Source: Rhodobacter sp. SY28-1
GTDB lineage: Bacteria; Pseudomonadota; Alphaproteobacteria; Rhodobacterales; Rhodobacteraceae
DNA: 64,000 bases
Direction of reading: 5' to 3'
Assembly (NCBI RefSeq): GCF_005222785.1
Contig: NZ_STGH01000001.1
Coordinates: forward strand, 124,001 to 188,000
Below the pieces are notes generated by a model. That model searched no databases. It was given only the letters and a program-made list of their open reading frames with translations, and was not told the origin of the DNA. This document shows, one piece after another, positions 1 through 64,000 of the stretch (the first letter of the stretch is position 1; every line of letters starts with the position of its first letter). The translations under genes were made by a program, and so were the position numbers.

Positions 1-110
1 GGCTGCCACCCGCGATGCGGCCTGGGCCTGCGACCGCAGTCGCCCGCACATCAACCAGGCCCGCCGCGGCCTTCTCGGCCTGCAACAGATAAGCGCAACA
101 TGCGCGGCGC
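1..110. other. Window edge, coding status unresolved
   Basis: This stretch lies beyond the 3' end of the AraC-type regulator and is cut by the window edge. Two plus-strand frames are open from base 1. One stops at a TAA at 87-89 and could be the C-terminal tail of a gene starting outside the window. The other runs on into the regulator. Neither translation is recognisable, so I assign no gene. Confidence 0.3.
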
Positions 111-2208
<2,098 letters not shown>

Positions 2209-2220
2209 CAGCCCCGGGCC

Positions 2221-2245
2221 AAGGCACCCTCACAGGGGCGCCTTT
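2221..2245. terminator. Possible bidirectional terminator between pobA and dctM
   Basis: Between the convergent stops of pobA and dctM lie nine-base arms AAGGCACCC and GGGCGCCTT with one mismatch, followed by a short TTT. The hairpin is plausible as a shared terminator, but the T-tract is weak. Confidence 0.4.
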
Positions 2246-2265
2246 GCCGGTCATCCGATCCGCCC

Positions 2266-3579
2266 CTACCAGACCAGAAACAGGCTGATCGCCGGGAACA
2301 GCACCAGCACGATCACCCGCAGGATGTCCGAGGCGACGAACCAGATCACCGCCCCATAGGTCTGCCGGATCGGCGTGCTGCGATCCATCGCGTTGATGAC
2401 GAACAGGTTCAGCCCGACCGGAGGCGTGATCAGCCCGACCTCGACCACGATCAGCACCAGAATGCCGAACCAGATCGCCATCAGGTCGGGCGACATGCCG
2501 AAATCCAGCGCCTGCATCACCGGAAAGAAGATCGGGATCGTCAGCAGGATCATCGACAGGCTGTCCATCAGGCAGCCCAGCACCAGATAGATCACCAGGA
2601 TGATCGTCAGCACGGTCCAGGGACCAAAGCCCTGCGTGATCACCCATTCCGTCAGCAGGTCGGGCATCCGGGTCAGCGACAGGAAGGCGTTGAAGAACCC
2701 CGCGCCCAGCACGATGAAGAAGATCATCGCCGTGCCGCCCGCCGTGGCCAGCAGCGCCTGCTTCAGCCTGGGCCAGTCCAGGCCGCCCTGCAGCCAGGCC
2801 AGGATCGCCACGCCCAGGGCGCCGACCGACGCGCCCTCGGTCGGGTTGAAGATGCCCTGGTAGATGCCGCCGACCATCACCCCGAAGATGATCAGCACCG
2901 GCCAGACATCCCGCAGGGCGCGGAACCTTTCGGCATAGGGCAGACGTGGCCCGCGCCCCGCCGCCTCGGGATGGCGCCGAACATAGAGCGCGATCACCAG
3001 CATGTAGCCCAGCGCCGCCAGGAACCCCGGGACGAAGGCCGCCAGGAACAGCTTGGCGATGTTCGTTTCGGTCAATGAAGCATAGATCACCAGCACGATC
3101 GACGGCGGGATCAGGATGCCCAGCGTCCCCCCGGCCGCCAGCGCGGCCGTGGACAACCCCCCGGAATAACCGGCCGAGCGCAATTCGGGCAACGCCACCC
3201 GCGCCATGGTCGCCGCCGTGGCCAGGGACGATCCGCAGATCGACCCGAACCCCGCACAAGCCCCGACCGCGGCCATCGCCATGCCACCCTTGCGATGCCC
3301 AAGCCAGGCCTCGCCCGCCTTGAACAGGGCCCGGCTCATCCCGCCCAAACCGGCCAGATGCCCCATCAACAGGAAGATCGGCACGATGGACAGCGAATGG
3401 CTGGAAAAGGTCGTATAGGTCTCGGTCTTGAACTTCGACAGGACCGTGTTCGGGCTGCCCGTCATGATCCACATGCCCGCAACCCCGCAGACCAGCATCG
3501 CCAATCCGATGGGCGCGCGCAGGAAGATCATCCCGAGAAGCACGGGGAAGGCGAGAAGCCCGATCTCAAACGGCGTCAA
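2266..3579 (-). CDS. dctM: TRAP transporter large permease (DctM family)
   Basis: A 437-residue, very hydrophobic protein with about 12 membrane spans: the ion-coupled translocation subunit of a tripartite ATP-independent periplasmic transporter. Family traits include FLRAPIGLAML near the N terminus, GFGSICGSSLATAATMARVALPE, and GGTLGILIPPSIVLVIYA. I start it at the TTG at 3577-3579, which overlaps the dctQ stop and gives LTPFEIGLLAFP, the normal family N terminus; the longer open frame upstream is dctQ read out of frame. It lies downstream of dctP and dctQ in one operon and converges on pobA. Confidence 0.9.
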   Translation of the reverse strand: MTPFEIGLLAFPVLLGMIFLRAPIGLAMLVCGVAGMWIMTGSPNTVLSKFKTETYTTFSSHSLSIVPIFLLMGHLAGLGGMSRALFKAGEAWLGHRKGGMAMAAVGACAGFGSICGSSLATAATMARVALPELRSAGYSGGLSTAALAAGGTLGILIPPSIVLVIYASLTETNIAKLFLAAFVPGFLAALGYMLVIALYVRRHPEAAGRGPRLPYAERFRALRDVWPVLIIFGVMVGGIYQGIFNPTEGASVGALGVAILAWLQGGLDWPRLKQALLATAGGTAMIFFIVLGAGFFNAFLSLTRMPDLLTEWVITQGFGPWTVLTIILVIYLVLGCLMDSLSMILLTIPIFFPVMQALDFGMSPDLMAIWFGILVLIVVEVGLITPPVGLNLFVINAMDRSTPIRQTYGAVIWFVASDILRVIVLVLFPAISLFLVW

Positions 3580-4100
3580 TGGTCTGCTCCCCCGGCCAGG
3601 GGCCGCGTCTCGCGCCCGGTCAGGGCGGCCTGGATGCGGTCCCAGGCGGACCATAGGCCCACCAGGACCCCGATCGTCGCCGGGACCATGCACAGAGCGT
3701 AGGACCACCAGATCGGGAACTGCAGGAACATCGAGGTTTCGCCATTGCCAAGCTTGCCCTGCATCCCCTCCCACAGCCGTGCGGCGATGAAGATCATCAC
3801 GGCAGCCGCGACCAGCTCCCAGAAGGCGACGATGATCCGATTCGTCCGCAGGCTCATCGCCCCGGCGAAGACATCCACCGTCGCATGCGCGACTTGGACC
3901 TGGGCCAGCGGCAGAAAGCTGAACACCGCGAAGGCGATTCCGGCTTCCACCAGCTCATAATCCCCCGGTACCGGGCCAAGCCCCAGCGGGATCAGAGCCC
4001 GGCCCAGAATGCTGAGACAGGTCATCAGGATGATCAGGACCAGCACGATCCCGCCAGCCATGGCCGAGATGTTGGCCAGTCGAAGCACGAATTTGGTCAC
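3576..4100 (-). CDS. dctQ: TRAP transporter small permease (DctQ family)
   Basis: A 174-residue membrane protein with four predicted spans, typical of DctQ, which couples the large permease to the binding protein. I chose the GTG at 4098-4100, preceded by AGAGGTGG at good spacing, giving VTKFVLRLANISAMAGG. A longer start (GTG at 4140-4142) would put a strong GC-rich hairpin (4120-4140) inside the coding region. The stop overlaps the TTG start of dctM, so translation is probably coupled. Confidence 0.85.
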   Translation of the reverse strand: MTKFVLRLANISAMAGGIVLVLIILMTCLSILGRALIPLGLGPVPGDYELVEAGIAFAVFSFLPLAQVQVAHATVDVFAGAMSLRTNRIIVAFWELVAAAVMIFIAARLWEGMQGKLGNGETSMFLQFPIWWSYALCMVPATIGVLVGLWSAWDRIQAALTGRETRPLAGGADH

Positions 4101-4119
4101 GGCCACCTCTGCGAATGGC

Positions 4120-4140
4120 GCCGGGGCAGTGGGCCCCGGC
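4120..4140 (-). promoter_or_regulatory. Intercistronic hairpin between dctP and dctQ
   Basis: Perfect 8-base arms GCCGGGGC and GCCCCGGC enclose a five-base loop, between the dctP stop (4149) and the chosen dctQ start (4100). There is no T-tract, so it is more likely an mRNA-stabilising or processing element than a terminator. Such structures let binding protein be made in excess of the membrane subunits; that role is inferred. Confidence 0.6.
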
Positions 4141-4148
4141 ACACTGCC

Positions 4149-5174
4149 TTACTGCGCCAGAAGGGCCTTCGCCTCGTCCAGAAGCGCCTGCCCGTCGATC
4201 CCGGCAGCCGTCATCTCCTCCAGCCAGGCCGCATAGGTCGACTGCGCCGCCGCTTCCCATTCGGCGGACTGCTCGGCCGTCAGGGTCACGATGTTGTTGC
4301 CCAGATCGACCGCCATCTGCCGCGCGCCCGCATCGGCTTCCTGCCCGATCCTGCCCGCCATCGCAGAAAACTCGACCCCGGTATTCGCATCGATGATCGC
4401 CTTCAGGTCATCGGGCAGGCCGTCATAAACCGCCTTGTTCATCGCCAGCACGAAGGCCCCGGTATAGAGCGCCTTGCCGGTGAATTCGGTATGGTTCTTC
4501 ACCAGCTCGGACGTCTTCAGTGCGCCGGTCACTTCCCACGGAATGATCGTCGCATCGATCACGCCCTTCGACAGGGATTCCGGCACTGCCGGAACCGGCA
4601 TCCCCACGGCCGTCGCGCCCAACGCCGAGACCATGATGTTGGTCACGCGGGTCGGGGCGCGCAGCTTGACGCCGGCAAGGTCGGCCGGGGCCAGGATCGG
4701 GTCCTTCGAATGGATCAACCCCGGGCCATGCACCCACATCCCAAGGACTTTCATGTCCTTGTATTCGGTGTCGAACATGTACTTTTCGCCCAGCGTGTAC
4801 AGCGCGCGTGAGGCGCTCTCGGCGTCGGTCATCATGAACGGCAACTCGATCACTTCGGTCCGCGGGAACCGGCCGGGCGTATAGCCGGGCAGAGTCCAGA
4901 CGATGTCCGCGACACCGTCAATCGCCTGGTCGATCAGCTCGGGCGGCTTGCCCCCCAACTGCATGGCCGGATAGTGCTCGAACTTGATGCGACCGCCGGA
5001 CTCTGCCTCGATCTTCTTCATCCAGGGCTCCAGGATCTTGGCGGGAACCGGGGCCTGGGCGGGCAGCATCTGGTGCAGTTTCAGCACCACATCCTGGGCC
5101 GAAGCGGACAGCGCCAGCAGCGAAGCCACAGCGGTGGTCGCCGCCAGCCGGACGATTTTGCGTAGGGTCGTCAT
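4149..5174 (-). CDS. dctP: TRAP transporter periplasmic substrate-binding protein (DctP family)
   Basis: A 341-residue protein with a signal peptide (residues 1-26, cut after ALSASA). The mature part begins QDVVLKLHQMLP and follows the DctP fold, with ILEPWMKKIEAESGGRIKFEHYPAMQLGG. The segment DLAGVKLRAPTR carries the arginine that in this family usually grips a substrate carboxylate. The start ATG follows GGGAGGATACC. The substrate cannot be read from sequence. The convergent pobA makes an aromatic or other organic acid plausible, but other C4 or keto acids are equally open. Confidence 0.9.
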   Translation of the reverse strand: MTTLRKIVRLAATTAVASLLALSASAQDVVLKLHQMLPAQAPVPAKILEPWMKKIEAESGGRIKFEHYPAMQLGGKPPELIDQAIDGVADIVWTLPGYTPGRFPRTEVIELPFMMTDAESASRALYTLGEKYMFDTEYKDMKVLGMWVHGPGLIHSKDPILAPADLAGVKLRAPTRVTNIMVSALGATAVGMPVPAVPESLSKGVIDATIIPWEVTGALKTSELVKNHTEFTGKALYTGAFVLAMNKAVYDGLPDDLKAIIDANTGVEFSAMAGRIGQEADAGARQMAVDLGNNIVTLTAEQSAEWEAAAQSTYAAWLEEMTAAGIDGQALLDEAKALLAQ

Positions 5175-5741
5175 GGTATCCTCCCATCATCGGCCAAACT
5201 TTCGGCCTTTCTGTTTTTCCTGATATTCCAGTGCATTGACTGACCAGTTCCCGGTCAGGGTCACAAAGGGTCGGCGGTCCGTTCGGCCTTGGGAACTTGC
5301 GGCCTCTGCCAGAAGACACGGTCCGGTCGTTCAGCGTTCGCCACCCAGTTTCGGGGACTTGACCCGGTCTCGCTCCTCCGACCGGGACCTGTGCCGCAGG
5401 TGCCCGCACTCCCTTTCCGGCCTAGCCCCACCATCCGACGTGATACGGATCATAGGGCAGTCTTCCAATCAGGTCAGCCCTCTCAACCGCTTACTGCTCG
5501 GGTCTCTGCCGGATCAGGAGCAAGTCCGTCCGTCCATCCTGTGTTCCTCCGCCTCCATCCCGGTCCAAACTCTGTGACAATGCGCCGCAGGCGTGGGAGG
5601 ATAGGGCGCAAATCGGCCCTGAAAAATGGACTTAACGGGAAAAAACTTGCACTTTTCAGCCATCGGACCCGTGCCGGACGGCACTGCTCGTCCGTCGCGC
5701 GCCAGCCACCGGAAAACGGACGCCAGCACCCCGCCCGGGGG
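5175..5741. promoter_or_regulatory. Non-coding region upstream of dctP and downstream of aroC
   Basis: These 567 bases hold no gene I can support; small open frames here have no recognisable translation. The dctP promoter must lie in the first part. Two inverted repeats stand out: GGCC-N8-GGCC at 5192-5207, close to the dctP start, and CTGACC-N7-GGTCAG at 5240-5258, a good size for a dimeric regulator. Downstream of aroC, GTGCCG/CGGCAC on the minus strand forms a small hairpin, but I see no classic terminator T-tract directly after it. Confidence 0.45.
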
Positions 5742-6842
5742 TCAGCCGATCCGGCCGCGCGCACCACCGGTCTGGCCCCGGTCCAGCAGCAGATGGTCCA
5801 GGATGACACAGGCCATCATCGCCTCACCCACCGGCACCGCGCGGATGCCGACGCAAGGGTCGTGGCGGCCCTTGGTAATCAGGTCGGTCTCTTGCCCCGC
5901 AGCCGTGATCGTCTGCCGGGGCGTCAGGATAGACGAGGTCGGCTTCACCGCAAACCGGCACACCACCGGCTGACCCGTCGAGATCCCGCCCAGAATGCCG
6001 CCCGCGTGGTTGGACAGAAACTCCGGCCCGTTCGGCCCCATGCGGATTTCGTCAGCATTCTCGACGCCGGTCAGCGCGGCAGCTGCCATTCCCTCGCCGA
6101 TCTCGACACCCTTCACCGCGTTGATCGACATCATCGCGCTGGCCAGATCGCTATCCAGTTTCCCATACAGAGGTGCGCCCAGCCCCGCCGGGACGCCCTC
6201 CGCCACCACCTCGATCACCGCGCCGACCGAGTTGTGGGACAGCCGCAACTCATCCAGATACTCGGCCCATTCCACGGCGGCCACCGCATCGGGCACCCAG
6301 AAGGGATTCTGCTCGATCTGGGTTGTGTCAAAACGCGCGCGGTCGATGGTCTTCGTTCCCATCTGCACCATGTAGCCCGTGATCTTCAGTCCGGGAACCA
6401 GTGCCGTCAGAACCTGCCGCGCCACCCCGCCCGCGGCCACCCGTGAAGCCGTCTCCCGCGCCGAAGACCGCCCGCCGCCGCGATAGTCCCGGATGCCGTA
6501 CTTCTGGTGATAGGTGATGTCCGCGTGCCCCGGCCGGAAGGACTGCGCGATCTCGCCATAGTCCTTCGACCGCTGGTCGGTGTTCTCGATCATCAGCTGG
6601 ATCGGCGTGCCCGTGGTCTTGCCCTCGAATACGCCCGACAGGATGCGAACCTCGTCCGGCTCCTTGCGCTGGGTGGTGAACTTGTTCTGCCCGGGCTTGC
6701 GCTTGTCCAGCCAGGGCTGGATGTCAGCCTCGGCCAGCGCCACGCCCGGGGGGCAGCCGTCCACCGTGCAGCCAATCGCCGGCCCGTGGCTTTCGCCCCA
6801 GGTGGTGACGCGGAAAAGATGTCCGAAGGTGTTCAGGCTCAT
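5742..6842 (-). CDS. aroC: Chorismate synthase
   Basis: A 366-residue enzyme that catalyses the last shikimate-pathway step, 5-enolpyruvylshikimate-3-phosphate to chorismate, using reduced FMN. Hallmarks are [18 protein letters not shown] near the N terminus, [36 protein letters not shown] in two adjoining family signatures, and [15 protein letters not shown] near the C terminus. The start is [20 protein letters not shown], the conserved N terminus; an earlier in-frame start adds only 12 unlikely residues. It appears to be a single-gene unit, divergent from terC. Confidence 0.96.
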
Positions 6843-7148
6843 GGCATGTCCTCGCTGCCGCTTGGGCATACAGGCCACGCCGCCCCTGCCACAAGCCCCG
6901 ATGCCCGCGAAAACCGGCCAACCGGCGCCGTCAGGTCACGGTTCCGTGAAAAAACCTTGATCGTCGGGGTTGAATTGTCGCACCCCGCCCCCACCTACCG
7001 ATCTGCGGGCCGGGCCCCTCTGACGTTGCCACCCCTGCGTGGCCTCGTGATGTCGGACCGCATCGAGAAATCGTGCTCGATGTCATGCCCGGCGCCCTGC
7101 TCCTGAAAAGGCTGACCTCTCGACGCATCAATCAAGAGGTAAATGGGG
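6843..7148. promoter_or_regulatory. Divergent aroC-terC intergenic region
   Basis: About 300 bases without a gene, holding promoters for aroC (minus) and terC (plus). TerC/Alx genes are often preceded by a manganese-sensing yybP-ykoY leader, but I could not find its conserved GGGGAGUA core here. CATCGAGAAATCGTGCTCGATG (in the leader near 7060-7083) contains a CATCGAG/CTCGATG inverted repeat that may fold in the terC 5' untranslated region. An AAGAGG ribosome-binding site precedes the terC start. Confidence 0.4.
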
Positions 7149-8171
7149 ATGGAATTCCTCTTCGTGCTTTTCGTCGGCAAGCCGCTTTGGCTATGGCTGA
7201 TGTTCCTGGCCATCGTTGTTGCGCTGATGGTTTTTGACCTTGGCGTTCTGAACCGCGACGACCACGAGCTTGGCGTTGCAGAAAGCCTGAAGCTGTCGGC
7301 TTTCTACATCGCCATAGCCATCGCCTTCGGCGGCTATATCTGGTGGGCCTGGCAGAACGGAACGCTGGTCACCAGCGACGGGTCAAACCCCGTGGCAAGC
7401 TATTTCCAAGGCTACATCATCGAGAAAGTGCTCTCGATCGACAACGTCTTCGTCATCTCGCTGATCTTCGGCTACTTCGCCATTCCGCGAAAGTACCAGT
7501 ACCGCGCCCTCGTCTGGGGCATCATCGGCGTCATCATCCTGCGCGGCATCATGATCGCCATCGGGGCCGAGCTGATCTCGACCTACAGCTGGGTGACCCT
7601 GATCTTCGCCGCCTTCCTGGCCTTCACCGGCATCAAGATGCTGGTGGTCCCCGAAGGCGACATGGATGTATCGAAGAACCCGGTGGTCAAGTTCGTGTCC
7701 AGGCACATGAACGTCACGAACGAGCTGCGCGGGCAAAAGTTCTTCGTCCGTGAAACCAACCCCGCGACCGGCAAGCTGATGCTGTACGCAACGCCCCTCT
7801 TCGTGGCGCTGCTCGTGATCAACGTGGCCGACCTGATCTTCGCCGTCGACTCGGTGCCCGCGATCTTCCTGATCACCACCGACACCTTCATCGTCTACAC
7901 CGCGAACATCATGGCGATCCTTGGCCTGCGCGCGCTTTACTTCGCGCTGGCCGCACTGGTGCACCGCTTCCACTACTTGAAATACGCGCTGGCCGTGGTG
8001 CTGATCTTCATCGGGTTGAAGGGCTTCTACAGCTACTTCTTCGGAAAGTTCGACCCCTACCTGTCGCTGGCGATCACCATCGGCATCATTGCGGCGGGCA
8101 TCTTCTACTCGCTTTGGAAAACCCGTGGCGATGACGACGGGCACGGGACCGAGGTCAAGGTGGCCGAATAA
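7149..8171 (+). CDS. TerC/Alx family integral membrane protein
   Basis: A 340-residue membrane protein with about nine hydrophobic spans. Family markers are FDLGVLNRDDHELG near the N terminus, EKVLSIDNVFVISLIFGYF, and VADLIFAVDSVPAIFLIT, which carries acidic residues within membrane helices. Alx/TerC proteins are linked to manganese or other metal export and, historically, to tellurite resistance; the Alx-type length and the C-terminal extension fit this one. The ATG at 7149 is preferred over the one at 7143 because it sits at better distance from AAGAGG. It stands alone, with a terminator hairpin downstream. Confidence 0.88.
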   Translation: MEFLFVLFVGKPLWLWLMFLAIVVALMVFDLGVLNRDDHELGVAESLKLSAFYIAIAIAFGGYIWWAWQNGTLVTSDGSNPVASYFQGYIIEKVLSIDNVFVISLIFGYFAIPRKYQYRALVWGIIGVIILRGIMIAIGAELISTYSWVTLIFAAFLAFTGIKMLVVPEGDMDVSKNPVVKFVSRHMNVTNELRGQKFFVRETNPATGKLMLYATPLFVALLVINVADLIFAVDSVPAIFLITTDTFIVYTANIMAILGLRALYFALAALVHRFHYLKYALAVVLIFIGLKGFYSYFFGKFDPYLSLAITIGIIAAGIFYSLWKTRGDDDGHGTEVKVAE

Positions 8172-8199
8172 GGCCGCTGGCAGAGGCAGGCAGAGCAGT

Positions 8200-8231
8200 C
8201 GCCCGTCCCGTGTGTCCTCACGGGGCGGGCG
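8200..8231. terminator. Terminator hairpin between terC and the sulfatase gene
   Basis: Arms CGCCCGTCCCGTG and CACGGGGCGGGCG (one mismatch) lie in the 63-base gap between the convergent terC and sulfatase stops. The stem is strong and the following T content is modest, so it probably serves both strands. Confidence 0.6.
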
Positions 8232-8234
8232 TTC

Positions 8235-10547
8235 CTATTCCGCGCCCTGCCTTATCTGGGACAGAACGTCATGCCCCTCGGGCACCCCGGTGATGCGCAG
8301 GACCGAAAGCCCAAGCGTCACGTCCACCAGCCCATCCGGGCGACGCGTAACCTGCGGCGGCTTCGGCCAGGCCGACAGGTCATAGACCTGCCCCGCCTGC
8401 CACTGGCTGACATGCGTCACCCCGCCATAGGCCAGCACGAAAACCACCGCCCCCGGTCCCGGGTCAATCAGATTGATCCCCGTCCCTGCATGCACCGTGT
8501 CGTTCCCGCCGCCCAGCCGCACCCGGTTGCGCCCCGGCCCAGTATGGACGACGGATGACCCGTCTCCGTCGTGGATCTCGTCATTGCCATGCCCGCCGAA
8601 GATCCGGTTCCGTGCCGCCGTGCCGATGATCGTGTCATCCCCCGTGCCGCCGTCCAGCACATCGCGTCCGCCACCACCGACCAGTCGGTCATTCCCCGCC
8701 CCGCCATAGAAGAAATGGAGTGAGCTTTCCGACACCGAAATCGCCCGCAGCACATCGTCGCCTTCCCCGCCGTAGAACGTGGCCCCGCCATACTTCGGCC
8801 CGATCATCACGTCGTTCCCGCGCGATCCGCGGACATCGACCATCACCCGCTCGGTCGTCTCGAAATGGATCGGGCTTTCGGGATGCGCCACGATCCGCAT
8901 CACGCGGGGTGATTTCTTCGCCGCCTCCGCGTCCTCGTGCCGGGCCAGCACCGTGGCGATGCGGATGTTCTCCACGTTCATCGGACAGTGCAGGACATAG
9001 CCATCCGGCCCGCCCAGATACCACAAAGTATCGGTGCCGCCGTCCTTGGCCTCCTTGATCTTCTCGGCCTCGGCCCCGTAGGCCCAGTAGTTGTCGTTGC
9101 CCCGCTTGCCCTCCAGCACCACGGACCCATCGACCGCCATCATCGCGTTGACCCCATCCGCCGGGTTCTCAAACCCCCGCAGGTCCAACCCAAGGTCCAA
9201 GGCCCCCTTCACCAACTCGCCCCGCAGCACGTCCATCGGGGCCGTCGCGATCAGGTTCTCCGTCTCACCCGGGTCGGCGACCACGTCGTAGACATGCTCC
9301 TCGCCGTTTGGATAGCGGAAGTAGCGGAACTGCCGATAGCCTTCGATGGAGGGCCGCACCGACAGCGTCCCGAAGACCGAAGTAATCGGCGATTTCGTCG
9401 TGTCGAAGCTCCCGAAACTCGGGTCCACCAGCGGCAGCAGACTTTGCCCCGAGGTCCAGTCCGGGCGCGGCGGCAACCCGGCCAACTGCATCACCGTCTT
9501 GGGGAAGTTGTGCAAGGAGACCGGCAGGTCGATCACCCGGCCTTCCGTCATCCGGGGCGACCAGATGCCCAAAGGGACATGCGCAGCGGAATCCCACTGG
9601 CTCATCTTGTGAAAGCTGTCGTGGTTCCCAAGGTTGAACCCGTTGTCCGACAGGAAGATCACCGTCGTCTTCCCCCCCAGAGGCGAGGCCTCCAGCGCGT
9701 CCAGAAATCGCCCGATCTCGTGATCCACATGGCTGATCGCCGCGAAATAGGCGCGGACCACCTGCCGCCAGCCATCGTCCCCGCCCTTTTCCGGCGTCCA
9801 GTTGCCGTTGGCGATATAGGCCGCCTCATAGACCGCAAAGCCGGGCGGCGGGCCGTAGTAATCCTCGGGCGCCGCAATGTCGGGCCAACGGATCTGCGCG
9901 GGGTCGTACAGCTGATAGAACCGGTCCGGGCATTCCAGATTGTAATGCGGATGCTTGAAACCCAACTGGATCAGGTGCCGCCGCTTCGGGTCAGCCCGCC
10001 CAAGAAAATCAATCGCGTTCTGCGCCACGGTAAAGTCGTAGAACAGATGATCCTGCGACCCGTCATCGTCGGGATGGTTGACCCCCGCGATCCCCGGCCC
10101 CCGGTCAAGGTAGAGGTGCACCTTCTCCCGCCCGGCCGAATCCTGTGCAGTCACGTCCTCATGGAACAGCACCCGGCGATAGCGTTCGGGCATCGGCTTG
10201 TAGGTCGCATCCACCTTGCCGGTGGTAAAGGTGTAGAACCCAGCCCGCCGCAGGTCGTAGACCCAGGCCTTCTCTGGCGGCAGCACCTGCCGCCAGAACC
10301 GGTTGAGGTCCACCAGCCCCGTCCGGAACGGTGACAGCCCGGTGGCCAGCTCTGCCCGGCACGGCGCGCACAAGGGGATCGTCGCATAGGCGTTACCGAA
10401 CCGCACCCCGTTGTTCAAAAGCCGGTCCAGGTTCGGCGTCTGGATGCGAATGCCGAAGGTGTCGCGCCAGGTGAAGACGTCGATCATGTCATCCACCCAG
10501 ATGACACAGATGTTGTCGTCCTTGATGCTGTCCGCGTTGAACGCCAT
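8235..10547 (-). CDS. Sulfatase fused to RTX calcium-binding repeats
   Basis: A 770-residue two-part protein. Residues 1 to about 450 are a type I sulfatase domain: metal-binding IWVDDM near residues 17-21, the formylglycine motif CAPCR at 60-64 (C-x-P-x-R), and SDNGFNLGNHDSFHKMSQWDS, resembling choline/iduronate-type sulfatases. From about residue 590 to 700 come nonapeptide repeats of the GGxGxDxL type (GGEGDDVL, GGAGNDRL, GGTGDDTI, GGHGNDEI). There is no signal peptide, so type I secretion through the RTX tail is likely, which raises the question of how the cysteine is matured. Its ATG overlaps the stop of the upstream gene. The substrate is presumably a sulfated glycan or sulfate ester, not defined. 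Confidence 0.85.
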   Translation of the reverse strand: MAFNADSIKDDNICVIWVDDMIDVFTWRDTFGIRIQTPNLDRLLNNGVRFGNAYATIPLCAPCRAELATGLSPFRTGLVDLNRFWRQVLPPEKAWVYDLRRAGFYTFTTGKVDATYKPMPERYRRVLFHEDVTAQDSAGREKVHLYLDRGPGIAGVNHPDDDGSQDHLFYDFTVAQNAIDFLGRADPKRRHLIQLGFKHPHYNLECPDRFYQLYDPAQIRWPDIAAPEDYYGPPPGFAVYEAAYIANGNWTPEKGGDDGWRQVVRAYFAAISHVDHEIGRFLDALEASPLGGKTTVIFLSDNGFNLGNHDSFHKMSQWDSAAHVPLGIWSPRMTEGRVIDLPVSLHNFPKTVMQLAGLPPRPDWTSGQSLLPLVDPSFGSFDTTKSPITSVFGTLSVRPSIEGYRQFRYFRYPNGEEHVYDVVADPGETENLIATAPMDVLRGELVKGALDLGLDLRGFENPADGVNAMMAVDGSVVLEGKRGNDNYWAYGAEAEKIKEAKDGGTDTLWYLGGPDGYVLHCPMNVENIRIATVLARHEDAEAAKKSPRVMRIVAHPESPIHFETTERVMVDVRGSRGNDVMIGPKYGGATFYGGEGDDVLRAISVSESSLHFFYGGAGNDRLVGGGGRDVLDGGTGDDTIIGTAARNRIFGGHGNDEIHDGDGSSVVHTGPGRNRVRLGGGNDTVHAGTGINLIDPGPGAVVFVLAYGGVTHVSQWQAGQVYDLSAWPKPPQVTRRPDGLVDVTLGLSVLRITGVPEGHDVLSQIRQGAE

Positions 10548-11962
10548 CAGCCGCCCGTCAGCTTCAGGCGGGCAGGCAGCGCCCAGCGCCGCACCGCGCC
10601 CTCACCGAAATCCCCCCGCAACGCCCCCCGGTTCGCCGGGTAGGGGCCGTCACCGGGCGAAGCCGCATGGGCATAGGTGACAAACACCTCCCCCTCCGGC
10701 CGCTTCAAACACTTCAGCACCACCGCCTTCGCATCCGACGGATCAACCCCGACCGACGCGATCTTCGCCCCGTTCGTCACCCCCTCCAGCGCGAACCCGG
10801 CCAGCGGCCCCGCGCCAAAGGGATCGCCCGGGTCGATCACCAGCGAATCCTGCGCCTCGCAGATCAGCCGGATATCCGCCCCGCTGCGTTCCGCCAGCTG
10901 GATCACCGGGCACAGCCACTTGCCCCCGCCATGCACCGCCAGCAGCGCCTCGGTCAGCAGCACCGCCTTTTCGGCCCGGCCTTCGTCAGTCAACCGCCCG
11001 GTATCATCCATCCGGAAGGCATAGGACGGAGCCGCAAACACCAGCTGGTGGTCGCCGTGGTTCCACGACAGCTCCCACTGACCCTCCAGCCCCGGCCCGC
11101 GAGTAACGTCCCGCGTCCCGCAGTCGAAGGCCGACAAGAAGATCGGCCGCGCCAGCCCCTGTTTCGCCATACCGCGCGTGATCCGCTCCATCAGCGCGAT
11201 CATCCCGTCGCGGTAGGCCACCGGGTCGCCCGTCAGGTCCTCCAGCGTGTAGTCCAGCACCACCGCCAGGACCTGAGCACTCACGCCCAGCCGCCCGGCC
11301 GCCGCCACCAGATTGGCAAAGCCCCGGTCCAGATTCGCCACCGCCGAACCCCCACCCAGATCATGCGCCGTCGCGGCCATGTCGGTCTCGGTCCGCACCA
11401 CGATCAGCGGCAGCGACTGGTGCGCCGCCCGTCTCCGGGCCAGTAGTTCATCCGCGATCAGCGCCTCGACCGTCAGCTCGCGCAAAGGCTCCAGAGCGTC
11501 GGTCGCCACCGCCTCGCCAAGGCCGCCCTGACCGACCGCCCCGATATCATCCGCCGGGCCCAGCACATGCCAGCGGAACCGCGCCGGACCGGGAGAGCCC
11601 AGCCCAGCCCGCGCCCCGCCAATCCCCATGACCGCCAGCAGCGGCCCCCTCGCCTCGGCCACCACCGCCCCGCCCGAGATATGCCGCCGGTATCCCCGCG
11701 CACTGTCGGCCCCCGGCAGGTTCGCCTGGAAGAACACCCAGTCCCCCTCCCGCCGCGCGGCCCAAAGGTCCACATCGTCGGGCAGGTCCGGCAGCGGCAG
11801 CGCCTCGGCCCCCACCAGCTGCGGCTTCAGCTCCAGCCGAGCGGCAATATCGGCAATCACCTTGTCCGACAGCCGCAGCACCAGCCCGGTCTCGTCATAG
11901 CGGATGACATCGCCATTCTCGGCCCGGATGATGACGCCTTCGGGGGGAATCTTTTCAGCCAT
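10547..11962 (-). CDS. Protein of unknown function in the glycan operon
   Basis: A 471-residue soluble protein that I do not recognise. It has no signal peptide and no membrane span. The N-terminal part (EKIPPEGVIIRAENGDVIRYDETGLVLRLSDK) looks like a small beta-rich module. The middle and C-terminal parts contain LPLIVVRTETDMAATAHDLGGGS and DPGDPFGAGPLAGFALEG, which give the flavour of an SGNH-like or carbohydrate-esterase fold, but I see no confident catalytic triad. The start MAEKIPPEG overlaps the stop of the upstream glycosyltransferase, and its own stop overlaps the sulfatase ATG, so the three are translated together. A role in glycan modification is inferred from position only. Confidence 0.7.
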   Translation of the reverse strand: MAEKIPPEGVIIRAENGDVIRYDETGLVLRLSDKVIADIAARLELKPQLVGAEALPLPDLPDDVDLWAARREGDWVFFQANLPGADSARGYRRHISGGAVVAEARGPLLAVMGIGGARAGLGSPGPARFRWHVLGPADDIGAVGQGGLGEAVATDALEPLRELTVEALIADELLARRRAAHQSLPLIVVRTETDMAATAHDLGGGSAVANLDRGFANLVAAAGRLGVSAQVLAVVLDYTLEDLTGDPVAYRDGMIALMERITRGMAKQGLARPIFLSAFDCGTRDVTRGPGLEGQWELSWNHGDHQLVFAAPSYAFRMDDTGRLTDEGRAEKAVLLTEALLAVHGGGKWLCPVIQLAERSGADIRLICEAQDSLVIDPGDPFGAGPLAGFALEGVTNGAKIASVGVDPSDAKAVVLKCLKRPEGEVFVTYAHAASPGDGPYPANRGALRGDFGEGAVRRWALPARLKLTGG

Positions 11963-12852
11963 CAGAACAGCACCTTGAACCGTTCGGGCAGCCGGTAGAC
12001 CCCCTTGGGCCGCGCCCCGCCGGGGGCATAGTAGACCACCTTCTTCTCGCGCCAGCCGTCGACCATTTCCTGCCGGAACTCGGGGAAATCCACCGTCTCG
12101 GCCCGGGGCTTCTCCTTCGACAGCGACTTGTACGTCTCCCACGCCGTATCCCAGCCGGTCTTCTGCCGCTCGACCTCTTCCAGCGCGCCGCTCTGGATCA
12201 CCCGCTGCTCGCGCCGCTTGGCCAGCCGCGCTTCGGTCATGTCATGGTCGATGAAGCGCAGGTGGAACAGGTAGAGATGCGGGTCGAGATGCAGCTTCGG
12301 ATGGTTGGCGAAATGCCCGCCCGGAGCGATGTCGATCTTGTCGCAGGTGATGCAGGGCTTGGCGTAGTTCGCGTTCAGCCGGAAGATCCGCCGCACGTCC
12401 AGGATGTTGCGCCCCTCTGTCAAGGGCTCCGGCTCCAGCGTGGGGTTGTGCACCATCTCGATGGCAAAGGGGGTCACCACCCGCGGCCCGCCCTTCACCA
12501 CCAGGCTTTCCATGTAATCCGGCAGGCTGTCCGACACCGCCGGATCGACGCAGACGATCTCGTCCACATCGCCCACCAGCACCCAGTTGTAGAAGTTGGT
12601 GAACCCCGTCGTCAGCCGCGACAGCATCTGCCAGCGCCGCTGGTTAAAGCAGTTCCGCGTCTCGTCGAAAGGCAGGTAGATGACGTTGCAGCCTTCCGCG
12701 ATCTTCTTGTGCTCGGGGTCGCCACCGTGGCTCAGGACAAAGCAGTTCTCGCGGCCAAGCTGCCGACCATAATAGTCGACCCAGCGGCGGAGAAAGAAGT
12801 GATCCCCGCCCACCATGGTCATCGCCATCATCCGGCCGCGCGTCTGGTCCAT
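11962..12852 (-). CDS. Glycosyltransferase family 2/92-like protein
   Basis: A 296-residue cytosolic glycosyltransferase. The N terminus MTMVGGDHFFLRRWVDYYGRQLG leads to the donor-binding segment VGDVDEIVCVDP with an acidic DxD motif. NANYAKPCITC and LHLDPHLYLFHLRF are shared with the protein encoded at 33343-34254, so the two are paralogues. The fold resembles the 'Glyco_tranf_2_4'/GT92-type enzymes common in rhodobacteral polysaccharide loci. Sugar donor and acceptor are unknown. It lies 51 bases after the alpha/beta hydrolase-like gene and overlaps the next gene by its stop. Confidence 0.8.
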   Translation of the reverse strand: MDQTRGRMMAMTMVGGDHFFLRRWVDYYGRQLGRENCFVLSHGGDPEHKKIAEGCNVIYLPFDETRNCFNQRRWQMLSRLTTGFTNFYNWVLVGDVDEIVCVDPAVSDSLPDYMESLVVKGGPRVVTPFAIEMVHNPTLEPEPLTEGRNILDVRRIFRLNANYAKPCITCDKIDIAPGGHFANHPKLHLDPHLYLFHLRFIDHDMTEARLAKRREQRVIQSGALEEVERQKTGWDTAWETYKSLSKEKPRAETVDFPEFRQEMVDGWREKKVVYYAPGGARPKGVYRLPERFKVLF

Positions 12853-12903
12853 GTCCCGATCCTGTCTGCCGCCAACGGCTTAGCACAAGGCCAAAGCCAA
12901 GGC

Positions 12904-13866
12904 CTAGCCCGCCTGTGCCGCCCGCAGCGCATTCACCGCCGCCCGCCTGGCGCGGCGGATGAAGACCTTGTCCTCGTCCGGCAGGTCTGCGCCCAGTTCC
13001 AGCATCCCCTCGGCCGCCAGCATCACCAGCGCATGCCGCCCCCGGTTCGCCGCCGCCGCCAGCACCGCGCGCTGCCACTTGGTGACGTGGCGGCGCGCCC
13101 GGTAGGCCGACCAGAACTCGGTCCCGATTTCATCCGCCTCGACCATCCGGTTGATCAGCACCGGGAAGGTCCCCGATTTCAGGATCACCCGGATCGCTTC
13201 ATGCGTGGTAAAGGGCAGCCGGAGCAGGTGCACATTCGGCCCCGCCAGCCGCGCGGCATGGGCGCGATCCTCGGGGACGAACGGGTCATAGACCACCACC
13301 GCCCGCCGAATGTAGGGCACCGCCGCCGCGGCATCGAGGAACGGCATCCCCTCCCAGTTCGACTTGCGCACGGCGAAGGGAAACCGCTGCTCGAACGGCG
13401 CGATCACCTTGTTCATCGTCGACTGGGGCGAAAAGGCCAGCACCCGCGCCTCGGGGATCAGCGGCGCAAAGTTCAGAGCCGCGAAGCCCCCCATCGAGGC
13501 CCCGGTCAGCACCACCCGGCTGAACCGGCGGAAAAACTCCCGCTCCTCCAGCCCCCGGATCAGCGCGGGGGCCGTCGGCTGGCGGAACCAGTCTTTGGCG
13601 TGGCTCTGCACCCCCAGCACCGAATGGCCCATGGGCTCCAGCCGTTTCCAGGCCCAGGGCCCGCGCGGCCAGCCTTCGTCGATGGTCGCCAGATTGTCGA
13701 AGGACACGATCAGCGCGTCACCACGCCCGCCCTCGAACCACAGGTTCGCGTGATCCCCGCGGATCAGGAACCTGCGCGCACCCGCGCCGTCGTCCAGCCC
13801 CATCTCGGGCGGCACCTCCAGCGGAGGCCCGGCCTCCTCCCCGGTGTCAGTAGGTCCAGCGGACAT
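12904..13866 (-). CDS. Alpha/beta-hydrolase-like protein
   Basis: A 320-residue protein with VVLTGASMGGFAALNFA at about residues 118-134: a nucleophile-elbow sequence (G-A-S-M-G-G, Ser124) as in alpha/beta hydrolases and in accessory proteins of secreted-glycan systems. LRLPFTTHEAI could supply the histidine. The first 30 residues look unstructured and there is no signal peptide, so it acts in the cytosol. It starts 20 bases inside the end of the upstream gene. Hydrolase, acyltransferase and non-catalytic roles are all possible. Confidence 0.65.
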   Translation of the reverse strand: MSAGPTDTGEEAGPPLEVPPEMGLDDGAGARRFLIRGDHANLWFEGGRGDALIVSFDNLATIDEGWPRGPWAWKRLEPMGHSVLGVQSHAKDWFRQPTAPALIRGLEEREFFRRFSRVVLTGASMGGFAALNFAPLIPEARVLAFSPQSTMNKVIAPFEQRFPFAVRKSNWEGMPFLDAAAAVPYIRRAVVVYDPFVPEDRAHAARLAGPNVHLLRLPFTTHEAIRVILKSGTFPVLINRMVEADEIGTEFWSAYRARRHVTKWQRAVLAAAANRGRHALVMLAAEGMLELGADLPDEDKVFIRRARRAAVNALRAAQAG

Positions 13867-14593
13867 GGGCGTTCAGCGTGGCCAAAGCGGCCATATCCTC
13901 AGGGTCAGAGGACCCCGGAAGGCAGCGGTCCGGCCAGAACATCACCTCATGCAGCAGCGACTGGCCCAAGGTCTTCGCCAGCCCCGCCCGGTTCGACCGG
14001 CAACCGATAAAGAAATCCGCCGGATGCGCCATGCCGGGGATGGTCCCGCTGACCTCAGCCCGCCGGTCGCCCAGACCCAGCCGCAGCGACCGTCCGTCAT
14101 AGCCCAGAAGCGCCAGCTTTGCCCCTGCGCCCCGGTTCACGGGCAGCGAGACTTCCATGGCACCGGCCCGATCCTTCGCCAGCACCCGTCCCTCGGCTTC
14201 GGCAAGGAAGATCATGTTGTTCGCCTGCCCCGTCGAAACCGAGGCCAGCGTCTTCGCCTCACCCTCCGACCAGTAGACCACCGCCACGGTGAACGCCTCC
14301 ACCTCCGGCGCAAAGCCCGGCAAAGTGAACCCGCAGTTCATCCCCTCCTGACAGACCACGCCCGCTGGTGGCCCGGCTTGAAACCGGCTGTTGCCGCTGT
14401 TCGGACCCGCCGTGACCGCCTCGACCGCGCCGTGCTGCTCACGCCAGCCGGTGATGCGGCCATCGGTACGGACGATGTCGCCCTCCCGCGCGACAAAACG
14501 TGCGCCACCCGTGCGCAGGACCGCCTCGGCCAGTAGGCGCTCATCCCCCCCGATCAACGCGCCGGGTGGCAGTATTGCAGCGATCTCAAGCAT
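13847..14593 (-). CDS. Unknown protein, possible concanavalin/LamG-like fold
   Basis: A 248-residue protein without signal peptide or membrane span. The C-terminal two thirds are rich in beta strands with the pattern FTVAVVYWSEGEAKTLASVSTG ... MIFLAEAEGRVLAKDRA ... FFIGCRSNRAGLAKTLGQSLLHEVMFW, reminiscent of LamG/concanavalin-like carbohydrate-recognition domains; this is a structural guess, not a motif match. The chosen start is MLEIAAILPPG, because the longer frame adds only 12 poorly supported residues. It overlaps the hydrolase-like gene by 20 bases and sits in the middle of the glycan operon. Confidence 0.6.
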   Translation of the reverse strand: MLEIAAILPPGALIGGDERLLAEAVLRTGGARFVAREGDIVRTDGRITGWREQHGAVEAVTAGPNSGNSRFQAGPPAGVVCQEGMNCGFTLPGFAPEVEAFTVAVVYWSEGEAKTLASVSTGQANNMIFLAEAEGRVLAKDRAGAMEVSLPVNRGAGAKLALLGYDGRSLRLGLGDRRAEVSGTIPGMAHPADFFIGCRSNRAGLAKTLGQSLLHEVMFWPDRCLPGSSDPEDMAALATLNAHVRWTY

Positions 14594-14652
14594 CGCGCCT
14601 CCTTCGTCCCGCCATCTTGCCCAGCGCACCCGGCCACCGCAACCCCACCTGC

Positions 14653-15396
14653 CTAGCCGCGCCTTGCAAGGCTACGGGCCACCGGCATCACCCGCGACAG
14701 GATCACCGCGCCATACCTTGCGTTCCGGTGTTCATAATCCGCTTTCGCCAGATGATCCGCCACCGCATACTCCGCCCCGGTAAAGATGCCCTGCGTCACC
14801 GTCTCGTCCGGCTGCGGCACCAGGTCGATCCCATCCTCGGCCGCGGCCTCCTGCAAGATGCGCCAGAACTCGGGCACCCGTTCGGGGATCAGCCGCTGCA
14901 TGCCCGGCGTCACCAGTTCGGCCAGAACCGCCGGGTTTTCCGTGTAATAGGCGACCGGAGCCAGGAAAATCCGTGCCGTTCCAGTCGCGGCAAGCCCTGC
15001 CGTCACCTGATAGCCCACCTGGCAGCGGAACCCATCCACCAGCATCCGCCGCATCAGCCCCTGGCTCAGGAACGGCCCGGACTCCAGCGCCCGCAGGACC
15101 GAGATGAACAGCCGCCAGACATAGACCCGCGCGCCCATCACCAGAATCGCGTCGAAGTCCGCCGCCGGAAGCACCATACGCCGCTTGGCGTTGAACCGCG
15201 CAAAACTGCGCGCCACCTTGTCGTCGCCCGGATGCACCGCGCCGTCGCGCACCTGCAGGAAGCGGAACCCGCTGCCGACGTGTCCCCAATACTCCAGCTC
15301 GACCCCCGACAGATCGGCAAGCCCTTCTGCCTCTGCCTGACGCAGGCATGCGTAATGGCTGTCGCCGAAAATGCAGAACCGGGGCAGGTCAGGCAT
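14653..15396 (-). CDS. SGNH-hydrolase-like protein
   Basis: A 247-residue protein whose N terminus CIFGDSHYACL resembles block I of SGNH/GDSL esterases, with histidine replacing the usual Leu (GDSH, residues 11-14). An ILVMGARVYVW strand may mark block III. I cannot see a clear C-terminal DxxH, although DYEHRNARYGA near the end is a candidate. Proteins of this type next to GSCFA proteins and glycosyltransferases often handle O-acyl groups on glycans. Its start overlaps the end of the GSCFA gene by eight bases. Confidence 0.65.
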   Translation of the reverse strand: MPDLPRFCIFGDSHYACLRQAEAEGLADLSGVELEYWGHVGSGFRFLQVRDGAVHPGDDKVARSFARFNAKRRMVLPAADFDAILVMGARVYVWRLFISVLRALESGPFLSQGLMRRMLVDGFRCQVGYQVTAGLAATGTARIFLAPVAYYTENPAVLAELVTPGMQRLIPERVPEFWRILQEAAAEDGIDLVPQPDETVTQGIFTGAEYAVADHLAKADYEHRNARYGAVILSRVMPVARSLARRG

Positions 15397-16483
15397 GCCG
15401 CTGATCCGGAGCGAACGCGGCCAGGATCTCCTCTTCGCAGCGCAACTCCTCCGCCTCGGTCATCTCCGGCTCCAGGACCTCCTCGGGCGCAGCGGGAGCC
15501 ACAGCCGGGGCCACCGCCACCTCGCCTCTAAAGGCCGCCGCCTGATCGCGGAAGAACTGCGCCATCACATGGTCCACCCCTTCGGGCAGCACCGACCGCA
15601 TGTTCTGCGCAAAGAACCGTCCCCGATAGGCAGTATGCGTGATGATCTCGTAGGACGGAAAGTAATCCACCCGCGCCTGGGTCGCCACCAGCTCCGACGC
15701 CACCGCCCGCAACAGCGACTTCGAATGGCTGGTCGCCGTCAGCACATGCTGGCCCGAGGCCGTCGCGGTCAAAGGCACCGGCGACACCGTCAGCAACACG
15801 ATCAGCCGCCGGTTCGCCCGGAACATCAGCCGCAGCGCCGCCGTCATGTCATCCATCAGCGCGCGGAAGCCATGGTTCACAAAGACATGCCGCCCTTCGT
15901 CAAACGACCCCGCCACCGTCCCCGGACAGACCGCATATTCCACGCCCGTGGCCTTCTCGGCCCAGGCCTCCGTCAGCCCCATGGTGAAGACGAACACATG
16001 CGACCCCCGCACCGCCTCGGCAATCGCGCGTAAAGTGTCCCTGCGTGAGGCATGCAGTTCCTCCACTGAGACAAACCCGCCCGGCTCCACCCCCGGCCGG
16101 AACGGATCATAGAACCGCCCGTCTTTCTCCCACACCTCATCGGGGGGCACGGCATCGGTCAGCGCCCAGGTCAGCCACTGCAGCAGCATCTTCGGCGTGT
16201 AGATATTGCCGGTCCGAAAGCTGAAGGTCCCGTAGTGGTAATCCTTCCGCTGCTCGGGCGTCAGCCCGGCCGGCCCCGGCTCAAAATCCAGCCAGCGATA
16301 GCGCCGCGCCACCAGCGCCTTGGAGAAATGCTGCGCAAAGCAGGACCCCGCCGTCACGATCCGCGTCCGCCGCGCGATGGCGTGCTTCGGCTTCCAAAGC
16401 CCCGCGATCTCCAGCGCGTCCCGCTCCGCGACGGCGGTCCGCCAGAAACGGTCCTCGGGCAGGCTCTCATACGGGTGCGTCAT
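15389..16483 (-). CDS. GSCFA-domain protein
   Basis: A 364-residue protein with the defining AGSCFAQHF (GSCFA at residues 46-50), FVFTMGLTEAWAEKATG, and CPGTVAGSFDEGRHVF. GSCFA is an SGNH-related family of uncertain biochemistry that accompanies capsule and exopolysaccharide genes. The last 40 residues are Ala/Pro/Glu-rich and probably disordered. It is the first gene of the seven-gene glycan operon, divergent from dinB with a 116-base gap, so the operon promoter should lie there. Confidence 0.85.
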   Translation of the reverse strand: MTHPYESLPEDRFWRTAVAERDALEIAGLWKPKHAIARRTRIVTAGSCFAQHFSKALVARRYRWLDFEPGPAGLTPEQRKDYHYGTFSFRTGNIYTPKMLLQWLTWALTDAVPPDEVWEKDGRFYDPFRPGVEPGGFVSVEELHASRRDTLRAIAEAVRGSHVFVFTMGLTEAWAEKATGVEYAVCPGTVAGSFDEGRHVFVNHGFRALMDDMTAALRLMFRANRRLIVLLTVSPVPLTATASGQHVLTATSHSKSLLRAVASELVATQARVDYFPSYEIITHTAYRGRFFAQNMRSVLPEGVDHVMAQFFRDQAAAFRGEVAVAPAVAPAAPEEVLEPEMTEAEELRCEEEILAAFAPDQRHA

Positions 16484-16599
16484 GCGCGAACGGGTCCTGT
16501 GGTTCGGCTCAGGATAGGACGGACAGGTTTCGGGAAGGTCAACCGCTTTCCACCACCACCTTCCACAGTCCGCGACCAGCGTGGTAGCCTCGCCCCATC

Positions 16600-17856
16600 A
16601 TGCCCAGCCTCTGCCGCGATTGCCTGACCCTGACCGACAGCCCGGTTTCGCGCTGCCCGTCCTGCCGGTCCCCGCGCATGGTCGCGCATGACGAACTGAC
16701 GGGCCTCTCCATCGCCCACATGGACTGCGACGCCTTCTACGCCAGTGTCGAAAAACGCGACAACCCCAGCTTACGCGACCAGCCCGTCATCGTCGGCGGC
16801 GGCACCCGAGGCGTCGTCTCTACCTGCTGCTACATCGCCCGGATCAAGGGCGTCCGCTCGGCCATGCCGATGTTCCAGGCCCTGAAACTCTGCCCCGAGG
16901 CCGTGGTGGTGAAGCCCCGCTTCCCCGCCTACACCGAAGCCTCCCGCGCCATCCGCGCGATGATGGAGGAGCTGACGCCGTCCATCGAACCCCTCTCACT
17001 GGATGAGGCTTTCCTCGACCTCACCGGCACCGCCCGCCTGCACGGCGCACCCCCCGCCGTCCTGCTGGCAAGACTGACCAAACGGATGGAGGATGAGCTG
17101 GGCCTCACCGGCTCCATCGGCCTGTCGCACAACAAGTTCCTGGCGAAGATCGCGAGCGACCTCGACAAACCTCGTGGCTTCTCCGTGATCGGCAATGCCG
17201 AAACCGAGGCCTTCCTCAAACCCAAACCCGTCCGCATCATCTGGGGCGTCGGCACCGCCACCCAGACCGCGCTGGAAGGCGCAGGCATCCGCACCATCGC
17301 CGACCTCCTCCGCTGGGACCGCGCCGACCTTGGCGCGCGCTTCGGCAGCATGGGCGACCGCCTCTGGCATCTGGCGCGGGGCCTCGACACCCGCCGGGTG
17401 AACCGCGACGAGAAGCTGAAGTCGATCTCCAAGGAGACGACCTTCTTCGAGGACACCTCCGACCCCGACCTCCTCGACAGCCACATCTGGCGCCTGTCCG
17501 AGCAAGTCGCCGACCGCGCCAAGGCCAAGCGTCTCTCCGGCCGCACGGTGACCCTGAAACTGAAGAAGGGCGACTTCCAACTCGTCACCCGCCGCCACGC
17601 CCTGAGCGACCCAACCCAACTCACCGACCGCATCTACCGCGCCGCCCGCGATCTTTTCGACCACGCGGGCACCACCGGCCCCTTCCGCCTGATCGGCGTC
17701 GGCATCTCCGACCTCGCCCCCGAAGACCAGGCCGACCTCTCCGCCGACCTCCTCGACCCCAACGCCACCAAACGCGCCGCCGCCGAACGCGCGACGGACG
17801 CCATCCGCGCGAAGTTCGGAGCGGAAGCCATCATCAAAGGCCGCGCCCTGCGCTAA
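16600..17856 (+). CDS. dinB: DNA polymerase IV with N-terminal zinc ribbon
   Basis: A 418-residue Y-family translesion polymerase. Catalytic acidic residues appear in AHMDCDAFYASVEKRD (residues 39-54) and SLDEAFLDLTG. The little-finger domain near the C terminus carries TVTLKLKKGDFQLVTRR. Before the catalytic domain, CxxC pairs at residues 5/8 and 19/22 form a small zinc-ribbon, an extension known in alphaproteobacterial DinB, which supports the ATG at 16600 over later ones. I looked for the alphaproteobacterial LexA box (GTTC-N7-GTTC) in the upstream gap and did not find one. Confidence 0.93.
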   Translation: MPSLCRDCLTLTDSPVSRCPSCRSPRMVAHDELTGLSIAHMDCDAFYASVEKRDNPSLRDQPVIVGGGTRGVVSTCCYIARIKGVRSAMPMFQALKLCPEAVVVKPRFPAYTEASRAIRAMMEELTPSIEPLSLDEAFLDLTGTARLHGAPPAVLLARLTKRMEDELGLTGSIGLSHNKFLAKIASDLDKPRGFSVIGNAETEAFLKPKPVRIIWGVGTATQTALEGAGIRTIADLLRWDRADLGARFGSMGDRLWHLARGLDTRRVNRDEKLKSISKETTFFEDTSDPDLLDSHIWRLSEQVADRAKAKRLSGRTVTLKLKKGDFQLVTRRHALSDPTQLTDRIYRAARDLFDHAGTTGPFRLIGVGISDLAPEDQADLSADLLDPNATKRAAAERATDAIRAKFGAEAIIKGRALR

Positions 17857-17923
17857 CCCGCTCCTCGCTCGAGTCCCGCATCGCTCCTCGCTGATCGTGG
17901 GGCGCTACGGCACGACAACGTAG

Positions 17924-17941
17924 GGTGCGCTACAGCGCACC
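17924..17941. repeat. Short intergenic inverted repeat (REP-like)
   Basis: GGTGCGCT-AC-AGCGCACC is a perfect 8-base inverted repeat with a two-base centre, lying between dinB and the two-gene cassette. Repeats of the form GTGCGC...GCGCAC are widespread dispersed elements in proteobacterial genomes. I found one copy in this window, so its repetitive nature is based on general knowledge. Confidence 0.5.
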
Positions 17942-18012
17942 GGAACTTCACGGAACTTGACGCACAGCAAGGTTGTTGCGAACTTCAGCACCGATATTTC
18001 AAGGAGATAATG

Positions 18013-18450
18013 ATGAGTAGTGCTGTTCCGAATTCATTATCCGACGTGCTCGTCGATTTTGAAAAGGCCCCCACCCTTCGCGGACTTCAGGAAAAGGTAG
18101 ATCGGCTCTCGATCTCTGCCGATGCGAAATCCATCCTCATGGACGTGGCCAAGGTGACACTGGCAGTCGGCGGCAAGGTGATTGCCATCGGGCGCAAGAT
18201 ACTCGCCTTCGCCATCGAACTTGCTGGGAAATTTCAGAACGTGATCTTCGGTGTGATCATCGCGCTTATCATGTCAATGGTGCTTGCAACGCTCCCCTTG
18301 CTCGGCCCTACAATTGCGGCGCTGCTTACCCCCTTGATGGTAGCCCTAGGCGTTGGACGCGGGGCGACCGAAGACTTCAAGAACATGTCCGTGCAACGAG
18401 AAATCGATGGCTTGAAGCAACGCATGTCCATCCTTGCAGCGCACGCCTGA
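18013..18450 (+). CDS. Small membrane protein of a two-gene cassette, unknown function
   Basis: A 145-residue protein that I do not recognise. The first 40 residues are polar (LSDVLVDFEKAPTLRGLQEKVDRLS), followed by an amphipathic stretch and one or two membrane spans in FGVIIALIMSMVLATLPLLGPTIAALL, then LMVALGVGRGATEDFKNMSVQREIDGLKQRM, a likely C-terminal coiled segment. The ribosome-binding site AAGGAG favours the ATG at 18013 over the one at 18010. The next gene starts directly after its stop, so the two are one unit. Base composition and codon use (gtagccctaggc, cttatcatg) are more AT-rich than the flanking genes, suggesting transfer. Confidence 0.7.
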   Translation: MSSAVPNSLSDVLVDFEKAPTLRGLQEKVDRLSISADAKSILMDVAKVTLAVGGKVIAIGRKILAFAIELAGKFQNVIFGVIIALIMSMVLATLPLLGPTIAALLTPLMVALGVGRGATEDFKNMSVQREIDGLKQRMSILAAHA

Positions 18451-19218
18451 ATGACCAAGGCTCAGTCCCCCGCCGAGGTTCTCAAACGGTTTGAGGGCGT
18501 TACCAAAGTTGTGGCTGACAGCCTGCGATTCAAGCGCAAGCTGGCCATTGGCGAAGACGCGTATACGTCGCTAAAGGTAGGGCGCGCGCTTTCGACGATC
18601 TGGGATGTCGGCGGCGTCGCGGCGACCGGAGCGGGGATCGCCTCATCGTCCGCCGTCGCAAGCACGTTCTTTGCCTCGACGGGCATCCTCGCCCGGATCG
18701 GGATCGGCGCGGCCTTCACGGCGACGCCCATCGGTTGGGTTGTCGCCTCGGCTGTCGTTTCAGGAGGGGTCTACTACGGCGTAACCCGCGCAATTGGTCG
18801 CTATGCAAAGTCTCGTGTAGAAGTCATTCCGCGCTTCATCAATTCCCCAATCGACCAACTTGGAGCTGCACTCCTCGACATGATGGGGACGCTCGCACTG
18901 AAGGTTGCAAACATCGATGGAATGATTGATCCGGCTGAGCGAGCCTCCATGCGCGACTACTTCGTTGCTGAATGGGGGTTCGATCCCGCCTATACCGAGC
19001 GCGCCCTGGCCTTGCTTGAGGAGGGGGCGCTGTCCCAACCCATCAAGCAAACGACCACGGCAATTGGCCGATTCGTGAGGGAACATCCCGATTGCAATGC
19101 CCATGCGTTCTACGCCGACCTCATCGCCCTGCTCCGTGAGATCGCCGAGGCTGATGGAAAGCTGGATGAGCGGGAGGAACTTGCAATCGAGTCGATAGAG
19201 CGGGCGTTCAAAGGCTGA
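18451..19218 (+). CDS. Membrane protein with C-terminal TerB-like domain
   Basis: A 255-residue protein. The central region (VGGVAATGAGIASSSAVASTFFASTGILARIGIGAAF then GWVVASAVVSGGVYYGV) is glycine/alanine-rich and membrane-inserting. The C-terminal part resembles a TerB/DjlA-N type helical domain: KVANIDGMIDPAERASMRDYF and LREIAEADGKLDEREELAIESIE are paired acidic loops of the kind that bind divalent metal in TerB. It starts one base after the preceding stop. Possible roles include membrane-stress or phage-related functions; none can be shown. The AT-richer codon use matches its partner and differs from the neighbours. Confidence 0.65.
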   Translation: MTKAQSPAEVLKRFEGVTKVVADSLRFKRKLAIGEDAYTSLKVGRALSTIWDVGGVAATGAGIASSSAVASTFFASTGILARIGIGAAFTATPIGWVVASAVVSGGVYYGVTRAIGRYAKSRVEVIPRFINSPIDQLGAALLDMMGTLALKVANIDGMIDPAERASMRDYFVAEWGFDPAYTERALALLEEGALSQPIKQTTTAIGRFVREHPDCNAHAFYADLIALLREIAEADGKLDEREELAIESIERAFKG

Positions 19219-19493
19219 TCGCCGGAGCGAGCGTCTGGTAAGCCGGGGCCGAAGGCCTCAACCCTCCGAACCCCCCACCTTTCCCTTCTCCAAATATCCC
19301 CGCCGGAGGCCCTCCCGAACCGGTTGGCCGCAGGCCAGAGGCGAGACAAAGAGTCTTCGCGCGTCAGCGCTCAATTCAATACGAGCGGTCGGCACCGGGC
19401 CCGCCCCAACAAGGCAAAAACCCCGTAAACGCCCACACCCAACCCCTTGAAATGCCTAAGCCTGCAACCCTGTCCACGCAGGACAGCCCCGGC
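19219..19493. other. Intergenic region with a dispersed repeat
   Basis: No gene is supported in these 275 bases between the TerB-like gene and the convergent amidohydrolase. It contains one copy of a 20-base repeat at 19291-19310. No T-tract terminator is obvious. Confidence 0.5.
19291..19310. repeat. Dispersed repeat, CAAATAyyCCCGCCGGAGGC, copy 1
   Basis: This 20-base sequence recurs in inverse orientation at 30688-30707 with only two adjacent differences (TC versus CT). Both copies lie in gene-free DNA. It resembles short intergenic repeats seen in Rhodobacteraceae. Function is unknown. Confidence 0.55.
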
Positions 19494-20357
19494 TCACTCT
19501 GCCGCCAGCGCCACACCCGAGGGCTGCACCAGCTCGGCAACCACCCCCGCGATCAAGCGACGGAATCCCTCAAACCCCGCCAGCGGCTCGACCCGGACCT
19601 CATCCATGTACAGCGCCCGGTCGATTTCGACCTGCACCACATGCACCCCCCGCGACGGGCGCCCATAGGCCTGCGCCACATAGGCCCCGGCGAACGGAGC
19701 GTTCCGTCCCACCCGCAGCCCCGCCCCGGCAAAAGCCGCCTCGACCCGGTCCATCACCTCGCGCCCCGCCGTGGCGCCATAGCGGTCGCCCAGAACCACC
19801 TCGGGCCGCACCTGCCCCGGCCGGGTATGCGCCTCGATCGCCTCGTGCGGCATGGAATGGCAATCAATCAGCACCGCCTCGCCGAACTCCGCCCGGGTCT
19901 CCTCGACCACCTTGGCCAGGGCCTGGTGGTAGGGATGCCAGAACCGCCGGATGCGCGCCTCTGCCTCTGCCAGCGAAAGCTTGCCGCGATAGATCGCCCT
20001 CCCCCCGGCCACCACCCGGGGAATCACCCCAAGCCCCGAGGAGATGCGCGGATTGTGCGGCGCCCGGGCGATTCCCTCGATCACCCCCGGATCCAGTTCG
20101 TCCGCCGACCGGTTCAGATCGATATAGGCCCGTGGCGCCCGCGCCGACAAAAGGGGCGCCCCCAACCCCGGCGCGCTGTCGAACAGCCGGTCGACGAAGG
20201 CATCCTCCGACGACCGGACCATCCGGCGATCCAGCACCACCTGCGCCAGGAAATCCTGAGAATAGTCCCGCCCCGAATGCGGCGAGGCAAAGATCAGCGA
20301 CGACGTCCGGCGCTCCGGGCGGGTCAGGACATAGGCCTCGGTCTCGGTCCGTGACAT
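19494..20357 (-). CDS. N-formylglutamate amidohydrolase family protein
   Basis: A 287-residue metallo-hydrolase-like protein of the N-formylglutamate deformylase (HutG-type) family. Motifs include FASPHSGRDYSQDF near the N terminus, YIDLNRSADELDP, and VLIDCHSMPHEA, which hold the expected metal/substrate His, Asp and Glu residues. The typical reaction is N-formyl-L-glutamate to glutamate and formate in histidine breakdown. No other hut gene is nearby, so the physiological substrate could be another N-acyl amino acid or peptide. It is a single-gene unit ending opposite the TerB-like cassette. Confidence 0.87.
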   Translation of the reverse strand: MSRTETEAYVLTRPERRTSSLIFASPHSGRDYSQDFLAQVVLDRRMVRSSEDAFVDRLFDSAPGLGAPLLSARAPRAYIDLNRSADELDPGVIEGIARAPHNPRISSGLGVIPRVVAGGRAIYRGKLSLAEAEARIRRFWHPYHQALAKVVEETRAEFGEAVLIDCHSMPHEAIEAHTRPGQVRPEVVLGDRYGATAGREVMDRVEAAFAGAGLRVGRNAPFAGAYVAQAYGRPSRGVHVVQVEIDRALYMDEVRVEPLAGFEGFRRLIAGVVAELVQPSGVALAAE

Positions 20358-20535
20358 GGACCCTCTCTGGTGGCTGCTCCGTCGTCTCCCTTTCGATATA
20401 ACCGCAGTTTCCCGAAAGCCAAAACCCCTTGCAGCCCCCGACGCTTGTCAGTATAGACCCGGCCTGTCGACGCGGTTCGCCCCGCGTCCTTTTCGTTTCA
20501 TCGAAGAGGGCAGGGTGCGGACCAGACGGCAAAGT

Positions 20536-20610
20536 GGGCGGTTAGCTCAGCGGTAGAGCACTACGTTGACATCGTAGTGGCCACTGGTTCGATCCCAGTA
20601 CCGCCCACCA
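20536..20610 (+). tRNA. tRNA-Val (anticodon GAC)
   Basis: A full cloverleaf with a 7-bp acceptor stem (GGGCGGT/ACCGCCC), D-arm GCTCAGCGGTAGAGC, anticodon stem CTACG/CGTAG enclosing TTGACAT (anticodon GAC, valine), T-loop GTTCGATCC, discriminator A and an encoded CCA. I searched the window for a second copy of its 3' end, as expected of an integrated element, and found none. Confidence 0.96.
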
Positions 20611-20682
20611 TTCACCGCTTCCCGCCAAGGGGGGCACGTTGTTTTCACTGGCGCAGACGCGCCGCGAACAAGGAGAAGGTCG

Positions 20683-20808
20683 ATGAAGGTTGCGAACTCG
20701 CTCCGCTCGCTGAAGACGCGTCATCGCGATTGCCAGGTCGTGCGCCGCAAAGGCCGCGTCTATGTGATCAACAAGACGCAGAAGCGCTACAAGGCCCGCC
20801 AGGGCTGA
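20683..20808 (+). CDS. rpmJ: 50S ribosomal protein L36
   Basis: A 41-residue protein, [18 protein letters not shown] followed by [23 protein letters not shown]. It is the longer, alphaproteobacterial type of L36, with only part of the zinc-ligand set (one Cys remains). It binds 23S rRNA late in large-subunit assembly. The start follows AAGGAGAAGG at ideal spacing. It is monocistronic and ends in a strong rho-independent terminator, the usual arrangement in alphaproteobacteria, where rpmJ lies outside the spc operon. Confidence 0.95.
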
Positions 20809-20833
20809 GGCTGCTTCCGGCAAACGGACTCAG

Positions 20834-20869
20834 GGCCGCTCAGGGGAAACCTGGGCGGCCTTTGCTTTT
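20834..20869 (+). terminator. Rho-independent terminator of rpmJ
   Basis: Stem arms GGCCGCTCAGG and CCTGGGCGGCC pair over 11 bases with one G-U pair, the loop is GGAAA, and the stem is followed by TTTGCTTTT. It begins 25 bases after the rpmJ stop. Confidence 0.88.
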
Positions 20870-20886
20870 CCGCATCTGTTCCTTCA

Positions 20887-21633
20887 ATGCTTTCGAACCT
20901 GCCTTCTCCGTCGGTGCCCGGATTGACCCATCTGCATCTCGTTGTTCTTGCCATTTGCGCCATTCCGCAGGCAGTGTCGGGCGAAACGATCTTTGAAGAG
21001 CGATACGAAAATCTCGTCGCACCATCGGCAATTCTCGAACCGTTCACTGCGTTCGGCGGCAACGCACCCTGGGTGATTGATCAGCCGGTGACCTCGGGTT
21101 CTGCGACCTTCGCCAGCCACTTTCACGGACAGTTCCTTGTCGACCGGCAGATTGGCACAACACGATTCGATCTGGTTGCAGGTACACCGCGAAAACCCCT
21201 TGCTTTGCAGATGGATCCTGCGGGACAGAACCTGTTCTGGGCCTATGAGGACGATGCGGCCTCTTTGGCACTTCAAGGGATCGGGCCAGCCGGGGCCGGA
21301 CGAAGGGACGGCATCGGAGAAGGGTCGATTGCCGTACTGTTTAACCGACCGGTTTGCACTGTAGGCTTCCAGACTGTCCTTGAAGGAATGATGCCGCCCG
21401 GTACGACCGGGTTTGCAGAACCCGGCTCCGTGCAGGTCAGCTTCTTCTCGGCCGAGGGAAAGTTGCTTGGCCAGCGGGGGATAGACGCGACAGGCGGCGT
21501 TTCGGTGGCTTACGGCACCGAAACCGGCTTGCCGCCGCAGATCAGCGGGATTCTGATCGAGTCCGTGGATGACGGTGGGATATTTGTCGACAACCTGAAG
21601 TATGCTTTCAACTGCGAGCTTCAGGTCAGCTGA
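20887..21633 (+). CDS. Exported protein of unknown function
   Basis: A 248-residue protein with an N-terminal signal (LHLVVLAICAIPQAVSG, likely cut after about residue 31). The mature part is beta-rich: TIFEERYENLVAPSAILEPFTAF, then GSIAVLFNRPVCTVGFQTVLEG and ISGILIESVDDGGIFVDNLKYAFNC. The pattern, including a final 'DNLKY' strand, resembles the PEP-CTERM/VPLPA-type beta-sandwich proteins that form extracellular or matrix domains, but there is no sorting tail. Two cysteines could pair. Codon use is less GC-biased than in the neighbours. Function unknown. Confidence 0.65.
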   Translation: MLSNLPSPSVPGLTHLHLVVLAICAIPQAVSGETIFEERYENLVAPSAILEPFTAFGGNAPWVIDQPVTSGSATFASHFHGQFLVDRQIGTTRFDLVAGTPRKPLALQMDPAGQNLFWAYEDDAASLALQGIGPAGAGRRDGIGEGSIAVLFNRPVCTVGFQTVLEGMMPPGTTGFAEPGSVQVSFFSAEGKLLGQRGIDATGGVSVAYGTETGLPPQISGILIESVDDGGIFVDNLKYAFNCELQVS

Positions 21634-21715
21634 CGGCCAAACTGTTCCTTGGTTGAGGCGTTGGGCCCGCGATTGGAAAACGGCGAACTCTTGGATTGAC
21701 TGGAACGAACACGCT

Positions 21716-21736
21716 TGTGCCGTGATTTTCGGCACA
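21716..21736. promoter_or_regulatory. Inverted repeat upstream of the PaiB-like gene
   Basis: TGTGCCG-N7-CGGCACA is a perfect 7-base inverted repeat 40 bases before the PaiB-like start. It fits either an operator for a dimeric regulator or, with its TTTT in the loop, a weak terminator for the preceding gene. Confidence 0.4.
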
Positions 21737-21775
21737 GGATAAAGGCGCGTCGAATTACTTTTGCGGTTACGTTCC

Positions 21776-22396
21776 ATGCACAGCAACCCAGCCTTCCGGC
21801 AGGACCCCCGCGAACGGAACCTTGCCTTCGCCCGTGCCCGGGGCTTCGGCGTCCTGACCCTCAACGGCCCGGATGGCCCCCATGCCTCGCATGTGCCGTT
21901 CCTCTTGAACGACGACGCGAGCATTGCCGAGCTTCACCTCGCCAGGTCGAATCCCATCGCCCGCACCGGGCTGCCCGCCCCAGCGCTGCTCGCCGTCTCG
22001 GGGCCGGACGCCTACATCTCGCCCGACTGGTATGGCCCGCACGACCAGGTACCCGACCAGGTGCCCACCTGGAACTACGTTGCCGTCCACTTGCGAGGGC
22101 ATCTGGAACCCCTGCCCGACGACGCCCTGCGTCCCCATGTCGAGGCGCTTTCCGCCGAACATGAAACCCGAATCACCGGCAAGCGCCCCTGGACCAGCGC
22201 CAAGATGACCGAAGGCGCGATGCCCCGGATGATGCGGATGATTCTGCCCTTCCGCTTCGTCGTCACCTCGGTCGAAGGCACCTGGAAGCTGAACCAGAAC
22301 AAGACGCCCGAAGTCCGCGCCCGCGCGGCCGAGGCGTTGGCGCGCGGCAACGCGACCGCCCAGGACATCGCGGCGCTGATGCGCGAACTGCCATGA
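21776..22396 (+). CDS. PaiB/FMN-binding negative regulator family protein
   Basis: A 206-residue protein of the PaiB (FMN-binding split-barrel) family. It has the characteristic HASHVPFLL, ELHLARSNPI, YISPDWYG ... VPTWNYVAVHLRG and, near the C terminus, FRFVVTSVEGTWKLNQNK. PaiB of Bacillus represses protease and sporulation genes; in proteobacteria the role is poorly defined, and flavin or haem binding is possible. The start is the ATG giving MHSNPAFRQ; the five upstream residues are not conserved. The next gene starts inside its stop, so the two are coupled. Confidence 0.85.
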   Translation: MHSNPAFRQDPRERNLAFARARGFGVLTLNGPDGPHASHVPFLLNDDASIAELHLARSNPIARTGLPAPALLAVSGPDAYISPDWYGPHDQVPDQVPTWNYVAVHLRGHLEPLPDDALRPHVEALSAEHETRITGKRPWTSAKMTEGAMPRMMRMILPFRFVVTSVEGTWKLNQNKTPEVRARAAEALARGNATAQDIAALMRELP

Positions 22397-22863
22397 AGGT
22401 CATCCACAACACCGAACAGCTGCTGATATTGGAAGATCAGCCCTGGTTCATCGGCATCATGATGATCGTCATGGCGCTGATCTTTGCCTTCGGCGGCATG
22501 GCGATTCTGGCGTCCGGCGAGGTTTTCGGCGGACTGATGATGCTTCTGATCGGCGTCGGTGTGCCGGTCCTGATTGGCGCGCTGATGGTGCAGCGGGTCC
22601 GCCTGACGTTCGACCGCAGCGCCGGCACCGTGAGCCGGACCCGGCGCTCGGTTCTTGGTCTGACCCAGACTGTGCACCCGCTGGACCGGCTGGACCGGGC
22701 GCGTGTGGGCGTCAGCACCGACAGCGACGGCACCACTTACCGGATGGAGCTGGACCTGCGTGACCCGCCCGAGATCGTGCCCTTCACCAGCTATCACACC
22801 AGCGGCAAGCGGCCCGAAGCGATGGCCCAGACGGTGAATGGCTGGCTGGGCACGGCGCGCTGA
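22393..22863 (+). CDS. Small membrane protein, unknown function
   Basis: A 156-residue protein with two predicted membrane spans, FIGIMMIVMALIFAFGGMAILASG and GLMMLLIGVGVPVLIGALMV, followed by a soluble domain: VRLTFDRSAGTVSRTRRS and DRARVGVSTDSDGTTYRMELDLRD, which looks like a small beta domain of the PH-like type found in bacterial membrane proteins. Its ATG overlaps the PaiB-like stop (ATGA). Function unknown; co-translation with the PaiB-like gene is the only hint. Confidence 0.7.
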   Translation: MKVIHNTEQLLILEDQPWFIGIMMIVMALIFAFGGMAILASGEVFGGLMMLLIGVGVPVLIGALMVQRVRLTFDRSAGTVSRTRRSVLGLTQTVHPLDRLDRARVGVSTDSDGTTYRMELDLRDPPEIVPFTSYHTSGKRPEAMAQTVNGWLGTAR

Positions 22864-23182
22864 GCGGGGGCGGGCACGCAAGGCCGTCGCCCTTCGTCAT
22901 GCGCCTCCCATCCCCCGCGAGTGGAGTGGATTGGGTTGGGGGGACCCGCCCGCAACTGTCGTCCGCACGATCAGACTTGCCCTGTCCGGATGGGTGCGCC
23001 CGCAACAGGCAATCCGCATTGCTGAAGCTCCTGCGGCCATTTGTTAAGTTTCCGTTACCGTCCGCGAGCAAGTATCAGAAATCATTGTCTATATCGGTTT
23101 TGTCCACCGTGGACACGTCTGCGACCCGTTTACACCCCACCCCCTTCACCCCTACACTTTCCTCTCCATCCCGGAGGTTCCC
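22864..23182. promoter_or_regulatory. Gene-free region with a 15-base palindrome
   Basis: No gene is supported in these 319 bases. Around 23040-23120 the sequence becomes AT-richer (TTGTTAAGTTTCCGTTACC, TGTCTATATCGG), as expected of a promoter. At 23101-23115 TGTCCAC-C-GTGGACA is a perfect 7+7 palindrome, 67 bases before the next start. Confidence 0.45.
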
Positions 23183-23488
23183 ATGCCCCTTCCCCTCGCC
23201 CCCCTGCTCCCCCTCGCCGTCCGCCTCGGCCTCGTTGCCTCGACAACCTGGGCCGTTTCCCGTTGGGTCCGATCAGCGACCTACCCCGGCCGCACCGACC
23301 AGCGGGCCGAGGACGCGCTGGATGACCTCGGTGAGGGCCTCTCCCTCCACCGTCCTGCCGACCGAGCTGAGGACCGCCAGACCAACGCGACCGCAAGGCT
23401 CCGCCGGGTGATCCGCTTCCGGGGCCGGACTTACGAGGTCGACGCCGGCCTGATGGCCCGTCTCCGTCTGCGGGAGCGGGAAGAGTGA
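23183..23488 (+). CDS. Small protein, unknown function
   Basis: A 101-residue protein preceded by CGGAGG at good spacing. The first 30 residues are hydrophobic (LPLAPLLPLAVRLGLVASTTWAVSRWV), likely a membrane anchor. The rest is charged: RTDQRAEDALDDLGEGLSLHRPADRAEDRQTNATARLRRVIRFRGRTYEVDAGLMARLRLRERE, with the final part resembling a short beta hairpin. Its stop overlaps the GTG start of the GST gene, so they are translated together. I do not recognise the family. Confidence 0.65.
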   Translation: MPLPLAPLLPLAVRLGLVASTTWAVSRWVRSATYPGRTDQRAEDALDDLGEGLSLHRPADRAEDRQTNATARLRRVIRFRGRTYEVDAGLMARLRLREREE

Positions 23489-24093
23489 AGCTTTACTACG
23501 CCCCCGCCTCGCCCTTTGTCCGGAAGGTCATGGTCCTGCTTCACGAAGCCAAGGCCACCGATCGTGTCACGCTGGTCCCCGTCTCGGGCAACCCGCTCGA
23601 TCCCGGCACGATGCCGGTCGACCGCAACCCGCTGGGCAAGATCCCCGCGCTGGAACGCCCTGACGGCCCTACCCTCTACGACAGCCGGGTGATCGCCCGC
23701 TACCTCGACGACCTTCTGACGGCGCACCTTTATCCTGCCGCTCCGCACCTGTGGGACACGCTGGTCATCGAAGCCACCGGCGACGGTATCGCCGAGGCCG
23801 CGGTCCTGATGCGGTACGAGATGCATGTCCGCCCCGAAGGTACCCGGTCCGCCGCCTGGGCCGAGGCACAGTGGCAGAAGATCGCCCGCGCCCTCGACGC
23901 GCTGGAGGATCGCTGGATGAGCCACCTCGCGGGGTCGGTCGACATGGGCCAGATCGCCGTCGGCTGCGCCCTCGGCTATCTCGACCTGCGCCACGCGGAT
24001 CGGGATTGGCACAGCACCCATCCCGCGCTGGCCGCCTGGTATGCGGGCTTTGCCGCCCGGCCATCGATGCAGGCGACCGCTCCGACGGCCTGA
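23485..24093 (+). CDS. Glutathione S-transferase family protein
   Basis: A 202-residue GST with an N-terminal thioredoxin-like domain (KLYYAPASPFVRKVMVLLHEA, a Ser/Cys-region typical of bacterial GSTs, then NPLGKIPALERPDG and LYDSRVIARYLDD, the glutathione-binding ES/DS site) and a helical C-terminal domain ending ALAAWYAGFAARPSMQATAPT. It would act in the cytosol on electrophilic substrates. The GTG start overlaps the stop of the preceding small gene. No regulator or substrate clue is nearby. Confidence 0.87.
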   Translation: MKLYYAPASPFVRKVMVLLHEAKATDRVTLVPVSGNPLDPGTMPVDRNPLGKIPALERPDGPTLYDSRVIARYLDDLLTAHLYPAAPHLWDTLVIEATGDGIAEAAVLMRYEMHVRPEGTRSAAWAEAQWQKIARALDALEDRWMSHLAGSVDMGQIAVGCALGYLDLRHADRDWHSTHPALAAWYAGFAARPSMQATAPTA

Positions 24094-24235
24094 ACCCGCG
24101 TCAAAGGCGTCACACGGGACAGTCTGCCGCAGAGAAATGCGTCGATCTTGGGCTATGTCCGCTGGACGAGGCGGAAAGCCTTGGCTAAACACGCGCCCGG
24201 CGGGGCATGGATTTCCATTGCCCCTCAAACCATAT

Positions 24236-24254
24236 GGACCGGCGCCTCCGGTCC
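24236..24254 (+). promoter_or_regulatory. Hairpin in the bc1 operon leader
   Basis: GGACCGG-CGCCT-CCGGTCC is a perfect 7-base stem with a five-base loop, starting 37 bases before the petA start codon and ending 18 before it. It just precedes the GGGGAG ribosome-binding site, so folding could affect translation or mRNA stability. Confidence 0.45.
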
Positions 24255-24272
24255 GAAAGGGGAGAATATCTC

Positions 24273-24845
24273 GTGTCCCACGCAGACGATCACGCAGGCA
24301 CCGGCGAAGGCACTCGGCGGGATTTCCTGTACTACGCGACCGCGGGTGCCGGGGTGGTGGCCACCGGGGCTGCCGTCTGGCCGCTGGTTAACCAGATGAA
24401 CCCCTCGGCCGATACCCGCGCCCTGGCTTCGATCATGGTCGACATCTCGGCGGTCGAGGTCGGTACGCAGCTGACGGTGAAATGGCTTGGCAAGCCGGTC
24501 TTCATCCGCCGCCGCAGCCCGGAAGAGATCGAGGCTGCCCGCGGCACTGCGCTGACCGACCTGCCGGACACCGCGTCGGAAAACGCCAACAAGCCCGGCA
24601 CCGACGCTGCTGACGAAAACCGCACGCTGGACGAAGCGGGCGAGTGGCTGGTGATGATGGGCGTCTGCACCCACCTCGGCTGCGTGCCGCTGGGCGACGG
24701 CGCGGGTGAGTTCGGCGGCTGGTTCTGCCCCTGCCATGGCTCGCACTACGACACCGCCGGCCGCATCCGCAAAGGGCCCGCCCCGCGCAACCTGCCGGTT
24801 CCGGTGGCCACCTTCTTCGACGAAACCACGATCAAGCTTGGGTAA
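24273..24845 (+). CDS. petA: Ubiquinol-cytochrome c reductase iron-sulfur (Rieske) subunit
   Basis: A 190-residue subunit of the bc1 complex (FbcF). It oxidises ubiquinol at the Qo site and passes an electron to cytochrome c1. A twin-arginine-like signal ([16 protein letters not shown], residues 14-29) serves as the membrane anchor. The 2Fe-2S ligands are in CTHLGC (132-137) and CPCHGSH (152-158). I start it at the GTG at 24273, preceded by GGGGAG, because it gives the conserved short N terminus; upstream in-frame codons are not conserved. First gene of the fbcFBC operon. Confidence 0.95.
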
Positions 24846-24856
24846 GGATCAACATC

Positions 24857-26179
24857 ATGGCCGGAATTCCGCACGACCATTACGAGCCCAAGACTTCAGG
24901 TGAGCGCTGGCTGCACAAGCGGCTGCCCATCGTCGGGCTTCTCTACGACACCATCATGATTCCCACGCCCAAGAACCTGAACTGGATGTGGATCTGGGGC
25001 ATCATCCTGACCTTCTGCCTTGCGCTGCAGATCGTCACCGGCATCATCCTGGCGATGCACTACACCCCGCATGTCGACAAGGCCTTCGCAAGCGTCGAAC
25101 ACATCATGCGCAACGTGAACGGCGGCTACATGCTGCGCTACCTGCACGCCAACGGCGCCTCGCTGTTCTTCTTCGCGGTCTACCTGCACATCTTCCGCGG
25201 CCTCTACTACGGCAGCTACAAGGCCCCGCGCGAGATCACCTGGATCGTCGGCATGATCATCTACCTGTTGATGATGGGCACCGCCTTCATGGGCTACGTC
25301 CTGCCCTGGGGCCAGATGTCCTTCTGGGGTGCGACCGTGATCACCGGTCTCTTCGGCGCGATCCCGGGCATCGGCGAGCCGATCCAGACCTGGCTTCTGG
25401 GCGGCCCTGCCGTCGACAACGCCACGCTGAACCGCTTCTTCTCGCTGCACTACCTGCTTCCGTTCGTGATCGCGGCGCTGGTCGCGGTGCACATCTGGGC
25501 TTTCCACACCACTGGCAACAACAACCCGACGGGTGTTGAAGTCCGCCGTGGGTCGAAAGAAGAGGCCGAGCGCGATACCGTGCCGTTCTGGCCCTACTTT
25601 GTCATCAAGGACCTGTTCGCGCTGGCGGTGATCCTGACGTTGTTCTTCGCCGTGGTCGGCTTCATGCCGAACTACCTGGGTCACCCCGACAACTACATCG
25701 AGGCCAACCCGCTGGCGACGCCTGCGCACATCGTTCCGGAATGGTACTTCCTGCCGTTCTACGCGATCCTGCGCGCCTTCACCGCGGACGTCTGGGTCGT
25801 GATCGCGGCCAACTGGCTGTCCTTCGGCATCATCGACGCCAAGTTCTTCGGCGTGCTGGCGATGTTCGGCGCGATCGCGGTCATGGCGCTGGCGCCCTGG
25901 CTCGACACCTCGTCGGTGCGGTCGGGCCGCTATCGCCCGATGTTCAAGTGGTGGTTCGCGCTCCTCGTCATCGACTTCGTCGTCCTGATGTGGTGCGGCG
26001 CGATGCCTGCGGATGAACCCTACGCCACGATCTCGCTGATCGCCTCGGCCTACTGGTTCGCCTACTTCCTGGTCATCCTGCCGCTTCTGGGCGTGATCGA
26101 GAAGCCTCTGGCCCAGCCCGCGACCATCGAGGAAGACTTCAACGCCCACTACGGCTCCAAAGCCCATCCGGCCGAGTGA
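24857..26179 (+). CDS. petB: Cytochrome b
   Basis: A 440-residue, eight-span subunit of the bc1 complex (FbcB) binding two b hemes. Recognisable segments are [13 protein letters not shown] near the N terminus, the Qo-site region [19 protein letters not shown], heme-ligand histidines in helices B and D (for example [10 protein letters not shown] and FHTTGNN), and the [14 protein letters not shown] signature. The length matches Rhodobacter cytochrome b. The gene follows petA by 11 bases. Confidence 0.97.
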
Positions 26180-26192
26180 GAGGAAACCGACC

Positions 26193-26981
26193 ATGTTCCG
26201 CAACATCGCACTCATCGCCGCATCGGCCCTCACCCTGACTGCCGGTGGCGTGTTCGCCGCCGGTGGGGAGGGCCATATCGAGGACGTGGCCTTCGCCCAT
26301 GAAGGCCCGTTCGGCAAGTTCGACCAGTTCCAGCTACAGCGCGGCCTTCAGGTCTATACCGAGGTCTGCTCGGGCTGCCACGGGCTGAAGTTCGTTCCGA
26401 TCCGCACCTTGTCGGACGAAGGCGGGCCGGGCCTTCCGGAAGACCAGGTCCGGGCCTATGCCACGCAGTTCACGGTGACCGACAAGGAAACCGGTGAAGA
26501 CCGCGAAGGCCTGCCGACCGACAACTTCCCGGCCAACACCGGGGCCGGCGCACCGGACCTGTCCCTGATGGCCAAGTCACGCGCTGGCTTCCACGGACCC
26601 TACGGCACCGGGATCAACCAGTTGTTCCGCGGCATGGGCGGACCGGAGTACATCTACTCGATCCTGACCGGCTATACCGGCGAGGAGAAGGAAGAATTCG
26701 GCTCGTACTTCTACGAAAACACTGCCTTCCCCAGCGGCTGGATCGCCATGGCTCCGCCGTTGTCGGATGACCAGGTGACCTATGCGGACGGACATCGGGC
26801 TACGGTGCATCACATGGCCGAGGACGTCGCGTCGTTCCTGATGTGGGCGGCCGAGCCGAAGCTGATGGACCGCAAGAGCGCAGGCTTCGTCAGCGTGCTG
26901 TTCCTGGTCCTGTTGTCGACGCTTCTGTACCTGACCAACAAGCGCCTCTGGGCCGGGATCAAGGGCAAGAAGACCGCCTGA
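26193..26981 (+). CDS. petC: Cytochrome c1
   Basis: A 262-residue subunit of the bc1 complex (FbcC). It has a signal peptide (first 22 residues, cut near FAAGGEG), covalent heme attachment at CSGCH (Cys59, Cys62, His63), the second-ligand region ending with a methionine (WIAMAPPL), and a C-terminal membrane anchor ([26 protein letters not shown]). It follows petB by 13 bases and ends the operon, with a strong terminator 22 bases after its stop. Confidence 0.96.
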
Positions 26982-27002
26982 TCCTTTGACAGAATGACCT
27001 TG

Positions 27003-27030
27003 AAAACCCCGCCCTCCTGGCGGGGTTTTT
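27003..27030. terminator. Bidirectional terminator of the bc1 and thi operons
   Basis: AAAACCCCGCC-CTCCT-GGCGGGGTTTT forms a perfect 11-base stem with a T-run on either strand. It lies between the convergent petC and thiQ stops and abuts the thiQ stop codon, so it probably ends both operons. Confidence 0.9.
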
Positions 27031-27743
27031 CATTTCCGTCCGAGGTAATCCAGCAAAGCAGGGGGTGGTGCGGCCAGAAGTGCCTCGGTCTCGACCGGGG
27101 GGTGCGCCACGCCATCTGCGACAAAGACGGTTGCGCCCTGCAGCGCACGCGCGTCCTCCGGGTCGTGGGTGACCATCAGGACAAGCGCACCCGTCGCCTC
27201 GGCCACCTCGCTCACCAGCGACAGCATTTCCCGCCGCTGCGCCGGGCCAAGCGCCGCGAAGGGTTCGTCCAGCAGCAGGATCGGCCGGGCGCGCAGCAAG
27301 GCACGGGCCAGCGCTGCCCGGCTGGCCTGCCCCCCCGACAATTGCGCCGGACGACGCGCACCCAGCCCGGCAAGCCCGACACGACCCAGGGCGTCTTCGA
27401 TCCGCTCGAGGTCCTTTGGCGTCAGCCGCAGATCGGGACGCAGGCCAAGGCCCAGGTTCTGGGTAACGGTCAGATGCGGAAACAGGTTCTGGTCCTGAAA
27501 CAGGATCGTGACCGGCCTTTCCCCGGGCCGAACCGCTGCGATCTCCTGACCGTTCCAGAGGATGCGGCCCGACGTCGGAGCGATGAACCCGGCGATCGCA
27601 GACAGAAGCGTGGACTTCCCCCCACCAGATGGGCCGATGACGGCAATGCGCTGGCCGGGGCTCGCGCTCCAGTCGGCGGTCAGGCGGAAGCTGCCCTGCA
27701 TCAGGATCAGGCGGTCAAGCTGCAGCACGGCGGCCTCCGGCAT
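27030..27743 (-). CDS. thiQ: Thiamine ABC transporter ATP-binding protein
   Basis: A 237-residue ATPase of the ThiBPQ importer for thiamine and thiamine pyrophosphate. It has Walker A GPSGGGKST, Q-loop LFQDQNLFPHLTV, signature LSGGQASRAALARALL, Walker B LLLDEPFAALG and the switch His in VTHDPEDA. The chosen start MPEAAVLQLDRL overlaps the end of thiP by 29 bases; the longer frame adds 12 residues with no support. Expression should be controlled by the TPP riboswitch upstream of thiB. Confidence 0.9.
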   Translation of the reverse strand: MPEAAVLQLDRLILMQGSFRLTADWSASPGQRIAVIGPSGGGKSTLLSAIAGFIAPTSGRILWNGQEIAAVRPGERPVTILFQDQNLFPHLTVTQNLGLGLRPDLRLTPKDLERIEDALGRVGLAGLGARRPAQLSGGQASRAALARALLRARPILLLDEPFAALGPAQRREMLSLVSEVAEATGALVLMVTHDPEDARALQGATVFVADGVAHPPVETEALLAAPPPALLDYLGRK

Positions 27744-29259
27744 CGCAGGCCCAGAAAAGGGCGAAGGACAGGGTGACAAGGATAAGCGCGGCGGCGGCGG
27801 CGGCCTCCATCCGGTATGCGCCGGTCAGTTGCGCGACGACAAGGGGAAGGGTGGCCTGACGCTCTCCGGCAAAGAGGGCGATCACGCCGAGATCGCCCAT
27901 GGACAAGGCAGCAGCAACCCCGGCGCCAAAGCCCAGGGGGCGCGCCAGACGCGGCAGGATCAGCCAGCGCAACCGGGCCCAGCCGGACAGTGACAGGCTG
28001 TCGGCGAGGCGGCCGTAGTCAGCCTGCAGGGCGCGCGTCTCTGGCAGAAGGATGCGGTAGAGATAGGGCAGCGACAAGGCCACGTTGACCAGCACGGTAA
28101 CCGGCAAGGCAAGCGTCATCGGCGGCGCCAAGGGTTGAATCATAAGGAAAAGTCCGGTGCCCAGGACAAGGCCGGACGTGGCGAGCGGCAAGGTGGCAGC
28201 TGCCTCGATGAGCGGTTTAGGGCGGCGGGCCGAGGCAAGGGCAAGGGTCAAGGCCGCCACGGTCGTCAACCCTGAAGACACCAGTGCCACGATGATCGAA
28301 CGGCCCGCCGCAGGCAGGACAGAGGCAGGAAGGTCGGTCAGGCCGGGAAGGCCGCGCAAGAGAACCGAAAGAAGTGGCAGGGTCAGGAACGGGGTGACAG
28401 CGACCAGCGCAGTGCCATCGCCCCAGGTCCGCCAGCCCCCGGGGGCAGGCAGGGCAAGATCGCGATCCAGACCCGCCCCAAACCCTGCCGGGCGGGCAAA
28501 CCGCCAGGCAATCAGCGCCGCCAGCGCGCAGATAAGCAGTTGCACTCCGGCCAGACCGGCGGCGCGGCCAAGGTCGAACTCGAACCGGACGGCCTGGTAG
28601 ATTGCCAGCTCGATCGTGGTAGCCCTCGGCCCGCCCCCAAGGGTGATGACCACCGCGAAACTGGTCAGGCAGACGATCAGGATCACCAGCGCGACGCCGG
28701 GCAAGACCTCACGCAGCATCGGGGCTTCGAGGTGGCGAAAGGTCTCGCGCGGGCCGAAGCCCAGGGACTGGGCCAACCGGGTCCGTTCGGCCGGGATGGC
28801 AAGCCAGCCTTGCAGGATCATCCGGGTCGCAAGGGGGAGGTTCAGGAAGACATGGGCCAGGACAACGCCGTGCAGGCCGTAGATCGAGATGGGAGGCAGG
28901 CCGAGCTGGATCAGCGCCTGGTTGAGAACCCCGGAGCGGCCGAAGACGGCGAGAAGACCAAGCACGGCGACGACGGCGGGCAAGAGGAACGGAGCGCCCA
29001 TCAGGGTGATAAGGGCCGTGCGGCCGGGGAAGCGGCGCCGGGCCAAAGCGCGGGCAACGGGGATGGCAAGGACTGTGGAAAATGCTGCGGAAAGAAGGGC
29101 TTGGGTGACCGAGAATCGCACAGCCGCCCAGTCCGCCGGACCAAGCGACATCCCCGCCCCCCGCAAGCCGACGGCCAGCAGAGGGGCGAGGACCAGCGCC
29201 AGCAGCAGGACCGCCAGCGCCGGTGCAGCCAGGCTTAGCGGGCGAGCGCGGCTTGCCAT
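27715..29259 (-). CDS. thiP: Thiamine ABC transporter permease
   Basis: A 514-residue permease with about 12 spans, arranged as two fused binding-protein-dependent permease halves, which is typical of ThiP and the iron-type FbpB permeases. EAA-like loops occur in each half (AQSLGFGPRETFRHLEAPML and ADSLSLSGWARLRWLILPRLARPLGFG). It sits between thiB and thiQ with overlaps on both sides (25 and 29 bases), so the three are co-translated. The riboswitch and the order B-P-Q make thiamine the likely cargo. Confidence 0.9.
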   Translation of the reverse strand: MASRARPLSLAAPALAVLLLALVLAPLLAVGLRGAGMSLGPADWAAVRFSVTQALLSAAFSTVLAIPVARALARRRFPGRTALITLMGAPFLLPAVVAVLGLLAVFGRSGVLNQALIQLGLPPISIYGLHGVVLAHVFLNLPLATRMILQGWLAIPAERTRLAQSLGFGPRETFRHLEAPMLREVLPGVALVILIVCLTSFAVVITLGGGPRATTIELAIYQAVRFEFDLGRAAGLAGVQLLICALAALIAWRFARPAGFGAGLDRDLALPAPGGWRTWGDGTALVAVTPFLTLPLLSVLLRGLPGLTDLPASVLPAAGRSIIVALVSSGLTTVAALTLALASARRPKPLIEAAATLPLATSGLVLGTGLFLMIQPLAPPMTLALPVTVLVNVALSLPYLYRILLPETRALQADYGRLADSLSLSGWARLRWLILPRLARPLGFGAGVAAALSMGDLGVIALFAGERQATLPLVVAQLTGAYRMEAAAAAALILVTLSFALFWACDAGGRRAAA

Positions 29260-30218
29260 TCGGCCAGTGCAGCGTCACGGACGGCTTTCGCTTCGTCGGA
29301 CGACATCAGCAGCGACTTCGCCGGGCGGAACGCATCAAAGCCTTGCGGAAGGCCAGCCGCCGGGGTGACGGCGGGATACATCCAGTTCGTTTGCGGAATG
29401 GCCGACTGGAAGGCATCGCTCAGCATGAAATCCAGGAACTGGTCCGCCAGTTCGGACTGATCTGTAGCGGCCAGTTTCCCCGCAACCTCGATCTGCATGT
29501 AGTGGCCTTCGTCGAAAAGCGCGGCAGATTTTGTGTCATCGCTTTCGGCCAGCAGGTGGTAGGCCGGGCTGGTTGTGTAGGACAGGACCATGTCCGCCTC
29601 ACCTTCCAGGAACAGGCCGTAAGCCTCGGACCAGCCGGGGGTGACGGTGACGATGTTGTCGGCCAAGGCCTGCCAGACTTCGCCCGCGCGGTCGCCGGAG
29701 GCGGCTTTGACCCAGAGAAGAAGGCCGAGGCCGGGGGTAGAGGAGCGGGGGTCTTGGATGACGATCTTGAGGTCGGAGGCGGCGAGGGCCTCGAAGGATT
29801 TCGGGGCGTCCGTGACTTTGGTCTTGTCGTAGACGAAGGCAAACCAGCCCCAGTCGAAGGGCAGGAAATTCGGATCGGCAAAGTCGACTGGAAGGTTGAG
29901 CGCCGGATTTTTCTCATGTGGCGCAAAGAGTTGCGTGGCGGTGGCTGCTGCGGTGAGGCTGGTGTCGAGGCCAAGGACCACGTCGGCGTCGGAGGCGGTG
30001 CCTTCCAGCTGGATGCGGGCGAGGAGGGCGGCGCCGTCACCGGCGGGGATGAATTGCAGGTCGCAGGCGCAAGTCGCCTCAAACGCCTTTTCCACTGCCG
30101 GGCCGGGGCCCCATTCAGAGGTGAAGCTGTCGTAGGTCAGGACTTGTAGGATGGGGGTTTCGGCCAGCGCAGGGGTTGCGATGGACAGAAGGCCCGCAGC
30201 AAGGAATTGTTTTTGCAT
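29235..30218 (-). CDS. thiB: Thiamine-binding periplasmic protein
   Basis: A 327-residue binding protein with a signal peptide (MQKQFLAAGLLSIATPALA). The mature sequence begins ETPILQVLTYDSFTSEWGPGPAVEKAFEA, the usual ThiB opening. DWGWFAFVYDKTKV and SYTTSPAYHLLAE are segments of the ThiB family around the thiamine pocket. The start is the ATG at 30218 (MQKQ), placed six bases after GGAG. The TPP riboswitch just upstream supports the specificity call. Confidence 0.92.
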   Translation of the reverse strand: MQKQFLAAGLLSIATPALAETPILQVLTYDSFTSEWGPGPAVEKAFEATCACDLQFIPAGDGAALLARIQLEGTASDADVVLGLDTSLTAAATATQLFAPHEKNPALNLPVDFADPNFLPFDWGWFAFVYDKTKVTDAPKSFEALAASDLKIVIQDPRSSTPGLGLLLWVKAASGDRAGEVWQALADNIVTVTPGWSEAYGLFLEGEADMVLSYTTSPAYHLLAESDDTKSAALFDEGHYMQIEVAGKLAATDQSELADQFLDFMLSDAFQSAIPQTNWMYPAVTPAAGLPQGFDAFRPAKSLLMSSDEAKAVRDAALAEWQAALAR

Positions 30219-30261
30219 GATTTTCTCCATGTTGCGACGGAATGGTCGGGGATGGAGAACC

Positions 30262-30350
30262 CATGCACCTTCCCTCCGCCGGTATGATCCGGTTCAGGTT
30301 CGACGGGTTCGCTTGCGCATCTCAGCCGTGTGACGGGCACCCCGAGGTGA
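30262..30350 (-). promoter_or_regulatory. TPP riboswitch (THI box) of thiBPQ
   Basis: On the minus strand the region reads CACCTCGGGGTGCCCG, then CACACGGCTGAGATGCG (the conserved CUGAGA pyrimidine-binding bulge), then AACCTGAACCGGATCATACC and GGCGGAGGGAAGGTG (the conserved ACCUGA..GGAU pyrophosphate-binding arm and the closing stem). These are the hallmarks of the TPP riboswitch. It lies 44 bases before the thiB start, so thiamine pyrophosphate should turn thiBPQ off, probably by hiding the start region. Confidence 0.95.
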
Positions 30351-30603
30351 GGGCGAACATAGGGGAATGGGCCGGGGGTGCAAGGGGGCTTTGGTTTGGG
30401 AAGTGTGACGGGATGTCGCCGAAGGGCCGGGGAACGGGGTGTTGATCCGCGGAAATGGCGGGACAATTTTGGTCTGCTTTCCGTCGGCTTCCTGTCTGGC
30501 ATCCGTCGGGCACCTGTCTGGCAGCGCCGGGCGTTAACCGTGATGCGAGGGGTGCGCGAATCGGAGGCGGGGCGGGCTTTGGGGGGCGTCCCCCTCACCC
30601 TGA

Positions 30604-30626
30604 CCCTCTCCCCCGAGGGGAGAGGG
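30604..30626. repeat. Intergenic inverted repeat, CCCTCTCCCC/GGGGAGAGGG
   Basis: A perfect 10-base inverted repeat with a three-base centre (CGA), preceded by CCCCTCACCCTGA. CCTCACCC...CCCTCTCCCC blocks are widespread short dispersed repeats in high-GC proteobacteria. I found one copy here, so the family assignment rests on general knowledge. Confidence 0.6.
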
Positions 30627-30687
30627 GACGCTTGGGGCGGGCGGCGGTTCCTGACCTGTGACGGTCAGGCTTGCGGTGGCGGTGGAT

Positions 30688-30707
30688 GCCTCCGGCGGGA
30701 GTATTTG
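30688..30707. repeat. Dispersed repeat, copy 2
   Basis: GCCTCCGGCGGGAGTATTTG is the inverse of the sequence at 19291-19310 with two adjacent differences. It lies 15 bases before the stop of the glycosyltransferase-methyltransferase gene, in non-coding DNA. Confidence 0.55.
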
Positions 30708-30722
30708 GGCAAAGGGCAAGCG

Positions 30723-32513
30723 CTATTCGCGGCGGAGGTAGAGCGTTCCGTTCGGCTCGCCGTTCAGGTCCTCGGTGAAACCAAGGGTGGTGAGGGCGGG
30801 GGTGAGTTTCTGGCGGGCGGCGGTGACTTCTGACGGGTCGAGGAAGGGGATCAGGATGCGGCGGACGCTGGTGAGGGGGGCTTCGGTGAAGGCCTCGGCC
30901 GGGAGGAGCGGGCCGGAGAGGCGCAGGACCTCAGGCTTGGCGGTGGCGAGGAGGCTGTGCAGGCCGGACCAGATGCCGTCGGGGTTCAACGTCGCTTGTG
31001 ACCAGGCGATGCCGGTCGCACCTTGGAAGTTCAGCGCGGCGATGCGGCGGGACATCAGGAGGAGCGAGGGGCGCTCCTCGTGGATGGTGACCTGCAGGTC
31101 GGGGGTCGCGGCCTTGGCGCGCAAGGCGACGAAGCCGATGCCACAGTCAAGGTCGAGGAGGCGGGAGCAGCCGGTCAGGAAACCGGTGATGTTGCGGGCG
31201 TGGCGGCGGTCGAACTTGCCGGATTTGAGGACCTCCAGCGTCGCGGCTGTGAAGATCCGGGAGTCGAGCGGGATTTTCAGGGTCTGGTTTTCGACCATCT
31301 CCAGCGGGATGTCGGCGGCGATGTCGGCAGAGCCGGAGACATAGGGCGAAGCGAAGGGGGAGCCCCAGCCGGGCGGGGGCGGGGTGCGGCGGTCTTCCTT
31401 GGGTTGGGCGTTGCGGCGTTGTTCCAGCTTGGTCTGGACCGCTTTCACCGCCTCGGGGTCGCGGGCCTTGGGCGGCTTGGCGGTGACCTGGGTGATCGGG
31501 ACGTCGGAGGCGGCGATCAGGTTCGCGACATAGGCCTGATAGTCGGGCGATTGCTGGTATTCGGCAAGCCGCGCCTCCGCCCTGGCATGGGCGGCTTCGT
31601 GCAGGCGGCGGACTTCGTCATCCTGCAGAAGGGCGGCCATGATCTCGGCGCGGCGGTCGCGGTGGCGGAAGATGCGGGTATCTTCGACCTCGTTCCGGTC
31701 CTGCAGCGACCAGTAGTCGGAGTTGTACTTGTCTTTCTTGAGGTTCGCGTTGCCGCGGAACTTGCGGAGGGAATAGGCGTCCATCGACTTGATGGCGTAG
31801 TGGTTGATCTGCGCCCAGTCGTAGCCGACCGTCCGTCGGATGGATCGCCAGCCGCGGAACTTGAACCAGTCTTCCAGCGGGCGGCCCGAGCCGTTCACCC
31901 ACAGCACGGAATCGGGGTAATCGGTTTCCTTGTGCTGCGACTTGATGATCGGACGGTGCATCCCCAGCCGCAGATATTTCGGGTCGAACTTGAGCATGGT
32001 CTTGGTGCCCCAGCCCTTGTTCCAGAACTCGGGCGCGGCGCGGGTGAACTGGTCGGTGATGGGTTCGCGCGACCAGGCGCGGATGCCAGAGGAGCCGAAG
32101 ATGCGCCAGGTCAGGACCATGGCGCTGGCGTTCATCGCGTTCAGGTCGGCGACCATCCCGTCCAGCGTGCCGGAGGGATGGTTGATGCAGAGGAATTCGT
32201 CGGCGTCGAGGACGAGGAGCCAGTCGGAGTTGATGATGAGATCTTCGTCCGCCGCCGCCTTCAGCATCGATGGGTGTGGTTTCATGCCTTCGGGGATGAC
32301 GTTTTCCCGGTGGTGGACGCCGATTTCCATGGCTTCGAGCCGCTTGAGAAGCGTGTCGGTGCCGTCAGAGCAGTCGTTGGTGTAGACCATCAGCTCGGTG
32401 AAGCCGACGGCGAAGTGGTGGGCGACCCATTCGACGACGGTCGGGCCTTCGTCCTTCATGGTCGACAGCGCCACCAGGGACCCGTGCGGGCTGGTCTGCT
32501 TGGAGAAGGTCAT
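30723..32513 (-). CDS. Two-domain protein: glycosyltransferase (GT2/92-like) plus methyltransferase-like domain
   Basis: A 596-residue cytosolic protein. Residues 1 to about 300 are a glycosyltransferase: VALSTMKDEGPTVVEWVAHHFAVGF at the N terminus and the metal-binding LVLDADEFLCINHPSG (DxD), with WVNGSGRPLEDWFKFRGW downstream. A linker rich in charged residues and proline follows (about 300-410). From about residue 410, a SAM-methyltransferase-like domain shows motif I LLDLDCGIGFVALRAKA and HEERPSLLLMSRRIAALNF. It resembles FkbM-type methyltransferases but lacks clear later motifs. The ATG overlaps the stop of the upstream gene. It may add and cap a sugar by methylation; the target is unknown. 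Confidence 0.8.
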   Translation of the reverse strand: MTFSKQTSPHGSLVALSTMKDEGPTVVEWVAHHFAVGFTELMVYTNDCSDGTDTLLKRLEAMEIGVHHRENVIPEGMKPHPSMLKAAADEDLIINSDWLLVLDADEFLCINHPSGTLDGMVADLNAMNASAMVLTWRIFGSSGIRAWSREPITDQFTRAAPEFWNKGWGTKTMLKFDPKYLRLGMHRPIIKSQHKETDYPDSVLWVNGSGRPLEDWFKFRGWRSIRRTVGYDWAQINHYAIKSMDAYSLRKFRGNANLKKDKYNSDYWSLQDRNEVEDTRIFRHRDRRAEIMAALLQDDEVRRLHEAAHARAEARLAEYQQSPDYQAYVANLIAASDVPITQVTAKPPKARDPEAVKAVQTKLEQRRNAQPKEDRRTPPPPGWGSPFASPYVSGSADIAADIPLEMVENQTLKIPLDSRIFTAATLEVLKSGKFDRRHARNITGFLTGCSRLLDLDCGIGFVALRAKAATPDLQVTIHEERPSLLLMSRRIAALNFQGATGIAWSQATLNPDGIWSGLHSLLATAKPEVLRLSGPLLPAEAFTEAPLTSVRRILIPFLDPSEVTAARQKLTPALTTLGFTEDLNGEPNGTLYLRRE

Positions 32514-33322
32514 TCTTCCAGCGCGGCGGTGGGGTCGATGTCCAGCTTTTCGCACATCCGGGCGATGTAGCTGCCTTTCAGCGGCGGATTCTTGCGCCAC
32601 CAGGGGCGGGCGGCGTTGGTGTAGATGTGGACCGAAAGGGTCGCGTCGGTGAAGTGGCCCTCGACGTTGGAATGGGGGTCGTAGAAGACGTCGTTCAGCT
32701 GGAACGGGACTGGGTAGAGCGTGTCGGCCGTCATGGCGTTTTCGATGTCGCCGGTCTTTTGCGCGAAATGGGTGAAGGCCTGCGGGCCAAAGGCAGTGCG
32801 TTCGGTCTGGTAAATGCGGACGGCCTTGGGGATCGACCGGTCGAGCTTGTCCATCTTGCGCTTTTGCTTGTTGCCCCACCAGGCGGGGTAGTCGGGCAGG
32901 TTGTCGTAGTAGTCGAGGAGGCTTTCGATCAAGCGGCCCGTCTTCGGCATGGCGACCACGCCGCAGTTCAGCGCCCCGCGCATGCCGTGGCCAGCGTAGA
33001 TATGCTCTTGCCCCTCAGGGAAGGGGCGGTAGCAGTAAGCGTCGCAATCGATCCAGATTGCCCCGGTCTTGGCGATCATCTTGTATCGGAAGACGTTCGA
33101 CAGGAACGAGGCCGAGGTTTCGGCGACGATGGCGCGGTCGATGTCCATGATCTCGGTCGCGGGGCGGACCTCGACGCCTTTGGGGACGTTGCGGACGGCG
33201 TCGGTGCAGTAAAGCGTGACCGGGTGACCCATGACGAGGTGCGACTTCAGGCACAGCTGGTTCACATAGTGCAGGCTTTCGCCAATCCAGAGCGAGGCGA
33301 CGGGGCGGCGGTTCAGGTCCAT
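32510..33322 (-). CDS. Glycosyltransferase, GT32-like (alpha-1,4-glycosyltransferase type)
   Basis: A 270-residue protein with SASFLSNVFRYKMIAKTGAIWIDCDAYCYRPF, the sugar-binding DxD region (DCD) typical of GT32/Gb3-synthase-type enzymes, and ALNCGVVAMPKTGRLIESLLDYY. It has no signal peptide, so it acts on a cytosolic or inner-membrane acceptor. It lies 20 bases after the GT2-type gene and overlaps the next gene (ATGA). Donor and acceptor are unknown. Confidence 0.8.
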   Translation of the reverse strand: MDLNRRPVASLWIGESLHYVNQLCLKSHLVMGHPVTLYCTDAVRNVPKGVEVRPATEIMDIDRAIVAETSASFLSNVFRYKMIAKTGAIWIDCDAYCYRPFPEGQEHIYAGHGMRGALNCGVVAMPKTGRLIESLLDYYDNLPDYPAWWGNKQKRKMDKLDRSIPKAVRIYQTERTAFGPQAFTHFAQKTGDIENAMTADTLYPVPFQLNDVFYDPHSNVEGHFTDATLSVHIYTNAARPWWRKNPPLKGSYIARMCEKLDIDPTAALEE

Positions 33323-33342
33323 TGGGCGTCCTTTGGGCGGTC

Positions 33343-34254
33343 TCAGAAGACCGAAGCGAAGCGGTCGGGAAGGCGGAAAAGCGACTTGGTGCGCCCGCCG
33401 CCAAAGAAGGTGATCTTGCCGTCGTGCAGGTGCTGCTGTTCGTCGATCATGCGCTTGCGGAACTCGGGCAGCTCGGCGTCCTCGCGTTCGGCCACCCTTT
33501 TGGACAGGGCGAGGAAGGTTTCCAGGTCCTTGCCCCAGGCCTTGCCGACGTCTTTCAGGTCGCGGTCCCCTGCCATGGTGGCGCGCAGTTCCTTGCGGCC
33601 CTTGAGACGTTCGGTGACCATGTCGTAGTCGAAAAAGCGCAGGTGGATCAGGTAGAGATGCGGGTCCAGCACGCGGGGCTGGTGGCTGTTCGCGTGGCCG
33701 CCGATGGTGAAGCCGGTTTCCTTGCGCAAGACGCAGGGCTTGGCGTAGTTGGCGTTCGCCCGGAACACCCGGCGGCGGGACAGGATGGTGGCGTCGTCGG
33801 ACAGGGGCTCGGGCTCGGCCTCGGGGTTGTGGATCAGTTCAATTCCGAAGGGACATAGCGATGCGGGGACTCGCTTGCCGGTGTAGGTGCCAAGGTAGGT
33901 GACAAGGTCGGGCGCCACGGCGGGGTCGACGATCACCACCTCGTCCACGTCGCCTACTATGAACCAGTTGTAATAGCGCAGCATCCCGGCGGAGAACTGG
34001 CTGTTGATGCCCCAGCGTCTGCGCTCCAGCCGCCAGAGCGTGGGGTCGCGGGGCAGGTGGATGACGTTGGCGCCTTCGCAGATGCGGTCGTGTTCGGGGT
34101 CGCCGCCGTGCGAGAGGACATACAGATGCTCACGTCCGAACTGGCGGCCATAGTAGTCGACCCAGCGCTGCAGGAAGTAATAGTCCTTGTAGACCATCGT
34201 CATCGCCCCGGCAGGCTTCTTGGTCGGGTCAAGCGTGGCGGGGGCGTCGGTCAT
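33343..34254 (-). CDS. Glycosyltransferase family 2/92-like protein
   Basis: A 303-residue protein, clearly paralogous to the one encoded at 11962-12852: AMTMVYKDYYFLQRWVDYYGRQFG, VLSHGGDPEHDRICEGANVIHLP, and the acidic VGDVDEVVIVDP. RANANYAKPCVLRKETGF and LDPHLYLIHLRFFDYDM also match. The start is the ATG at 34254, preceded by AAGGAAGG, giving MTDAPATL. It is the first gene of this three-gene glycan operon and lies 52 bases after the WYL regulator stop on the same strand. Confidence 0.82.
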   Translation of the reverse strand: MTDAPATLDPTKKPAGAMTMVYKDYYFLQRWVDYYGRQFGREHLYVLSHGGDPEHDRICEGANVIHLPRDPTLWRLERRRWGINSQFSAGMLRYYNWFIVGDVDEVVIVDPAVAPDLVTYLGTYTGKRVPASLCPFGIELIHNPEAEPEPLSDDATILSRRRVFRANANYAKPCVLRKETGFTIGGHANSHQPRVLDPHLYLIHLRFFDYDMVTERLKGRKELRATMAGDRDLKDVGKAWGKDLETFLALSKRVAEREDAELPEFRKRMIDEQQHLHDGKITFFGGGRTKSLFRLPDRFASVF

Positions 34255-34306
34255 CGGGCCTTCCTTGGGCTGCGGGCCGGACGGTATCACGCGGATTCGC
34301 GCGGAT

Positions 34307-35011
34307 TCAAGCCGGGCCGGACCGGGTGCCGTTTTCCCGCAACTGGTCGAGGAACTGCCGCAACAGGGGCACGCGGCGCGGACGGAAGCTTTCGTCGGTA
34401 GGGCGGATGTTCGACATTTCCAGCACCTTGAAGCGGCGGAAGTCCTGACGCAGGCAGCACCAGGCCAGCACCATCACCTCGCGGTCGAGAAAGGCGGTGC
34501 CGAGCGGCCAGATGCGGCGGTCGGTCAACTGGCCGGAGACATCGCGGTAGGTGAGGTCGACGGCGCGTTCGTCCCAGGCCGCTTCGCGCAGGAGGTGCAG
34601 GTGCGGCGGGGCGGGCTTGCGGGGCTCGTAGCGATAGGACCGGGTGACGGCGTGAATGGCCTGGCGCTGGACGCGGTCGGGCAGGGTGGCGATGATCTTC
34701 GCCTGCGCCTCGGCTGCGGCCTTGGCCAGCATGGCATCGCCCGACATCGCCACTTCGGCCAGGCCAAGAACCAGCGCCTCGACTTCCAGCCGGGTAAACA
34801 TCTGCGGCGGCAGGGCGGGGTCTTCGGTCAGGGTATAGCCGGTGCCAGCCTCGCCGTCGATCAGGGCACCTGCAGCGCGAAGCGACTGGATGTCACGATA
34901 GATCGTGCGGTCAGAGACGCCGGTTTCCTCGGCCAGCCGGGATGCGGTCACCGGCTGCGGCAACATCCGGAAGGCGGACAGAAGGCGGAACAGACGGTCG
35001 GACTTGGGCAT
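34307..35011 (-). CDS. WYL-domain/HTH transcriptional regulator (YafY-like)
   Basis: A 234-residue regulator. The N-terminal DeoR-like helix-turn-helix is SDRLFRLLSAFRMLPQPVTASRLAEETGVSDRTIYRDIQSLRAAGALIDGEAGTGYTL in adjoining segments, then a WYL domain (WDERAVDLTYRDVSGQLTDRRIWPLGTAFLDREVMVLAWC), which in related proteins senses nucleic acids or small ligands. It is divergent from the GST gene with 69 bases between, so it probably controls that gene and itself. Confidence 0.87.
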   Translation of the reverse strand: MPKSDRLFRLLSAFRMLPQPVTASRLAEETGVSDRTIYRDIQSLRAAGALIDGEAGTGYTLTEDPALPPQMFTRLEVEALVLGLAEVAMSGDAMLAKAAAEAQAKIIATLPDRVQRQAIHAVTRSYRYEPRKPAPPHLHLLREAAWDERAVDLTYRDVSGQLTDRRIWPLGTAFLDREVMVLAWCCLRQDFRRFKVLEMSNIRPTDESFRPRRVPLLRQFLDQLRENGTRSGPA

Positions 35012-35015
35012 GATA

Positions 35016-35036
35016 TCCTGACAGGTTCTGGCAGGA
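35016..35036. promoter_or_regulatory. Candidate operator between the WYL regulator and the GST gene
   Basis: TCCTG-N11-CAGGA is an inverted repeat in the 69-base divergent gap, with repeated CTGaCAG and CTGgCAG cores. It lies five bases upstream of the regulator start and 45 before the GST start, a position that fits autoregulation and control of both genes. Confidence 0.5.
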
Positions 35037-35080
35037 GCGGAAGGCTAGTCTGAGGACATCGGAAAGCAAAGGAGAGAAAG

Positions 35081-35701
35081 ATGCTGACCCTGTTTCATTC
35101 GCCGCAAAGCCGGTCCTCGGCCATCGTCGCCCTGATCGAGGAGATGGGCATCCAAGATTGGGTGGAAGTGCGCGAGGTGACGATCCCGCGGATGGACGGA
35201 AGTGGCGGGCGTGACCCGGCCAACCCGCATCCCGAGGGAAAGGTCCCGGCGCTGGTGCATGATGGCCATGTCATCACCGAGCGCGCGGCGATCATCCTGC
35301 ACCTGACCAGCCTGTTCCCCGACAGCGGCATGGCACCCAAGGTCGGCACGCCAGAGTGGGGCGTCTTTGCTGCGTGGATGGCCTGGTATCAGGGCGTGCT
35401 GGAACCGACCTTCATCATGGAGGCCACGGGCCTTTCGCATCCGTGGATGACGGCGGCGATCCGCGACCACAAGACGGCGGTGGCCCGGTTGCGGGCGGCG
35501 CTGGACAAGGGGCCGTGGCTTATGGGGGACAGCTATTCCGCCGCTGACCTGTTGTGCCACGCGCCCTATGCCTGGTTCACCGAGGCGACACCGGACGATC
35601 CGGTGCTGCGCGACTGGATCGGGCGCTGCATGGCCCGCCCGGCGAGGGCGAAGGTTATGGACGCCGATGCGGCGGGCATGGCGCGGCTGCAGGCGGCCTG
35701 A
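35081..35701 (+). CDS. Glutathione S-transferase family protein
   Basis: A 206-residue GST. The N-terminal thioredoxin-like half has LTLFHSPQSRSSAIVALIEEMG, HPEGKVPALVHDGHVITERAAIILHLTSLF (the GSH site ER/ES), and the C-terminal helical half ends in GDSYSAADLLCHAPYAWF and DWIGRCMARPARAKVMDAD. It is divergent from the WYL regulator, which likely represses it until a ligand is present. An AAAGGAGA ribosome-binding site precedes the ATG. Its stop is four bases from the convergent EamA stop. Confidence 0.87.
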   Translation: MLTLFHSPQSRSSAIVALIEEMGIQDWVEVREVTIPRMDGSGGRDPANPHPEGKVPALVHDGHVITERAAIILHLTSLFPDSGMAPKVGTPEWGVFAAWMAWYQGVLEPTFIMEATGLSHPWMTAAIRDHKTAVARLRAALDKGPWLMGDSYSAADLLCHAPYAWFTEATPDDPVLRDWIGRCMARPARAKVMDADAAGMARLQAA

Positions 35702-35705
35702 AGGA

Positions 35706-36575
35706 CTATCCTTGCTGTCGGCGCGACAGCTGGACCGCAAGGATCCCCGCCATTGTGACGGCGACCCCGACGGCGTCCAGAAGCCCCACCCGTTCACCCA
35801 GAAGCACGGCCGCGAAGGCGACGCCGAAGAACGGGTTCAGAAAATGGAACGTGGCGGCACGCACCGCCCCGATCCGGCCCACCAGCGCGAACCAGATCAG
35901 CGTCGCGGCCAGCCCCGGCACGGCGATCTGGTAGGCGAAGGCCGCCAGGAAGGCCGGGGACCAGTGAATTGTCAGAGTCTCGGTCACGGCAGAGACCAGC
36001 CCCAGGGTAATGGCGCCCACCAGCATCTGCAGGCCGACAACCATCAGAAGATTGCCGCCGGTGGACGCTCCCTTGATCGTCAGGGTGGCGATGGCCAGCG
36101 CGAGTGCACCCAGAACGCACAGCGCCACGCCCAGCGGATCGGCCCCGCCGGACAGCCGTGTGCCCATGATCAGGCCTACCCCCGCCAGTCCGGTCACAAG
36201 GCCTGCGACACCGAGGGGCGGCACGGTTTCTCCGCGGAAAGCCCAGCCCAGCGCGGCCACCATCAGCGGCATCGAGGCGGCGATGATCACGGCGACCGAG
36301 GCTTCGACCCATTGCACGGCGATGAAGTTGAGGCCGAGGTAGGCCGCGTTCTGGCAGAGGCCAAAGAGGATCACCGCGCGGGTTTGCGGCCCGGTCAGCC
36401 GCCAGCTTTGGCCCAGCGCGCGGGCGACGATCACCGCGAGAAGGCCGGAAATCAGAAAGCGCGCGGAAAGGGCGGCAAGCGGGGGCGCATGGGCGACGAT
36501 GACCCGAGCTGTGGCGAAAGCCGAGGACCACATCGCGGCGAAGACGGTTCCAAGGAGAAGCGCGCGGACATCCAT
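35706..36575 (-). CDS. EamA-family (drug/metabolite) transporter
   Basis: A 289-residue membrane protein with ten predicted spans in two EamA repeats (MDVRALLLGTVFAAMWSSAFATARVI and later LGVALCVLGALALAIATLTIKGASTG). Family members export amino acids, drugs or metabolites. The start is MDVRALLLGTVF; the longer open frame upstream crosses the neighbouring gene and is not supported. Substrate unknown. It is a separate unit, convergent with the GST gene. Confidence 0.85.
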   Translation of the reverse strand: MDVRALLLGTVFAAMWSSAFATARVIVAHAPPLAALSARFLISGLLAVIVARALGQSWRLTGPQTRAVILFGLCQNAAYLGLNFIAVQWVEASVAVIIAASMPLMVAALGWAFRGETVPPLGVAGLVTGLAGVGLIMGTRLSGGADPLGVALCVLGALALAIATLTIKGASTGGNLLMVVGLQMLVGAITLGLVSAVTETLTIHWSPAFLAAFAYQIAVPGLAATLIWFALVGRIGAVRAATFHFLNPFFGVAFAAVLLGERVGLLDAVGVAVTMAGILAVQLSRRQQG

Positions 36576-36606
36576 GCGGGCTTGGTGCCCGGTGGGGCGG
36601 GGAAGG

Positions 36607-36969
36607 TCAACCGGCGGGGGGCTGCCAAAGCTCGATCGGGGTGCCTTCGGGGTCGTGGATGCGGGCGAAGGTGCCGTAGCTGCCATCGCCGTCCCAGTCA
36701 GCGCGGGTTTCCACCGCAATGCCCGCGGCCTGCAGTTGGGCGATAAGGCCAGGCAGGTCATCGACTCGCAGGTTCAGCATCCACTGCTTGTCGGCGGCGA
36801 AGTAGTCGCTGTCCGCCTTGAAGGGCGAAAAGACCGTCGGTCCCGCATCCTGCATCCAGAGCGCGACATCGGGTTGGGTGATGCCGAGATGCTGGCGATA
36901 CCAGTCGTTCAGTGCAGCGGGGTCGCGGGCGCGGAAGAAGATGCCGCCGATGCCGGTGACTTTGGCCAT
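36607..36969 (-). CDS. VOC-superfamily protein (glyoxalase/bleomycin-resistance type)
   Basis: A 120-residue protein with the paired beta-alpha-beta modules of the vicinal oxygen chelate fold: VTGIGGIFFRARDPAALNDWYRQHLGI, WMLNLRVDDLPGLIAQLQAAGI, and FARIHDPEGTPIELWQP (metal-ligand Glu near the end). Members include glyoxalases, dioxygenases and antibiotic-binding proteins; the sequence does not say which. The start is MAKVTGIGG after GGAGG. It lies 31 bases upstream of the EamA gene on the same strand, so the pair may be co-transcribed. Confidence 0.85.
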   Translation of the reverse strand: MAKVTGIGGIFFRARDPAALNDWYRQHLGITQPDVALWMQDAGPTVFSPFKADSDYFAADKQWMLNLRVDDLPGLIAQLQAAGIAVETRADWDGDGSYGTFARIHDPEGTPIELWQPPAG

Positions 36970-36980
36970 GCACACCTCCG

Positions 36981-37011
36981 AAAGCAAAAGGGCCGCCCTT
37001 ATGGCGACCCT
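36981..37011 (-). terminator. Terminator of the HU gene
   Basis: On the minus strand AGGGTCGCC-ATAA(g)-GGCGGCCCT forms a 9-base stem with one G-U pair, followed by TTTTGCTTT. It begins 28 bases after the HU stop and also lies in the VOC gene's leader. Confidence 0.85.
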
Positions 37012-37038
37012 CTCACATTTTCGCTTGTGCGGAAAGGA

Positions 37039-37326
37039 TCAGCCGTTGACCACGTCCTTCAGCGCCTTGGCGATGGCGAACTTGACCTGCTTGTCGGCGG
37101 GCTTGGTCATCGTCTCGCCGGTGGCCGGGTTGCGGACCTGACGCTCCGGCCGGGCCTTGCAGGCGACCTTGCCGAGGCCGGGGATCGTAACGGTGCCGCC
37201 AGCGGCGACTTCGCGCGCCACGACGGCGGCAATCGCATCCAGAGCCGCGTTCGCGGTCTTCTTGTCTTGGCCCATGGCTTCGGCAACGGCAGCCACCAGC
37301 TGGGTCTTGGTCATCGGTTTGGACAT
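37039..37326 (-). CDS. hup: HU-family DNA-binding protein
   Basis: A 95-residue histone-like protein. It begins SKPMTKTQLVAAVAEAMG and carries the HU/IHF arm signature: GLGKVACKARPERQVRNPATGET, in which the Gly-Lys and RNPATGET residues intercalate DNA. It binds DNA as a homodimer and compacts or bends the chromosome. The alanine/lysine-rich ending (KALKDVVNG) is typical. A single-gene unit with its own terminator downstream. Confidence 0.93.
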   Translation of the reverse strand: MSKPMTKTQLVAAVAEAMGQDKKTANAALDAIAAVVAREVAAGGTVTIPGLGKVACKARPERQVRNPATGETMTKPADKQVKFAIAKALKDVVNG

Positions 37327-37489
37327 TTGATCATCCTTCGTTGTTATTCGTTTCGTGTCATATGCACGTTTTATCCCGCAAATGGCGGGTGTCCCCCGGT
37401 TTCAGGGCCACGGCCCAGACACACGTTTTGACGGCCGGAATCAAGCCCTGAACCGCAGGGACTGTGCATTTGACGGCTTTTTCGCGCCT

Positions 37490-38968
37490 TCACAGGAAGG
37501 CAGTTTCCTCAAAACTGCGCAGTTTCCGGCTGTGGAGGCGCTCGATGGGCGTCTCGCGCAGGCGCTCCATCGCGCGGATGCCGATCTGGAGATGGCGGCT
37601 GACTTGCGTCTTGTAGAAGTCGGATGCCATGCCGGGGAGCTTGAGTTCGCCATGCAGGGGCTTGTCGCTGACACACAGAAGCGTGCCGTAGGGCACCCGG
37701 AAGCGGAAGCCGTTGGCGGCGATGGTGGCGCTTTCCATGTCCAGCGCGACCGCGCGGGATTGCGACAGGCGGCGGACGGGGCCGGACTGGTCGCGCAGTT
37801 CCCAGTTGCGGTTGTCGATGGTGGCGACCGTGCCGGTGCGCATGATGCGCTTCAGCTCATAGCCTTCCAGCTGGGTGACCTCGGCCACCGCCTTTTCCAG
37901 CGCGATCTGGATTTCGGCCAGCGCCGGGATCGGCACCCAGACGGGCAGGTCAGCATCGAGGACGTGGTCTTCGCGCAGGTAGGCGTGGGCGAGGACGAAG
38001 TCTCCCAGCGACTGGCTGTTCCGCAGCCCGGCGCAGTGGCCGACCATCAGCCAGGCATGCGGGCGCAGGACGGCGATGTGGTCGGTGGCGGTCTTGGCGT
38101 TCGACGGGCCGACACCGATGTTGACCAGGGTGATCCCGTTCCCGTCGGCGCGTTTCAGGTGGTAGGTCGGCATCTGCGGCATCTTCGCCGTGGGCTGGAT
38201 CACCCCGTCCGGCGTTTCGATCACCTGGTTTCCGGTGGCGACAAATGCGGTGTAGCCCGATGCCGCGTCGCCCAGAACCGAGCGGGCGTAGGCTTCGAAT
38301 TCGTCGACATAGAACTGGTAATTGGTGAACAGGACGTGGTTCTGGAAATGCGTCGGGTCGGTCGCGGTGTAATGGGCCAGCCGGGCCAGGCTGTAGTCGA
38401 CGCGCTGCGCTGTGAACGGCGCAAGCGGAGAGGAGCCGTCGTCATAGCGGGTCATCACGCCGTTGACGATGTCGTCGTTGGTGGTGACAAGGTCCGGCAC
38501 GTCGAACACGTCGCGAAGGGAGAAGTCCATCACCCCCTCCTGCGGGATGGCGACCGTGCTGCCGGAGACGGCGAAGTGCACCGGCATCGGCGTTTCCGAC
38601 AGGCCGATCTCCACCGTCACGCCATGGTTTCGGATCAGAAGTTCGATCTGCTGGATCAGGTAGTTGCGGAAGAGGTCGGGCCGGGTGACCGTGGTGGCAT
38701 AGGTTCCGGGCGAGGAGACATGGCCGAAGGCCAGACGGGTGTCGACCTTGTCGAAGCTGGTGATGGTGATGCGGATTTCCGGGTAGAAGGCACGGATGCG
38801 GCGGCCGGGGTGGCCTTTCGAGACTGTCTGCAGGAACTGGTCGGACAGGAACTGCGTGGCCTGTCTATACAGAGCCTCAAGCCGGTCTACGGCGGCGGCG
38901 GCGCTGGTAAAGCTTTCCATCGCCGGGGCGTCGGGGCTGAGGATCGCGCTGGTGTTTTCGTCTTGCAT
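37490..38968 (-). CDS. amn: AMP nucleosidase
   Basis: A 492-residue enzyme, near the usual 480-500, that cleaves AMP to adenine and ribose 5-phosphate and helps control the adenylate pool. The N-terminal regulatory region has RPDLFRNYLIQQIELLIRNHGV in two parts; the C-terminal nucleoside-phosphorylase-like domain shows NIGVGPSNAKTATDHIAVLRP, MVGHCAGLRNSQ and VALDMESATIAANG. The start is MQDENTSAILS, since the longer frame has no conserved residues. The stop codon lies within a GCCTTC/GAAGGC hairpin. Confidence 0.93.
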   Translation of the reverse strand: MQDENTSAILSPDAPAMESFTSAAAAVDRLEALYRQATQFLSDQFLQTVSKGHPGRRIRAFYPEIRITITSFDKVDTRLAFGHVSSPGTYATTVTRPDLFRNYLIQQIELLIRNHGVTVEIGLSETPMPVHFAVSGSTVAIPQEGVMDFSLRDVFDVPDLVTTNDDIVNGVMTRYDDGSSPLAPFTAQRVDYSLARLAHYTATDPTHFQNHVLFTNYQFYVDEFEAYARSVLGDAASGYTAFVATGNQVIETPDGVIQPTAKMPQMPTYHLKRADGNGITLVNIGVGPSNAKTATDHIAVLRPHAWLMVGHCAGLRNSQSLGDFVLAHAYLREDHVLDADLPVWVPIPALAEIQIALEKAVAEVTQLEGYELKRIMRTGTVATIDNRNWELRDQSGPVRRLSQSRAVALDMESATIAANGFRFRVPYGTLLCVSDKPLHGELKLPGMASDFYKTQVSRHLQIGIRAMERLRETPIERLHSRKLRSFEETAFL

Positions 38969-39047
38969 TCTGGGTCCCGCGGTTGATCCGGCATATAAGC
39001 CGAAAGCGGGGGCCCTTCGCAAGTGAAGCCATTATGACGGCGGCAGG

Positions 39048-39683
39048 TCAGGCGGCGCGGAAAAGCGCGATCAGGGCGCGGTCAGCGGCATGGTCGGCGT
39101 CGATGCGGGCTGCGGCGGCACCGTAGACCTCGACCTCGATCAGTTGCAGGTCGGTGATGCGGGCCTGCCGGGCAAGGTCGTCAAGGGCGACATCAAAGCC
39201 CCGGGCCTGCCAGACGCGCCGGTTGATCGACAGCGCGAACTGGGCCTGCGGCAGGGCGATGGCCAGAAGATGCGGCAGGGCTTCGGGGCCGACGTGGCCG
39301 GCGGTGAAGGTGCCCGAGGAGACGAGACCGGCATAGCGGCGGGGCAGGTCGATGGGCTGGGTGATGTCGACGCGGAAGGTCCCCGCGTAGATGTTCTTCT
39401 GCGCCGCCCGCTCCAGCATTTCGGCCGAGAAGTCGGCGGCGTCGATGTCGGGGCGGAAGCCCATGTCCCGAAGGGCCTGCGCCAGAAGTCCGGTCCCGGC
39501 ACCCACGTCCAGCACTGGCCCTCCTGCCCCAGTGGCCATGTAGGTGGCGGCGACATGGGCGGGCAGCAGGTACTGCATTTCGCTGGCAAAGCCGGAATCG
39601 TAGTTCGCCGCCCAGTCGCGGTAATAGGCGAGGCAGGCCTCTGGCCCGGTCAGCCCCAATGCGCCTTTCAGACCTTGATCCAT
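39048..39683 (-). CDS. Class I SAM-dependent methyltransferase
   Basis: A 211-residue protein. ACLAYYRDWAANYDSGF at the N terminus precedes SAM-binding motif I VLDVGAGTGLLAQAL (about residues 56-70), then ADFSAEMLERAAQKN (motif II region) and GLVSSGTFTAGHVGPEALPHLL (motif post I). The sequence resembles small-molecule methyltransferases such as UbiE/Coq5-like or thiopurine-type enzymes, but the substrate cannot be read. The start is MDQGLKGALG. Divergent from the SDR gene with 90 bases between. Confidence 0.83.
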   Translation of the reverse strand: MDQGLKGALGLTGPEACLAYYRDWAANYDSGFASEMQYLLPAHVAATYMATGAGGPVLDVGAGTGLLAQALRDMGFRPDIDAADFSAEMLERAAQKNIYAGTFRVDITQPIDLPRRYAGLVSSGTFTAGHVGPEALPHLLAIALPQAQFALSINRRVWQARGFDVALDDLARQARITDLQLIEVEVYGAAAARIDADHAADRALIALFRAA

Positions 39684-39773
39684 GTGGCACCTCCGCGTCG
39701 GGGTCAGCATGGAATGCGGGGGGTTGGCCTGCAAGCCCTTGCGCCCCCCTGCCCGCTTCCCGATAGTCGCGCC

Positions 39774-40619
39774 ATGTCAACGCTTCTATCCCTTGGCCAC
39801 GGCTATTCCGCCCGCGCCCTTGCCCGCCGTCTTGTGCCGCAAGGCTGGACTGTGATCGGCACCACCCGCAATCCGGCCAAGGCCGATCAGTTCCGCGCCG
39901 AAGGGGTTGAGCCCCTGATCTGGCCCGGCGATCTGGGACCCGCACTGGAGAAGGCGACGCATATCCTGTGTTCAGCCGCTCCGGATGCGAAGGGGGACCC
40001 GTTCCTGCAAGCCGTGCCGGAGATCGCAAGGTCAAAGGCCCAATGGGTCGGATACCTCTCGACCACGGGAGTCTACGGCGACCATGACGGCGGCTGGGTC
40101 GATGAAGCGACGCCGCTGACCCCGCAGTCCGACCGGGGCCGACAGAGGGTGGTGGCCGAGGGTCAATGGCAGGCGACGGGTCTGCCGGTGCACATCTTCC
40201 GGCTGGCGGGGATCTACGGCCCCGGCCGCGGCCCGTTCGAGAAGGTCCGCGACGGCACCGCGCGGCGGATCATCAAGCCGGGGCAGGTGTTCAGCCGCAT
40301 CCATGTGGACGACATCGCGCAGGTGCTCGAGGCGTCGATCCGCAAGCCTAACCCGGGTGCTGCCTACAACGTCTGCGACGACAACCCCTGCCCGCCGCAA
40401 GAGGTGATCGGCTATGCGGCGCAGCTGTTGGGGATGCCGGAACCGCCCGCCGTGCCCTTTGATGAGGTCGCCCCCACGATGACCCCGATGGCGCTTGGGT
40501 TCTACAGCGAATCGAAGAAGGTCCGGAACGACCGGATCAAGGACGAGCTTGGGGTAAAGCTTCTGTACCCCGACTACCCCGAAGGTCTGGCCGCGCTGCT
40601 GGCTGGCGGTCAGGACTGA
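39774..40619 (+). CDS. NAD-dependent epimerase/dehydratase family protein (YeeZ-like)
   Basis: A 281-residue extended-SDR-like protein. LLSLGHGYSARALARRLV is a variant Rossmann glycine motif (GxGxxG-like), and WVGYLSTTGVYGDHDGGWVDE with IFRLAGIYGPGRGP is typical of the YeeZ/SDR subgroup. It lacks the classical YxxxK in its standard place; QRVVAEGQW occupies the equivalent region. Possible roles include sugar-nucleotide or other small-molecule modification. It ends six bases from the ROK repressor stop (convergent). Confidence 0.82.
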   Translation: MSTLLSLGHGYSARALARRLVPQGWTVIGTTRNPAKADQFRAEGVEPLIWPGDLGPALEKATHILCSAAPDAKGDPFLQAVPEIARSKAQWVGYLSTTGVYGDHDGGWVDEATPLTPQSDRGRQRVVAEGQWQATGLPVHIFRLAGIYGPGRGPFEKVRDGTARRIIKPGQVFSRIHVDDIAQVLEASIRKPNPGAAYNVCDDNPCPPQEVIGYAAQLLGMPEPPAVPFDEVAPTMTPMALGFYSESKKVRNDRIKDELGVKLLYPDYPEGLAALLAGGQD

Positions 40620-40625
40620 GGCAGG

Positions 40626-41906
40626 TCACTCGGCGGCAAGATCGCGCGGCTGGGTGGCCAGGATCGCCTCGGTCACTGCCGACAGGGCCAGCGCTGCCGC
40701 ACCGTGTGCCCAAAGCAGGTCGCCCCAGGCATGAATCTCGATCGGCGGACGCGGGCGGCCGGTCTGGATGGTCAGGTTGTCCATCTCGGACAGGGTTTCG
40801 GCGGCGTAGAGATAGTCATAGCGCATCCGTTCGCCCGACAGGATGATCAGCGCGGGGTCAAACAGGTTGACGACATTCGACAGCCCAACAGCAAGGTAGC
40901 GCCCCGCGCGCCGGAAGATCGACTTGGCGGTGGAATTGCCGGCCTTGGCGTGGTCGTACAGGCTTTCCAGAAGCACGTTGATCGGCTGGCTTTCCTTGTG
41001 ACCCCAGTTCAGCGCGGTCGTCGCCTCGCGCGCCAGGGCGTAGTCGGCGACATAGGCCTCCAGGCAGCCGCGCTGGCCGCAGCGGCAGAGGGCGCCGTCC
41101 AGTTGCACCTTGGTATGACCAAGCTCCATCCCCAGCCGCTGGGCGCCACGATAGATGCGGTGGTTCATCACGAAGCCCATGCCGACGCCATGTTCGATGG
41201 TCACCACCGCAAAGTCCGACAGGCTGCGGCCCGCGCCGAACCACAGTTCCGCCAGCGCCACCAGGTTGGCATCGTTGTCGATATGAACCGGAATCCCAAG
41301 CCGGGCAGAGGCCAGGGCGGCAACCGGCACCGACCTTTCCGCCAGGATCGAGGACCACAGGGCGATGCCTTCGGCACAGTCGACGAAACCGGGCAGCCCG
41401 ATGCCAACACCGGACAGCTGGGCCCGGTCGATCCTTGCCTTGTCACAGACCCGGTCGAGCAGGGTCTGGATCGCCTCGAGGATCTCGTCGACCTGCATCG
41501 GACCGGGGCGACGGGGAATCGCCTCGTCAGCGATGAGCTTGCCGGCGAAATCGACGACGACGGCGGTGTGTTCCCGGTCGGAAAGCTTCATCCCGGCCAC
41601 CAGATGCGCGCCCGCCCTGACCCCGAGCGATACGGCGGGACGGCCGCGCCCGGCCTCACCTTCGCGGGGAACCGAGACCTCTTCGATCAGGCCCGCCTCG
41701 ATCAGTTCCGACGACATCGTGGTCACCGAAGCCGGGCTAACGCCAAGGTCCTTGGCCAGTTGCACGCGGGGGATCAGCCCGGCGGCGCGGACCAGTTCGA
41801 ACACCTGCTGACGCAGCGGACGCTGGCTCTCGGTAAGCGGCGGGATCAGCGGACCCACGCCCTTGCGCCCCTCACTGATGGCGGACCGAGTCGCCTTGGT
41901 CGGCAT
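40626..41906 (-). CDS. xylR: ROK-family transcriptional repressor, XylR-type
   Basis: A 426-residue repressor. The N-terminal winged helix is QQVFELVRAAGLIPRVQLAKDLGVSPASVTTMSSELIEAGLIEEV in adjoining segments. The C-terminal ROK (kinase-like) domain has LPGFVDCAEGIALWSS, the sugar-binding GMELGHTKVQ and the zinc-binding CRCGQRGCLEAY. It is divergent from the two xylF genes. I infer that it represses the xylose operon through the element at 42022-42040 and 43201-43217, and that xylose is the inducer. Confidence 0.87.
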   Translation of the reverse strand: MPTKATRSAISEGRKGVGPLIPPLTESQRPLRQQVFELVRAAGLIPRVQLAKDLGVSPASVTTMSSELIEAGLIEEVSVPREGEAGRGRPAVSLGVRAGAHLVAGMKLSDREHTAVVVDFAGKLIADEAIPRRPGPMQVDEILEAIQTLLDRVCDKARIDRAQLSGVGIGLPGFVDCAEGIALWSSILAERSVPVAALASARLGIPVHIDNDANLVALAELWFGAGRSLSDFAVVTIEHGVGMGFVMNHRIYRGAQRLGMELGHTKVQLDGALCRCGQRGCLEAYVADYALAREATTALNWGHKESQPINVLLESLYDHAKAGNSTAKSIFRRAGRYLAVGLSNVVNLFDPALIILSGERMRYDYLYAAETLSEMDNLTIQTGRPRPPIEIHAWGDLLWAHGAAALALSAVTEAILATQPRDLAAE

Positions 41907-42021
41907 TCTTTCACTCCCCGAAGTAAAACCCTCCGAATCTGCTGCGGCCAGAGGCTCGCTTGCCGCAATTTTGCCGGATGTTCGCGGGTTCTGCCTGAAC
42001 TTAAGCTAAGGCCAGCACAAT

Positions 42022-42040
42022 AATTTTGACAACTGAAATT
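42022..42040. promoter_or_regulatory. Candidate XylR operator, copy 1
   Basis: The core TTTTGACAACTGAAATT (42024-42040) recurs exactly at 43201-43217. Arms AATTT (42022-42026) and AAATT (42036-42040) form an inverted repeat around TGACAACTG. It lies 79 bases before the first xylF start. A related TTTTG..CAACTG half-site follows at about 42062. Confidence 0.7.
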
Positions 42041-42119
42041 GATGTGGCAGCGTGGCCATAGTTTTGCTCAACTGTGGGATTAACCATTCCGGGCACTGCA
42101 ATCACGGGAGGACCGCCTG

Positions 42120-43145
42120 ATGCGGATCTTGATCTTAGCGCTAACATTTGTACTGACGAGTCTGGTTTCGCCGTCCTTTGCGGAAGGCAAGAAGATTGGT
42201 GTGGCGTGGGGGGACCTCGCTCAGCCGCGCTGGCGGTGGGATGTGACCGCGATGCGGTCGATCATCGAGCGGCGCGGAAACAAGTATCTTCCGTTCAACG
42301 CGGCCGGATCGGCTGAGAAGCAGCTGCAGGACATCGAGCAGATGATCAACGATGGCGTGGATGCCATCGTGATCCAGGCCGTCGACAAGGATGTCATCAT
42401 GACCTCGGTGGAACGCGCCGCCGCGGCCGGGATCCCGATGCTTGCCTACGACCGGCTGATCGAACACCCGGGTGTCTTCTACATCACCTTCGACAACGTC
42501 GGGGTCGGTCGCCTGATCGCGGCCATCGTGAAGGAGCAGAAGCCGACAGGGAACTATGCGATCATCAAGGGCGATCCCGGCGACCCGAACTCGGACTTCC
42601 TGCGTCAGGGCATGGAAGAGGTGATCGGCGCCTCGGTCGCGGGTGGGCAGATCAAGATCGTCGGCGAAGCCTATGCAGATGGCTGGAGCCCCGATTCGGC
42701 CAAGGCGATCATGGAACAGATCCTGGCCGAGAGCGGCAACCAGGTCGATGCCGTCCTGGCCGAGAACGACAATATGGCCGGTGCCGCCGTCGAGGCGCTT
42801 GCGGCTGCGGGCTTGTCCGTTCCGATCGGCGGCCAGGATGGAGACCCGGCCGCACTGAACCGGGTGGCGCAGGGAACGCAGACCGTCTCGGTCTGGAAGA
42901 ACAGCTTCGATCTGGCCAAGCAGGCCGGGCTTGTGGCCGTCCAGCTTGCGGAGGGGACGCCGATGAACCTGATCCCCGAGGCGCGGCAGTTCAGCGGCGG
43001 AGAGAAGGGCGTGCCGGTCTGGTCGATCCTCTTGAACCCGACGCCCATCACGGCCGAGACTCTGGATCTGGTGATCGAAGCCGACCATGTCACCAAGAAG
43101 GACGTCTGCAAGAACGCCCTGCCGACAGTCGCGGCCTGCCAGTAA
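42120..43145 (+). CDS. xylF: Xylose-type ABC transporter binding protein, first copy
   Basis: A 341-residue periplasmic sugar-binding protein with a signal peptide (residues 1-21, ending SPSFA). The mature protein starts EGKKIGVAWGDLAQPRWRWD and has the ribose/xylose-binding fold with YDRLIEHPGVFYITFDNVGVGR, IIKGDPGDPNSDFLRQGMEEV and LAENDNMAGAAVEAL. It is 341 residues long, like the next gene product, and aligns with it without gaps over most of its length. Codon use is less biased than in copy 2. A terminator follows, so this copy may be a separate mono-cistronic unit. Confidence 0.9.
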   Translation: MRILILALTFVLTSLVSPSFAEGKKIGVAWGDLAQPRWRWDVTAMRSIIERRGNKYLPFNAAGSAEKQLQDIEQMINDGVDAIVIQAVDKDVIMTSVERAAAAGIPMLAYDRLIEHPGVFYITFDNVGVGRLIAAIVKEQKPTGNYAIIKGDPGDPNSDFLRQGMEEVIGASVAGGQIKIVGEAYADGWSPDSAKAIMEQILAESGNQVDAVLAENDNMAGAAVEALAAAGLSVPIGGQDGDPAALNRVAQGTQTVSVWKNSFDLAKQAGLVAVQLAEGTPMNLIPEARQFSGGEKGVPVWSILLNPTPITAETLDLVIEADHVTKKDVCKNALPTVAACQ

Positions 43146-43168
43146 ACGCAAGGCCCCAAAGCGCTTTT

Positions 43169-43204
43169 CGCCGATCCCTTCCGGGGTCGGCGCTTTTATT
43201 TTTT
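43169..43204 (+). terminator. Terminator between the two xylF genes
   Basis: Arms CGCCGATCCC and GGGGTCGGCG pair over 10 bases with one mismatch around TTCC, then CTTTTATTTTTT. The T-tract runs directly into the second copy of the operator-like element, so the first gene is probably transcribed separately. Confidence 0.85.
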
Positions 43205-43217
43205 GACAACTGAAATT
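43201..43217. promoter_or_regulatory. Candidate XylR operator, copy 2
   Basis: TTTTGACAACTGAAATT is an exact 17-base repeat of 42024-42040, at 77 bases before the second xylF start (79 in the first). The matched spacing suggests that the promoter region was duplicated together with the gene. Confidence 0.7.
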
Positions 43218-43294
43218 ATTCGCGGCATCTTCCCGCCTGTTCCGGCGAATCTGCCGGACCGGTCCAATGAGGCCGATCCATAGGGAGGATACAT

Positions 43295-44320
43295 ATGCGT
43301 ACCGCAATTCTCGCCGCCGTTCTGGCGGTGACTGGCTTCTCGTCGGCTGCTCTGGCCGAAGGCAAGAAGATCGGCGTTTCGTGGGCCCAGTTCCAGGAAG
43401 AGCGCTGGAAGATCGACGAAGCCGCGATGAAGGCCGCCATCGAAGCTGCTGGCAACGAATACGTTTCGGCTGACGCCCAGTCCTCGGCCGAAAAGCAGCT
43501 GTCGGACATCGACGCGCTGATCGCCCAGGGCGTTGACGCGCTGATCATCAACGCCTGGGACAAGGACGCCATCGGGCCGGCCATCGAGAAAGCCGCTGCC
43601 GAAGGCATCCCGGTCGTCGGCTATGACCGTCTGATCGAAGACGACCGCACCTTCTACCTGACCTTCGACAACGTCGGCGTGGGCCGGATCATTGCTCAGG
43701 AAGTCTTCAAGGTCGCTCCGAAAGGCAACTACGCGATCATCAAGGGCGACCCGGGTGACCCGAACGTCGGCTTCCTGCGTCAGGGCATGGAAGAAGTCAT
43801 CGGTGCAGCCGTGGCTGCAGGCGACATCGTGATCGTCGGCGAAGCCAACTCGGACGGCTGGAAGCCGGAAAATGCTCAGAAGAACATGGAGCAGATCCTG
43901 ACCGCCAACAACAACGCCGTTGACGCCGTTCTGTCGCAGAACGACGGCATGGCCGGTGGTGCCGCTGCTGCGCTGGCCGCTCAGGGCCTGAACGTTCCGC
44001 TCGGTGGCCAGGACGGCGACCTTGCCGCGATCAACCGCGTTGCCCGTGGCACGCAGACGGTCTCGGTCTGGAAGAACGCACGTGACCTCGGCAAGGCCGC
44101 TGGCGAAATCGCTTCGGCGATGGCTGACGGCACCGCTCTGGACGCGATCCCGGGTGCGACCAAGTTCTCAGGCGGCGAGAAGGGCGTTGAAATGAACGCG
44201 ATCCTTCTGAACCCGACCCCGATCACCAAGGAAACGATCGGTGTCGCCATCGATGCAGGCCACATCTCGAAAGAGCAGGCTTGCGAAGGCGCGATGCCCG
44301 ACGTCGCTGCTTGCCAGTGA
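43295..44320 (+). CDS. xylF: Xylose-type ABC transporter binding protein, second copy
   Basis: A 341-residue binding protein with a signal peptide ending SSAALA, then EGKKIGVSWAQFQEERWKID. It is ungapped against the first copy and keeps YDRLIEDDRTFYLTFDNVGVGR, IIKGDPGDPN, GQDGD and WKNARDL, and the same AACQ ending. Codons are strongly biased to those of highly expressed genes (GCC/GCT alanine, CTG leucine, GGC glycine), unlike copy 1, so this is probably the abundant form. It is followed by a terminator-like hairpin before xylH. Confidence 0.92.
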   Translation: MRTAILAAVLAVTGFSSAALAEGKKIGVSWAQFQEERWKIDEAAMKAAIEAAGNEYVSADAQSSAEKQLSDIDALIAQGVDALIINAWDKDAIGPAIEKAAAEGIPVVGYDRLIEDDRTFYLTFDNVGVGRIIAQEVFKVAPKGNYAIIKGDPGDPNVGFLRQGMEEVIGAAVAAGDIVIVGEANSDGWKPENAQKNMEQILTANNNAVDAVLSQNDGMAGGAAAALAAQGLNVPLGGQDGDLAAINRVARGTQTVSVWKNARDLGKAAGEIASAMADGTALDAIPGATKFSGGEKGVEMNAILLNPTPITKETIGVAIDAGHISKEQACEGAMPDVAACQ

Positions 44321-44333
44321 TCTGATCTGATCT

Positions 44334-44370
44334 CCGGCGCCGTTCCCCAAGGGGCGGCGCCGGTTCTTTT
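44334..44370 (+). terminator. Attenuator-like terminator between xylF copy 2 and xylH
   Basis: Arms CCGGCGCCG and CGGCGCCGG pair perfectly over nine bases with an internal CCCC/GGGG extension in the loop, followed by TTCTTTT. Lying inside an ABC operon, it probably allows only partial read-through, giving more binding protein than permease. Confidence 0.8.
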
Positions 44371-44471
44371 CCTGGCAGGTCGCCTGTCGTGTCCCGAAGC
44401 GGGACGACTTGGGTGCGTATGGACGCGCCCGGCACCAGCACAGCCCCATCCCTCTCAGGCTGGACGAGGAC

Positions 44472-45863
44472 ATGACCGATACACCCCATTCCCCTGCAAC
44501 CCATTCGCCGAACGAAGGTGGGTTCACCCGCTTTCTGCGCGCAACCGAAATCGACCCGCGCCTTCTGGGCATGGTCGGCGCCCTTCTGCTGATCTGGCTG
44601 GCCTTCGAGGCCTATTCGACCTTCGTCCTCGGCCGCCCCTCGATGCTGCTGGGCGCATCGCAGGGTGAGGCGAACGGCTTCCTGACCCCGCGCAACCTGT
44701 GGAACCTGTCGGTCCAGACCGCCTATATCGGCATCATGGCGACGGGCATGGTGCTGGTCATCATCACCCGGAACATCGACCTGTCCGTGGGCTCGATCAT
44801 GGGCATGGTCGGCATGTACATGGGCCTGTTGCAGGTGGAATATCTGACGCCCGCGCTTGGCCTGGGTCACCCGTCGATCTGGATCATCACGGTGATCTTC
44901 GGCATCGCGATGGGTGCGCTGATCGGGGCCTTCCAGGGCGTGCTGATCGCCTTCCTTGGAATTCCGGCCTTCATCGTCACGCTGGGCGGCCTGCTGGTCT
45001 GGCGCGGCGCGGCCTTCCTGGTGGCAGGCGGCAAGACCATTGCACCGCTGGATGACACCTTCGCCCTGATCGGCGGCGGGTCCTTCGGGGCCCTGGGCAA
45101 GACGGGAAGCTGGATCTTCGCAATCATCGCCTGCGTCTTTGTGGTCTGGGCCTTCCTGAACGGCCGCCGGGCGCGCAAGACCCACGGCTTCGCCCTGCGC
45201 CCGGTCTGGGCCGAGACCTTCGTGATAGGTCTGGTCTGCGCGGTGATCCTGGGGGCGGCAGCCATCGTCAATTCCTACATCTGGCCGACCGGCAACATCC
45301 AGAAATACTACCAGGCCCTGGGCCAGGAGATCCCGGCCTGCGCCGAGCGGGGCGGTGACATCTACTCGGACGTCTGCGCCAGCTTTGGCCACGGCTTTGC
45401 CTATCCAGTTCTCATCATGATCATCGTGGCCATCGGCATGACGATCCTGATGACCCGGACCCGGTTCGGCCGCTATGTCTTTGCCATCGGGGGCAACCCC
45501 GAGGCCGCGGCCCTGTCGGGCATCAACACCCGTGCCATGACGGTGAAGATCTTCACCCTGATGGGCGCGCTTGCCGGGGTCGCCGCCGTGATCGGCGCGG
45601 CCCGCCAGAACAGCGCCACCAACGCGATGGGCAACCTTGACGAGTTGTACGTCATCGCGGCGGCCGTGGTCGGCGGCACCTCGCTGGCCGGGGGCGTGGG
45701 CACGATCTACGGCGCGATCATCGGCGCCTTGATCCTGACCAGCCTGCAGACCGGCATGGTCCTGATCGGCTTCGGTGACGGGTCCTACCAGCGCATCGTG
45801 ATCGGCATCGCACTGGTGTTGGCCGTCTGGCTCGACATCGTTTACCGCAAACGCATCAAGTAA
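44472..45863 (+). CDS. xylH: Xylose ABC transporter permease
   Basis: A 463-residue permease with about ten spans, of the ribose/xylose/galactose type (BPD_transp_2). Segments include GIMATGMVLVIITRNIDLSVGSIMG, ALIGAFQGVLIAFLGIPAFIVTLGG, and FAIGGNPEAAALSGINTR, the cytoplasmic loop that contacts the ATPase. A periplasmic insert around IPACAERGGDIYSDVCAS is specific to the XylH length. The ATG at 44472 (GAGGAC ahead of it) is the start; the upstream in-frame GTG is poorly supported. Confidence 0.93.
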   Translation: MTDTPHSPATHSPNEGGFTRFLRATEIDPRLLGMVGALLLIWLAFEAYSTFVLGRPSMLLGASQGEANGFLTPRNLWNLSVQTAYIGIMATGMVLVIITRNIDLSVGSIMGMVGMYMGLLQVEYLTPALGLGHPSIWIITVIFGIAMGALIGAFQGVLIAFLGIPAFIVTLGGLLVWRGAAFLVAGGKTIAPLDDTFALIGGGSFGALGKTGSWIFAIIACVFVVWAFLNGRRARKTHGFALRPVWAETFVIGLVCAVILGAAAIVNSYIWPTGNIQKYYQALGQEIPACAERGGDIYSDVCASFGHGFAYPVLIMIIVAIGMTILMTRTRFGRYVFAIGGNPEAAALSGINTRAMTVKIFTLMGALAGVAAVIGAARQNSATNAMGNLDELYVIAAAVVGGTSLAGGVGTIYGAIIGALILTSLQTGMVLIGFGDGSYQRIVIGIALVLAVWLDIVYRKRIK

Positions 45864-45875
45864 GGGGCTGATATC

Positions 45876-46640
45876 ATGGTAGACAGAACCGGAACCCCGC
45901 TTGTCGAACTGCGCGACATCTCGATTTCCTTCGGGGGGATCAAGGCCGTGGACCACGTCACGGTCGACCTTTACCCCGGCGAGGTCGTGGGCCTGTTGGG
46001 CCACAACGGCGCAGGCAAGTCGACGCTGATCAAGTGCCTGTCGGGCGCGTATCAAAAGGACAGCGGCCAGATCCTGATCAATGGCCAGGAGGTCGAGATC
46101 AAGGACCCCCGCGACGCCCGCGCGCAGAACATCGAGACGATCTACCAGACGCTCGCTCTGGCGGATAACCTTGATGCGGCGTCGAACCTGTTCCTTGGGC
46201 GCGAACTGGTGAACAGCTTCGGCTTCGTGGACGAATCGAAGATGGAGGCCGAGACGCGGAAGATCATGGGTCGCCTGAACCCGAACTTCCGAAAGTTCAA
46301 CGTGCCGGTGAACATGCTGTCGGGCGGGCAGCGCCAGTCAGTCGCCATCGCCCGTGCGGTGTACTTCAACGCCAAGATCCTGATCATGGACGAACCGACC
46401 GCTGCGCTTGGTCCGCACGAGACCCAGATGGTGGCCGAACTGATCCAGGAACTGAAGGCGCAGGGCCTGGGCATCTTCCTGATCGAGCATGACATCCACA
46501 ACGTGATGAAGCTTTGCGACCGGGCCTCGGTGATGAAGAACGGCCAGCTGGTCGGCACGGTGAACGTGGATGAGGTCACCGACGACGACATCCTGGGCAT
46601 GATCATTCTGGGCAAGAAACCCCAGCATCTGGCCGCGTGA
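45876..46640 (+). CDS. xylG: Sugar ABC transporter ATP-binding protein, single ABC domain
   Basis: A 254-residue ATPase. Walker [12 protein letters not shown]-loop [16 protein letters not shown], signature [15 protein letters not shown], Walker [13 protein letters not shown] and switch EHDIHN are all present. Classical XylG/MglA proteins have two fused ABC domains (about 500 residues); this one is half that and would form a homodimer, like FrcA-type ATPases of alphaproteobacterial fructose/ribose systems. It follows xylH by 12 bases, and xylB overlaps its stop. Confidence 0.9.
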
Positions 46641-48079
46641 TGTATATCGGGCTCGATCTCGGGACGTCAGGGATCAAGGGGATCCTGATCGGCGAGGACC
46701 AGCAGCTCCTTGCCGAAGCCACGGCCCCCTTGACGGTTCAGCGACCGGCAAAAGGGTGGAGCGAGCAGGCCCCCTCGGACTGGATTTCGGCAGCCGAGAC
46801 GGTGTTCGACCGGCTTGCCGCACAGAAGTCGCTGGGACAGGTCCGCGGGATCGGGCTGTCGGGTCACATGCACGGCGCGACGCTGCTGGATGCCGCGGAC
46901 GAGGTGCTGCGGCCCTGCATCCTGTGGAACGACACCCGCAGCTTTGAAGAGGCAGCCGAACTGGACGGCGACCCGATGTTCCGGCGGCTGACCGGCAACA
47001 TCGTGTTTCCGGGCTTTACCGCCCCCAAGGTGGTCTGGGTGGCCAAGCACGAGCCCGCGATCCGGGAGCGGCTGGCGAAGGTGCTGTTGCCCAAGGACTA
47101 TCTGCGGCTCTGGCTGACCGGAGAGCATGTCGGCGAGATGTCCGATGCAGCCGGGACCTCCTGGCTGGATACCGGCAAGCGGGACTGGTCGGACGATCTT
47201 CTGCAGGCCACCGGGCTTGAGCGCAGTCACATGCCGAGCCTGGTCGAAGGGTCCGAGGTTTCGGGCTACCTGCGAGAAGCCTTGTCGACCCGCTGGGGCC
47301 TGCCGAAAGGCGTGGTCGTGGCCGGGGGCGGCGGCGACAACGCGGCCTCGGGCGTGGGCGTCGGCGTGGTGCGGGCGGGTGAGGCGTTCGTGTCGCTTGG
47401 CACCTCGGGCGTCCTGTTCGCTGCGAACGACGGCTACCAGCCCGATCCAGAGACGGCGGTGCATACCTTCTGCCACGCGCTGCCGAACACCTGGCACCAG
47501 ATGGGTGTGATCCTTGCCGCGACGGATGCCCTGAACTGGTATGCCAAGCTGGTCGGGTCGGACGCTTCGACCCTGACGCGGGAACTTGGGCCGCTGCGCG
47601 AGCCGGGCAAGACGGTGTTCCTGCCCTATCTGGGCGGTGAACGGACGCCGCTGAATTCGGCCAGCGTCCGGGGCGCGTTCACCGGGCTGGAACATGCGAC
47701 CGACCGTCAGTCCGCGACGCGCGCGGTGCTGGAAGGCGTGACCTTTGCCATCCGCGACAGCCGCGATGCGCTGGCGGCCACGGGCACCAAGCTGGAGCAT
47801 CTCCTGGCCGTCGGCGGCGGGTCGCGGTCGGACTACTGGCTGCGGCTGATCGCGACGGCGCTGGACTGCCCGGTGCAACTGCCGGTCGCCGGGGATTTCG
47901 GCGGTGCCTACGGGGCCGCCCGGTTGGGCCTGATGGCCGCGACCGGGGCCGGGGCCGAGATCGCCACCCTCCCCCAGATCGCCCGGGTCGTTGAACCCGA
48001 CCCGACCCTCACAGACGCATTTGACGCGGGGCATGCCCGCTTCCGCGCCGCCCAGGCAGCTATCAAGGATCTGAAATGA
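46640..48079 (+). CDS. xylB: Xylulokinase
   Basis: A 479-residue FGGY kinase that phosphorylates D-xylulose to D-xylulose 5-phosphate for the pentose phosphate pathway. [17 protein letters not shown] is the phosphate-binding N terminus; [35 protein letters not shown] and [10 protein letters not shown] are FGGY family motifs, and [11 protein letters not shown] with [10 protein letters not shown] lies at the C-terminal end. The start ATG overlaps the last base of the xylG stop; a GTG one codon earlier is less likely. Confidence 0.94.
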
Positions 48080-49377
48080 CAGACTTTTTCAAAGGCATCC
48101 CGCAAATCAAATACGAAGGCCCCTCGTCAAAGAACGAGTTCGCCTTCCGCCACTACAACCCCGATGAGGTCGTTCTGGGCAAGCGGCTTGAGGACCACCT
48201 GCGCTTTGCCGTCGCCTACTGGCACAGCTTTGCCTGGCCTGGCGGTGACCCGTTCGGCGGTCAGACGTTCGAGCGACCCTGGTTCGGCGACGGCATGGCG
48301 CTGGCCAAGCTCAAGGCCGATGTCGCGTTCGAGCTGTTCGATATCCTTGGCGTGCCGTTCTACTGCTTCCACGACGCCGACGCCCGGCCCGAGGGCGCAA
48401 CCTTCGCGGAAAGCCTGAAGAACCTGAATGAGATCGCCGATTACCTTCAGGAGAAGCAGTCCAAGCACAAGGCGAAGCTCTTGTGGGGCACGGCGAACCT
48501 GTTCAGCCACCGCCGCTGGATGTCGGGCGCGGCCACCAACCCCGATCCGGATGTCTATGCCTACGCCGCCGCGACGGTGAAGGCGAACATGGACGTGACG
48601 CATCGTCTAGGCGGGCAGAACTATGTCCTCTGGGGCGGGCGCGAGGGGTATGAGACGCTCCTCAACACCGACCTGAAGGCCGAACGCGCCCATGCCGGTC
48701 GCTTCCTGCAGCAGGTCGTCGAATACAAGCACAAGATCGGCTTCAAGGGCACGATCCTGATCGAGCCCAAGCCGCAGGAACCGTCGAAGCACCAGTACGA
48801 CTATGACGTGGCGACGGTTTACGGCTTCCTCAAGGACTTCGGTCTGGAAAAGGAAGTGAAGACCAACATCGAACAGGGTCACGCCATTCTGGCCGGTCAC
48901 TCGTTCGAACACGAAATCGGTCTGGCCGCCGCGCTGGGGATCTTCGGGTCGATCGACATGAACCGGAACGACTATCAGTCCGGCTGGGACACCGACCAGT
49001 TCCCGAACAACCACGCCGAAAAGGCGGTGGCCTTCTACGAGATCCTCAAGGCGGGCGGCTACACCACTGGCGGCACCAACTTTGACGCCAAGATCCGCCG
49101 TCAGTCGCTCGACCCGGAAGATCTGGTTCTGGCCCATGTCGGCGGCATGGACACCTGCGCCCGCGCGCTGAAATCGGCGGCGGCGCTGCTGGAATCGGAC
49201 GAGATGGAGGCCGCGGTCAAGGCACGCTACGCGGGCTGGAATGATCCGAAGGCGCAAGCCATGCTGAAGGGCTCGCTGGAGGCCGCAGCGGCGCGGGTGA
49301 TCGACGAGAAGATCGAGCCACAGCCGAAGTCTGGCCGTCAGGAGCGGCTGGAGAACCTCTGGAACCGCTACGTCTGA
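48076..49377 (+). CDS. xylA: Xylose isomerase
   Basis: A 433-residue class II xylose isomerase, close to the usual 435-440. It interconverts D-xylose and D-xylulose using two divalent metals. Signatures are [34 protein letters not shown] (catalytic His), [17 protein letters not shown], and [18 protein letters not shown]; in the metal-site region it has [19 protein letters not shown], where the common text is DANRGD, a mild variation. The ATG overlaps the xylB stop, completing the xylFHGBA arrangement. Confidence 0.96.
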
Positions 49378-49477
49378 CGAAGACGGCGAATTCGACCAAG
49401 ACATTGCACCGGGGCCTGTCTAGGCTCCGGTGCATATCTTTCGACACCACGCACATCGCCAAGCCGAGGACCTTGAT

Positions 49478-51145
49478 TTGGACCAGATCGACCGCATCCT
49501 TTCCGCCGCGCCGTTCAACCTTGACGCCGAGGGGCGCGGCTGGGTGCGGTCCACACTTGGCGCGATGGAGCGGGCGGCGAAGGTGCGCCAGCTTTTCGTC
49601 CACATCTGCTTTGGCACCGGGCCCGAGGTGGTAGACCGCATCACTGCCCTCGCCCCCGGCGGGTTCACCAAGTTCTTCGGTCCGGATGCGCAAGCGGAAC
49701 TCGACACGCTGGACGCCCTGCGCGGCGCAGCGGCGATCCCCTACCTCGTTAGCGCCGATCTGGAAGGCAGCCGGATGAGCCCGCCCTTCGGGACCGAGGT
49801 GCCGAACCCGCTGGCGCTGGCGGCGGTGGACGATGTGCAGGCGTCAGGCACCATCGCCCGGATCATGGCCGAAGAGGCGCGGGCGGCTGGGGTGAACTGG
49901 TCGTTTACTCCGGTGATCGACATCAACGCGCTGTTCCGCTCGCCCATCGTCGCAACGCGCGGCCTCGGCTCCGACCCCGCCCGAATCCGCGCTCATGCGC
50001 TGGCCCATATCGCCGGGCTGCAGGCGAACGGAGTGGCGGCGACGGTGAAGCACTGGCCGGGCGAGGGGCATGACGACCGCGACCAGCACCTGGTGACGAC
50101 GATCAACCCTCTGTCCATGGAAGAGTGGAACGCCACCCACGGTGCCCTCTACCGTGCGGCGATCGAGGCGGGGGTGATGTCGGTCATGTCGGCGCATATC
50201 GCCTTGCCGGCCTATGTGCTGGACCATGACCCGAACGCGGGGGTCGAGGCCTATCGTCCGGCTTCGGTATCGCGCCTCTTGAACCAGACGCTGCTGCGCG
50301 AGGAGCTGGGGTTCAACGGGGTGATCGTGTCGGATGCCACGTCGATGGCGGGCCTTGGGGCCTGGGCGCACCGGGATGTGGCCCTGCCCGAAGTTGTGTC
50401 CTCGGGGTGCGATGTCATCCTGTTCTCTGACGAACCCGAGGCGGACATCGCCCGGATCGAGGCGGCACTGGACGACGGCCGCCTGACCTCGGCCCGGCTG
50501 GACGAGGCAATAATCCGGGTGCTTGGGCTGAAGGCCGCGCTGGGGCTGCATCGCACGGGGCGTGACCCTGCCCGCCGCGACAGGCTGTTCGACCCGAGGA
50601 ACGCCGCCATTGCCAAGGAGGTGACGGCCCGCGCCCCGACGCTGGTGAAGGACGTGCAGGGAATCTTGCCGCTGTCGCCCGACCGTCACCGTCGGGTGCT
50701 GGTCTATACCACCGGGATCGTCACCCCGCTGCATGGCATGGGGCAGGAGATGATCTTCGCCGACCTGATGCGCGCCGAGGGGTTCGAGGTCTCGTTCTAT
50801 TCGCCCGAAGCGCGGCAGGATCAACGCGCGTTCGATCTGGTCCTGTACCTGATGGCCGAAGAGACGTTGCTGACCCGGGGCCGCATCTTCTTGGACTGGA
50901 ACCGGCTGACCGGGGGAATGTTCGGCGCAATGGCGCGGCATTGGCACGAAGTGCCGACGATGCTCATCTCGTTCGGCTATCCCTATTACCTGTACGACGC
51001 CCCCCGGATGCCCTGCGTGGTCAACGCCTATGCCACGATGGACAGCATGCAGCGCGCGGTGCTGGACTGCATCCTTGGCCGAGCGCCGTTCCGGGGCAAG
51101 AATCCGGTGGACCCGTTCTGCGGCCTGCCTGACGCCCGCTACTGA
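49478..51145 (+). CDS. Glycoside hydrolase family 3 protein (NagZ-like motifs)
   Basis: A 555-residue GH3 enzyme from the TTG at 49478 (preceded by GAGG); a GTG at 49430 would add 16 residues. The N-terminal barrel has YLVSADLEGSRM, KHWPGEGHDDRDQH (the KHFPGxGxxxxDxH motif of beta-N-acetylhexosaminidases) and VIVSDATSMAG, which contains the nucleophile Asp. The extra C-terminal region (about 350-555) is an alpha/beta domain not found in short NagZ. No signal peptide. It lies downstream of xylA, but the motif argues for hexosaminidase rather than xylosidase; substrate uncertain. Confidence 0.82.
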   Translation: MDQIDRILSAAPFNLDAEGRGWVRSTLGAMERAAKVRQLFVHICFGTGPEVVDRITALAPGGFTKFFGPDAQAELDTLDALRGAAAIPYLVSADLEGSRMSPPFGTEVPNPLALAAVDDVQASGTIARIMAEEARAAGVNWSFTPVIDINALFRSPIVATRGLGSDPARIRAHALAHIAGLQANGVAATVKHWPGEGHDDRDQHLVTTINPLSMEEWNATHGALYRAAIEAGVMSVMSAHIALPAYVLDHDPNAGVEAYRPASVSRLLNQTLLREELGFNGVIVSDATSMAGLGAWAHRDVALPEVVSSGCDVILFSDEPEADIARIEAALDDGRLTSARLDEAIIRVLGLKAALGLHRTGRDPARRDRLFDPRNAAIAKEVTARAPTLVKDVQGILPLSPDRHRRVLVYTTGIVTPLHGMGQEMIFADLMRAEGFEVSFYSPEARQDQRAFDLVLYLMAEETLLTRGRIFLDWNRLTGGMFGAMARHWHEVPTMLISFGYPYYLYDAPRMPCVVNAYATMDSMQRAVLDCILGRAPFRGKNPVDPFCGLPDARY

Positions 51146-51195
51146 CAGCTGCTTCCTGACCGTGGGGCCGGAGCCTCTTGCGGGCTAGAGCGGAT

Positions 51196-51220
51196 TTGTG
51201 TCTACATCCAGTCTACACAA
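51196..51220. promoter_or_regulatory. Candidate operator upstream of the hydroxyproline-epimerase-like gene
   Basis: TTGTGT (51196-51201) and ACACAA (51215-51220) form an inverted repeat with 13 bases between, and GTCTACA is repeated directly at 51200-51206 and 51211-51217, one helix turn apart. The half-site resembles operators of FCD-type GntR repressors. It lies 21 bases before the gene start. No GntR gene is in the window. Confidence 0.5.
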
Positions 51221-51241
51221 TGCCAGCCCCGAGAGGCCGCA

Positions 51242-52273
51242 ATGCGCTGGAAGAAGACGCTGCAGGTTGTCGATGTCCATTGCGAGGGCGAGATCGGCAA
51301 GGTCATCACTTCGACCACCTTGGATGTGCCCGGGGCGACCATGCTGGACAAGCTGGTGCATCTGAACACCGTGGATGACTCCTTGCGCCGCATGGTCTGC
51401 TTTGAACCGCGCGGCTTTGCGCAGATGTCGGTCAACCTGATGCTGCCGCCGACGCGCCCGGATGCCGATGCGGGGTTCATCGTGCTGCAGCCCGACCGGG
51501 CGCATCCGATGTCAGGGTCGAACGCGATCTGCGTCACGACAGCACTGCTGGAGACCGGGATGCTGGAGATGCGGGAACCCGAAACGGTGCTGCGCCTGGA
51601 CACCGCGGCCGGGCTGGTGACGGTGACGGCAGCCTGTCAGGACGGCAAGGTGACCTCGGCCTCGATCAACACCTCGCCGTCCTTCGTGCAGGACCTGGAC
51701 CTTGTGGTCGAGACGACGGGGTTCGGCCGGATCAAGGTGGACGTGGCCTATGGCGGCTGCTTCTACGGGTTGATCGACGTGGATCAGGTCGGCCTGACCA
51801 TCGAGCCGAAGAATGCGCAGGCGTTGATGCTGGCCGGGGTGTCGATCCTGAACGACCTGATGGCAAAGGTTCCGGTCCAGCATCCCGAGCGGCCGAAGAT
51901 CAACCAGTTCTCCTATGCCATGTTCCGTGACAGGCGCGGCGACACGGTCAAGACTTGCACGGTGCTGAAGCCGGGCCGGGTGGACCGGTCGCCTTGCGGA
52001 ACCGGGTCCTCGGCGAACCTGGCGGCGATGCATGCACGGGGGCAGGTAAGGACGGGCGATGTGCTGACCTCTGAATCCATCATCGGCTCGCGCTTCCGGG
52101 TTGAGATGCTGGGCGAAACCACCGTCGGCAACCGCGCCGCTGTCCTGCCTCGGGTGACGGGGCGGGCCTGGGTCTATGGTATTTCGCAGCTGGGGCTTGA
52201 CCCGTCAGACCCCTTCCCGCGAGGCTTTGCGCTCTCGGATACCTGGGGTCCGGGGGTGGAAGACATCCTTTAG
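51242..52273 (+). CDS. Proline racemase superfamily, Ser/Cys hydroxyproline epimerase or dehydratase type
   Basis: A 343-residue enzyme of the proline racemase fold. Classical racemases use two cysteines; here the first position is Ser (PMSGSNAIC, Ser91) and the second is Cys (SPCGTGSSAN, Cys252). Ser/Cys members are known to act on 4- and 3-hydroxyproline rather than as proline racemases. Other fold markers are DVHCEGEIGKVI near the N terminus and GRAWVYGISQLGLDPSDPFPRGF near the C terminus. It is a separate unit, upstream of the ThDP operon, which might use its product. Exact reaction unproven. Confidence 0.82.
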   Translation: MRWKKTLQVVDVHCEGEIGKVITSTTLDVPGATMLDKLVHLNTVDDSLRRMVCFEPRGFAQMSVNLMLPPTRPDADAGFIVLQPDRAHPMSGSNAICVTTALLETGMLEMREPETVLRLDTAAGLVTVTAACQDGKVTSASINTSPSFVQDLDLVVETTGFGRIKVDVAYGGCFYGLIDVDQVGLTIEPKNAQALMLAGVSILNDLMAKVPVQHPERPKINQFSYAMFRDRRGDTVKTCTVLKPGRVDRSPCGTGSSANLAAMHARGQVRTGDVLTSESIIGSRFRVEMLGETTVGNRAAVLPRVTGRAWVYGISQLGLDPSDPFPRGFALSDTWGPGVEDIL

Positions 52274-52319
52274 GCCCGTCCCGGACGGACTGCCTCAGGC
52301 CACTCCTCTATGCATCTCT

Positions 52320-52336
52320 GACAAGTAAATCTTGTC
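52320..52336. promoter_or_regulatory. Candidate operator upstream of the ThDP operon
   Basis: GACAAG-TAAAT-CTTGTC is a perfect 6-base inverted repeat, 76 bases before the ThDP enzyme start and in an AT-richer patch. It is a good candidate for the binding site of the LysR protein encoded at the end of the operon. Confidence 0.5.
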
Positions 52337-52412
52337 GGTTCTCGGAATTTCTTGGTTTTCTGTCACCGACGCGGGGTGCAAGACTGCCGCAGCAGCAGGG
52401 TTGGGCAATCAG

Positions 52413-54077
52413 ATGAAGAACGGCGGGCAGCTTTTGGTGGAATGCCTTGTTGCGCTAGGCGCGACGAACGGGTTTGGCGTGCCGGGGGAAAGCTATCTGG
52501 CAGTGCTGGACGCGCTGCACGATACCCAAGGCAAGCTGGACTTCGTCCTCTGCCGGAACGAGGGCGGCGCGTCCTTCATGGCGGCGGCCTGGGGCAAGCT
52601 GACCGGCCAGCCGGGCCTGTGCTTTGTGACGCGGGGGCCGGGGGTGACGAACGCCTCGATCGGCATCCACACCGCGATGCAGGATTCCGCACCGATGATC
52701 GTCTTCGTCGGGCAAGTCGGCACCGACATGCGCGGGCGCGAGGCGTTTCAAGAGATCGACTATCGCGCGGTGTTTGGCACGATGGCCAAGTGGGCGGTCG
52801 AGATCGACGATGCGGATCGTCTTCCCGAAATCCTGTCCCGCGCCTGGATCACCGCCACGACGGGCCGCCCCGGCCCTGTGGTCATCGCCCTGCCCGAAGA
52901 CATGCTGAGCGGCCCTGCCACCGCCCTGCCCCTGACCGGCCCCGCCCGCATCACTGAGCCCGCGCCCGAGCCTGCGGCACTGGCCGAGGCGCTGGCGCTG
53001 CTTGCGGGGGCCGAACGCCCCGCGATCCTGCTGGGTGGCTGCAACTGGACCGAAGCCGGAAAGGCCGCCCTGCAAGCCTTTGCCGAGGCGTCGGATATCC
53101 CTGTCGTGGCGGCGCTGCGCTATCAGGACATGTTCGACAACCACTCGCCCTGTTATGCGGGCGATCTGGGTCTGGGCCTTGCGGCGGGTGTGCGCAAGAC
53201 GATGGCCGAGGCCGACGTGATCCTCGCGCTGAATACCCGGTTCGGCGAAATTTCGACCGAAAGCTACACGCTGTTCCAAGTGCCGACCCCGCGCCAGAAG
53301 ATCATTCATGTGCATGGCTCGGCGGCCGAGATCGGCAAGGTATATATCCCCACACTGGGCATCCCCGCCGGTCCCAACGCCTTTGTCGCGGCATTGCCCC
53401 CGGTCCGGGGCAACTGGGCCGAGTGGCGCAAACGCGCGCGTGCGGATTACGAGACAACCTTCACCCTGCCCGCGCAGCCCTCACCCGTCGACATGGGCCT
53501 TGTCACCGCCCACCTGCGCGAGGTGCTGCCCGAGGATGCCATCCTGACCAATGGGGCCGGGAACTTCACGGTCTGGCCGAACAAGTTCTTCAAGTTCGGC
53601 CCCAAGGGGCGCCTCTTGGCCCCACAGTCTGGTGCAATGGGCTATGGCGTGCCCGCCGCAATCGCGGCCAAGGTCGCCTGCCCGGACCGCACCGTGGTCT
53701 GCTTTGCCGGGGACGGCGATTTTCAGATGAATTGCCAGGAGCTTGGCACGGCGATGCAGGCCGGCGCCCAGCCGATCATCCTGATCCTGAACAACGGCAC
53801 CTACGGCACGATCCGCGCGCATCAGGAACGCCACTACCCGGCGCGGGTCTCGGGCACCGACCTGCAAAACCCAAACTTCGTCATGCTGGCGCAGTCCTAC
53901 GGTTTCCACGCCGAGAAGGTGGAGCGGACCGAGGACTTCCCCGCCGCTTTCGCCCGCGCCCGGGCCAGCCGCTCCGGCGCGGTCCTGGACCTTGCCATCT
54001 CGGCCGAGGCGCTGACACCCCGGCAAACCCTGTCGCAGATGCGTGCCGCCGCACTGGCCGCGAAGGCAAGAGAATGA
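52413..54077 (+). CDS. Thiamine diphosphate-dependent enzyme, acetolactate synthase-like
   Basis: A 554-residue ThDP enzyme of the acetohydroxyacid synthase/decarboxylase superfamily. LVALGATNGFGVPGESYLAVLDAL and VLCRNEGGASFMAAAWGKLTG (with the conserved catalytic Glu), FVTRGPGVTNASIGIHTAMQDS, and the ThDP-binding GDGDFQMNCQELGTAMQ ending in NN. It is probably a decarboxylase or carboligase of a catabolic pathway, since no regulatory subunit gene or branched-chain amino acid gene is nearby. I start it at ATG 52413 (MKNGGQLLVECL). Its stop overlaps the hyuA start (ATGA), so it is the first gene of the six-gene operon. Confidence 0.85.
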   Translation: MKNGGQLLVECLVALGATNGFGVPGESYLAVLDALHDTQGKLDFVLCRNEGGASFMAAAWGKLTGQPGLCFVTRGPGVTNASIGIHTAMQDSAPMIVFVGQVGTDMRGREAFQEIDYRAVFGTMAKWAVEIDDADRLPEILSRAWITATTGRPGPVVIALPEDMLSGPATALPLTGPARITEPAPEPAALAEALALLAGAERPAILLGGCNWTEAGKAALQAFAEASDIPVVAALRYQDMFDNHSPCYAGDLGLGLAAGVRKTMAEADVILALNTRFGEISTESYTLFQVPTPRQKIIHVHGSAAEIGKVYIPTLGIPAGPNAFVAALPPVRGNWAEWRKRARADYETTFTLPAQPSPVDMGLVTAHLREVLPEDAILTNGAGNFTVWPNKFFKFGPKGRLLAPQSGAMGYGVPAAIAAKVACPDRTVVCFAGDGDFQMNCQELGTAMQAGAQPIILILNNGTYGTIRAHQERHYPARVSGTDLQNPNFVMLAQSYGFHAEKVERTEDFPAAFARARASRSGAVLDLAISAEALTPRQTLSQMRAAALAAKARE

Positions 54078-56161
54078 CCCGCCAGATCAGACTTGGGGCC
54101 GACATTGGCGGCACCTTCACCGACGTCGCGCTGGAACAGGACGGCGCGATGCACTCGACCAAGGTGCTGACGACCTATGCAGCGCCGGAACAGGCCATCC
54201 TTGACGGCATGGACATCGTGCTGGCCGAGGCGGGGATCGGCTATGGCGATCTGGATATCCTGATCCACGGCACGACGTTGGCCACCAATGCCCTGATCGA
54301 ACGGCGCGGGGCGAAGGTTGCCTTTGTCACGACCGAAGGCTTCCGCGACGTGATCGAGATGCGGACCGAAAGCCGGTTTGACCAATACGACCTGAACCTG
54401 GTGCTGCCGACCCCGCTGGTCCCGCGCGAAGACCGGTTCCCGATCAAGGGCCGGATCGGCGCACAGGGGCAGGAACTTGCCCCGCTTGATGAGGTGGCGC
54501 TGGTGGCGTTGGCCGACCGGATTGCGGCCGGGGGTTATGGCGCGGTCGCCATCGGGTTCATCCATTCCTATGCCAGCCCCGCGCACGAACGCCGGGCGCG
54601 CGAGATCATCGCAGCGAGGGTTGCCCTGCCGATCTCGATTTCGTCAGAAGTCTCGCCCCAGATGCGGGAGTTCGAACGCTTCAACACGGTCTGCGCCAAT
54701 GCCTATGTGCGGCCGCAGATGGCCGATTACCTTGGCCGCTTGCAGACCCGTCTGCGTGAAAAGGGCGCGACGTGCCCGGTCTTCATGATCCACTCCGGCG
54801 GCGGGCTGATCAGCGTCGAGACCGCCGCCGAGTTCCCGGTGCGGCTGGTCGAATCCGGGCCTGCGGGCGGGGCGATCTTTGCCGCCGACGTAGCGCAGCG
54901 CTTCGGGCTGGAGAAGGTGGTCAGCTATGACATGGGCGGCACGACGGCCAAGATCTGCCTAATCGAGGGCTATCAGCCGAAGACCGCCCGCACCTTCGAG
55001 GTTGCCCGGTCCACCCGCTTTGCCAAGGGGTCGGGCATGCCGATCTCGATCCCGGTGATCGAGATGATCGAGATCGGCGCGGGGGGCGGATCCATCGCCT
55101 GGGTCGACAGTCTGGGTCGCATCCAGACCGGCCCGGAAAGTGCGGGGTCGGAGCCGGGACCGGCCTGTTACCAGCGCGGCGGCCTCCGGCCTGCAATCAC
55201 CGATGCCGATCTGGTGCTGGGAAAGCTGGACCCCGACAACTTTGCCGGTGGCGCGATCCGGCTGTCGCTGGACGCGGCGCGAACCGCAATCACCCGCGAT
55301 GTGGGCGACCGGCTGAACCTTGCGGCGGAAGCGGCGGCCTTCGGCATCGTCGAGGTGGTGGACGAGAACATGGCCAACGCCGCGCGCGTCCACGCGGTGG
55401 AAAACGGCAAGAACATCTCGGACAACATCATGGTGGCCTTTGGCGGTGCCGCCCCCCTGCATGCCGCGCGGCTGTGCGAAAAGCTGGGGATCGACCAGTG
55501 CCTGATCCCGCCGGGTGCGGGGGTAGGGTCTGCCATCGGGTTCCTGAAAGCCCCCTTCGCGTATGAGGCGCTGGCCTCCAGGATCATCCGGCTGTCCATC
55601 TTTGATGCCGATGCGATGAATGGGCTGATTTCCGATCTGAAGACCACGGCGGAAGGCTTTGTCCGCTCGGGCACCTCGGGCACCATCCAGCGTGAGATCA
55701 CCGCCTACATGCGCTATGTCGGGCAGGGCTGGGAGATTCCGCTGCCCCTGCCTGACCGTGCGTTTGTCCAAGGCGATGCCGCGACACTGCGCCGCGAATT
55801 CCAGGCGGCCTATGCCCGCTTCTTCGGTCGCGCCATCGACGGGCTGGAGGATCTGGAGATCGAGATCGTCACCTTCTCGGTCAAGGCGCAGGACATCCGC
55901 CCTGCCCCGGACCGTCATAAGATTAACTTGGGCCGGATCACGGAGGGCAACACGCTCTCACGTTCCGTGTTCGACCCGACCCAAGGCAAGGCCATCGCGA
56001 CCCGTATCGTCGAGCGCGATGCGATGAAACCGGGCGACAGGTTGCCCGGCCCGGCCGTGGTGGTGGAACGCGAAACCTCGACCGTCGTCACGTCGCCCTT
56101 CGACGTGGTGATGCAAAGCGATGGCAGCTTGCTGCTGATCCGCAAGGAGATGGTCAAATGA
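54074..56161 (+). CDS. hyuA: Hydantoinase/oxoprolinase subunit A (HyuA family)
   Basis: A 695-residue ATP-grasp-like/ASKHA-fold subunit. Markers: RLGADIGGTFTDVALEQDG at the N terminus, HGTTLATNALIERRGAKVAFVTTEGFRDVIEM, SGPAGGAIFAADV, and YDMGGTTAKICLIE. In the family these proteins use ATP to open hydantoins, 5-oxoproline or, with a third subunit, carboxylate acetone. Only A and B are present here, so the hydantoinase/oxoprolinase branch is likelier. Co-translated with the preceding and following genes through ATGA overlaps. Confidence 0.88.
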   Translation: MTRQIRLGADIGGTFTDVALEQDGAMHSTKVLTTYAAPEQAILDGMDIVLAEAGIGYGDLDILIHGTTLATNALIERRGAKVAFVTTEGFRDVIEMRTESRFDQYDLNLVLPTPLVPREDRFPIKGRIGAQGQELAPLDEVALVALADRIAAGGYGAVAIGFIHSYASPAHERRAREIIAARVALPISISSEVSPQMREFERFNTVCANAYVRPQMADYLGRLQTRLREKGATCPVFMIHSGGGLISVETAAEFPVRLVESGPAGGAIFAADVAQRFGLEKVVSYDMGGTTAKICLIEGYQPKTARTFEVARSTRFAKGSGMPISIPVIEMIEIGAGGGSIAWVDSLGRIQTGPESAGSEPGPACYQRGGLRPAITDADLVLGKLDPDNFAGGAIRLSLDAARTAITRDVGDRLNLAAEAAAFGIVEVVDENMANAARVHAVENGKNISDNIMVAFGGAAPLHAARLCEKLGIDQCLIPPGAGVGSAIGFLKAPFAYEALASRIIRLSIFDADAMNGLISDLKTTAEGFVRSGTSGTIQREITAYMRYVGQGWEIPLPLPDRAFVQGDAATLRREFQAAYARFFGRAIDGLEDLEIEIVTFSVKAQDIRPAPDRHKINLGRITEGNTLSRSVFDPTQGKAIATRIVERDAMKPGDRLPGPAVVVERETSTVVTSPFDVVMQSDGSLLLIRKEMVK

Positions 56162-57771
56162 CCGACGCCACTTTTGAGATCCGCATGCAGGTGATGTGGA
56201 ACCGGCTGATCTCGGTCGTCGAGGAACAGGCGATGACGCTGCTCCGTACCGCCTTTTCGACCTCTGTGCGCGAGGCGGGGGATCTGTCGGCAGGAGTCTT
56301 CGACCCCGAAGGCCGGATGCTGGCGCAGGCGGTGACGGGCACGCCGGGCCATGTGAACACGATGGCCGAGGCGGTCCTGCATTTCATCGACGAAATCGGT
56401 CGGCAGAACATGTTCCCGGGCGATACCTATGTGACCAACGATCCCTGGAAGGGGACCGGCCACCTGCACGACATCACCATGGTCTCGCCCAGCTTCAAGG
56501 GCGACCGGCTGGTCGGGTTCTTTGCCTGCACGGCGCATGTCGTCGATGTGGGCGGGCGCGGGTTCGGGGCCGACGGCAAGTCGGTCTACGAGGAAGGCAT
56601 CCAGATCCCGATCATGAAGTTCGCCGAACGGGGGGTGGTGAACAGCGTCCTGATCCAGCTTCTGCGCGCCAACGTGCGTGAGGCCAATCAGGTAGTGGGC
56701 GACTTCTACTCGCTGGCCGCCTGCAACGATGTCGGCCACCGCCGCCTGATCGCGATGATGGAGGAGATCGGGCTGGAAACGCTGAATGCGCTGGGCGATT
56801 TCATCTTCACCCGCACGCGCAACGCCACGCTGGACCGCATCCGCGCGCTGCCGGTCGGAAGCTGGTCCAACGATCTTCTGACCGACGGCTATGACAGCCC
56901 GGTGCGGCTGGCCTGTGCGGTGACCATCGGTGGCGACCGGGTGAATGTGGACTTCGCCGGGTCCGATCCGGTGAACGCCAAGGGCATCAACGTGCCGGTG
57001 ATCTACACCAAGGCCTATGCTTCTTACGCGCTGAAATGCGTCGTCGCGCCGGACATCCCGAACAACTGGGCCTCGCTGGAGGCGTTCACGATCACCTCGC
57101 CCGAGAATATCCTGAACGCCCCCCGGCCCGCCCCGGTGTCGGTGCGCCACGTCATCGGCCATCTGGTCCCCGATCTGGTGCTGGGCGCACTGGCGCAGGC
57201 GCTTCCCGGTCAGGTGCTCGCCGAAGGCGCGGCGGCACTGTGGAACATCCATATGTCGGTGCGCCCCGTTGCCGGTCAGGCTGGGCGCCGTGCCGAGATC
57301 CTGATGTTCAACTCGGGCGGCATGGGCGCGCGGCCGGGGCTGGACGGGTTGTCGGCCACCGCTTTTCCGTCCGGCGTGATGACCATGCCGATCGAGGCGA
57401 CGGAACAGACCGGCCCGGTGGTGATCTGGCGCAAGGAGCTGCGGCCCGACAGCGGCGGTGACGGGACGCATCGCGGGGGTCTGGGCCAGATCATCGAGAT
57501 CGAACCCGCCCCGGGGCATGAGTTCGACTTTTCCGCCATGTTCGACCGGGTCGGTCACGCCGCCAAGGGGCGCGACGGCGGACAACCCGGCGCGCCGGGC
57601 GGCGTGGCTTTGGACGACGGCACACAGTTGAAACCGAAGGGATGGCAGCATGTGCCTGCCGGGCGGCGGTTGGTGCTGCACCTGCCCGGCGGCGGCGGCT
57701 TTGGCGATCCCGCCGGACGCGAGCGGGAGGCTCGGGCAAACGATCTGTCGAAGGGCTATGTGACGAAATGA
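56158..57771 (+). CDS. hyuB: Hydantoinase/oxoprolinase subunit B (HyuB family)
   Basis: A 537-residue partner of HyuA. It begins TFEIRMQVMWNRLISVVEEQAMTLLRTAFS, then TYVTNDPWKGTGHLHDITMV, LLTDGYDSPVRLACAV, and LPGGGGFGDPAGREREARA near the end: the usual order of HyuB. It forms the ATP-dependent ring-opening enzyme with HyuA; the substrate is not identifiable. The start overlaps the hyuA stop, and its own stop overlaps the SDR start. Confidence 0.88.
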   Translation: MTDATFEIRMQVMWNRLISVVEEQAMTLLRTAFSTSVREAGDLSAGVFDPEGRMLAQAVTGTPGHVNTMAEAVLHFIDEIGRQNMFPGDTYVTNDPWKGTGHLHDITMVSPSFKGDRLVGFFACTAHVVDVGGRGFGADGKSVYEEGIQIPIMKFAERGVVNSVLIQLLRANVREANQVVGDFYSLAACNDVGHRRLIAMMEEIGLETLNALGDFIFTRTRNATLDRIRALPVGSWSNDLLTDGYDSPVRLACAVTIGGDRVNVDFAGSDPVNAKGINVPVIYTKAYASYALKCVVAPDIPNNWASLEAFTITSPENILNAPRPAPVSVRHVIGHLVPDLVLGALAQALPGQVLAEGAAALWNIHMSVRPVAGQAGRRAEILMFNSGGMGARPGLDGLSATAFPSGVMTMPIEATEQTGPVVIWRKELRPDSGGDGTHRGGLGQIIEIEPAPGHEFDFSAMFDRVGHAAKGRDGGQPGAPGGVALDDGTQLKPKGWQHVPAGRRLVLHLPGGGGFGDPAGREREARANDLSKGYVTK

Positions 57772-58589
57772 CCTCTCCCCGCTACAACCGCATCCTTCTG
57801 ACCGGAGCCGCAGGTCGGCTGGGCACCCATCTGCGCCGGGGCCTCGCCCCCTTGTGCAATCAGTTGCGGCTGGCCGATATGGCCCCGATCACCGACCTGC
57901 AATCGAACGAGACCGCGCTGCAGTTCGACCTCGCCGACATGGCGGCGACGGTGGCGTCCTGCGAAGGCGTCGATGCCATCGTCCACTTCGGCGGCATCGC
58001 CATGGAGGCAGGCTGGGACGCGATCCTGAACGCCAATATCCGCGGCAGCTATCACGTCTACGAAGGCGCGCGGCAGCACGGCGTCGGGCGCGTGGTCTAT
58101 GCCAGTTCGGTCCACGCCATCGGCTACCACCGGCTTGAGGATCAGATCGACGCCAACGCCCCGCATCGTCCCGACGGGCTGTATGGTCTGTCGAAGTGCT
58201 TTGCCGAAGACCTTGGCCGCCTGTACTGGGACAAGTTCGGGATCGAGACGGCTGCCTTGCGCATCTTCTCCAGCTTTCCCGAACCGGGGGACCGGCGGAT
58301 GCTGTGGTCCTGGCTGTCGTTCGAGGATTGCATCCGGCTGGTGACTGCCGCCGTCACGGCTCCGCGTGTAGGGTTCACCACGTCCTTCGGCATCTCGGAC
58401 AATACAGTCAAGCCGGTCGACAACCGGCTGGCTGGCCATCTTGGCTTTCACCCGCAGGACAACACCGAAACCTTCCGCGCCGGGGTCGAGGCGAATACTC
58501 CGACACCTGATCCCAAGGCTCCATCCGTCCAGCACCTTGGCGGCTGGTTCATCGACCTTGGCCATCCGGACGACAAGGCCAAGGCATGA
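57768..58589 (+). CDS. NAD-dependent epimerase/dehydratase, uronate dehydrogenase-like
   Basis: A 273-residue SDR. It has an N-terminal Rossmann motif LLTGAAGRLGTHLR, the catalytic region ASSVHAIGYH followed by YGLSKCFAEDLGRLY (YxxxK, Tyr-x-x-x-Lys present), and FSSFPEPGDRRM. The same order is typical of uronate dehydrogenase (Udh), but Udh usually shows a SxNHxxG sequence where this has SSVHAIG. It may oxidise a uronate or another polyol acid. Co-translated with hyuB and the FAD gene. Confidence 0.8.
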   Translation: MTSPRYNRILLTGAAGRLGTHLRRGLAPLCNQLRLADMAPITDLQSNETALQFDLADMAATVASCEGVDAIVHFGGIAMEAGWDAILNANIRGSYHVYEGARQHGVGRVVYASSVHAIGYHRLEDQIDANAPHRPDGLYGLSKCFAEDLGRLYWDKFGIETAALRIFSSFPEPGDRRMLWSWLSFEDCIRLVTAAVTAPRVGFTTSFGISDNTVKPVDNRLAGHLGFHPQDNTETFRAGVEANTPTPDPKAPSVQHLGGWFIDLGHPDDKAKA

Positions 58590-59794
58590 AACCGCAGTAT
58601 GACGTTGTCATAGTCGGCGGGGCGGTGATCGGATCGGCGGTGGCCTATTTCCTGATGGCAAACCCCGACTTCAACGGTTCGGTCCTGGTGGTGGAGCGCG
58701 ACCCGACCTATCGCTTTGCGTCAACCTCACTGTCAGCGTCCTCGATCCGGGTGCAGTTTTCCAACCCGATCAACGTGAAGATCAGCCAGTTCGGATCGGC
58801 CTTCATCCAGGATTTCGCACAAACTATGCAGGTGACGGGAGAGGCGCCGCCCGACCTGAACTTCCATCCCGGCGGCTACCTGTTCCTGGCCAATAGCGAA
58901 GACGGCGCGACCATCCTGCGCGAGAACAACGAAGTGCAGCGGGCCTGCGGGGCGGATGTAGTGCTGTGGGATCAGGACCAGCTTGCCCGCGCCTTCCCGC
59001 ATCTGAAAGTCGATGACATCCTTCTGGCAAGCTACGGCCAGTCGGGCGAGGGCTGGTTTTCCAACACCGGGCTGATGAACGGCTTCAAAGCCAAGGCGCG
59101 CGAACTGGGCGCGGACTATGTGACCGATGAGGTCGTGGCAATCGGGCGCGACGGTGCGCGCGTCACCTCTATCACGCTGAAAACCGGGGCGGTCATCGTG
59201 ACCGGGACGGTCGTCAACGCCTCCGGCCCCCGTGCCGCCCTGACCGCGCGCATGGCCGGGCTGGATGTGCCGGTCGAACCCCGCAAGCGCACTGTTTTTG
59301 TGTTTGACTGCGCCGCCTCTCCCGAAGGCAGCGCCACGGTGAACGGTGGGCGGCTGCCGCTGATGATCGACCCGACGGGTGTCTTCTGCCGCCCGGAAGG
59401 TCGCTACTTCCTGAGCGGGGCGCCCCCGGTCGAGGACCCCGCCGTCAACTGGGACGACTTCGAGCCGCGCTGGGAGGAATTCGAAGACATCGTCTGGCCC
59501 GCCCTTGCCCAAAGATCCCCCGCGTTCGAGGCCATCAAGCTGGTGAACCAATGGGCCGGGCACTACGACTTCAACCGGCTGGACCACAACCTGATCGTCG
59601 GCCCGCATCCCGAGGTGCCGAACTTCCTGTTCGCCAACGGCTTTTCCGGGCACGGGCTTCAGCAAGGTCCGGCTGTTGGACGGGCGATCAGCGAGTGGAT
59701 CACCTATGGCCAGTTCCGCACCTTGGACCTGTCCGAAGTCGGCTACGACCGCATTTTGGCAAACCGTCCCTTCCTGGAAAAAGCCGTGATCTGA
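58586..59794 (+). CDS. FAD-dependent oxidoreductase (DAO family)
   Basis: A 402-residue flavoprotein of the D-amino-acid/glycine/sarcosine oxidase superfamily. VVIVGGAVIGSAVAYFLM is a variant FAD dinucleotide motif (G-G-A-V-I-G), VVNASGPRAALTARMAG lies in the middle, and the C-terminal GLQQGPAVGRAISEWI is the usual DAO ending; NQWAGHYDFNRLDHNLIVGPHP belongs to the substrate-facing region. Likely oxidises an amine or imino acid, consistent with a pathway that starts from a proline-like compound. Its ATG overlaps the SDR stop. Confidence 0.82.
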   Translation: MKPQYDVVIVGGAVIGSAVAYFLMANPDFNGSVLVVERDPTYRFASTSLSASSIRVQFSNPINVKISQFGSAFIQDFAQTMQVTGEAPPDLNFHPGGYLFLANSEDGATILRENNEVQRACGADVVLWDQDQLARAFPHLKVDDILLASYGQSGEGWFSNTGLMNGFKAKARELGADYVTDEVVAIGRDGARVTSITLKTGAVIVTGTVVNASGPRAALTARMAGLDVPVEPRKRTVFVFDCAASPEGSATVNGGRLPLMIDPTGVFCRPEGRYFLSGAPPVEDPAVNWDDFEPRWEEFEDIVWPALAQRSPAFEAIKLVNQWAGHYDFNRLDHNLIVGPHPEVPNFLFANGFSGHGLQQGPAVGRAISEWITYGQFRTLDLSEVGYDRILANRPFLEKAVI

Positions 59795-59806
59795 CAGGGG
59801 GCCAGG

Positions 59807-60724
59807 ATGATCGACCTGACCAGACGACTTCCGCCCCTCAACGCTCTGCGCGTGTTCCACGTCGTCGTGCGGCATCGCAGCTTTCGCAGTGCCGCCGAGG
59901 AGTTGTCGGTCAGCCCGCAGGCGGTCAGCCAACAGATCAAGCTTCTGGAAGACACGCTTGGCTTGACCCTGTTCGAACGCAAGGGCCGCAGTGTCGAGCC
60001 GAACGAACAGGCGATCCTGTTGCAGCACTTCGTACAGGCAGCGTTTGACGAATTGTCCGAGGGCGTCCGTCGCGTCGCGCGACAGGACCACCGCAACCGG
60101 ATCAACGTGAACGCCAGCCCCTACTTTGCGATCCGCTATCTGCTGGACCGGATCACCCGGTTCCGCGATCTGGTGCCGGACGCGGACCTGCGCCTGACAA
60201 CCATGGTGGACCTGCCGGATTTCGTGGCCGACGACGTGGATGTGGCGATCCAGTGGGGCTATGGCGGCTGGCGCGGGGTGGAGGCGATGCTTCTCGTCCG
60301 CGACTACAAGGTGATCTGCTGCACACCCGACCTCGCACGGCGGATGGCAGGGGCGACCGATCTTGCGGGCATGCCGCTTCTGCATCCCGTCCTCTCGCCC
60401 GAGCTTTGGCCGAACGTCCTGCGCCATCTTGGCGTCGAGCGCGGCCCGTCCAAGGCCGACATGCAGTTGCAGGACGCCTCGACTGCGCGACGCGCCACAT
60501 TGGCAGGGCTTGGGATCGGTCTCTTGTCGACGATCGACGCGACCGAGGATCTGCAGCTGGGTCGCCTCGTCGCGCCCTTCGGCAAGGACGTGATGATGAC
60601 CATGCCGGAAGCGGAAATCCCCGGCTTCTACCTGATCCTGCCCAAGGCGCATCGGAGGGTGAAGACAATCGCCGCCTTCTGTGACTGGCTTTCTGCCCAG
60701 GACTGGAGCACGGACGCCCCTTGA
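59807..60724 (+). CDS. LysR-family transcriptional regulator (GcvA-like)
   Basis: A 305-residue LysR regulator. The helix-turn-helix is LPPLNALRVFHVVVRHRSFRSAAEELSVSPQAVSQQIKLLEDTLGLTLFERKGR, in consecutive segments, and GcvA-like features follow (VDVAIQWGYGGWRGVEAMLL, the 'DVAIRWG'-type block). The effector domain binds an unknown inducer. It is 12 bases after the FAD oxidoreductase gene on the same strand, so it is probably co-transcribed with the operon it controls; the GACAAG/CTTGTC repeat at 52320-52336 is a candidate target. Confidence 0.88.
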   Translation: MIDLTRRLPPLNALRVFHVVVRHRSFRSAAEELSVSPQAVSQQIKLLEDTLGLTLFERKGRSVEPNEQAILLQHFVQAAFDELSEGVRRVARQDHRNRINVNASPYFAIRYLLDRITRFRDLVPDADLRLTTMVDLPDFVADDVDVAIQWGYGGWRGVEAMLLVRDYKVICCTPDLARRMAGATDLAGMPLLHPVLSPELWPNVLRHLGVERGPSKADMQLQDASTARRATLAGLGIGLLSTIDATEDLQLGRLVAPFGKDVMMTMPEAEIPGFYLILPKAHRRVKTIAAFCDWLSAQDWSTDAP

Positions 60725-60727
60725 TCC

Positions 60728-60758
60728 GGGCGGATCGGGCCTTTGTGCCCGACCGCCC
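60728..60758. terminator. Terminator of the ThDP operon and LysR gene
   Basis: GGGCGGATCGGGC and GCCCGACCGCCC pair around CTTTGT with one bulge, in the gap between the convergent LysR and DUF2383 stops. T content after the stem is low, but the stem is strong. Confidence 0.5.
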
Positions 60759-60808
60759 GAGTCATTTGGGGCGCCCACTCCTCTTCGGTGACGCGGCAGA
60801 GACACGCC

Positions 60809-61303
60809 TCAGCTTGGGCGCGTGTCCGTAAGGATTTCGCGCAGTTCGACCAGCATCTCCGCGACCTTGTCGCGCGCGGTCTCGGGAAGATTGGTGTCAG
60901 CGGCCTCCGCGTAGGCATCCACCACATGGCGCTCACCCGAATGAATCTGGGTCAGCACGTCCTCGTCAATCTCGTCGAACAGCGCACGGGTCGCGACCAC
61001 GACGCGGTTCACAGTGCCCATGATCGAACCGCCCTCGTCGGGCGCTACGGCATTGTCGGCCAGAAGCCGGGTGAACTCTTCGCCGTGACGGCGGTGCAGT
61101 TCGACAAAGGCGCGGACGATGGGGGCGAAATCGGGCTCCGCATGCTCGGCCATCTTCTCGAAACCAGCCAGCGCGTCCAGCGTTCGGGTGCGGGCGATGG
61201 CGACGGCCTCCCAGGCCCTGTTGCGCGCGGCGGTGGCCTCGGGTTCAGACCCCGGAAGGGTCGCGTCGATCATCGGGGATACGGGCATCGGGGGTACGGG
61301 CAT
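60809..61303 (-). CDS. DUF2383-type helical-bundle protein
   Basis: A 164-residue protein, the four-helix-bundle type of DUF2383 proteins: RNRAWEAVAIARTRTLDALAGFEKMAEHAEPDFAPIVRAF, EEFTRLLADNAVAPDEGGSIMGTVNRVVVATRALFDEIDEDVL, and EAADTNLPETARDKVAEMLVELREIL, all given here as adjoining segments. Members are ferritin-like proteins of unclear function. I prefer the ATG at 61303 (after GGAGA), because upstream in-frame ATGs at 61315 and above lie in a proline-rich tandem repeat with no conserved context. Divergent from glgC. Confidence 0.7.
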   Translation of the reverse strand: MPVPPMPVSPMIDATLPGSEPEATAARNRAWEAVAIARTRTLDALAGFEKMAEHAEPDFAPIVRAFVELHRRHGEEFTRLLADNAVAPDEGGSIMGTVNRVVVATRALFDEIDEDVLTQIHSGERHVVDAYAEAADTNLPETARDKVAEMLVELREILTDTRPS

Positions 61304-61500
61304 CGGGCTCTCCATCGGGTTCGGGTCTGGCCCAAGAACGTGTCGGACAGCCCGCCGGTTCCGTTGGCTGCGCTGTCCGCAGACCAGGCGCGAATATGCG
61401 CTGGCTGGAGCGCAGCGTTCGAAATTCTGGAACCGTCCCAAGAGTTTCGTCGTTGTGCCGCGACCCGTCCTGAAATTCCCGAGCCAAAAGCGAGGCCACG

Positions 61501-62715
61501 ATGTTCGAAGATGTCGACCTTTCCGGAACCATGGCCGTCGTTCTGGCCGGCGGCCAGGGAAGTCGGCTGCACGAGCTGACCCAGCGGGATTGCAAGCCCG
61601 CGCTGCCCTTCACCCGCTTTCACCGCATCGTCGATTTCGCGATGGCGGGGCTGCAGCGGTCGGGCGTCGGCCGGACCATCCTTGCCACGCAATACTGCCC
61701 CGCCAATCTGAACTCTCATATCATGTCGACCTGGGGGCAGTCTGTCGCAGACGGCAAGCTGATGCTGCGGCATGGTCCCGACGTGGCCCCGGGGCAGGGC
61801 TATCGCGGCACGGCAGACGTGTTGCGCGCCAACGCCGCGCTGTTGGACGAGATGGGTGCCCGCGAGATCCTGATCCTTGCGGCGGACCACGTCTATTCGA
61901 TGGATTACCGGCACCTCGTCGCCAGCCATCGGCAAAGCGGCGCTGCCGTGACCTTGGCCGCCATGCCCGTGCCGATTGCGGACGCGGGCCGGTTCGGCAT
62001 CGTCACCCCAGGACCTGACGGCCGCATCGCGCGCTTTGCCGAGAAACCGGCGATACCTGAATCCATTCCGGGCGAGCCGGAGCTGTCGCTTGCCTCGCTG
62101 GGGATCTACGTCGCTGACTGGCCCTGGTTGAAGGCCGCGCTGCAGGACCCGCAGCAGCAGGATTTCGGCATGGACGTCATTCCACACGCCGTCGCCCAAG
62201 GCGATGCGGCAGCCTTCCGCTGGAGCGGCTACTGGCGCGATGTCGGCACGCTGGATGCCTTGCGCGAAAGCTGGCTTGATTTCGACACCGGGCCGACGCC
62301 CTGCCGACGACCGCTCGTCCCGGGCATGTCGCTGCCCGATCTGGACCACTTCCTGGCCCGCGACCGCTTTCGCGCCCGCGTCACGATGGGCGGGCTCAAG
62401 CTGATGTCCCCGCTTCTGGGCAGCGCGGATACCGTCCGGTGGGCCGCTCTCGACCGATCGATCCTGATGCCCGGCGCCCAGATCGGGCCCGGGGTCCGGC
62501 TGACCAACGTCATCGTGGGACCGGGTGCGATCATCGCCGACGGCATACAGATCGGCGAGGACCCCGACGAGGATCGCCGCTGGTTCCGCATCGCCGGGGA
62601 CACCACGCTGGTCACAGTCGCGATGCTGGCGCGTCGCGGCGCACTTCGGCCCCGCAGTCACAGCATCCTCGCGCTGAAACCGGGCCTCTTTCGCAGCAGA
62701 ATGAGAACATCATGA
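61501..62715 (+). CDS. glgC: Glucose-1-phosphate adenylyltransferase
   Basis: A 404-residue enzyme that makes ADP-glucose for glycogen, the committed step, usually activated by fructose 1,6-bisphosphate or pyruvate in this group. Motifs are VVLAGGQGSRLHELTQRDCKPALPF (N-terminal nucleotide-binding region), LRHGPDVAPGQGYRGTADVL, and DHVYSMDYRHL; the C-terminal left-handed beta-helix carries PGAQIGPGVRLTNVIVGPGAIIADG. Its stop overlaps the glgX start, so glgCX form an operon. Divergent from the DUF2383 gene by 197 bases. Confidence 0.93.
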   Translation: MFEDVDLSGTMAVVLAGGQGSRLHELTQRDCKPALPFTRFHRIVDFAMAGLQRSGVGRTILATQYCPANLNSHIMSTWGQSVADGKLMLRHGPDVAPGQGYRGTADVLRANAALLDEMGAREILILAADHVYSMDYRHLVASHRQSGAAVTLAAMPVPIADAGRFGIVTPGPDGRIARFAEKPAIPESIPGEPELSLASLGIYVADWPWLKAALQDPQQQDFGMDVIPHAVAQGDAAAFRWSGYWRDVGTLDALRESWLDFDTGPTPCRRPLVPGMSLPDLDHFLARDRFRARVTMGGLKLMSPLLGSADTVRWAALDRSILMPGAQIGPGVRLTNVIVGPGAIIADGIQIGEDPDEDRRWFRIAGDTTLVTVAMLARRGALRPRSHSILALKPGLFRSRMRTS

Positions 62716-64000
62716 TCCACGATACCCTGCCCTCCACCGGCTTTGACCCGACGAAAGGGCGGCCCGACACGATTGGCGCGAATTTTGACGGCGAAGGCAC
62801 AAACTTCGCCCTCTTTTCGGAGAGCGCGACGCGGGTCGAGCTTTGCCTCTACGATCCCGAGGGCAAGACCGAAACCGCCCGCCACGACCTGCCCGAAATG
62901 CAGGGTGGCATCTGGTTCGGCTACCTGCCCGGCATCCGTCCCGGTCAGGTCTACGGCTACCGCGTCCATGGCCCGTGGGAGCCCGAGGCGGGCCATCGCT
63001 TCAACCCGGCAAAGCTGCTCCTCGACCCCTATGCCCGCGAAATCCGCGGCGACATGGTCTGGGACCCGGCGGTCTTCGGCCATGTGGGCGATGACCTGAC
63101 GCGGGATGATCGCGATTCCGCCCCCTTCGTGCCGAAAGCCGTCGTCGCAGATCCCGAGTTCGACTGGGACGCCGACAAGGCCCTGCATCACCGCTGGGAA
63201 GAGACGCTGATCTGGGAGGCCCATGCCAAGGGGGCCACCATGCTGCATCCCGATGTCCCGGAAGGCGACCGCGGGTTCCTGTCAGGCCTCGCGTCGGACG
63301 CGGTGATCGACCATCTGCAGAGGATCGGCGTCACGGCGGTCGAGCTTTTGCCCATCCACGGTTTCCTGCATGACCAGATGCTGCTGGACAAGGGGCTGAA
63401 GAACTACTGGGGCTACAACACCCTGTCCTTCTTCGCCCCCCAGCGCGCCTACCTGAAGACCGGCCGCGCCGATGAGGTGAAGTCTGTCGTGCGTCGCCTG
63501 CACAAGGCCGGGATCGAGGTGATCCTGGACGTGGTCTACAACCACACCGCCGAAGGGTCCGAGCTGGGGCCGACTCTGTCCTTCCGCGGCATCGACAACG
63601 CCAGCTACTACCTTTTGGCGGAAGACAAGCGCCACTGTTTCGACACGACGGGTTGCGGCAATACCCTGAACGTCGCGCATCCGATGGTGCTGCGGATGGT
63701 GATCGACAGCTTGCGCTATTGGGTGCAGGTCTGCCATGTCGACGGCTTCCGCTTCGACCTCGCGTCGACCCTTGGCCGCGAGGCACAGGGGTTCGAACGC
63801 GAAGGCGCCTTCTTCGCCGCGATCCGGCAGGACCCGGTGCTGGCGCAGGTCAAGCTGATCGCCGAACCCTGGGACATCGGCGAAGGTGGCTATCAGGTCG
63901 GCGGCTTCCCCTTCCCGTTCCGGGAATGGAACGACAAGGCGCGCGACGACATGCGCGCGTTCTGGCGGCGCGACCCGGGGCTGAAGGGCGATCTGGCGCA
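62712..64000 (+). CDS. glgX: Glycogen debranching enzyme GlgX, truncated by the window edge
   Basis: The first 429 residues of a GH13 debranching enzyme. It starts MIHDTLPSTGFDPTKGRPDT and has the N-terminal CBM48-like module (GTNFALFSESATRVELCLYD, YGYRVHGPWEPEAGHRFNP), then the catalytic barrel: LDVVYNHTAEGSE (region I), VDGFRFDLASTL (region II with the nucleophile Asp), and VKLIAEPWD (region III acid/base Glu). It cleaves alpha-1,6 branches of glycogen outer chains. The frame stays open to base 64000 and the gene continues beyond it. ATGA overlap with glgC. Confidence 0.93.
   Translation, partial: MIHDTLPSTGFDPTKGRPDTIGANFDGEGTNFALFSESATRVELCLYDPEGKTETARHDLPEMQGGIWFGYLPGIRPGQVYGYRVHGPWEPEAGHRFNPAKLLLDPYAREIRGDMVWDPAVFGHVGDDLTRDDRDSAPFVPKAVVADPEFDWDADKALHHRWEETLIWEAHAKGATMLHPDVPEGDRGFLSGLASDAVIDHLQRIGVTAVELLPIHGFLHDQMLLDKGLKNYWGYNTLSFFAPQRAYLKTGRADEVKSVVRRLHKAGIEVILDVVYNHTAEGSELGPTLSFRGIDNASYYLLAEDKRHCFDTTGCGNTLNVAHPMVLRMVIDSLRYWVQVCHVDGFRFDLASTLGREAQGFEREGAFFAAIRQDPVLAQVKLIAEPWDIGEGGYQVGGFPFPFREWNDKARDDMRAFWRRDPGLKGDLA

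Follow-up and report, generated by a model that had tools for sequence, protein, structure and literature searches.

The mammalian-type route of 4-hydroxyproline degradation proceeds through an imine and 4-hydroxyglutamate, involves an aspartate-type transaminase and an aldolase, and includes a direct aldehyde dehydrogenase step. The caprolactamase CapAB and the 5-oxoprolinase OplAB belong to the HyuA/HyuB families, and for caprolactamase, activity is reported to be abolished, or nearly so, by changing metal or Asp residues matching those discussed below (PMC8453981). On Ti plasmids, Hyu-type pairs are accompanied by LysR and ABC genes in opine-lactam catabolism (PMC6733357) and by an FAD oxidoreductase in the rideopine region (PMC10410297), whereas no Udh-like SDR, aminotransferase or ThDP enzyme is named in the accessible portions of these reports. 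Literature searches aimed at the gene set presented here retrieved no described pathway containing it, in line with the first-pass annotation of this DNA, according to which the combination matches no textbook pathway.

In the window (the whole stretch of 64,000 nucleotides analyzed in the current work), genes for a ThDP enzyme, a HyuA-type protein, a HyuB-type protein, an SDR and a DAO-family flavoenzyme are joined from 52413 to 59794 by four ATGA overlaps, the coordinates of which were checked. A LysR/GcvA-type gene recognized by family models (59807-60724; like all genes of the locus on the + strand) starts 12 bases past the DAO stop, and its product is the probable regulator of the unit. 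Upstream lies a proline-racemase-family gene that does not overlap the ThDP gene, with a gap of 139 bases between the two. The coordinates, ATGA junctions and 12-base gap reported in the first-pass annotation were all reproduced, and its family names proved right at the family level upon comparison with Pfam and NCBIfam. The genes xylB and xylA are located upstream of the operon in the same window.

The HyuA-type protein (54074-56161), a predicted ATP-binding subunit of an ATP-dependent lactamase/hydantoinase, and the HyuB-type protein (56158-57771; PF02538, 480.9 bits), the putative metal subunit for ring opening, carry the HyuA and HyuB domains as well as the ATP-site Asp pair and the Asp-His-Asp-His metal ligands, all of which are shared with CapAB and OplAB. 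Asp10 and Asp286 of HyuA align with D11 and D295 of CapA, Asp286 being present in 105 of 105 rows of an alignment of relatives, and the HyuB ligands D42, H102, D105 and H127 are retained in all 109 rows (102 distinct). The scores obtained with the CapAB NCBIfam equivalogs (455.7 bits for HyuA, 156.4 for HyuB) fall far below the cut-offs of 1000; the nearest solved relative of both proteins is N-methylhydantoinase (351.6 and 158.8 bits, respectively), and the CapB pocket residues L38, I60, T336 and M339 correspond here, among other replacements and in a single weak pairwise alignment, to E39, T62, H331 and G334. Unlike CapAB and OplAB, the present pair is joined to DAO, SDR and ThDP genes.

For the DAO-family protein (58586-59794; PF01266), a putative FAD-dependent amine or imino-acid dehydrogenase, the top match in both phmmer and Foldseek is the L-proline dehydrogenase 1y56_B, while 3axb, also an L-proline dehydrogenase, ranks fifth in the Foldseek comparison of its model and sarcosine oxidases score nearly equally. 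These archaeal dye-linked enzymes provide the best match in fold and sequence, although identity is about 23% and their partners are different. The initial proposal of ATP-dependent ring opening by HyuAB and of amine or imino-acid oxidation by the FAD enzyme is retained as the best reading of what the sequences suggest.

The SDR (57768-58589) has 6mfh, 3rft and 3ay3 as its closest PDB entries (244-252 bits) and shares with Udh 47% identity, the catalytic residues Tyr136 and Lys140, and Ser165 and Arg174, these four residues being invariant in 103 rows (96 distinct). Ser165 and Arg174 presumably bind the carboxylate in Udh. In contrast to Udh, Asn112, which we take to be a substrate-side residue of that enzyme, is replaced by Val in 102 of 103 rows, including the window copy, and by Ile in the remaining one, and Gly164 is replaced by Phe in 95 rows, so that the substrate pocket of this family member is altered. 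Loss of Asn112 with retention of Ser165 and Arg174 makes a sugar acid a less likely substrate than a cyclic carbinolamine acid; the earlier assignment to a uronate-type dehydrogenase is thus right as to family, yet less so as to a sugar-acid substrate. Three loci with SDR relatives of 43-45% identity, apparently true Udh, adjoin kdgD and sugar or TRAP transporters, none of which was seen beside the unit in the annotated regions viewed. Considering these markers and the lost Asn112, true uronate catabolism was set aside.

The ThDP enzyme (52413-54077) scores above the cut-off for PRK08199 (NF006052, 768.7 bits against 539), a model that names no reaction, and is probably a 2-oxoacid decarboxylase or carboligase. 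Its catalytic Glu is found within CRNEGGA in 83 of 91 rows, with EGGA present in 87. Glyoxylate carboligase lacks the catalytic Glu and has Val in its place, and this identity was set aside in view of the Glu in CRNEGGA.

Among 69 related loci with full flanks, HyuAB has as neighbors the SDR (64 loci), the ThDP enzyme (56), an aspartate-type aminotransferase (53) and the DAO (37), and a LysR relative lies near the unit in 58; the DAO is out of reach in 32, the aminotransferase in 16 and the ThDP enzyme in 13. The gene set recurs across many genera above chance, which upholds the first-pass view of one pathway unit. For the DAO-less loci, nine of the ten genomes searched carry a DAO relative (best match 51-53% identical), and the tenth gave no match at E 1e-40. 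In relatives, the aminotransferase usually sits between HyuB and the SDR; unlike most of them the window copy is devoid of it, and an aspartate-type aminotransferase gene (53%) is present at another place in the genome of the window strain. HyuAB, SDR and DAO co-occur in Rhodobacterales, Hyphomicrobiales, Paraburkholderia and Halomonas, and plasmid-borne copies of the unit are common. Marine Rhodobacteraceae possess a compact, divergent relative with the order HyuA-HyuB-DAO-(aldolase)-(aminotransferase)-SDR, in which the core is accompanied by the aldolase in 5 of 20 regions, three of these five also containing the aminotransferase; this suits conversion of an amino-dicarboxylate to a 2-oxo acid followed by aldol cleavage. 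Amino-acid ABC transporters are located near the unit (ABCa-type in 23 and HisP-type in 5 of the 69 loci), as are, in relatives, SDR2, SDR3, AroE-like, RidA and GlcD-like neighbors that have no place in the scheme proposed below; for SDR3, no match was obtained in the window strain at E 1e-30. A betaine demethylase link that appeared promising in L206 was discarded, given that among 163 sequences (162 loci over 8 kb plus the window) a BHMT-like gene was found in L206 only and a GcvT-like gene in L206 and L062 only. The genes represent a real, widely shared bacterial operon.

From the observed gene content, conservation and residue patterns we infer the reactions and the substrate class: the operon would serve to break down a cyclic imino acid of the proline or pipecolate type, probably hydroxylated or otherwise modified, a reading that we favor tentatively and with somewhat less than even confidence. 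The DAO would oxidize the C-N bond of the ring that is remote from the carboxylate and so form a cyclic imine, to be hydrated to a carbinolamine; with sarcosine oxidases nearly equal and identity at about 23%, C5 oxidation by this enzyme is putative. By analogy with uronate dehydrogenase, which turns a cyclic hemiacetal into a lactone, the SDR would use NAD(P)+ to turn the cyclic hemiaminal into a lactam. HyuA and HyuB would then activate this stable lactam with ATP and hydrolyze it to an amino-dicarboxylate, from which an aspartate-type aminotransferase, here presumably another genomic copy, would generate a 2-oxo acid. The latter may be decarboxylated by the ThDP enzyme, with an aldehyde dehydrogenase to finish, or in relatives be processed by an HpaI/GarL-type aldolase in place of the ThDP enzyme, and LysR would regulate the unit. 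Imine, 4-hydroxyglutamate, aspartate-type transaminase and aldolase logic would be common to this scheme and the mammalian-type 4-hydroxyproline route, except that a lactam and an ATP step replace the direct aldehyde dehydrogenase step. A P5C-type imine could, however, be oxidized via the open aldehyde without ATP, and as such an ATP-free path is conceivable, the lactam detour calls for a reason.

Several other readings were weighed against this lactam route. In opine- or Amadori-type catabolism, which we consider unlikely, the DAO would cleave the secondary amine of a conjugate between an amino acid and a sugar or keto acid, the pyroglutamyl-lactam form of which HyuAB would open, and the SDR would oxidize the freed sugar-like aldehyde. 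The frequent occurrence of the unit on plasmids is consistent with this, and earlier reports suggest a role in opine-lactam use for Hyu-type pairs carried by Ti plasmids (PMC6733357, PMC10410297) and relate flavin opine dehydrogenases to L-proline dehydrogenase (PMC4575208). Nevertheless, such a route would leave the ThDP enzyme, aminotransferase and aldolase without a role, the SDR does not possess Asn112, fructosyl-peptide oxidases are only weak matches of the DAO (about 24 bits), and one query detected a gluconolactonase-type gene near none of 149 sequences. A six-membered version, distinctly unlikely in our estimate, would convert (di)hydroxypipecolate to an oxo-hydroxyadipate, to be split by a GarL-type aldolase into pyruvate and a semialdehyde that tartronate-semialdehyde reductase would reduce. 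The substrate of uronate dehydrogenase is itself a six-membered ring with a carboxylate beside the ring heteroatom, which we count in favor of this version, as we do the linked reductase scoring above the TIGR01505 cut-off (397.3 bits against 340.75) and the resemblance of the aldolase to GarL and HpaI. Moreover, bacterial OplAB is described as opening delta-valerolactam well and gamma-butyrolactam in traces only (PMC11033972). Yet the aldolase remains under the GarL and HpaI cut-offs, and reductase and aldolase are confined to extended clusters of relatives, being absent in the window. A true hydantoinase acting in hydantoin- or creatinine-type catabolism is very unlikely: the kinship of HyuA and HyuB to N-methylhydantoinase, an Asp/Glu-racemase-family gene (PRK07475) near 2 of the 69 loci and in L035, and a Zn hydrolase, presumably of the carbamoylase kind, near the units of L149 and L166 point toward it, but the SDR, aminotransferase and ThDP enzyme would be unaccounted for, and the Zn hydrolase that such a route calls for is near just 2 of 149 sequences (one query, from L149). 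As to the 'hydantoin/lactam' substrate initially suggested, the lactam is accordingly preferred.

Ordinary hydroxyproline use, in which an epimerase would produce cis-4-hydroxy-D-proline for a DAO acting as D-hydroxyproline dehydrogenase, is the least probable of the readings weighed here and depends on the upstream proline-racemase-family protein (51242-52273; PF05544, 388 bits). This 4-hydroxyproline-epimerase-like protein, of doubtful membership in the unit, carries the Ser/Cys dyad as Ser91 in SGSN and Cys252 in SPCGTG; its best solved relatives are 4q2h and 4lb0, the latter being the A. vitis 4-hydroxyproline epimerase, whose dyad residues are numbered Ser 93 and Cys 255. Six NCBIfam models match the protein of the window, each with a score under its cut-off, including the 4-hydroxyproline epimerase equivalogs (236.7 against 376, 164.5 against 450 and 108.4 against 442 bits). 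Positions of its relatives were compared, among the matches listed, with those of SDRs of at least 59% identity in 17 other genomes of the order: in eight genomes relatives were among the matches listed, and on no contig did any of these come within 250 kb of the SDR, two genomes matched at a place outside the matches listed, and seven gave no match at E 1e-60. An epimerase-family gene (at least 29% identity) is in reach in 7 of 80 loci (L071, L086, L087, L100, L110, L114 and L124, three of them in one genus). The epimerase was rejected as a core gene. The Cypionkella loci L086 and L087, with a relative of 60-63% identity about 5 kb beyond the DAO, speak for a link, and D-hydroxyproline dehydrogenases are described as DAO relatives (PMC4575208). 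Overall, the tie of the epimerase to the operon is weak, as is the earlier notion that it feeds the pathway, with these two loci in its favor and its absence near most copies against it. Furthermore, the DHDPS-family imino acid dehydratase/deaminase that defines the trans-4-hydroxyproline pathway was not found among the genes of 51242-60724, and HyuAB, SDR and ThDP enzyme would be idle.

In its broadest form, which we regard as conceivable though somewhat doubtful, the lactam route would be a general, undescribed bacterial route for cyclic imino acids, in which an SDR of Udh fold acts as a dehydrogenase of cyclic hemiaminals (carbinolamines), so that the imine formed by a flavoenzyme is converted to a lactam for ATP-driven opening. 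Such a route would be shared by alpha-proteobacteria of soil, plants and the sea, with the number of species probably in the hundreds, and its SDRs would currently be at risk of annotation as uronate dehydrogenases. The operon itself occurs in rhizobia, Paracoccus-like and marine bacteria. If true, the proposed scheme would introduce carbinolamine dehydrogenase as a new enzyme reaction and a new path for the breakdown of proline-like compounds, and a group of proteins now called 'uronate dehydrogenase-like' would have to be renamed.

The coordinates of the unit were taken from an ORF listing and codon checks, which bore out the five end-to-end overlapping genes and nearby LysR gene of the first-pass annotation. 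Genes for the ThDP enzyme (52413-54077), the ATP-dependent lactamase/hydantoinase-type subunits HyuA (54074-56161) and HyuB (56158-57771), the SDR of the uronate dehydrogenase (Udh) family (57768-58589) and the FAD-dependent amine/imino-acid enzyme DAO (58586-59794) are joined by four ATGA overlaps, with LysR at 59807-60724; upstream, an epimerase gene of the proline-racemase family (51242-52273) ends 139 bases before the ThDP gene. A simple scan of 51000-61600 returned no promoter-like site and two terminator-like sites, both within genes. The family names of the unit's genes are backed by Pfam and NCBIfam, the ThDP enzyme alone among the five enzymes passing an NCBIfam cut-off (PRK08199 subfamily, a model that names no reaction). 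Directly upstream, 42120-51145 holds a GH3 protein and a xylose/sugar operon with two substrate-binding-type proteins, more transporter genes, xylB and xylA (named by eye, GH3 excepted); two further genomes of this genus likewise have xylB-xylA-GH3 ahead of the unit or of what remains of it.

The unit is a conserved pathway. An alignment search with HyuB against species-level genomes (E 1e-3 or better) recovered at least 564 stretches encoding relatives, the best 80 of which (69-89% identical) were examined; neighbours were counted, with identity thresholds set in the script, at the 69 loci offering at least 4.5 kb either side of HyuB. HyuA was present at 69/69 of these, the SDR at 64, LysR at 58, the ThDP enzyme at 56, an aspartate-type aminotransferase (AT) at 53 and DAO at 37, DAO not being within reach at the other 32. 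The co-occurrence that the first-pass annotation proposed to look for recurs: ThDP-HyuA-HyuB-AT-SDR-DAO-LysR is the commonest order (22/69), LysR-ThDP-HyuA-HyuB-AT-SDR ranks second (19/69), and the window's order, without AT, is seen at three loci. Hosts among the best 80 include Rhodobacterales, Hyphomicrobiales and Halomonas, Chromohalobacter holds HyuAB and AT only, and copies are plasmid-borne in Paracoccus, Shinella, Pseudochrobactrum, Rhizobium and Paraburkholderia. At loci L051 and L055, where AT, or HyuA, HyuB and AT, were matched in pieces only, the copies are probably decaying operons or masked stretches.

When the SDRs were aligned to uronate dehydrogenase 3rft (103 rows, 96 distinct sequences, some genes entering twice via two collections), Ser111, His113, Tyr136, Lys140, Ser165 and Arg174 were kept in every row, Arg174 and Ser165 being residues that we take to bind the substrate carboxylate in Udh. 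Asn112 is replaced by Val (102/103) or Ile (1/103), Gly164 by Phe in 95/103, and residue 173 is Arg in 100/103. In HyuB, D42, H102, D105 and H127 never vary (109 rows, 102 distinct); in HyuA, D286 is found in 105/105 rows and D10 in 104, with one gap. Mutating the aligned CapB and CapA residues abolished or nearly abolished caprolactamase activity (PMC8453981). The DAO structure model (mean pLDDT 85.5) has L-proline dehydrogenase 1y56_B as its top match (23% identity; TM 0.81 when normalised by query length), sarcosine oxidases being almost equal. That HyuAB acts on a hydantoin instead of a lactam is favoured by N-methylhydantoinase being the nearest solved relative of both subunits, but with one tblastn query a carbamoylase-type Zn hydrolase was found nearby in only 2/149 sequences (L149, the source of the query, and L166), and the lack of a gluconolactonase-type gene in all 149 (one query) was counted for the lactam reading.

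With a lactam as HyuAB substrate, the simplest account with a role for every core gene is a route in which DAO would form a cyclic imine or carbinolamine, the SDR would convert this product to a lactam, HyuAB would open the lactam to an amino-dicarboxylate and AT would yield a 2-oxo acid, to be consumed by the ThDP enzyme as decarboxylase together with an aldehyde dehydrogenase or, in relatives, by an aldolase. Were 4-hydroxyproline the substrate, the intermediates would be 4-hydroxy-5-oxoproline, 4-hydroxyglutamate and 4-hydroxy-2-oxoglutarate. This route does not account for the AroE-like, RidA, three SDR and GlcD-like proteins of extended clusters. Elsewhere in its genome the window strain encodes proteins resembling aspartate aminotransferase (53%), aldehyde dehydrogenase (41%), GlcD (41-43%) and aldolase (43%), none reaching the identity of operon-linked copies; SDR3, a further SDR of the relatives' clusters, has no match there at E 1e-30.

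The epimerase, of the 4lb0 Ser/Cys type, had been suggested to feed the unit, and the evidence is divided. A 60-63% relative lies on the opposite strand about 5 kb past DAO in Cypionkella (L086, L087), and three Mesorhizobium loci (L110, L114, L124) hold a 44-45% relative. Against this, of 17 further Rhodobacterales genomes carrying a close SDR, eight encode epimerase relatives whose listed places are all away from that SDR, two have matches without a listed place and seven have no match at E 1e-60; G171, of the window's genus, carries xylA-GH3-ThDP-HyuA-HyuB-SDR-DAO-LysR without it. Within the genus, G338 retains xylA-GH3-epimerase-ThDP, the rest of the unit missing; broken up in this way (L191 15590-17218, L045), the unit is left as epimerase and ThDP only in one genome and as all minus the epimerase in another.

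Genes beside the unit in relatives encode, among others, an aldehyde dehydrogenase (502 of 750 bits with its best model, 2,5-dioxovalerate dehydrogenase), a GlcD-like protein, an aspartate-type AT, two SDRs, electron-transfer flavoprotein and ABC transporters for amino acids, of polar or branched-chain type by annotation. Ten genomes without a nearby DAO were searched: nine encode a relative elsewhere (best match 51-53% identical) and Methylobacterium (L141) none at E 1e-40. In the stretches fetched around eight of these detached relatives, a GarL/HpaI-type aldolase adjoins DAO in all eight, accompanied by an AroE-like gene and SDR (7), a tartronate-semialdehyde-type reductase and FadR-type regulator (6) and RidA (4), only the reductase reaching an NCBIfam cut-off among these six proteins; six stretches continue into SDR2-SDR3-LysR-transporter genes, found elsewhere upstream of ThDP-HyuAB. 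The cluster of aldolase and DAO relative in Paracoccus yeei is bordered by genes of molybdenum hydroxylase type (2Fe-2S, molybdopterin, isoquinoline oxidoreductase-like) at L172 6905-10100.

The unit also has a divergent marine form. At E 1e-30 the SDR, with true Udh included, matches in 192/390 Rhodobacterales genomes. Among 20 regions picked by hand, not at random, at rough steps down that listing (two sharing one genome), HyuA and HyuB adjoin the SDR in ten, nine of these with DAO, five with aldolase and three with aldolase and AT; three regions hold DAO and SDR without HyuAB, true Udh is the best match in three, and four have no such partner close by on the SDR's strand. Six earlier regions (L173-L178) comprise three with HyuA-HyuB-DAO-aldolase-SDR and three with DAO-SDR only. 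Because some regions hold DAO and SDR without HyuAB, this pair is more widespread than the full operon. Many Rhodobacteraceae SDRs named uronate dehydrogenase-like (~43-51% identity; L022-L033, L200-L219) are linked to DAO and HyuAB or aldolase. The 12 checked (L022-L033), more distantly related than the aligned rows above, deviate from Udh at residue 112 with Val or Ile, keep Arg174, have Ala or Pro at 173, and may be misnamed.

The unit's enzymes belong to known families. A description of the pathway was not found in the open-access literature searched, in agreement with the first-pass annotation, and there it is apparently undescribed; what would be new is the gene combination and the proposed action of a Udh-fold enzyme ahead of an ATP-dependent lactamase.
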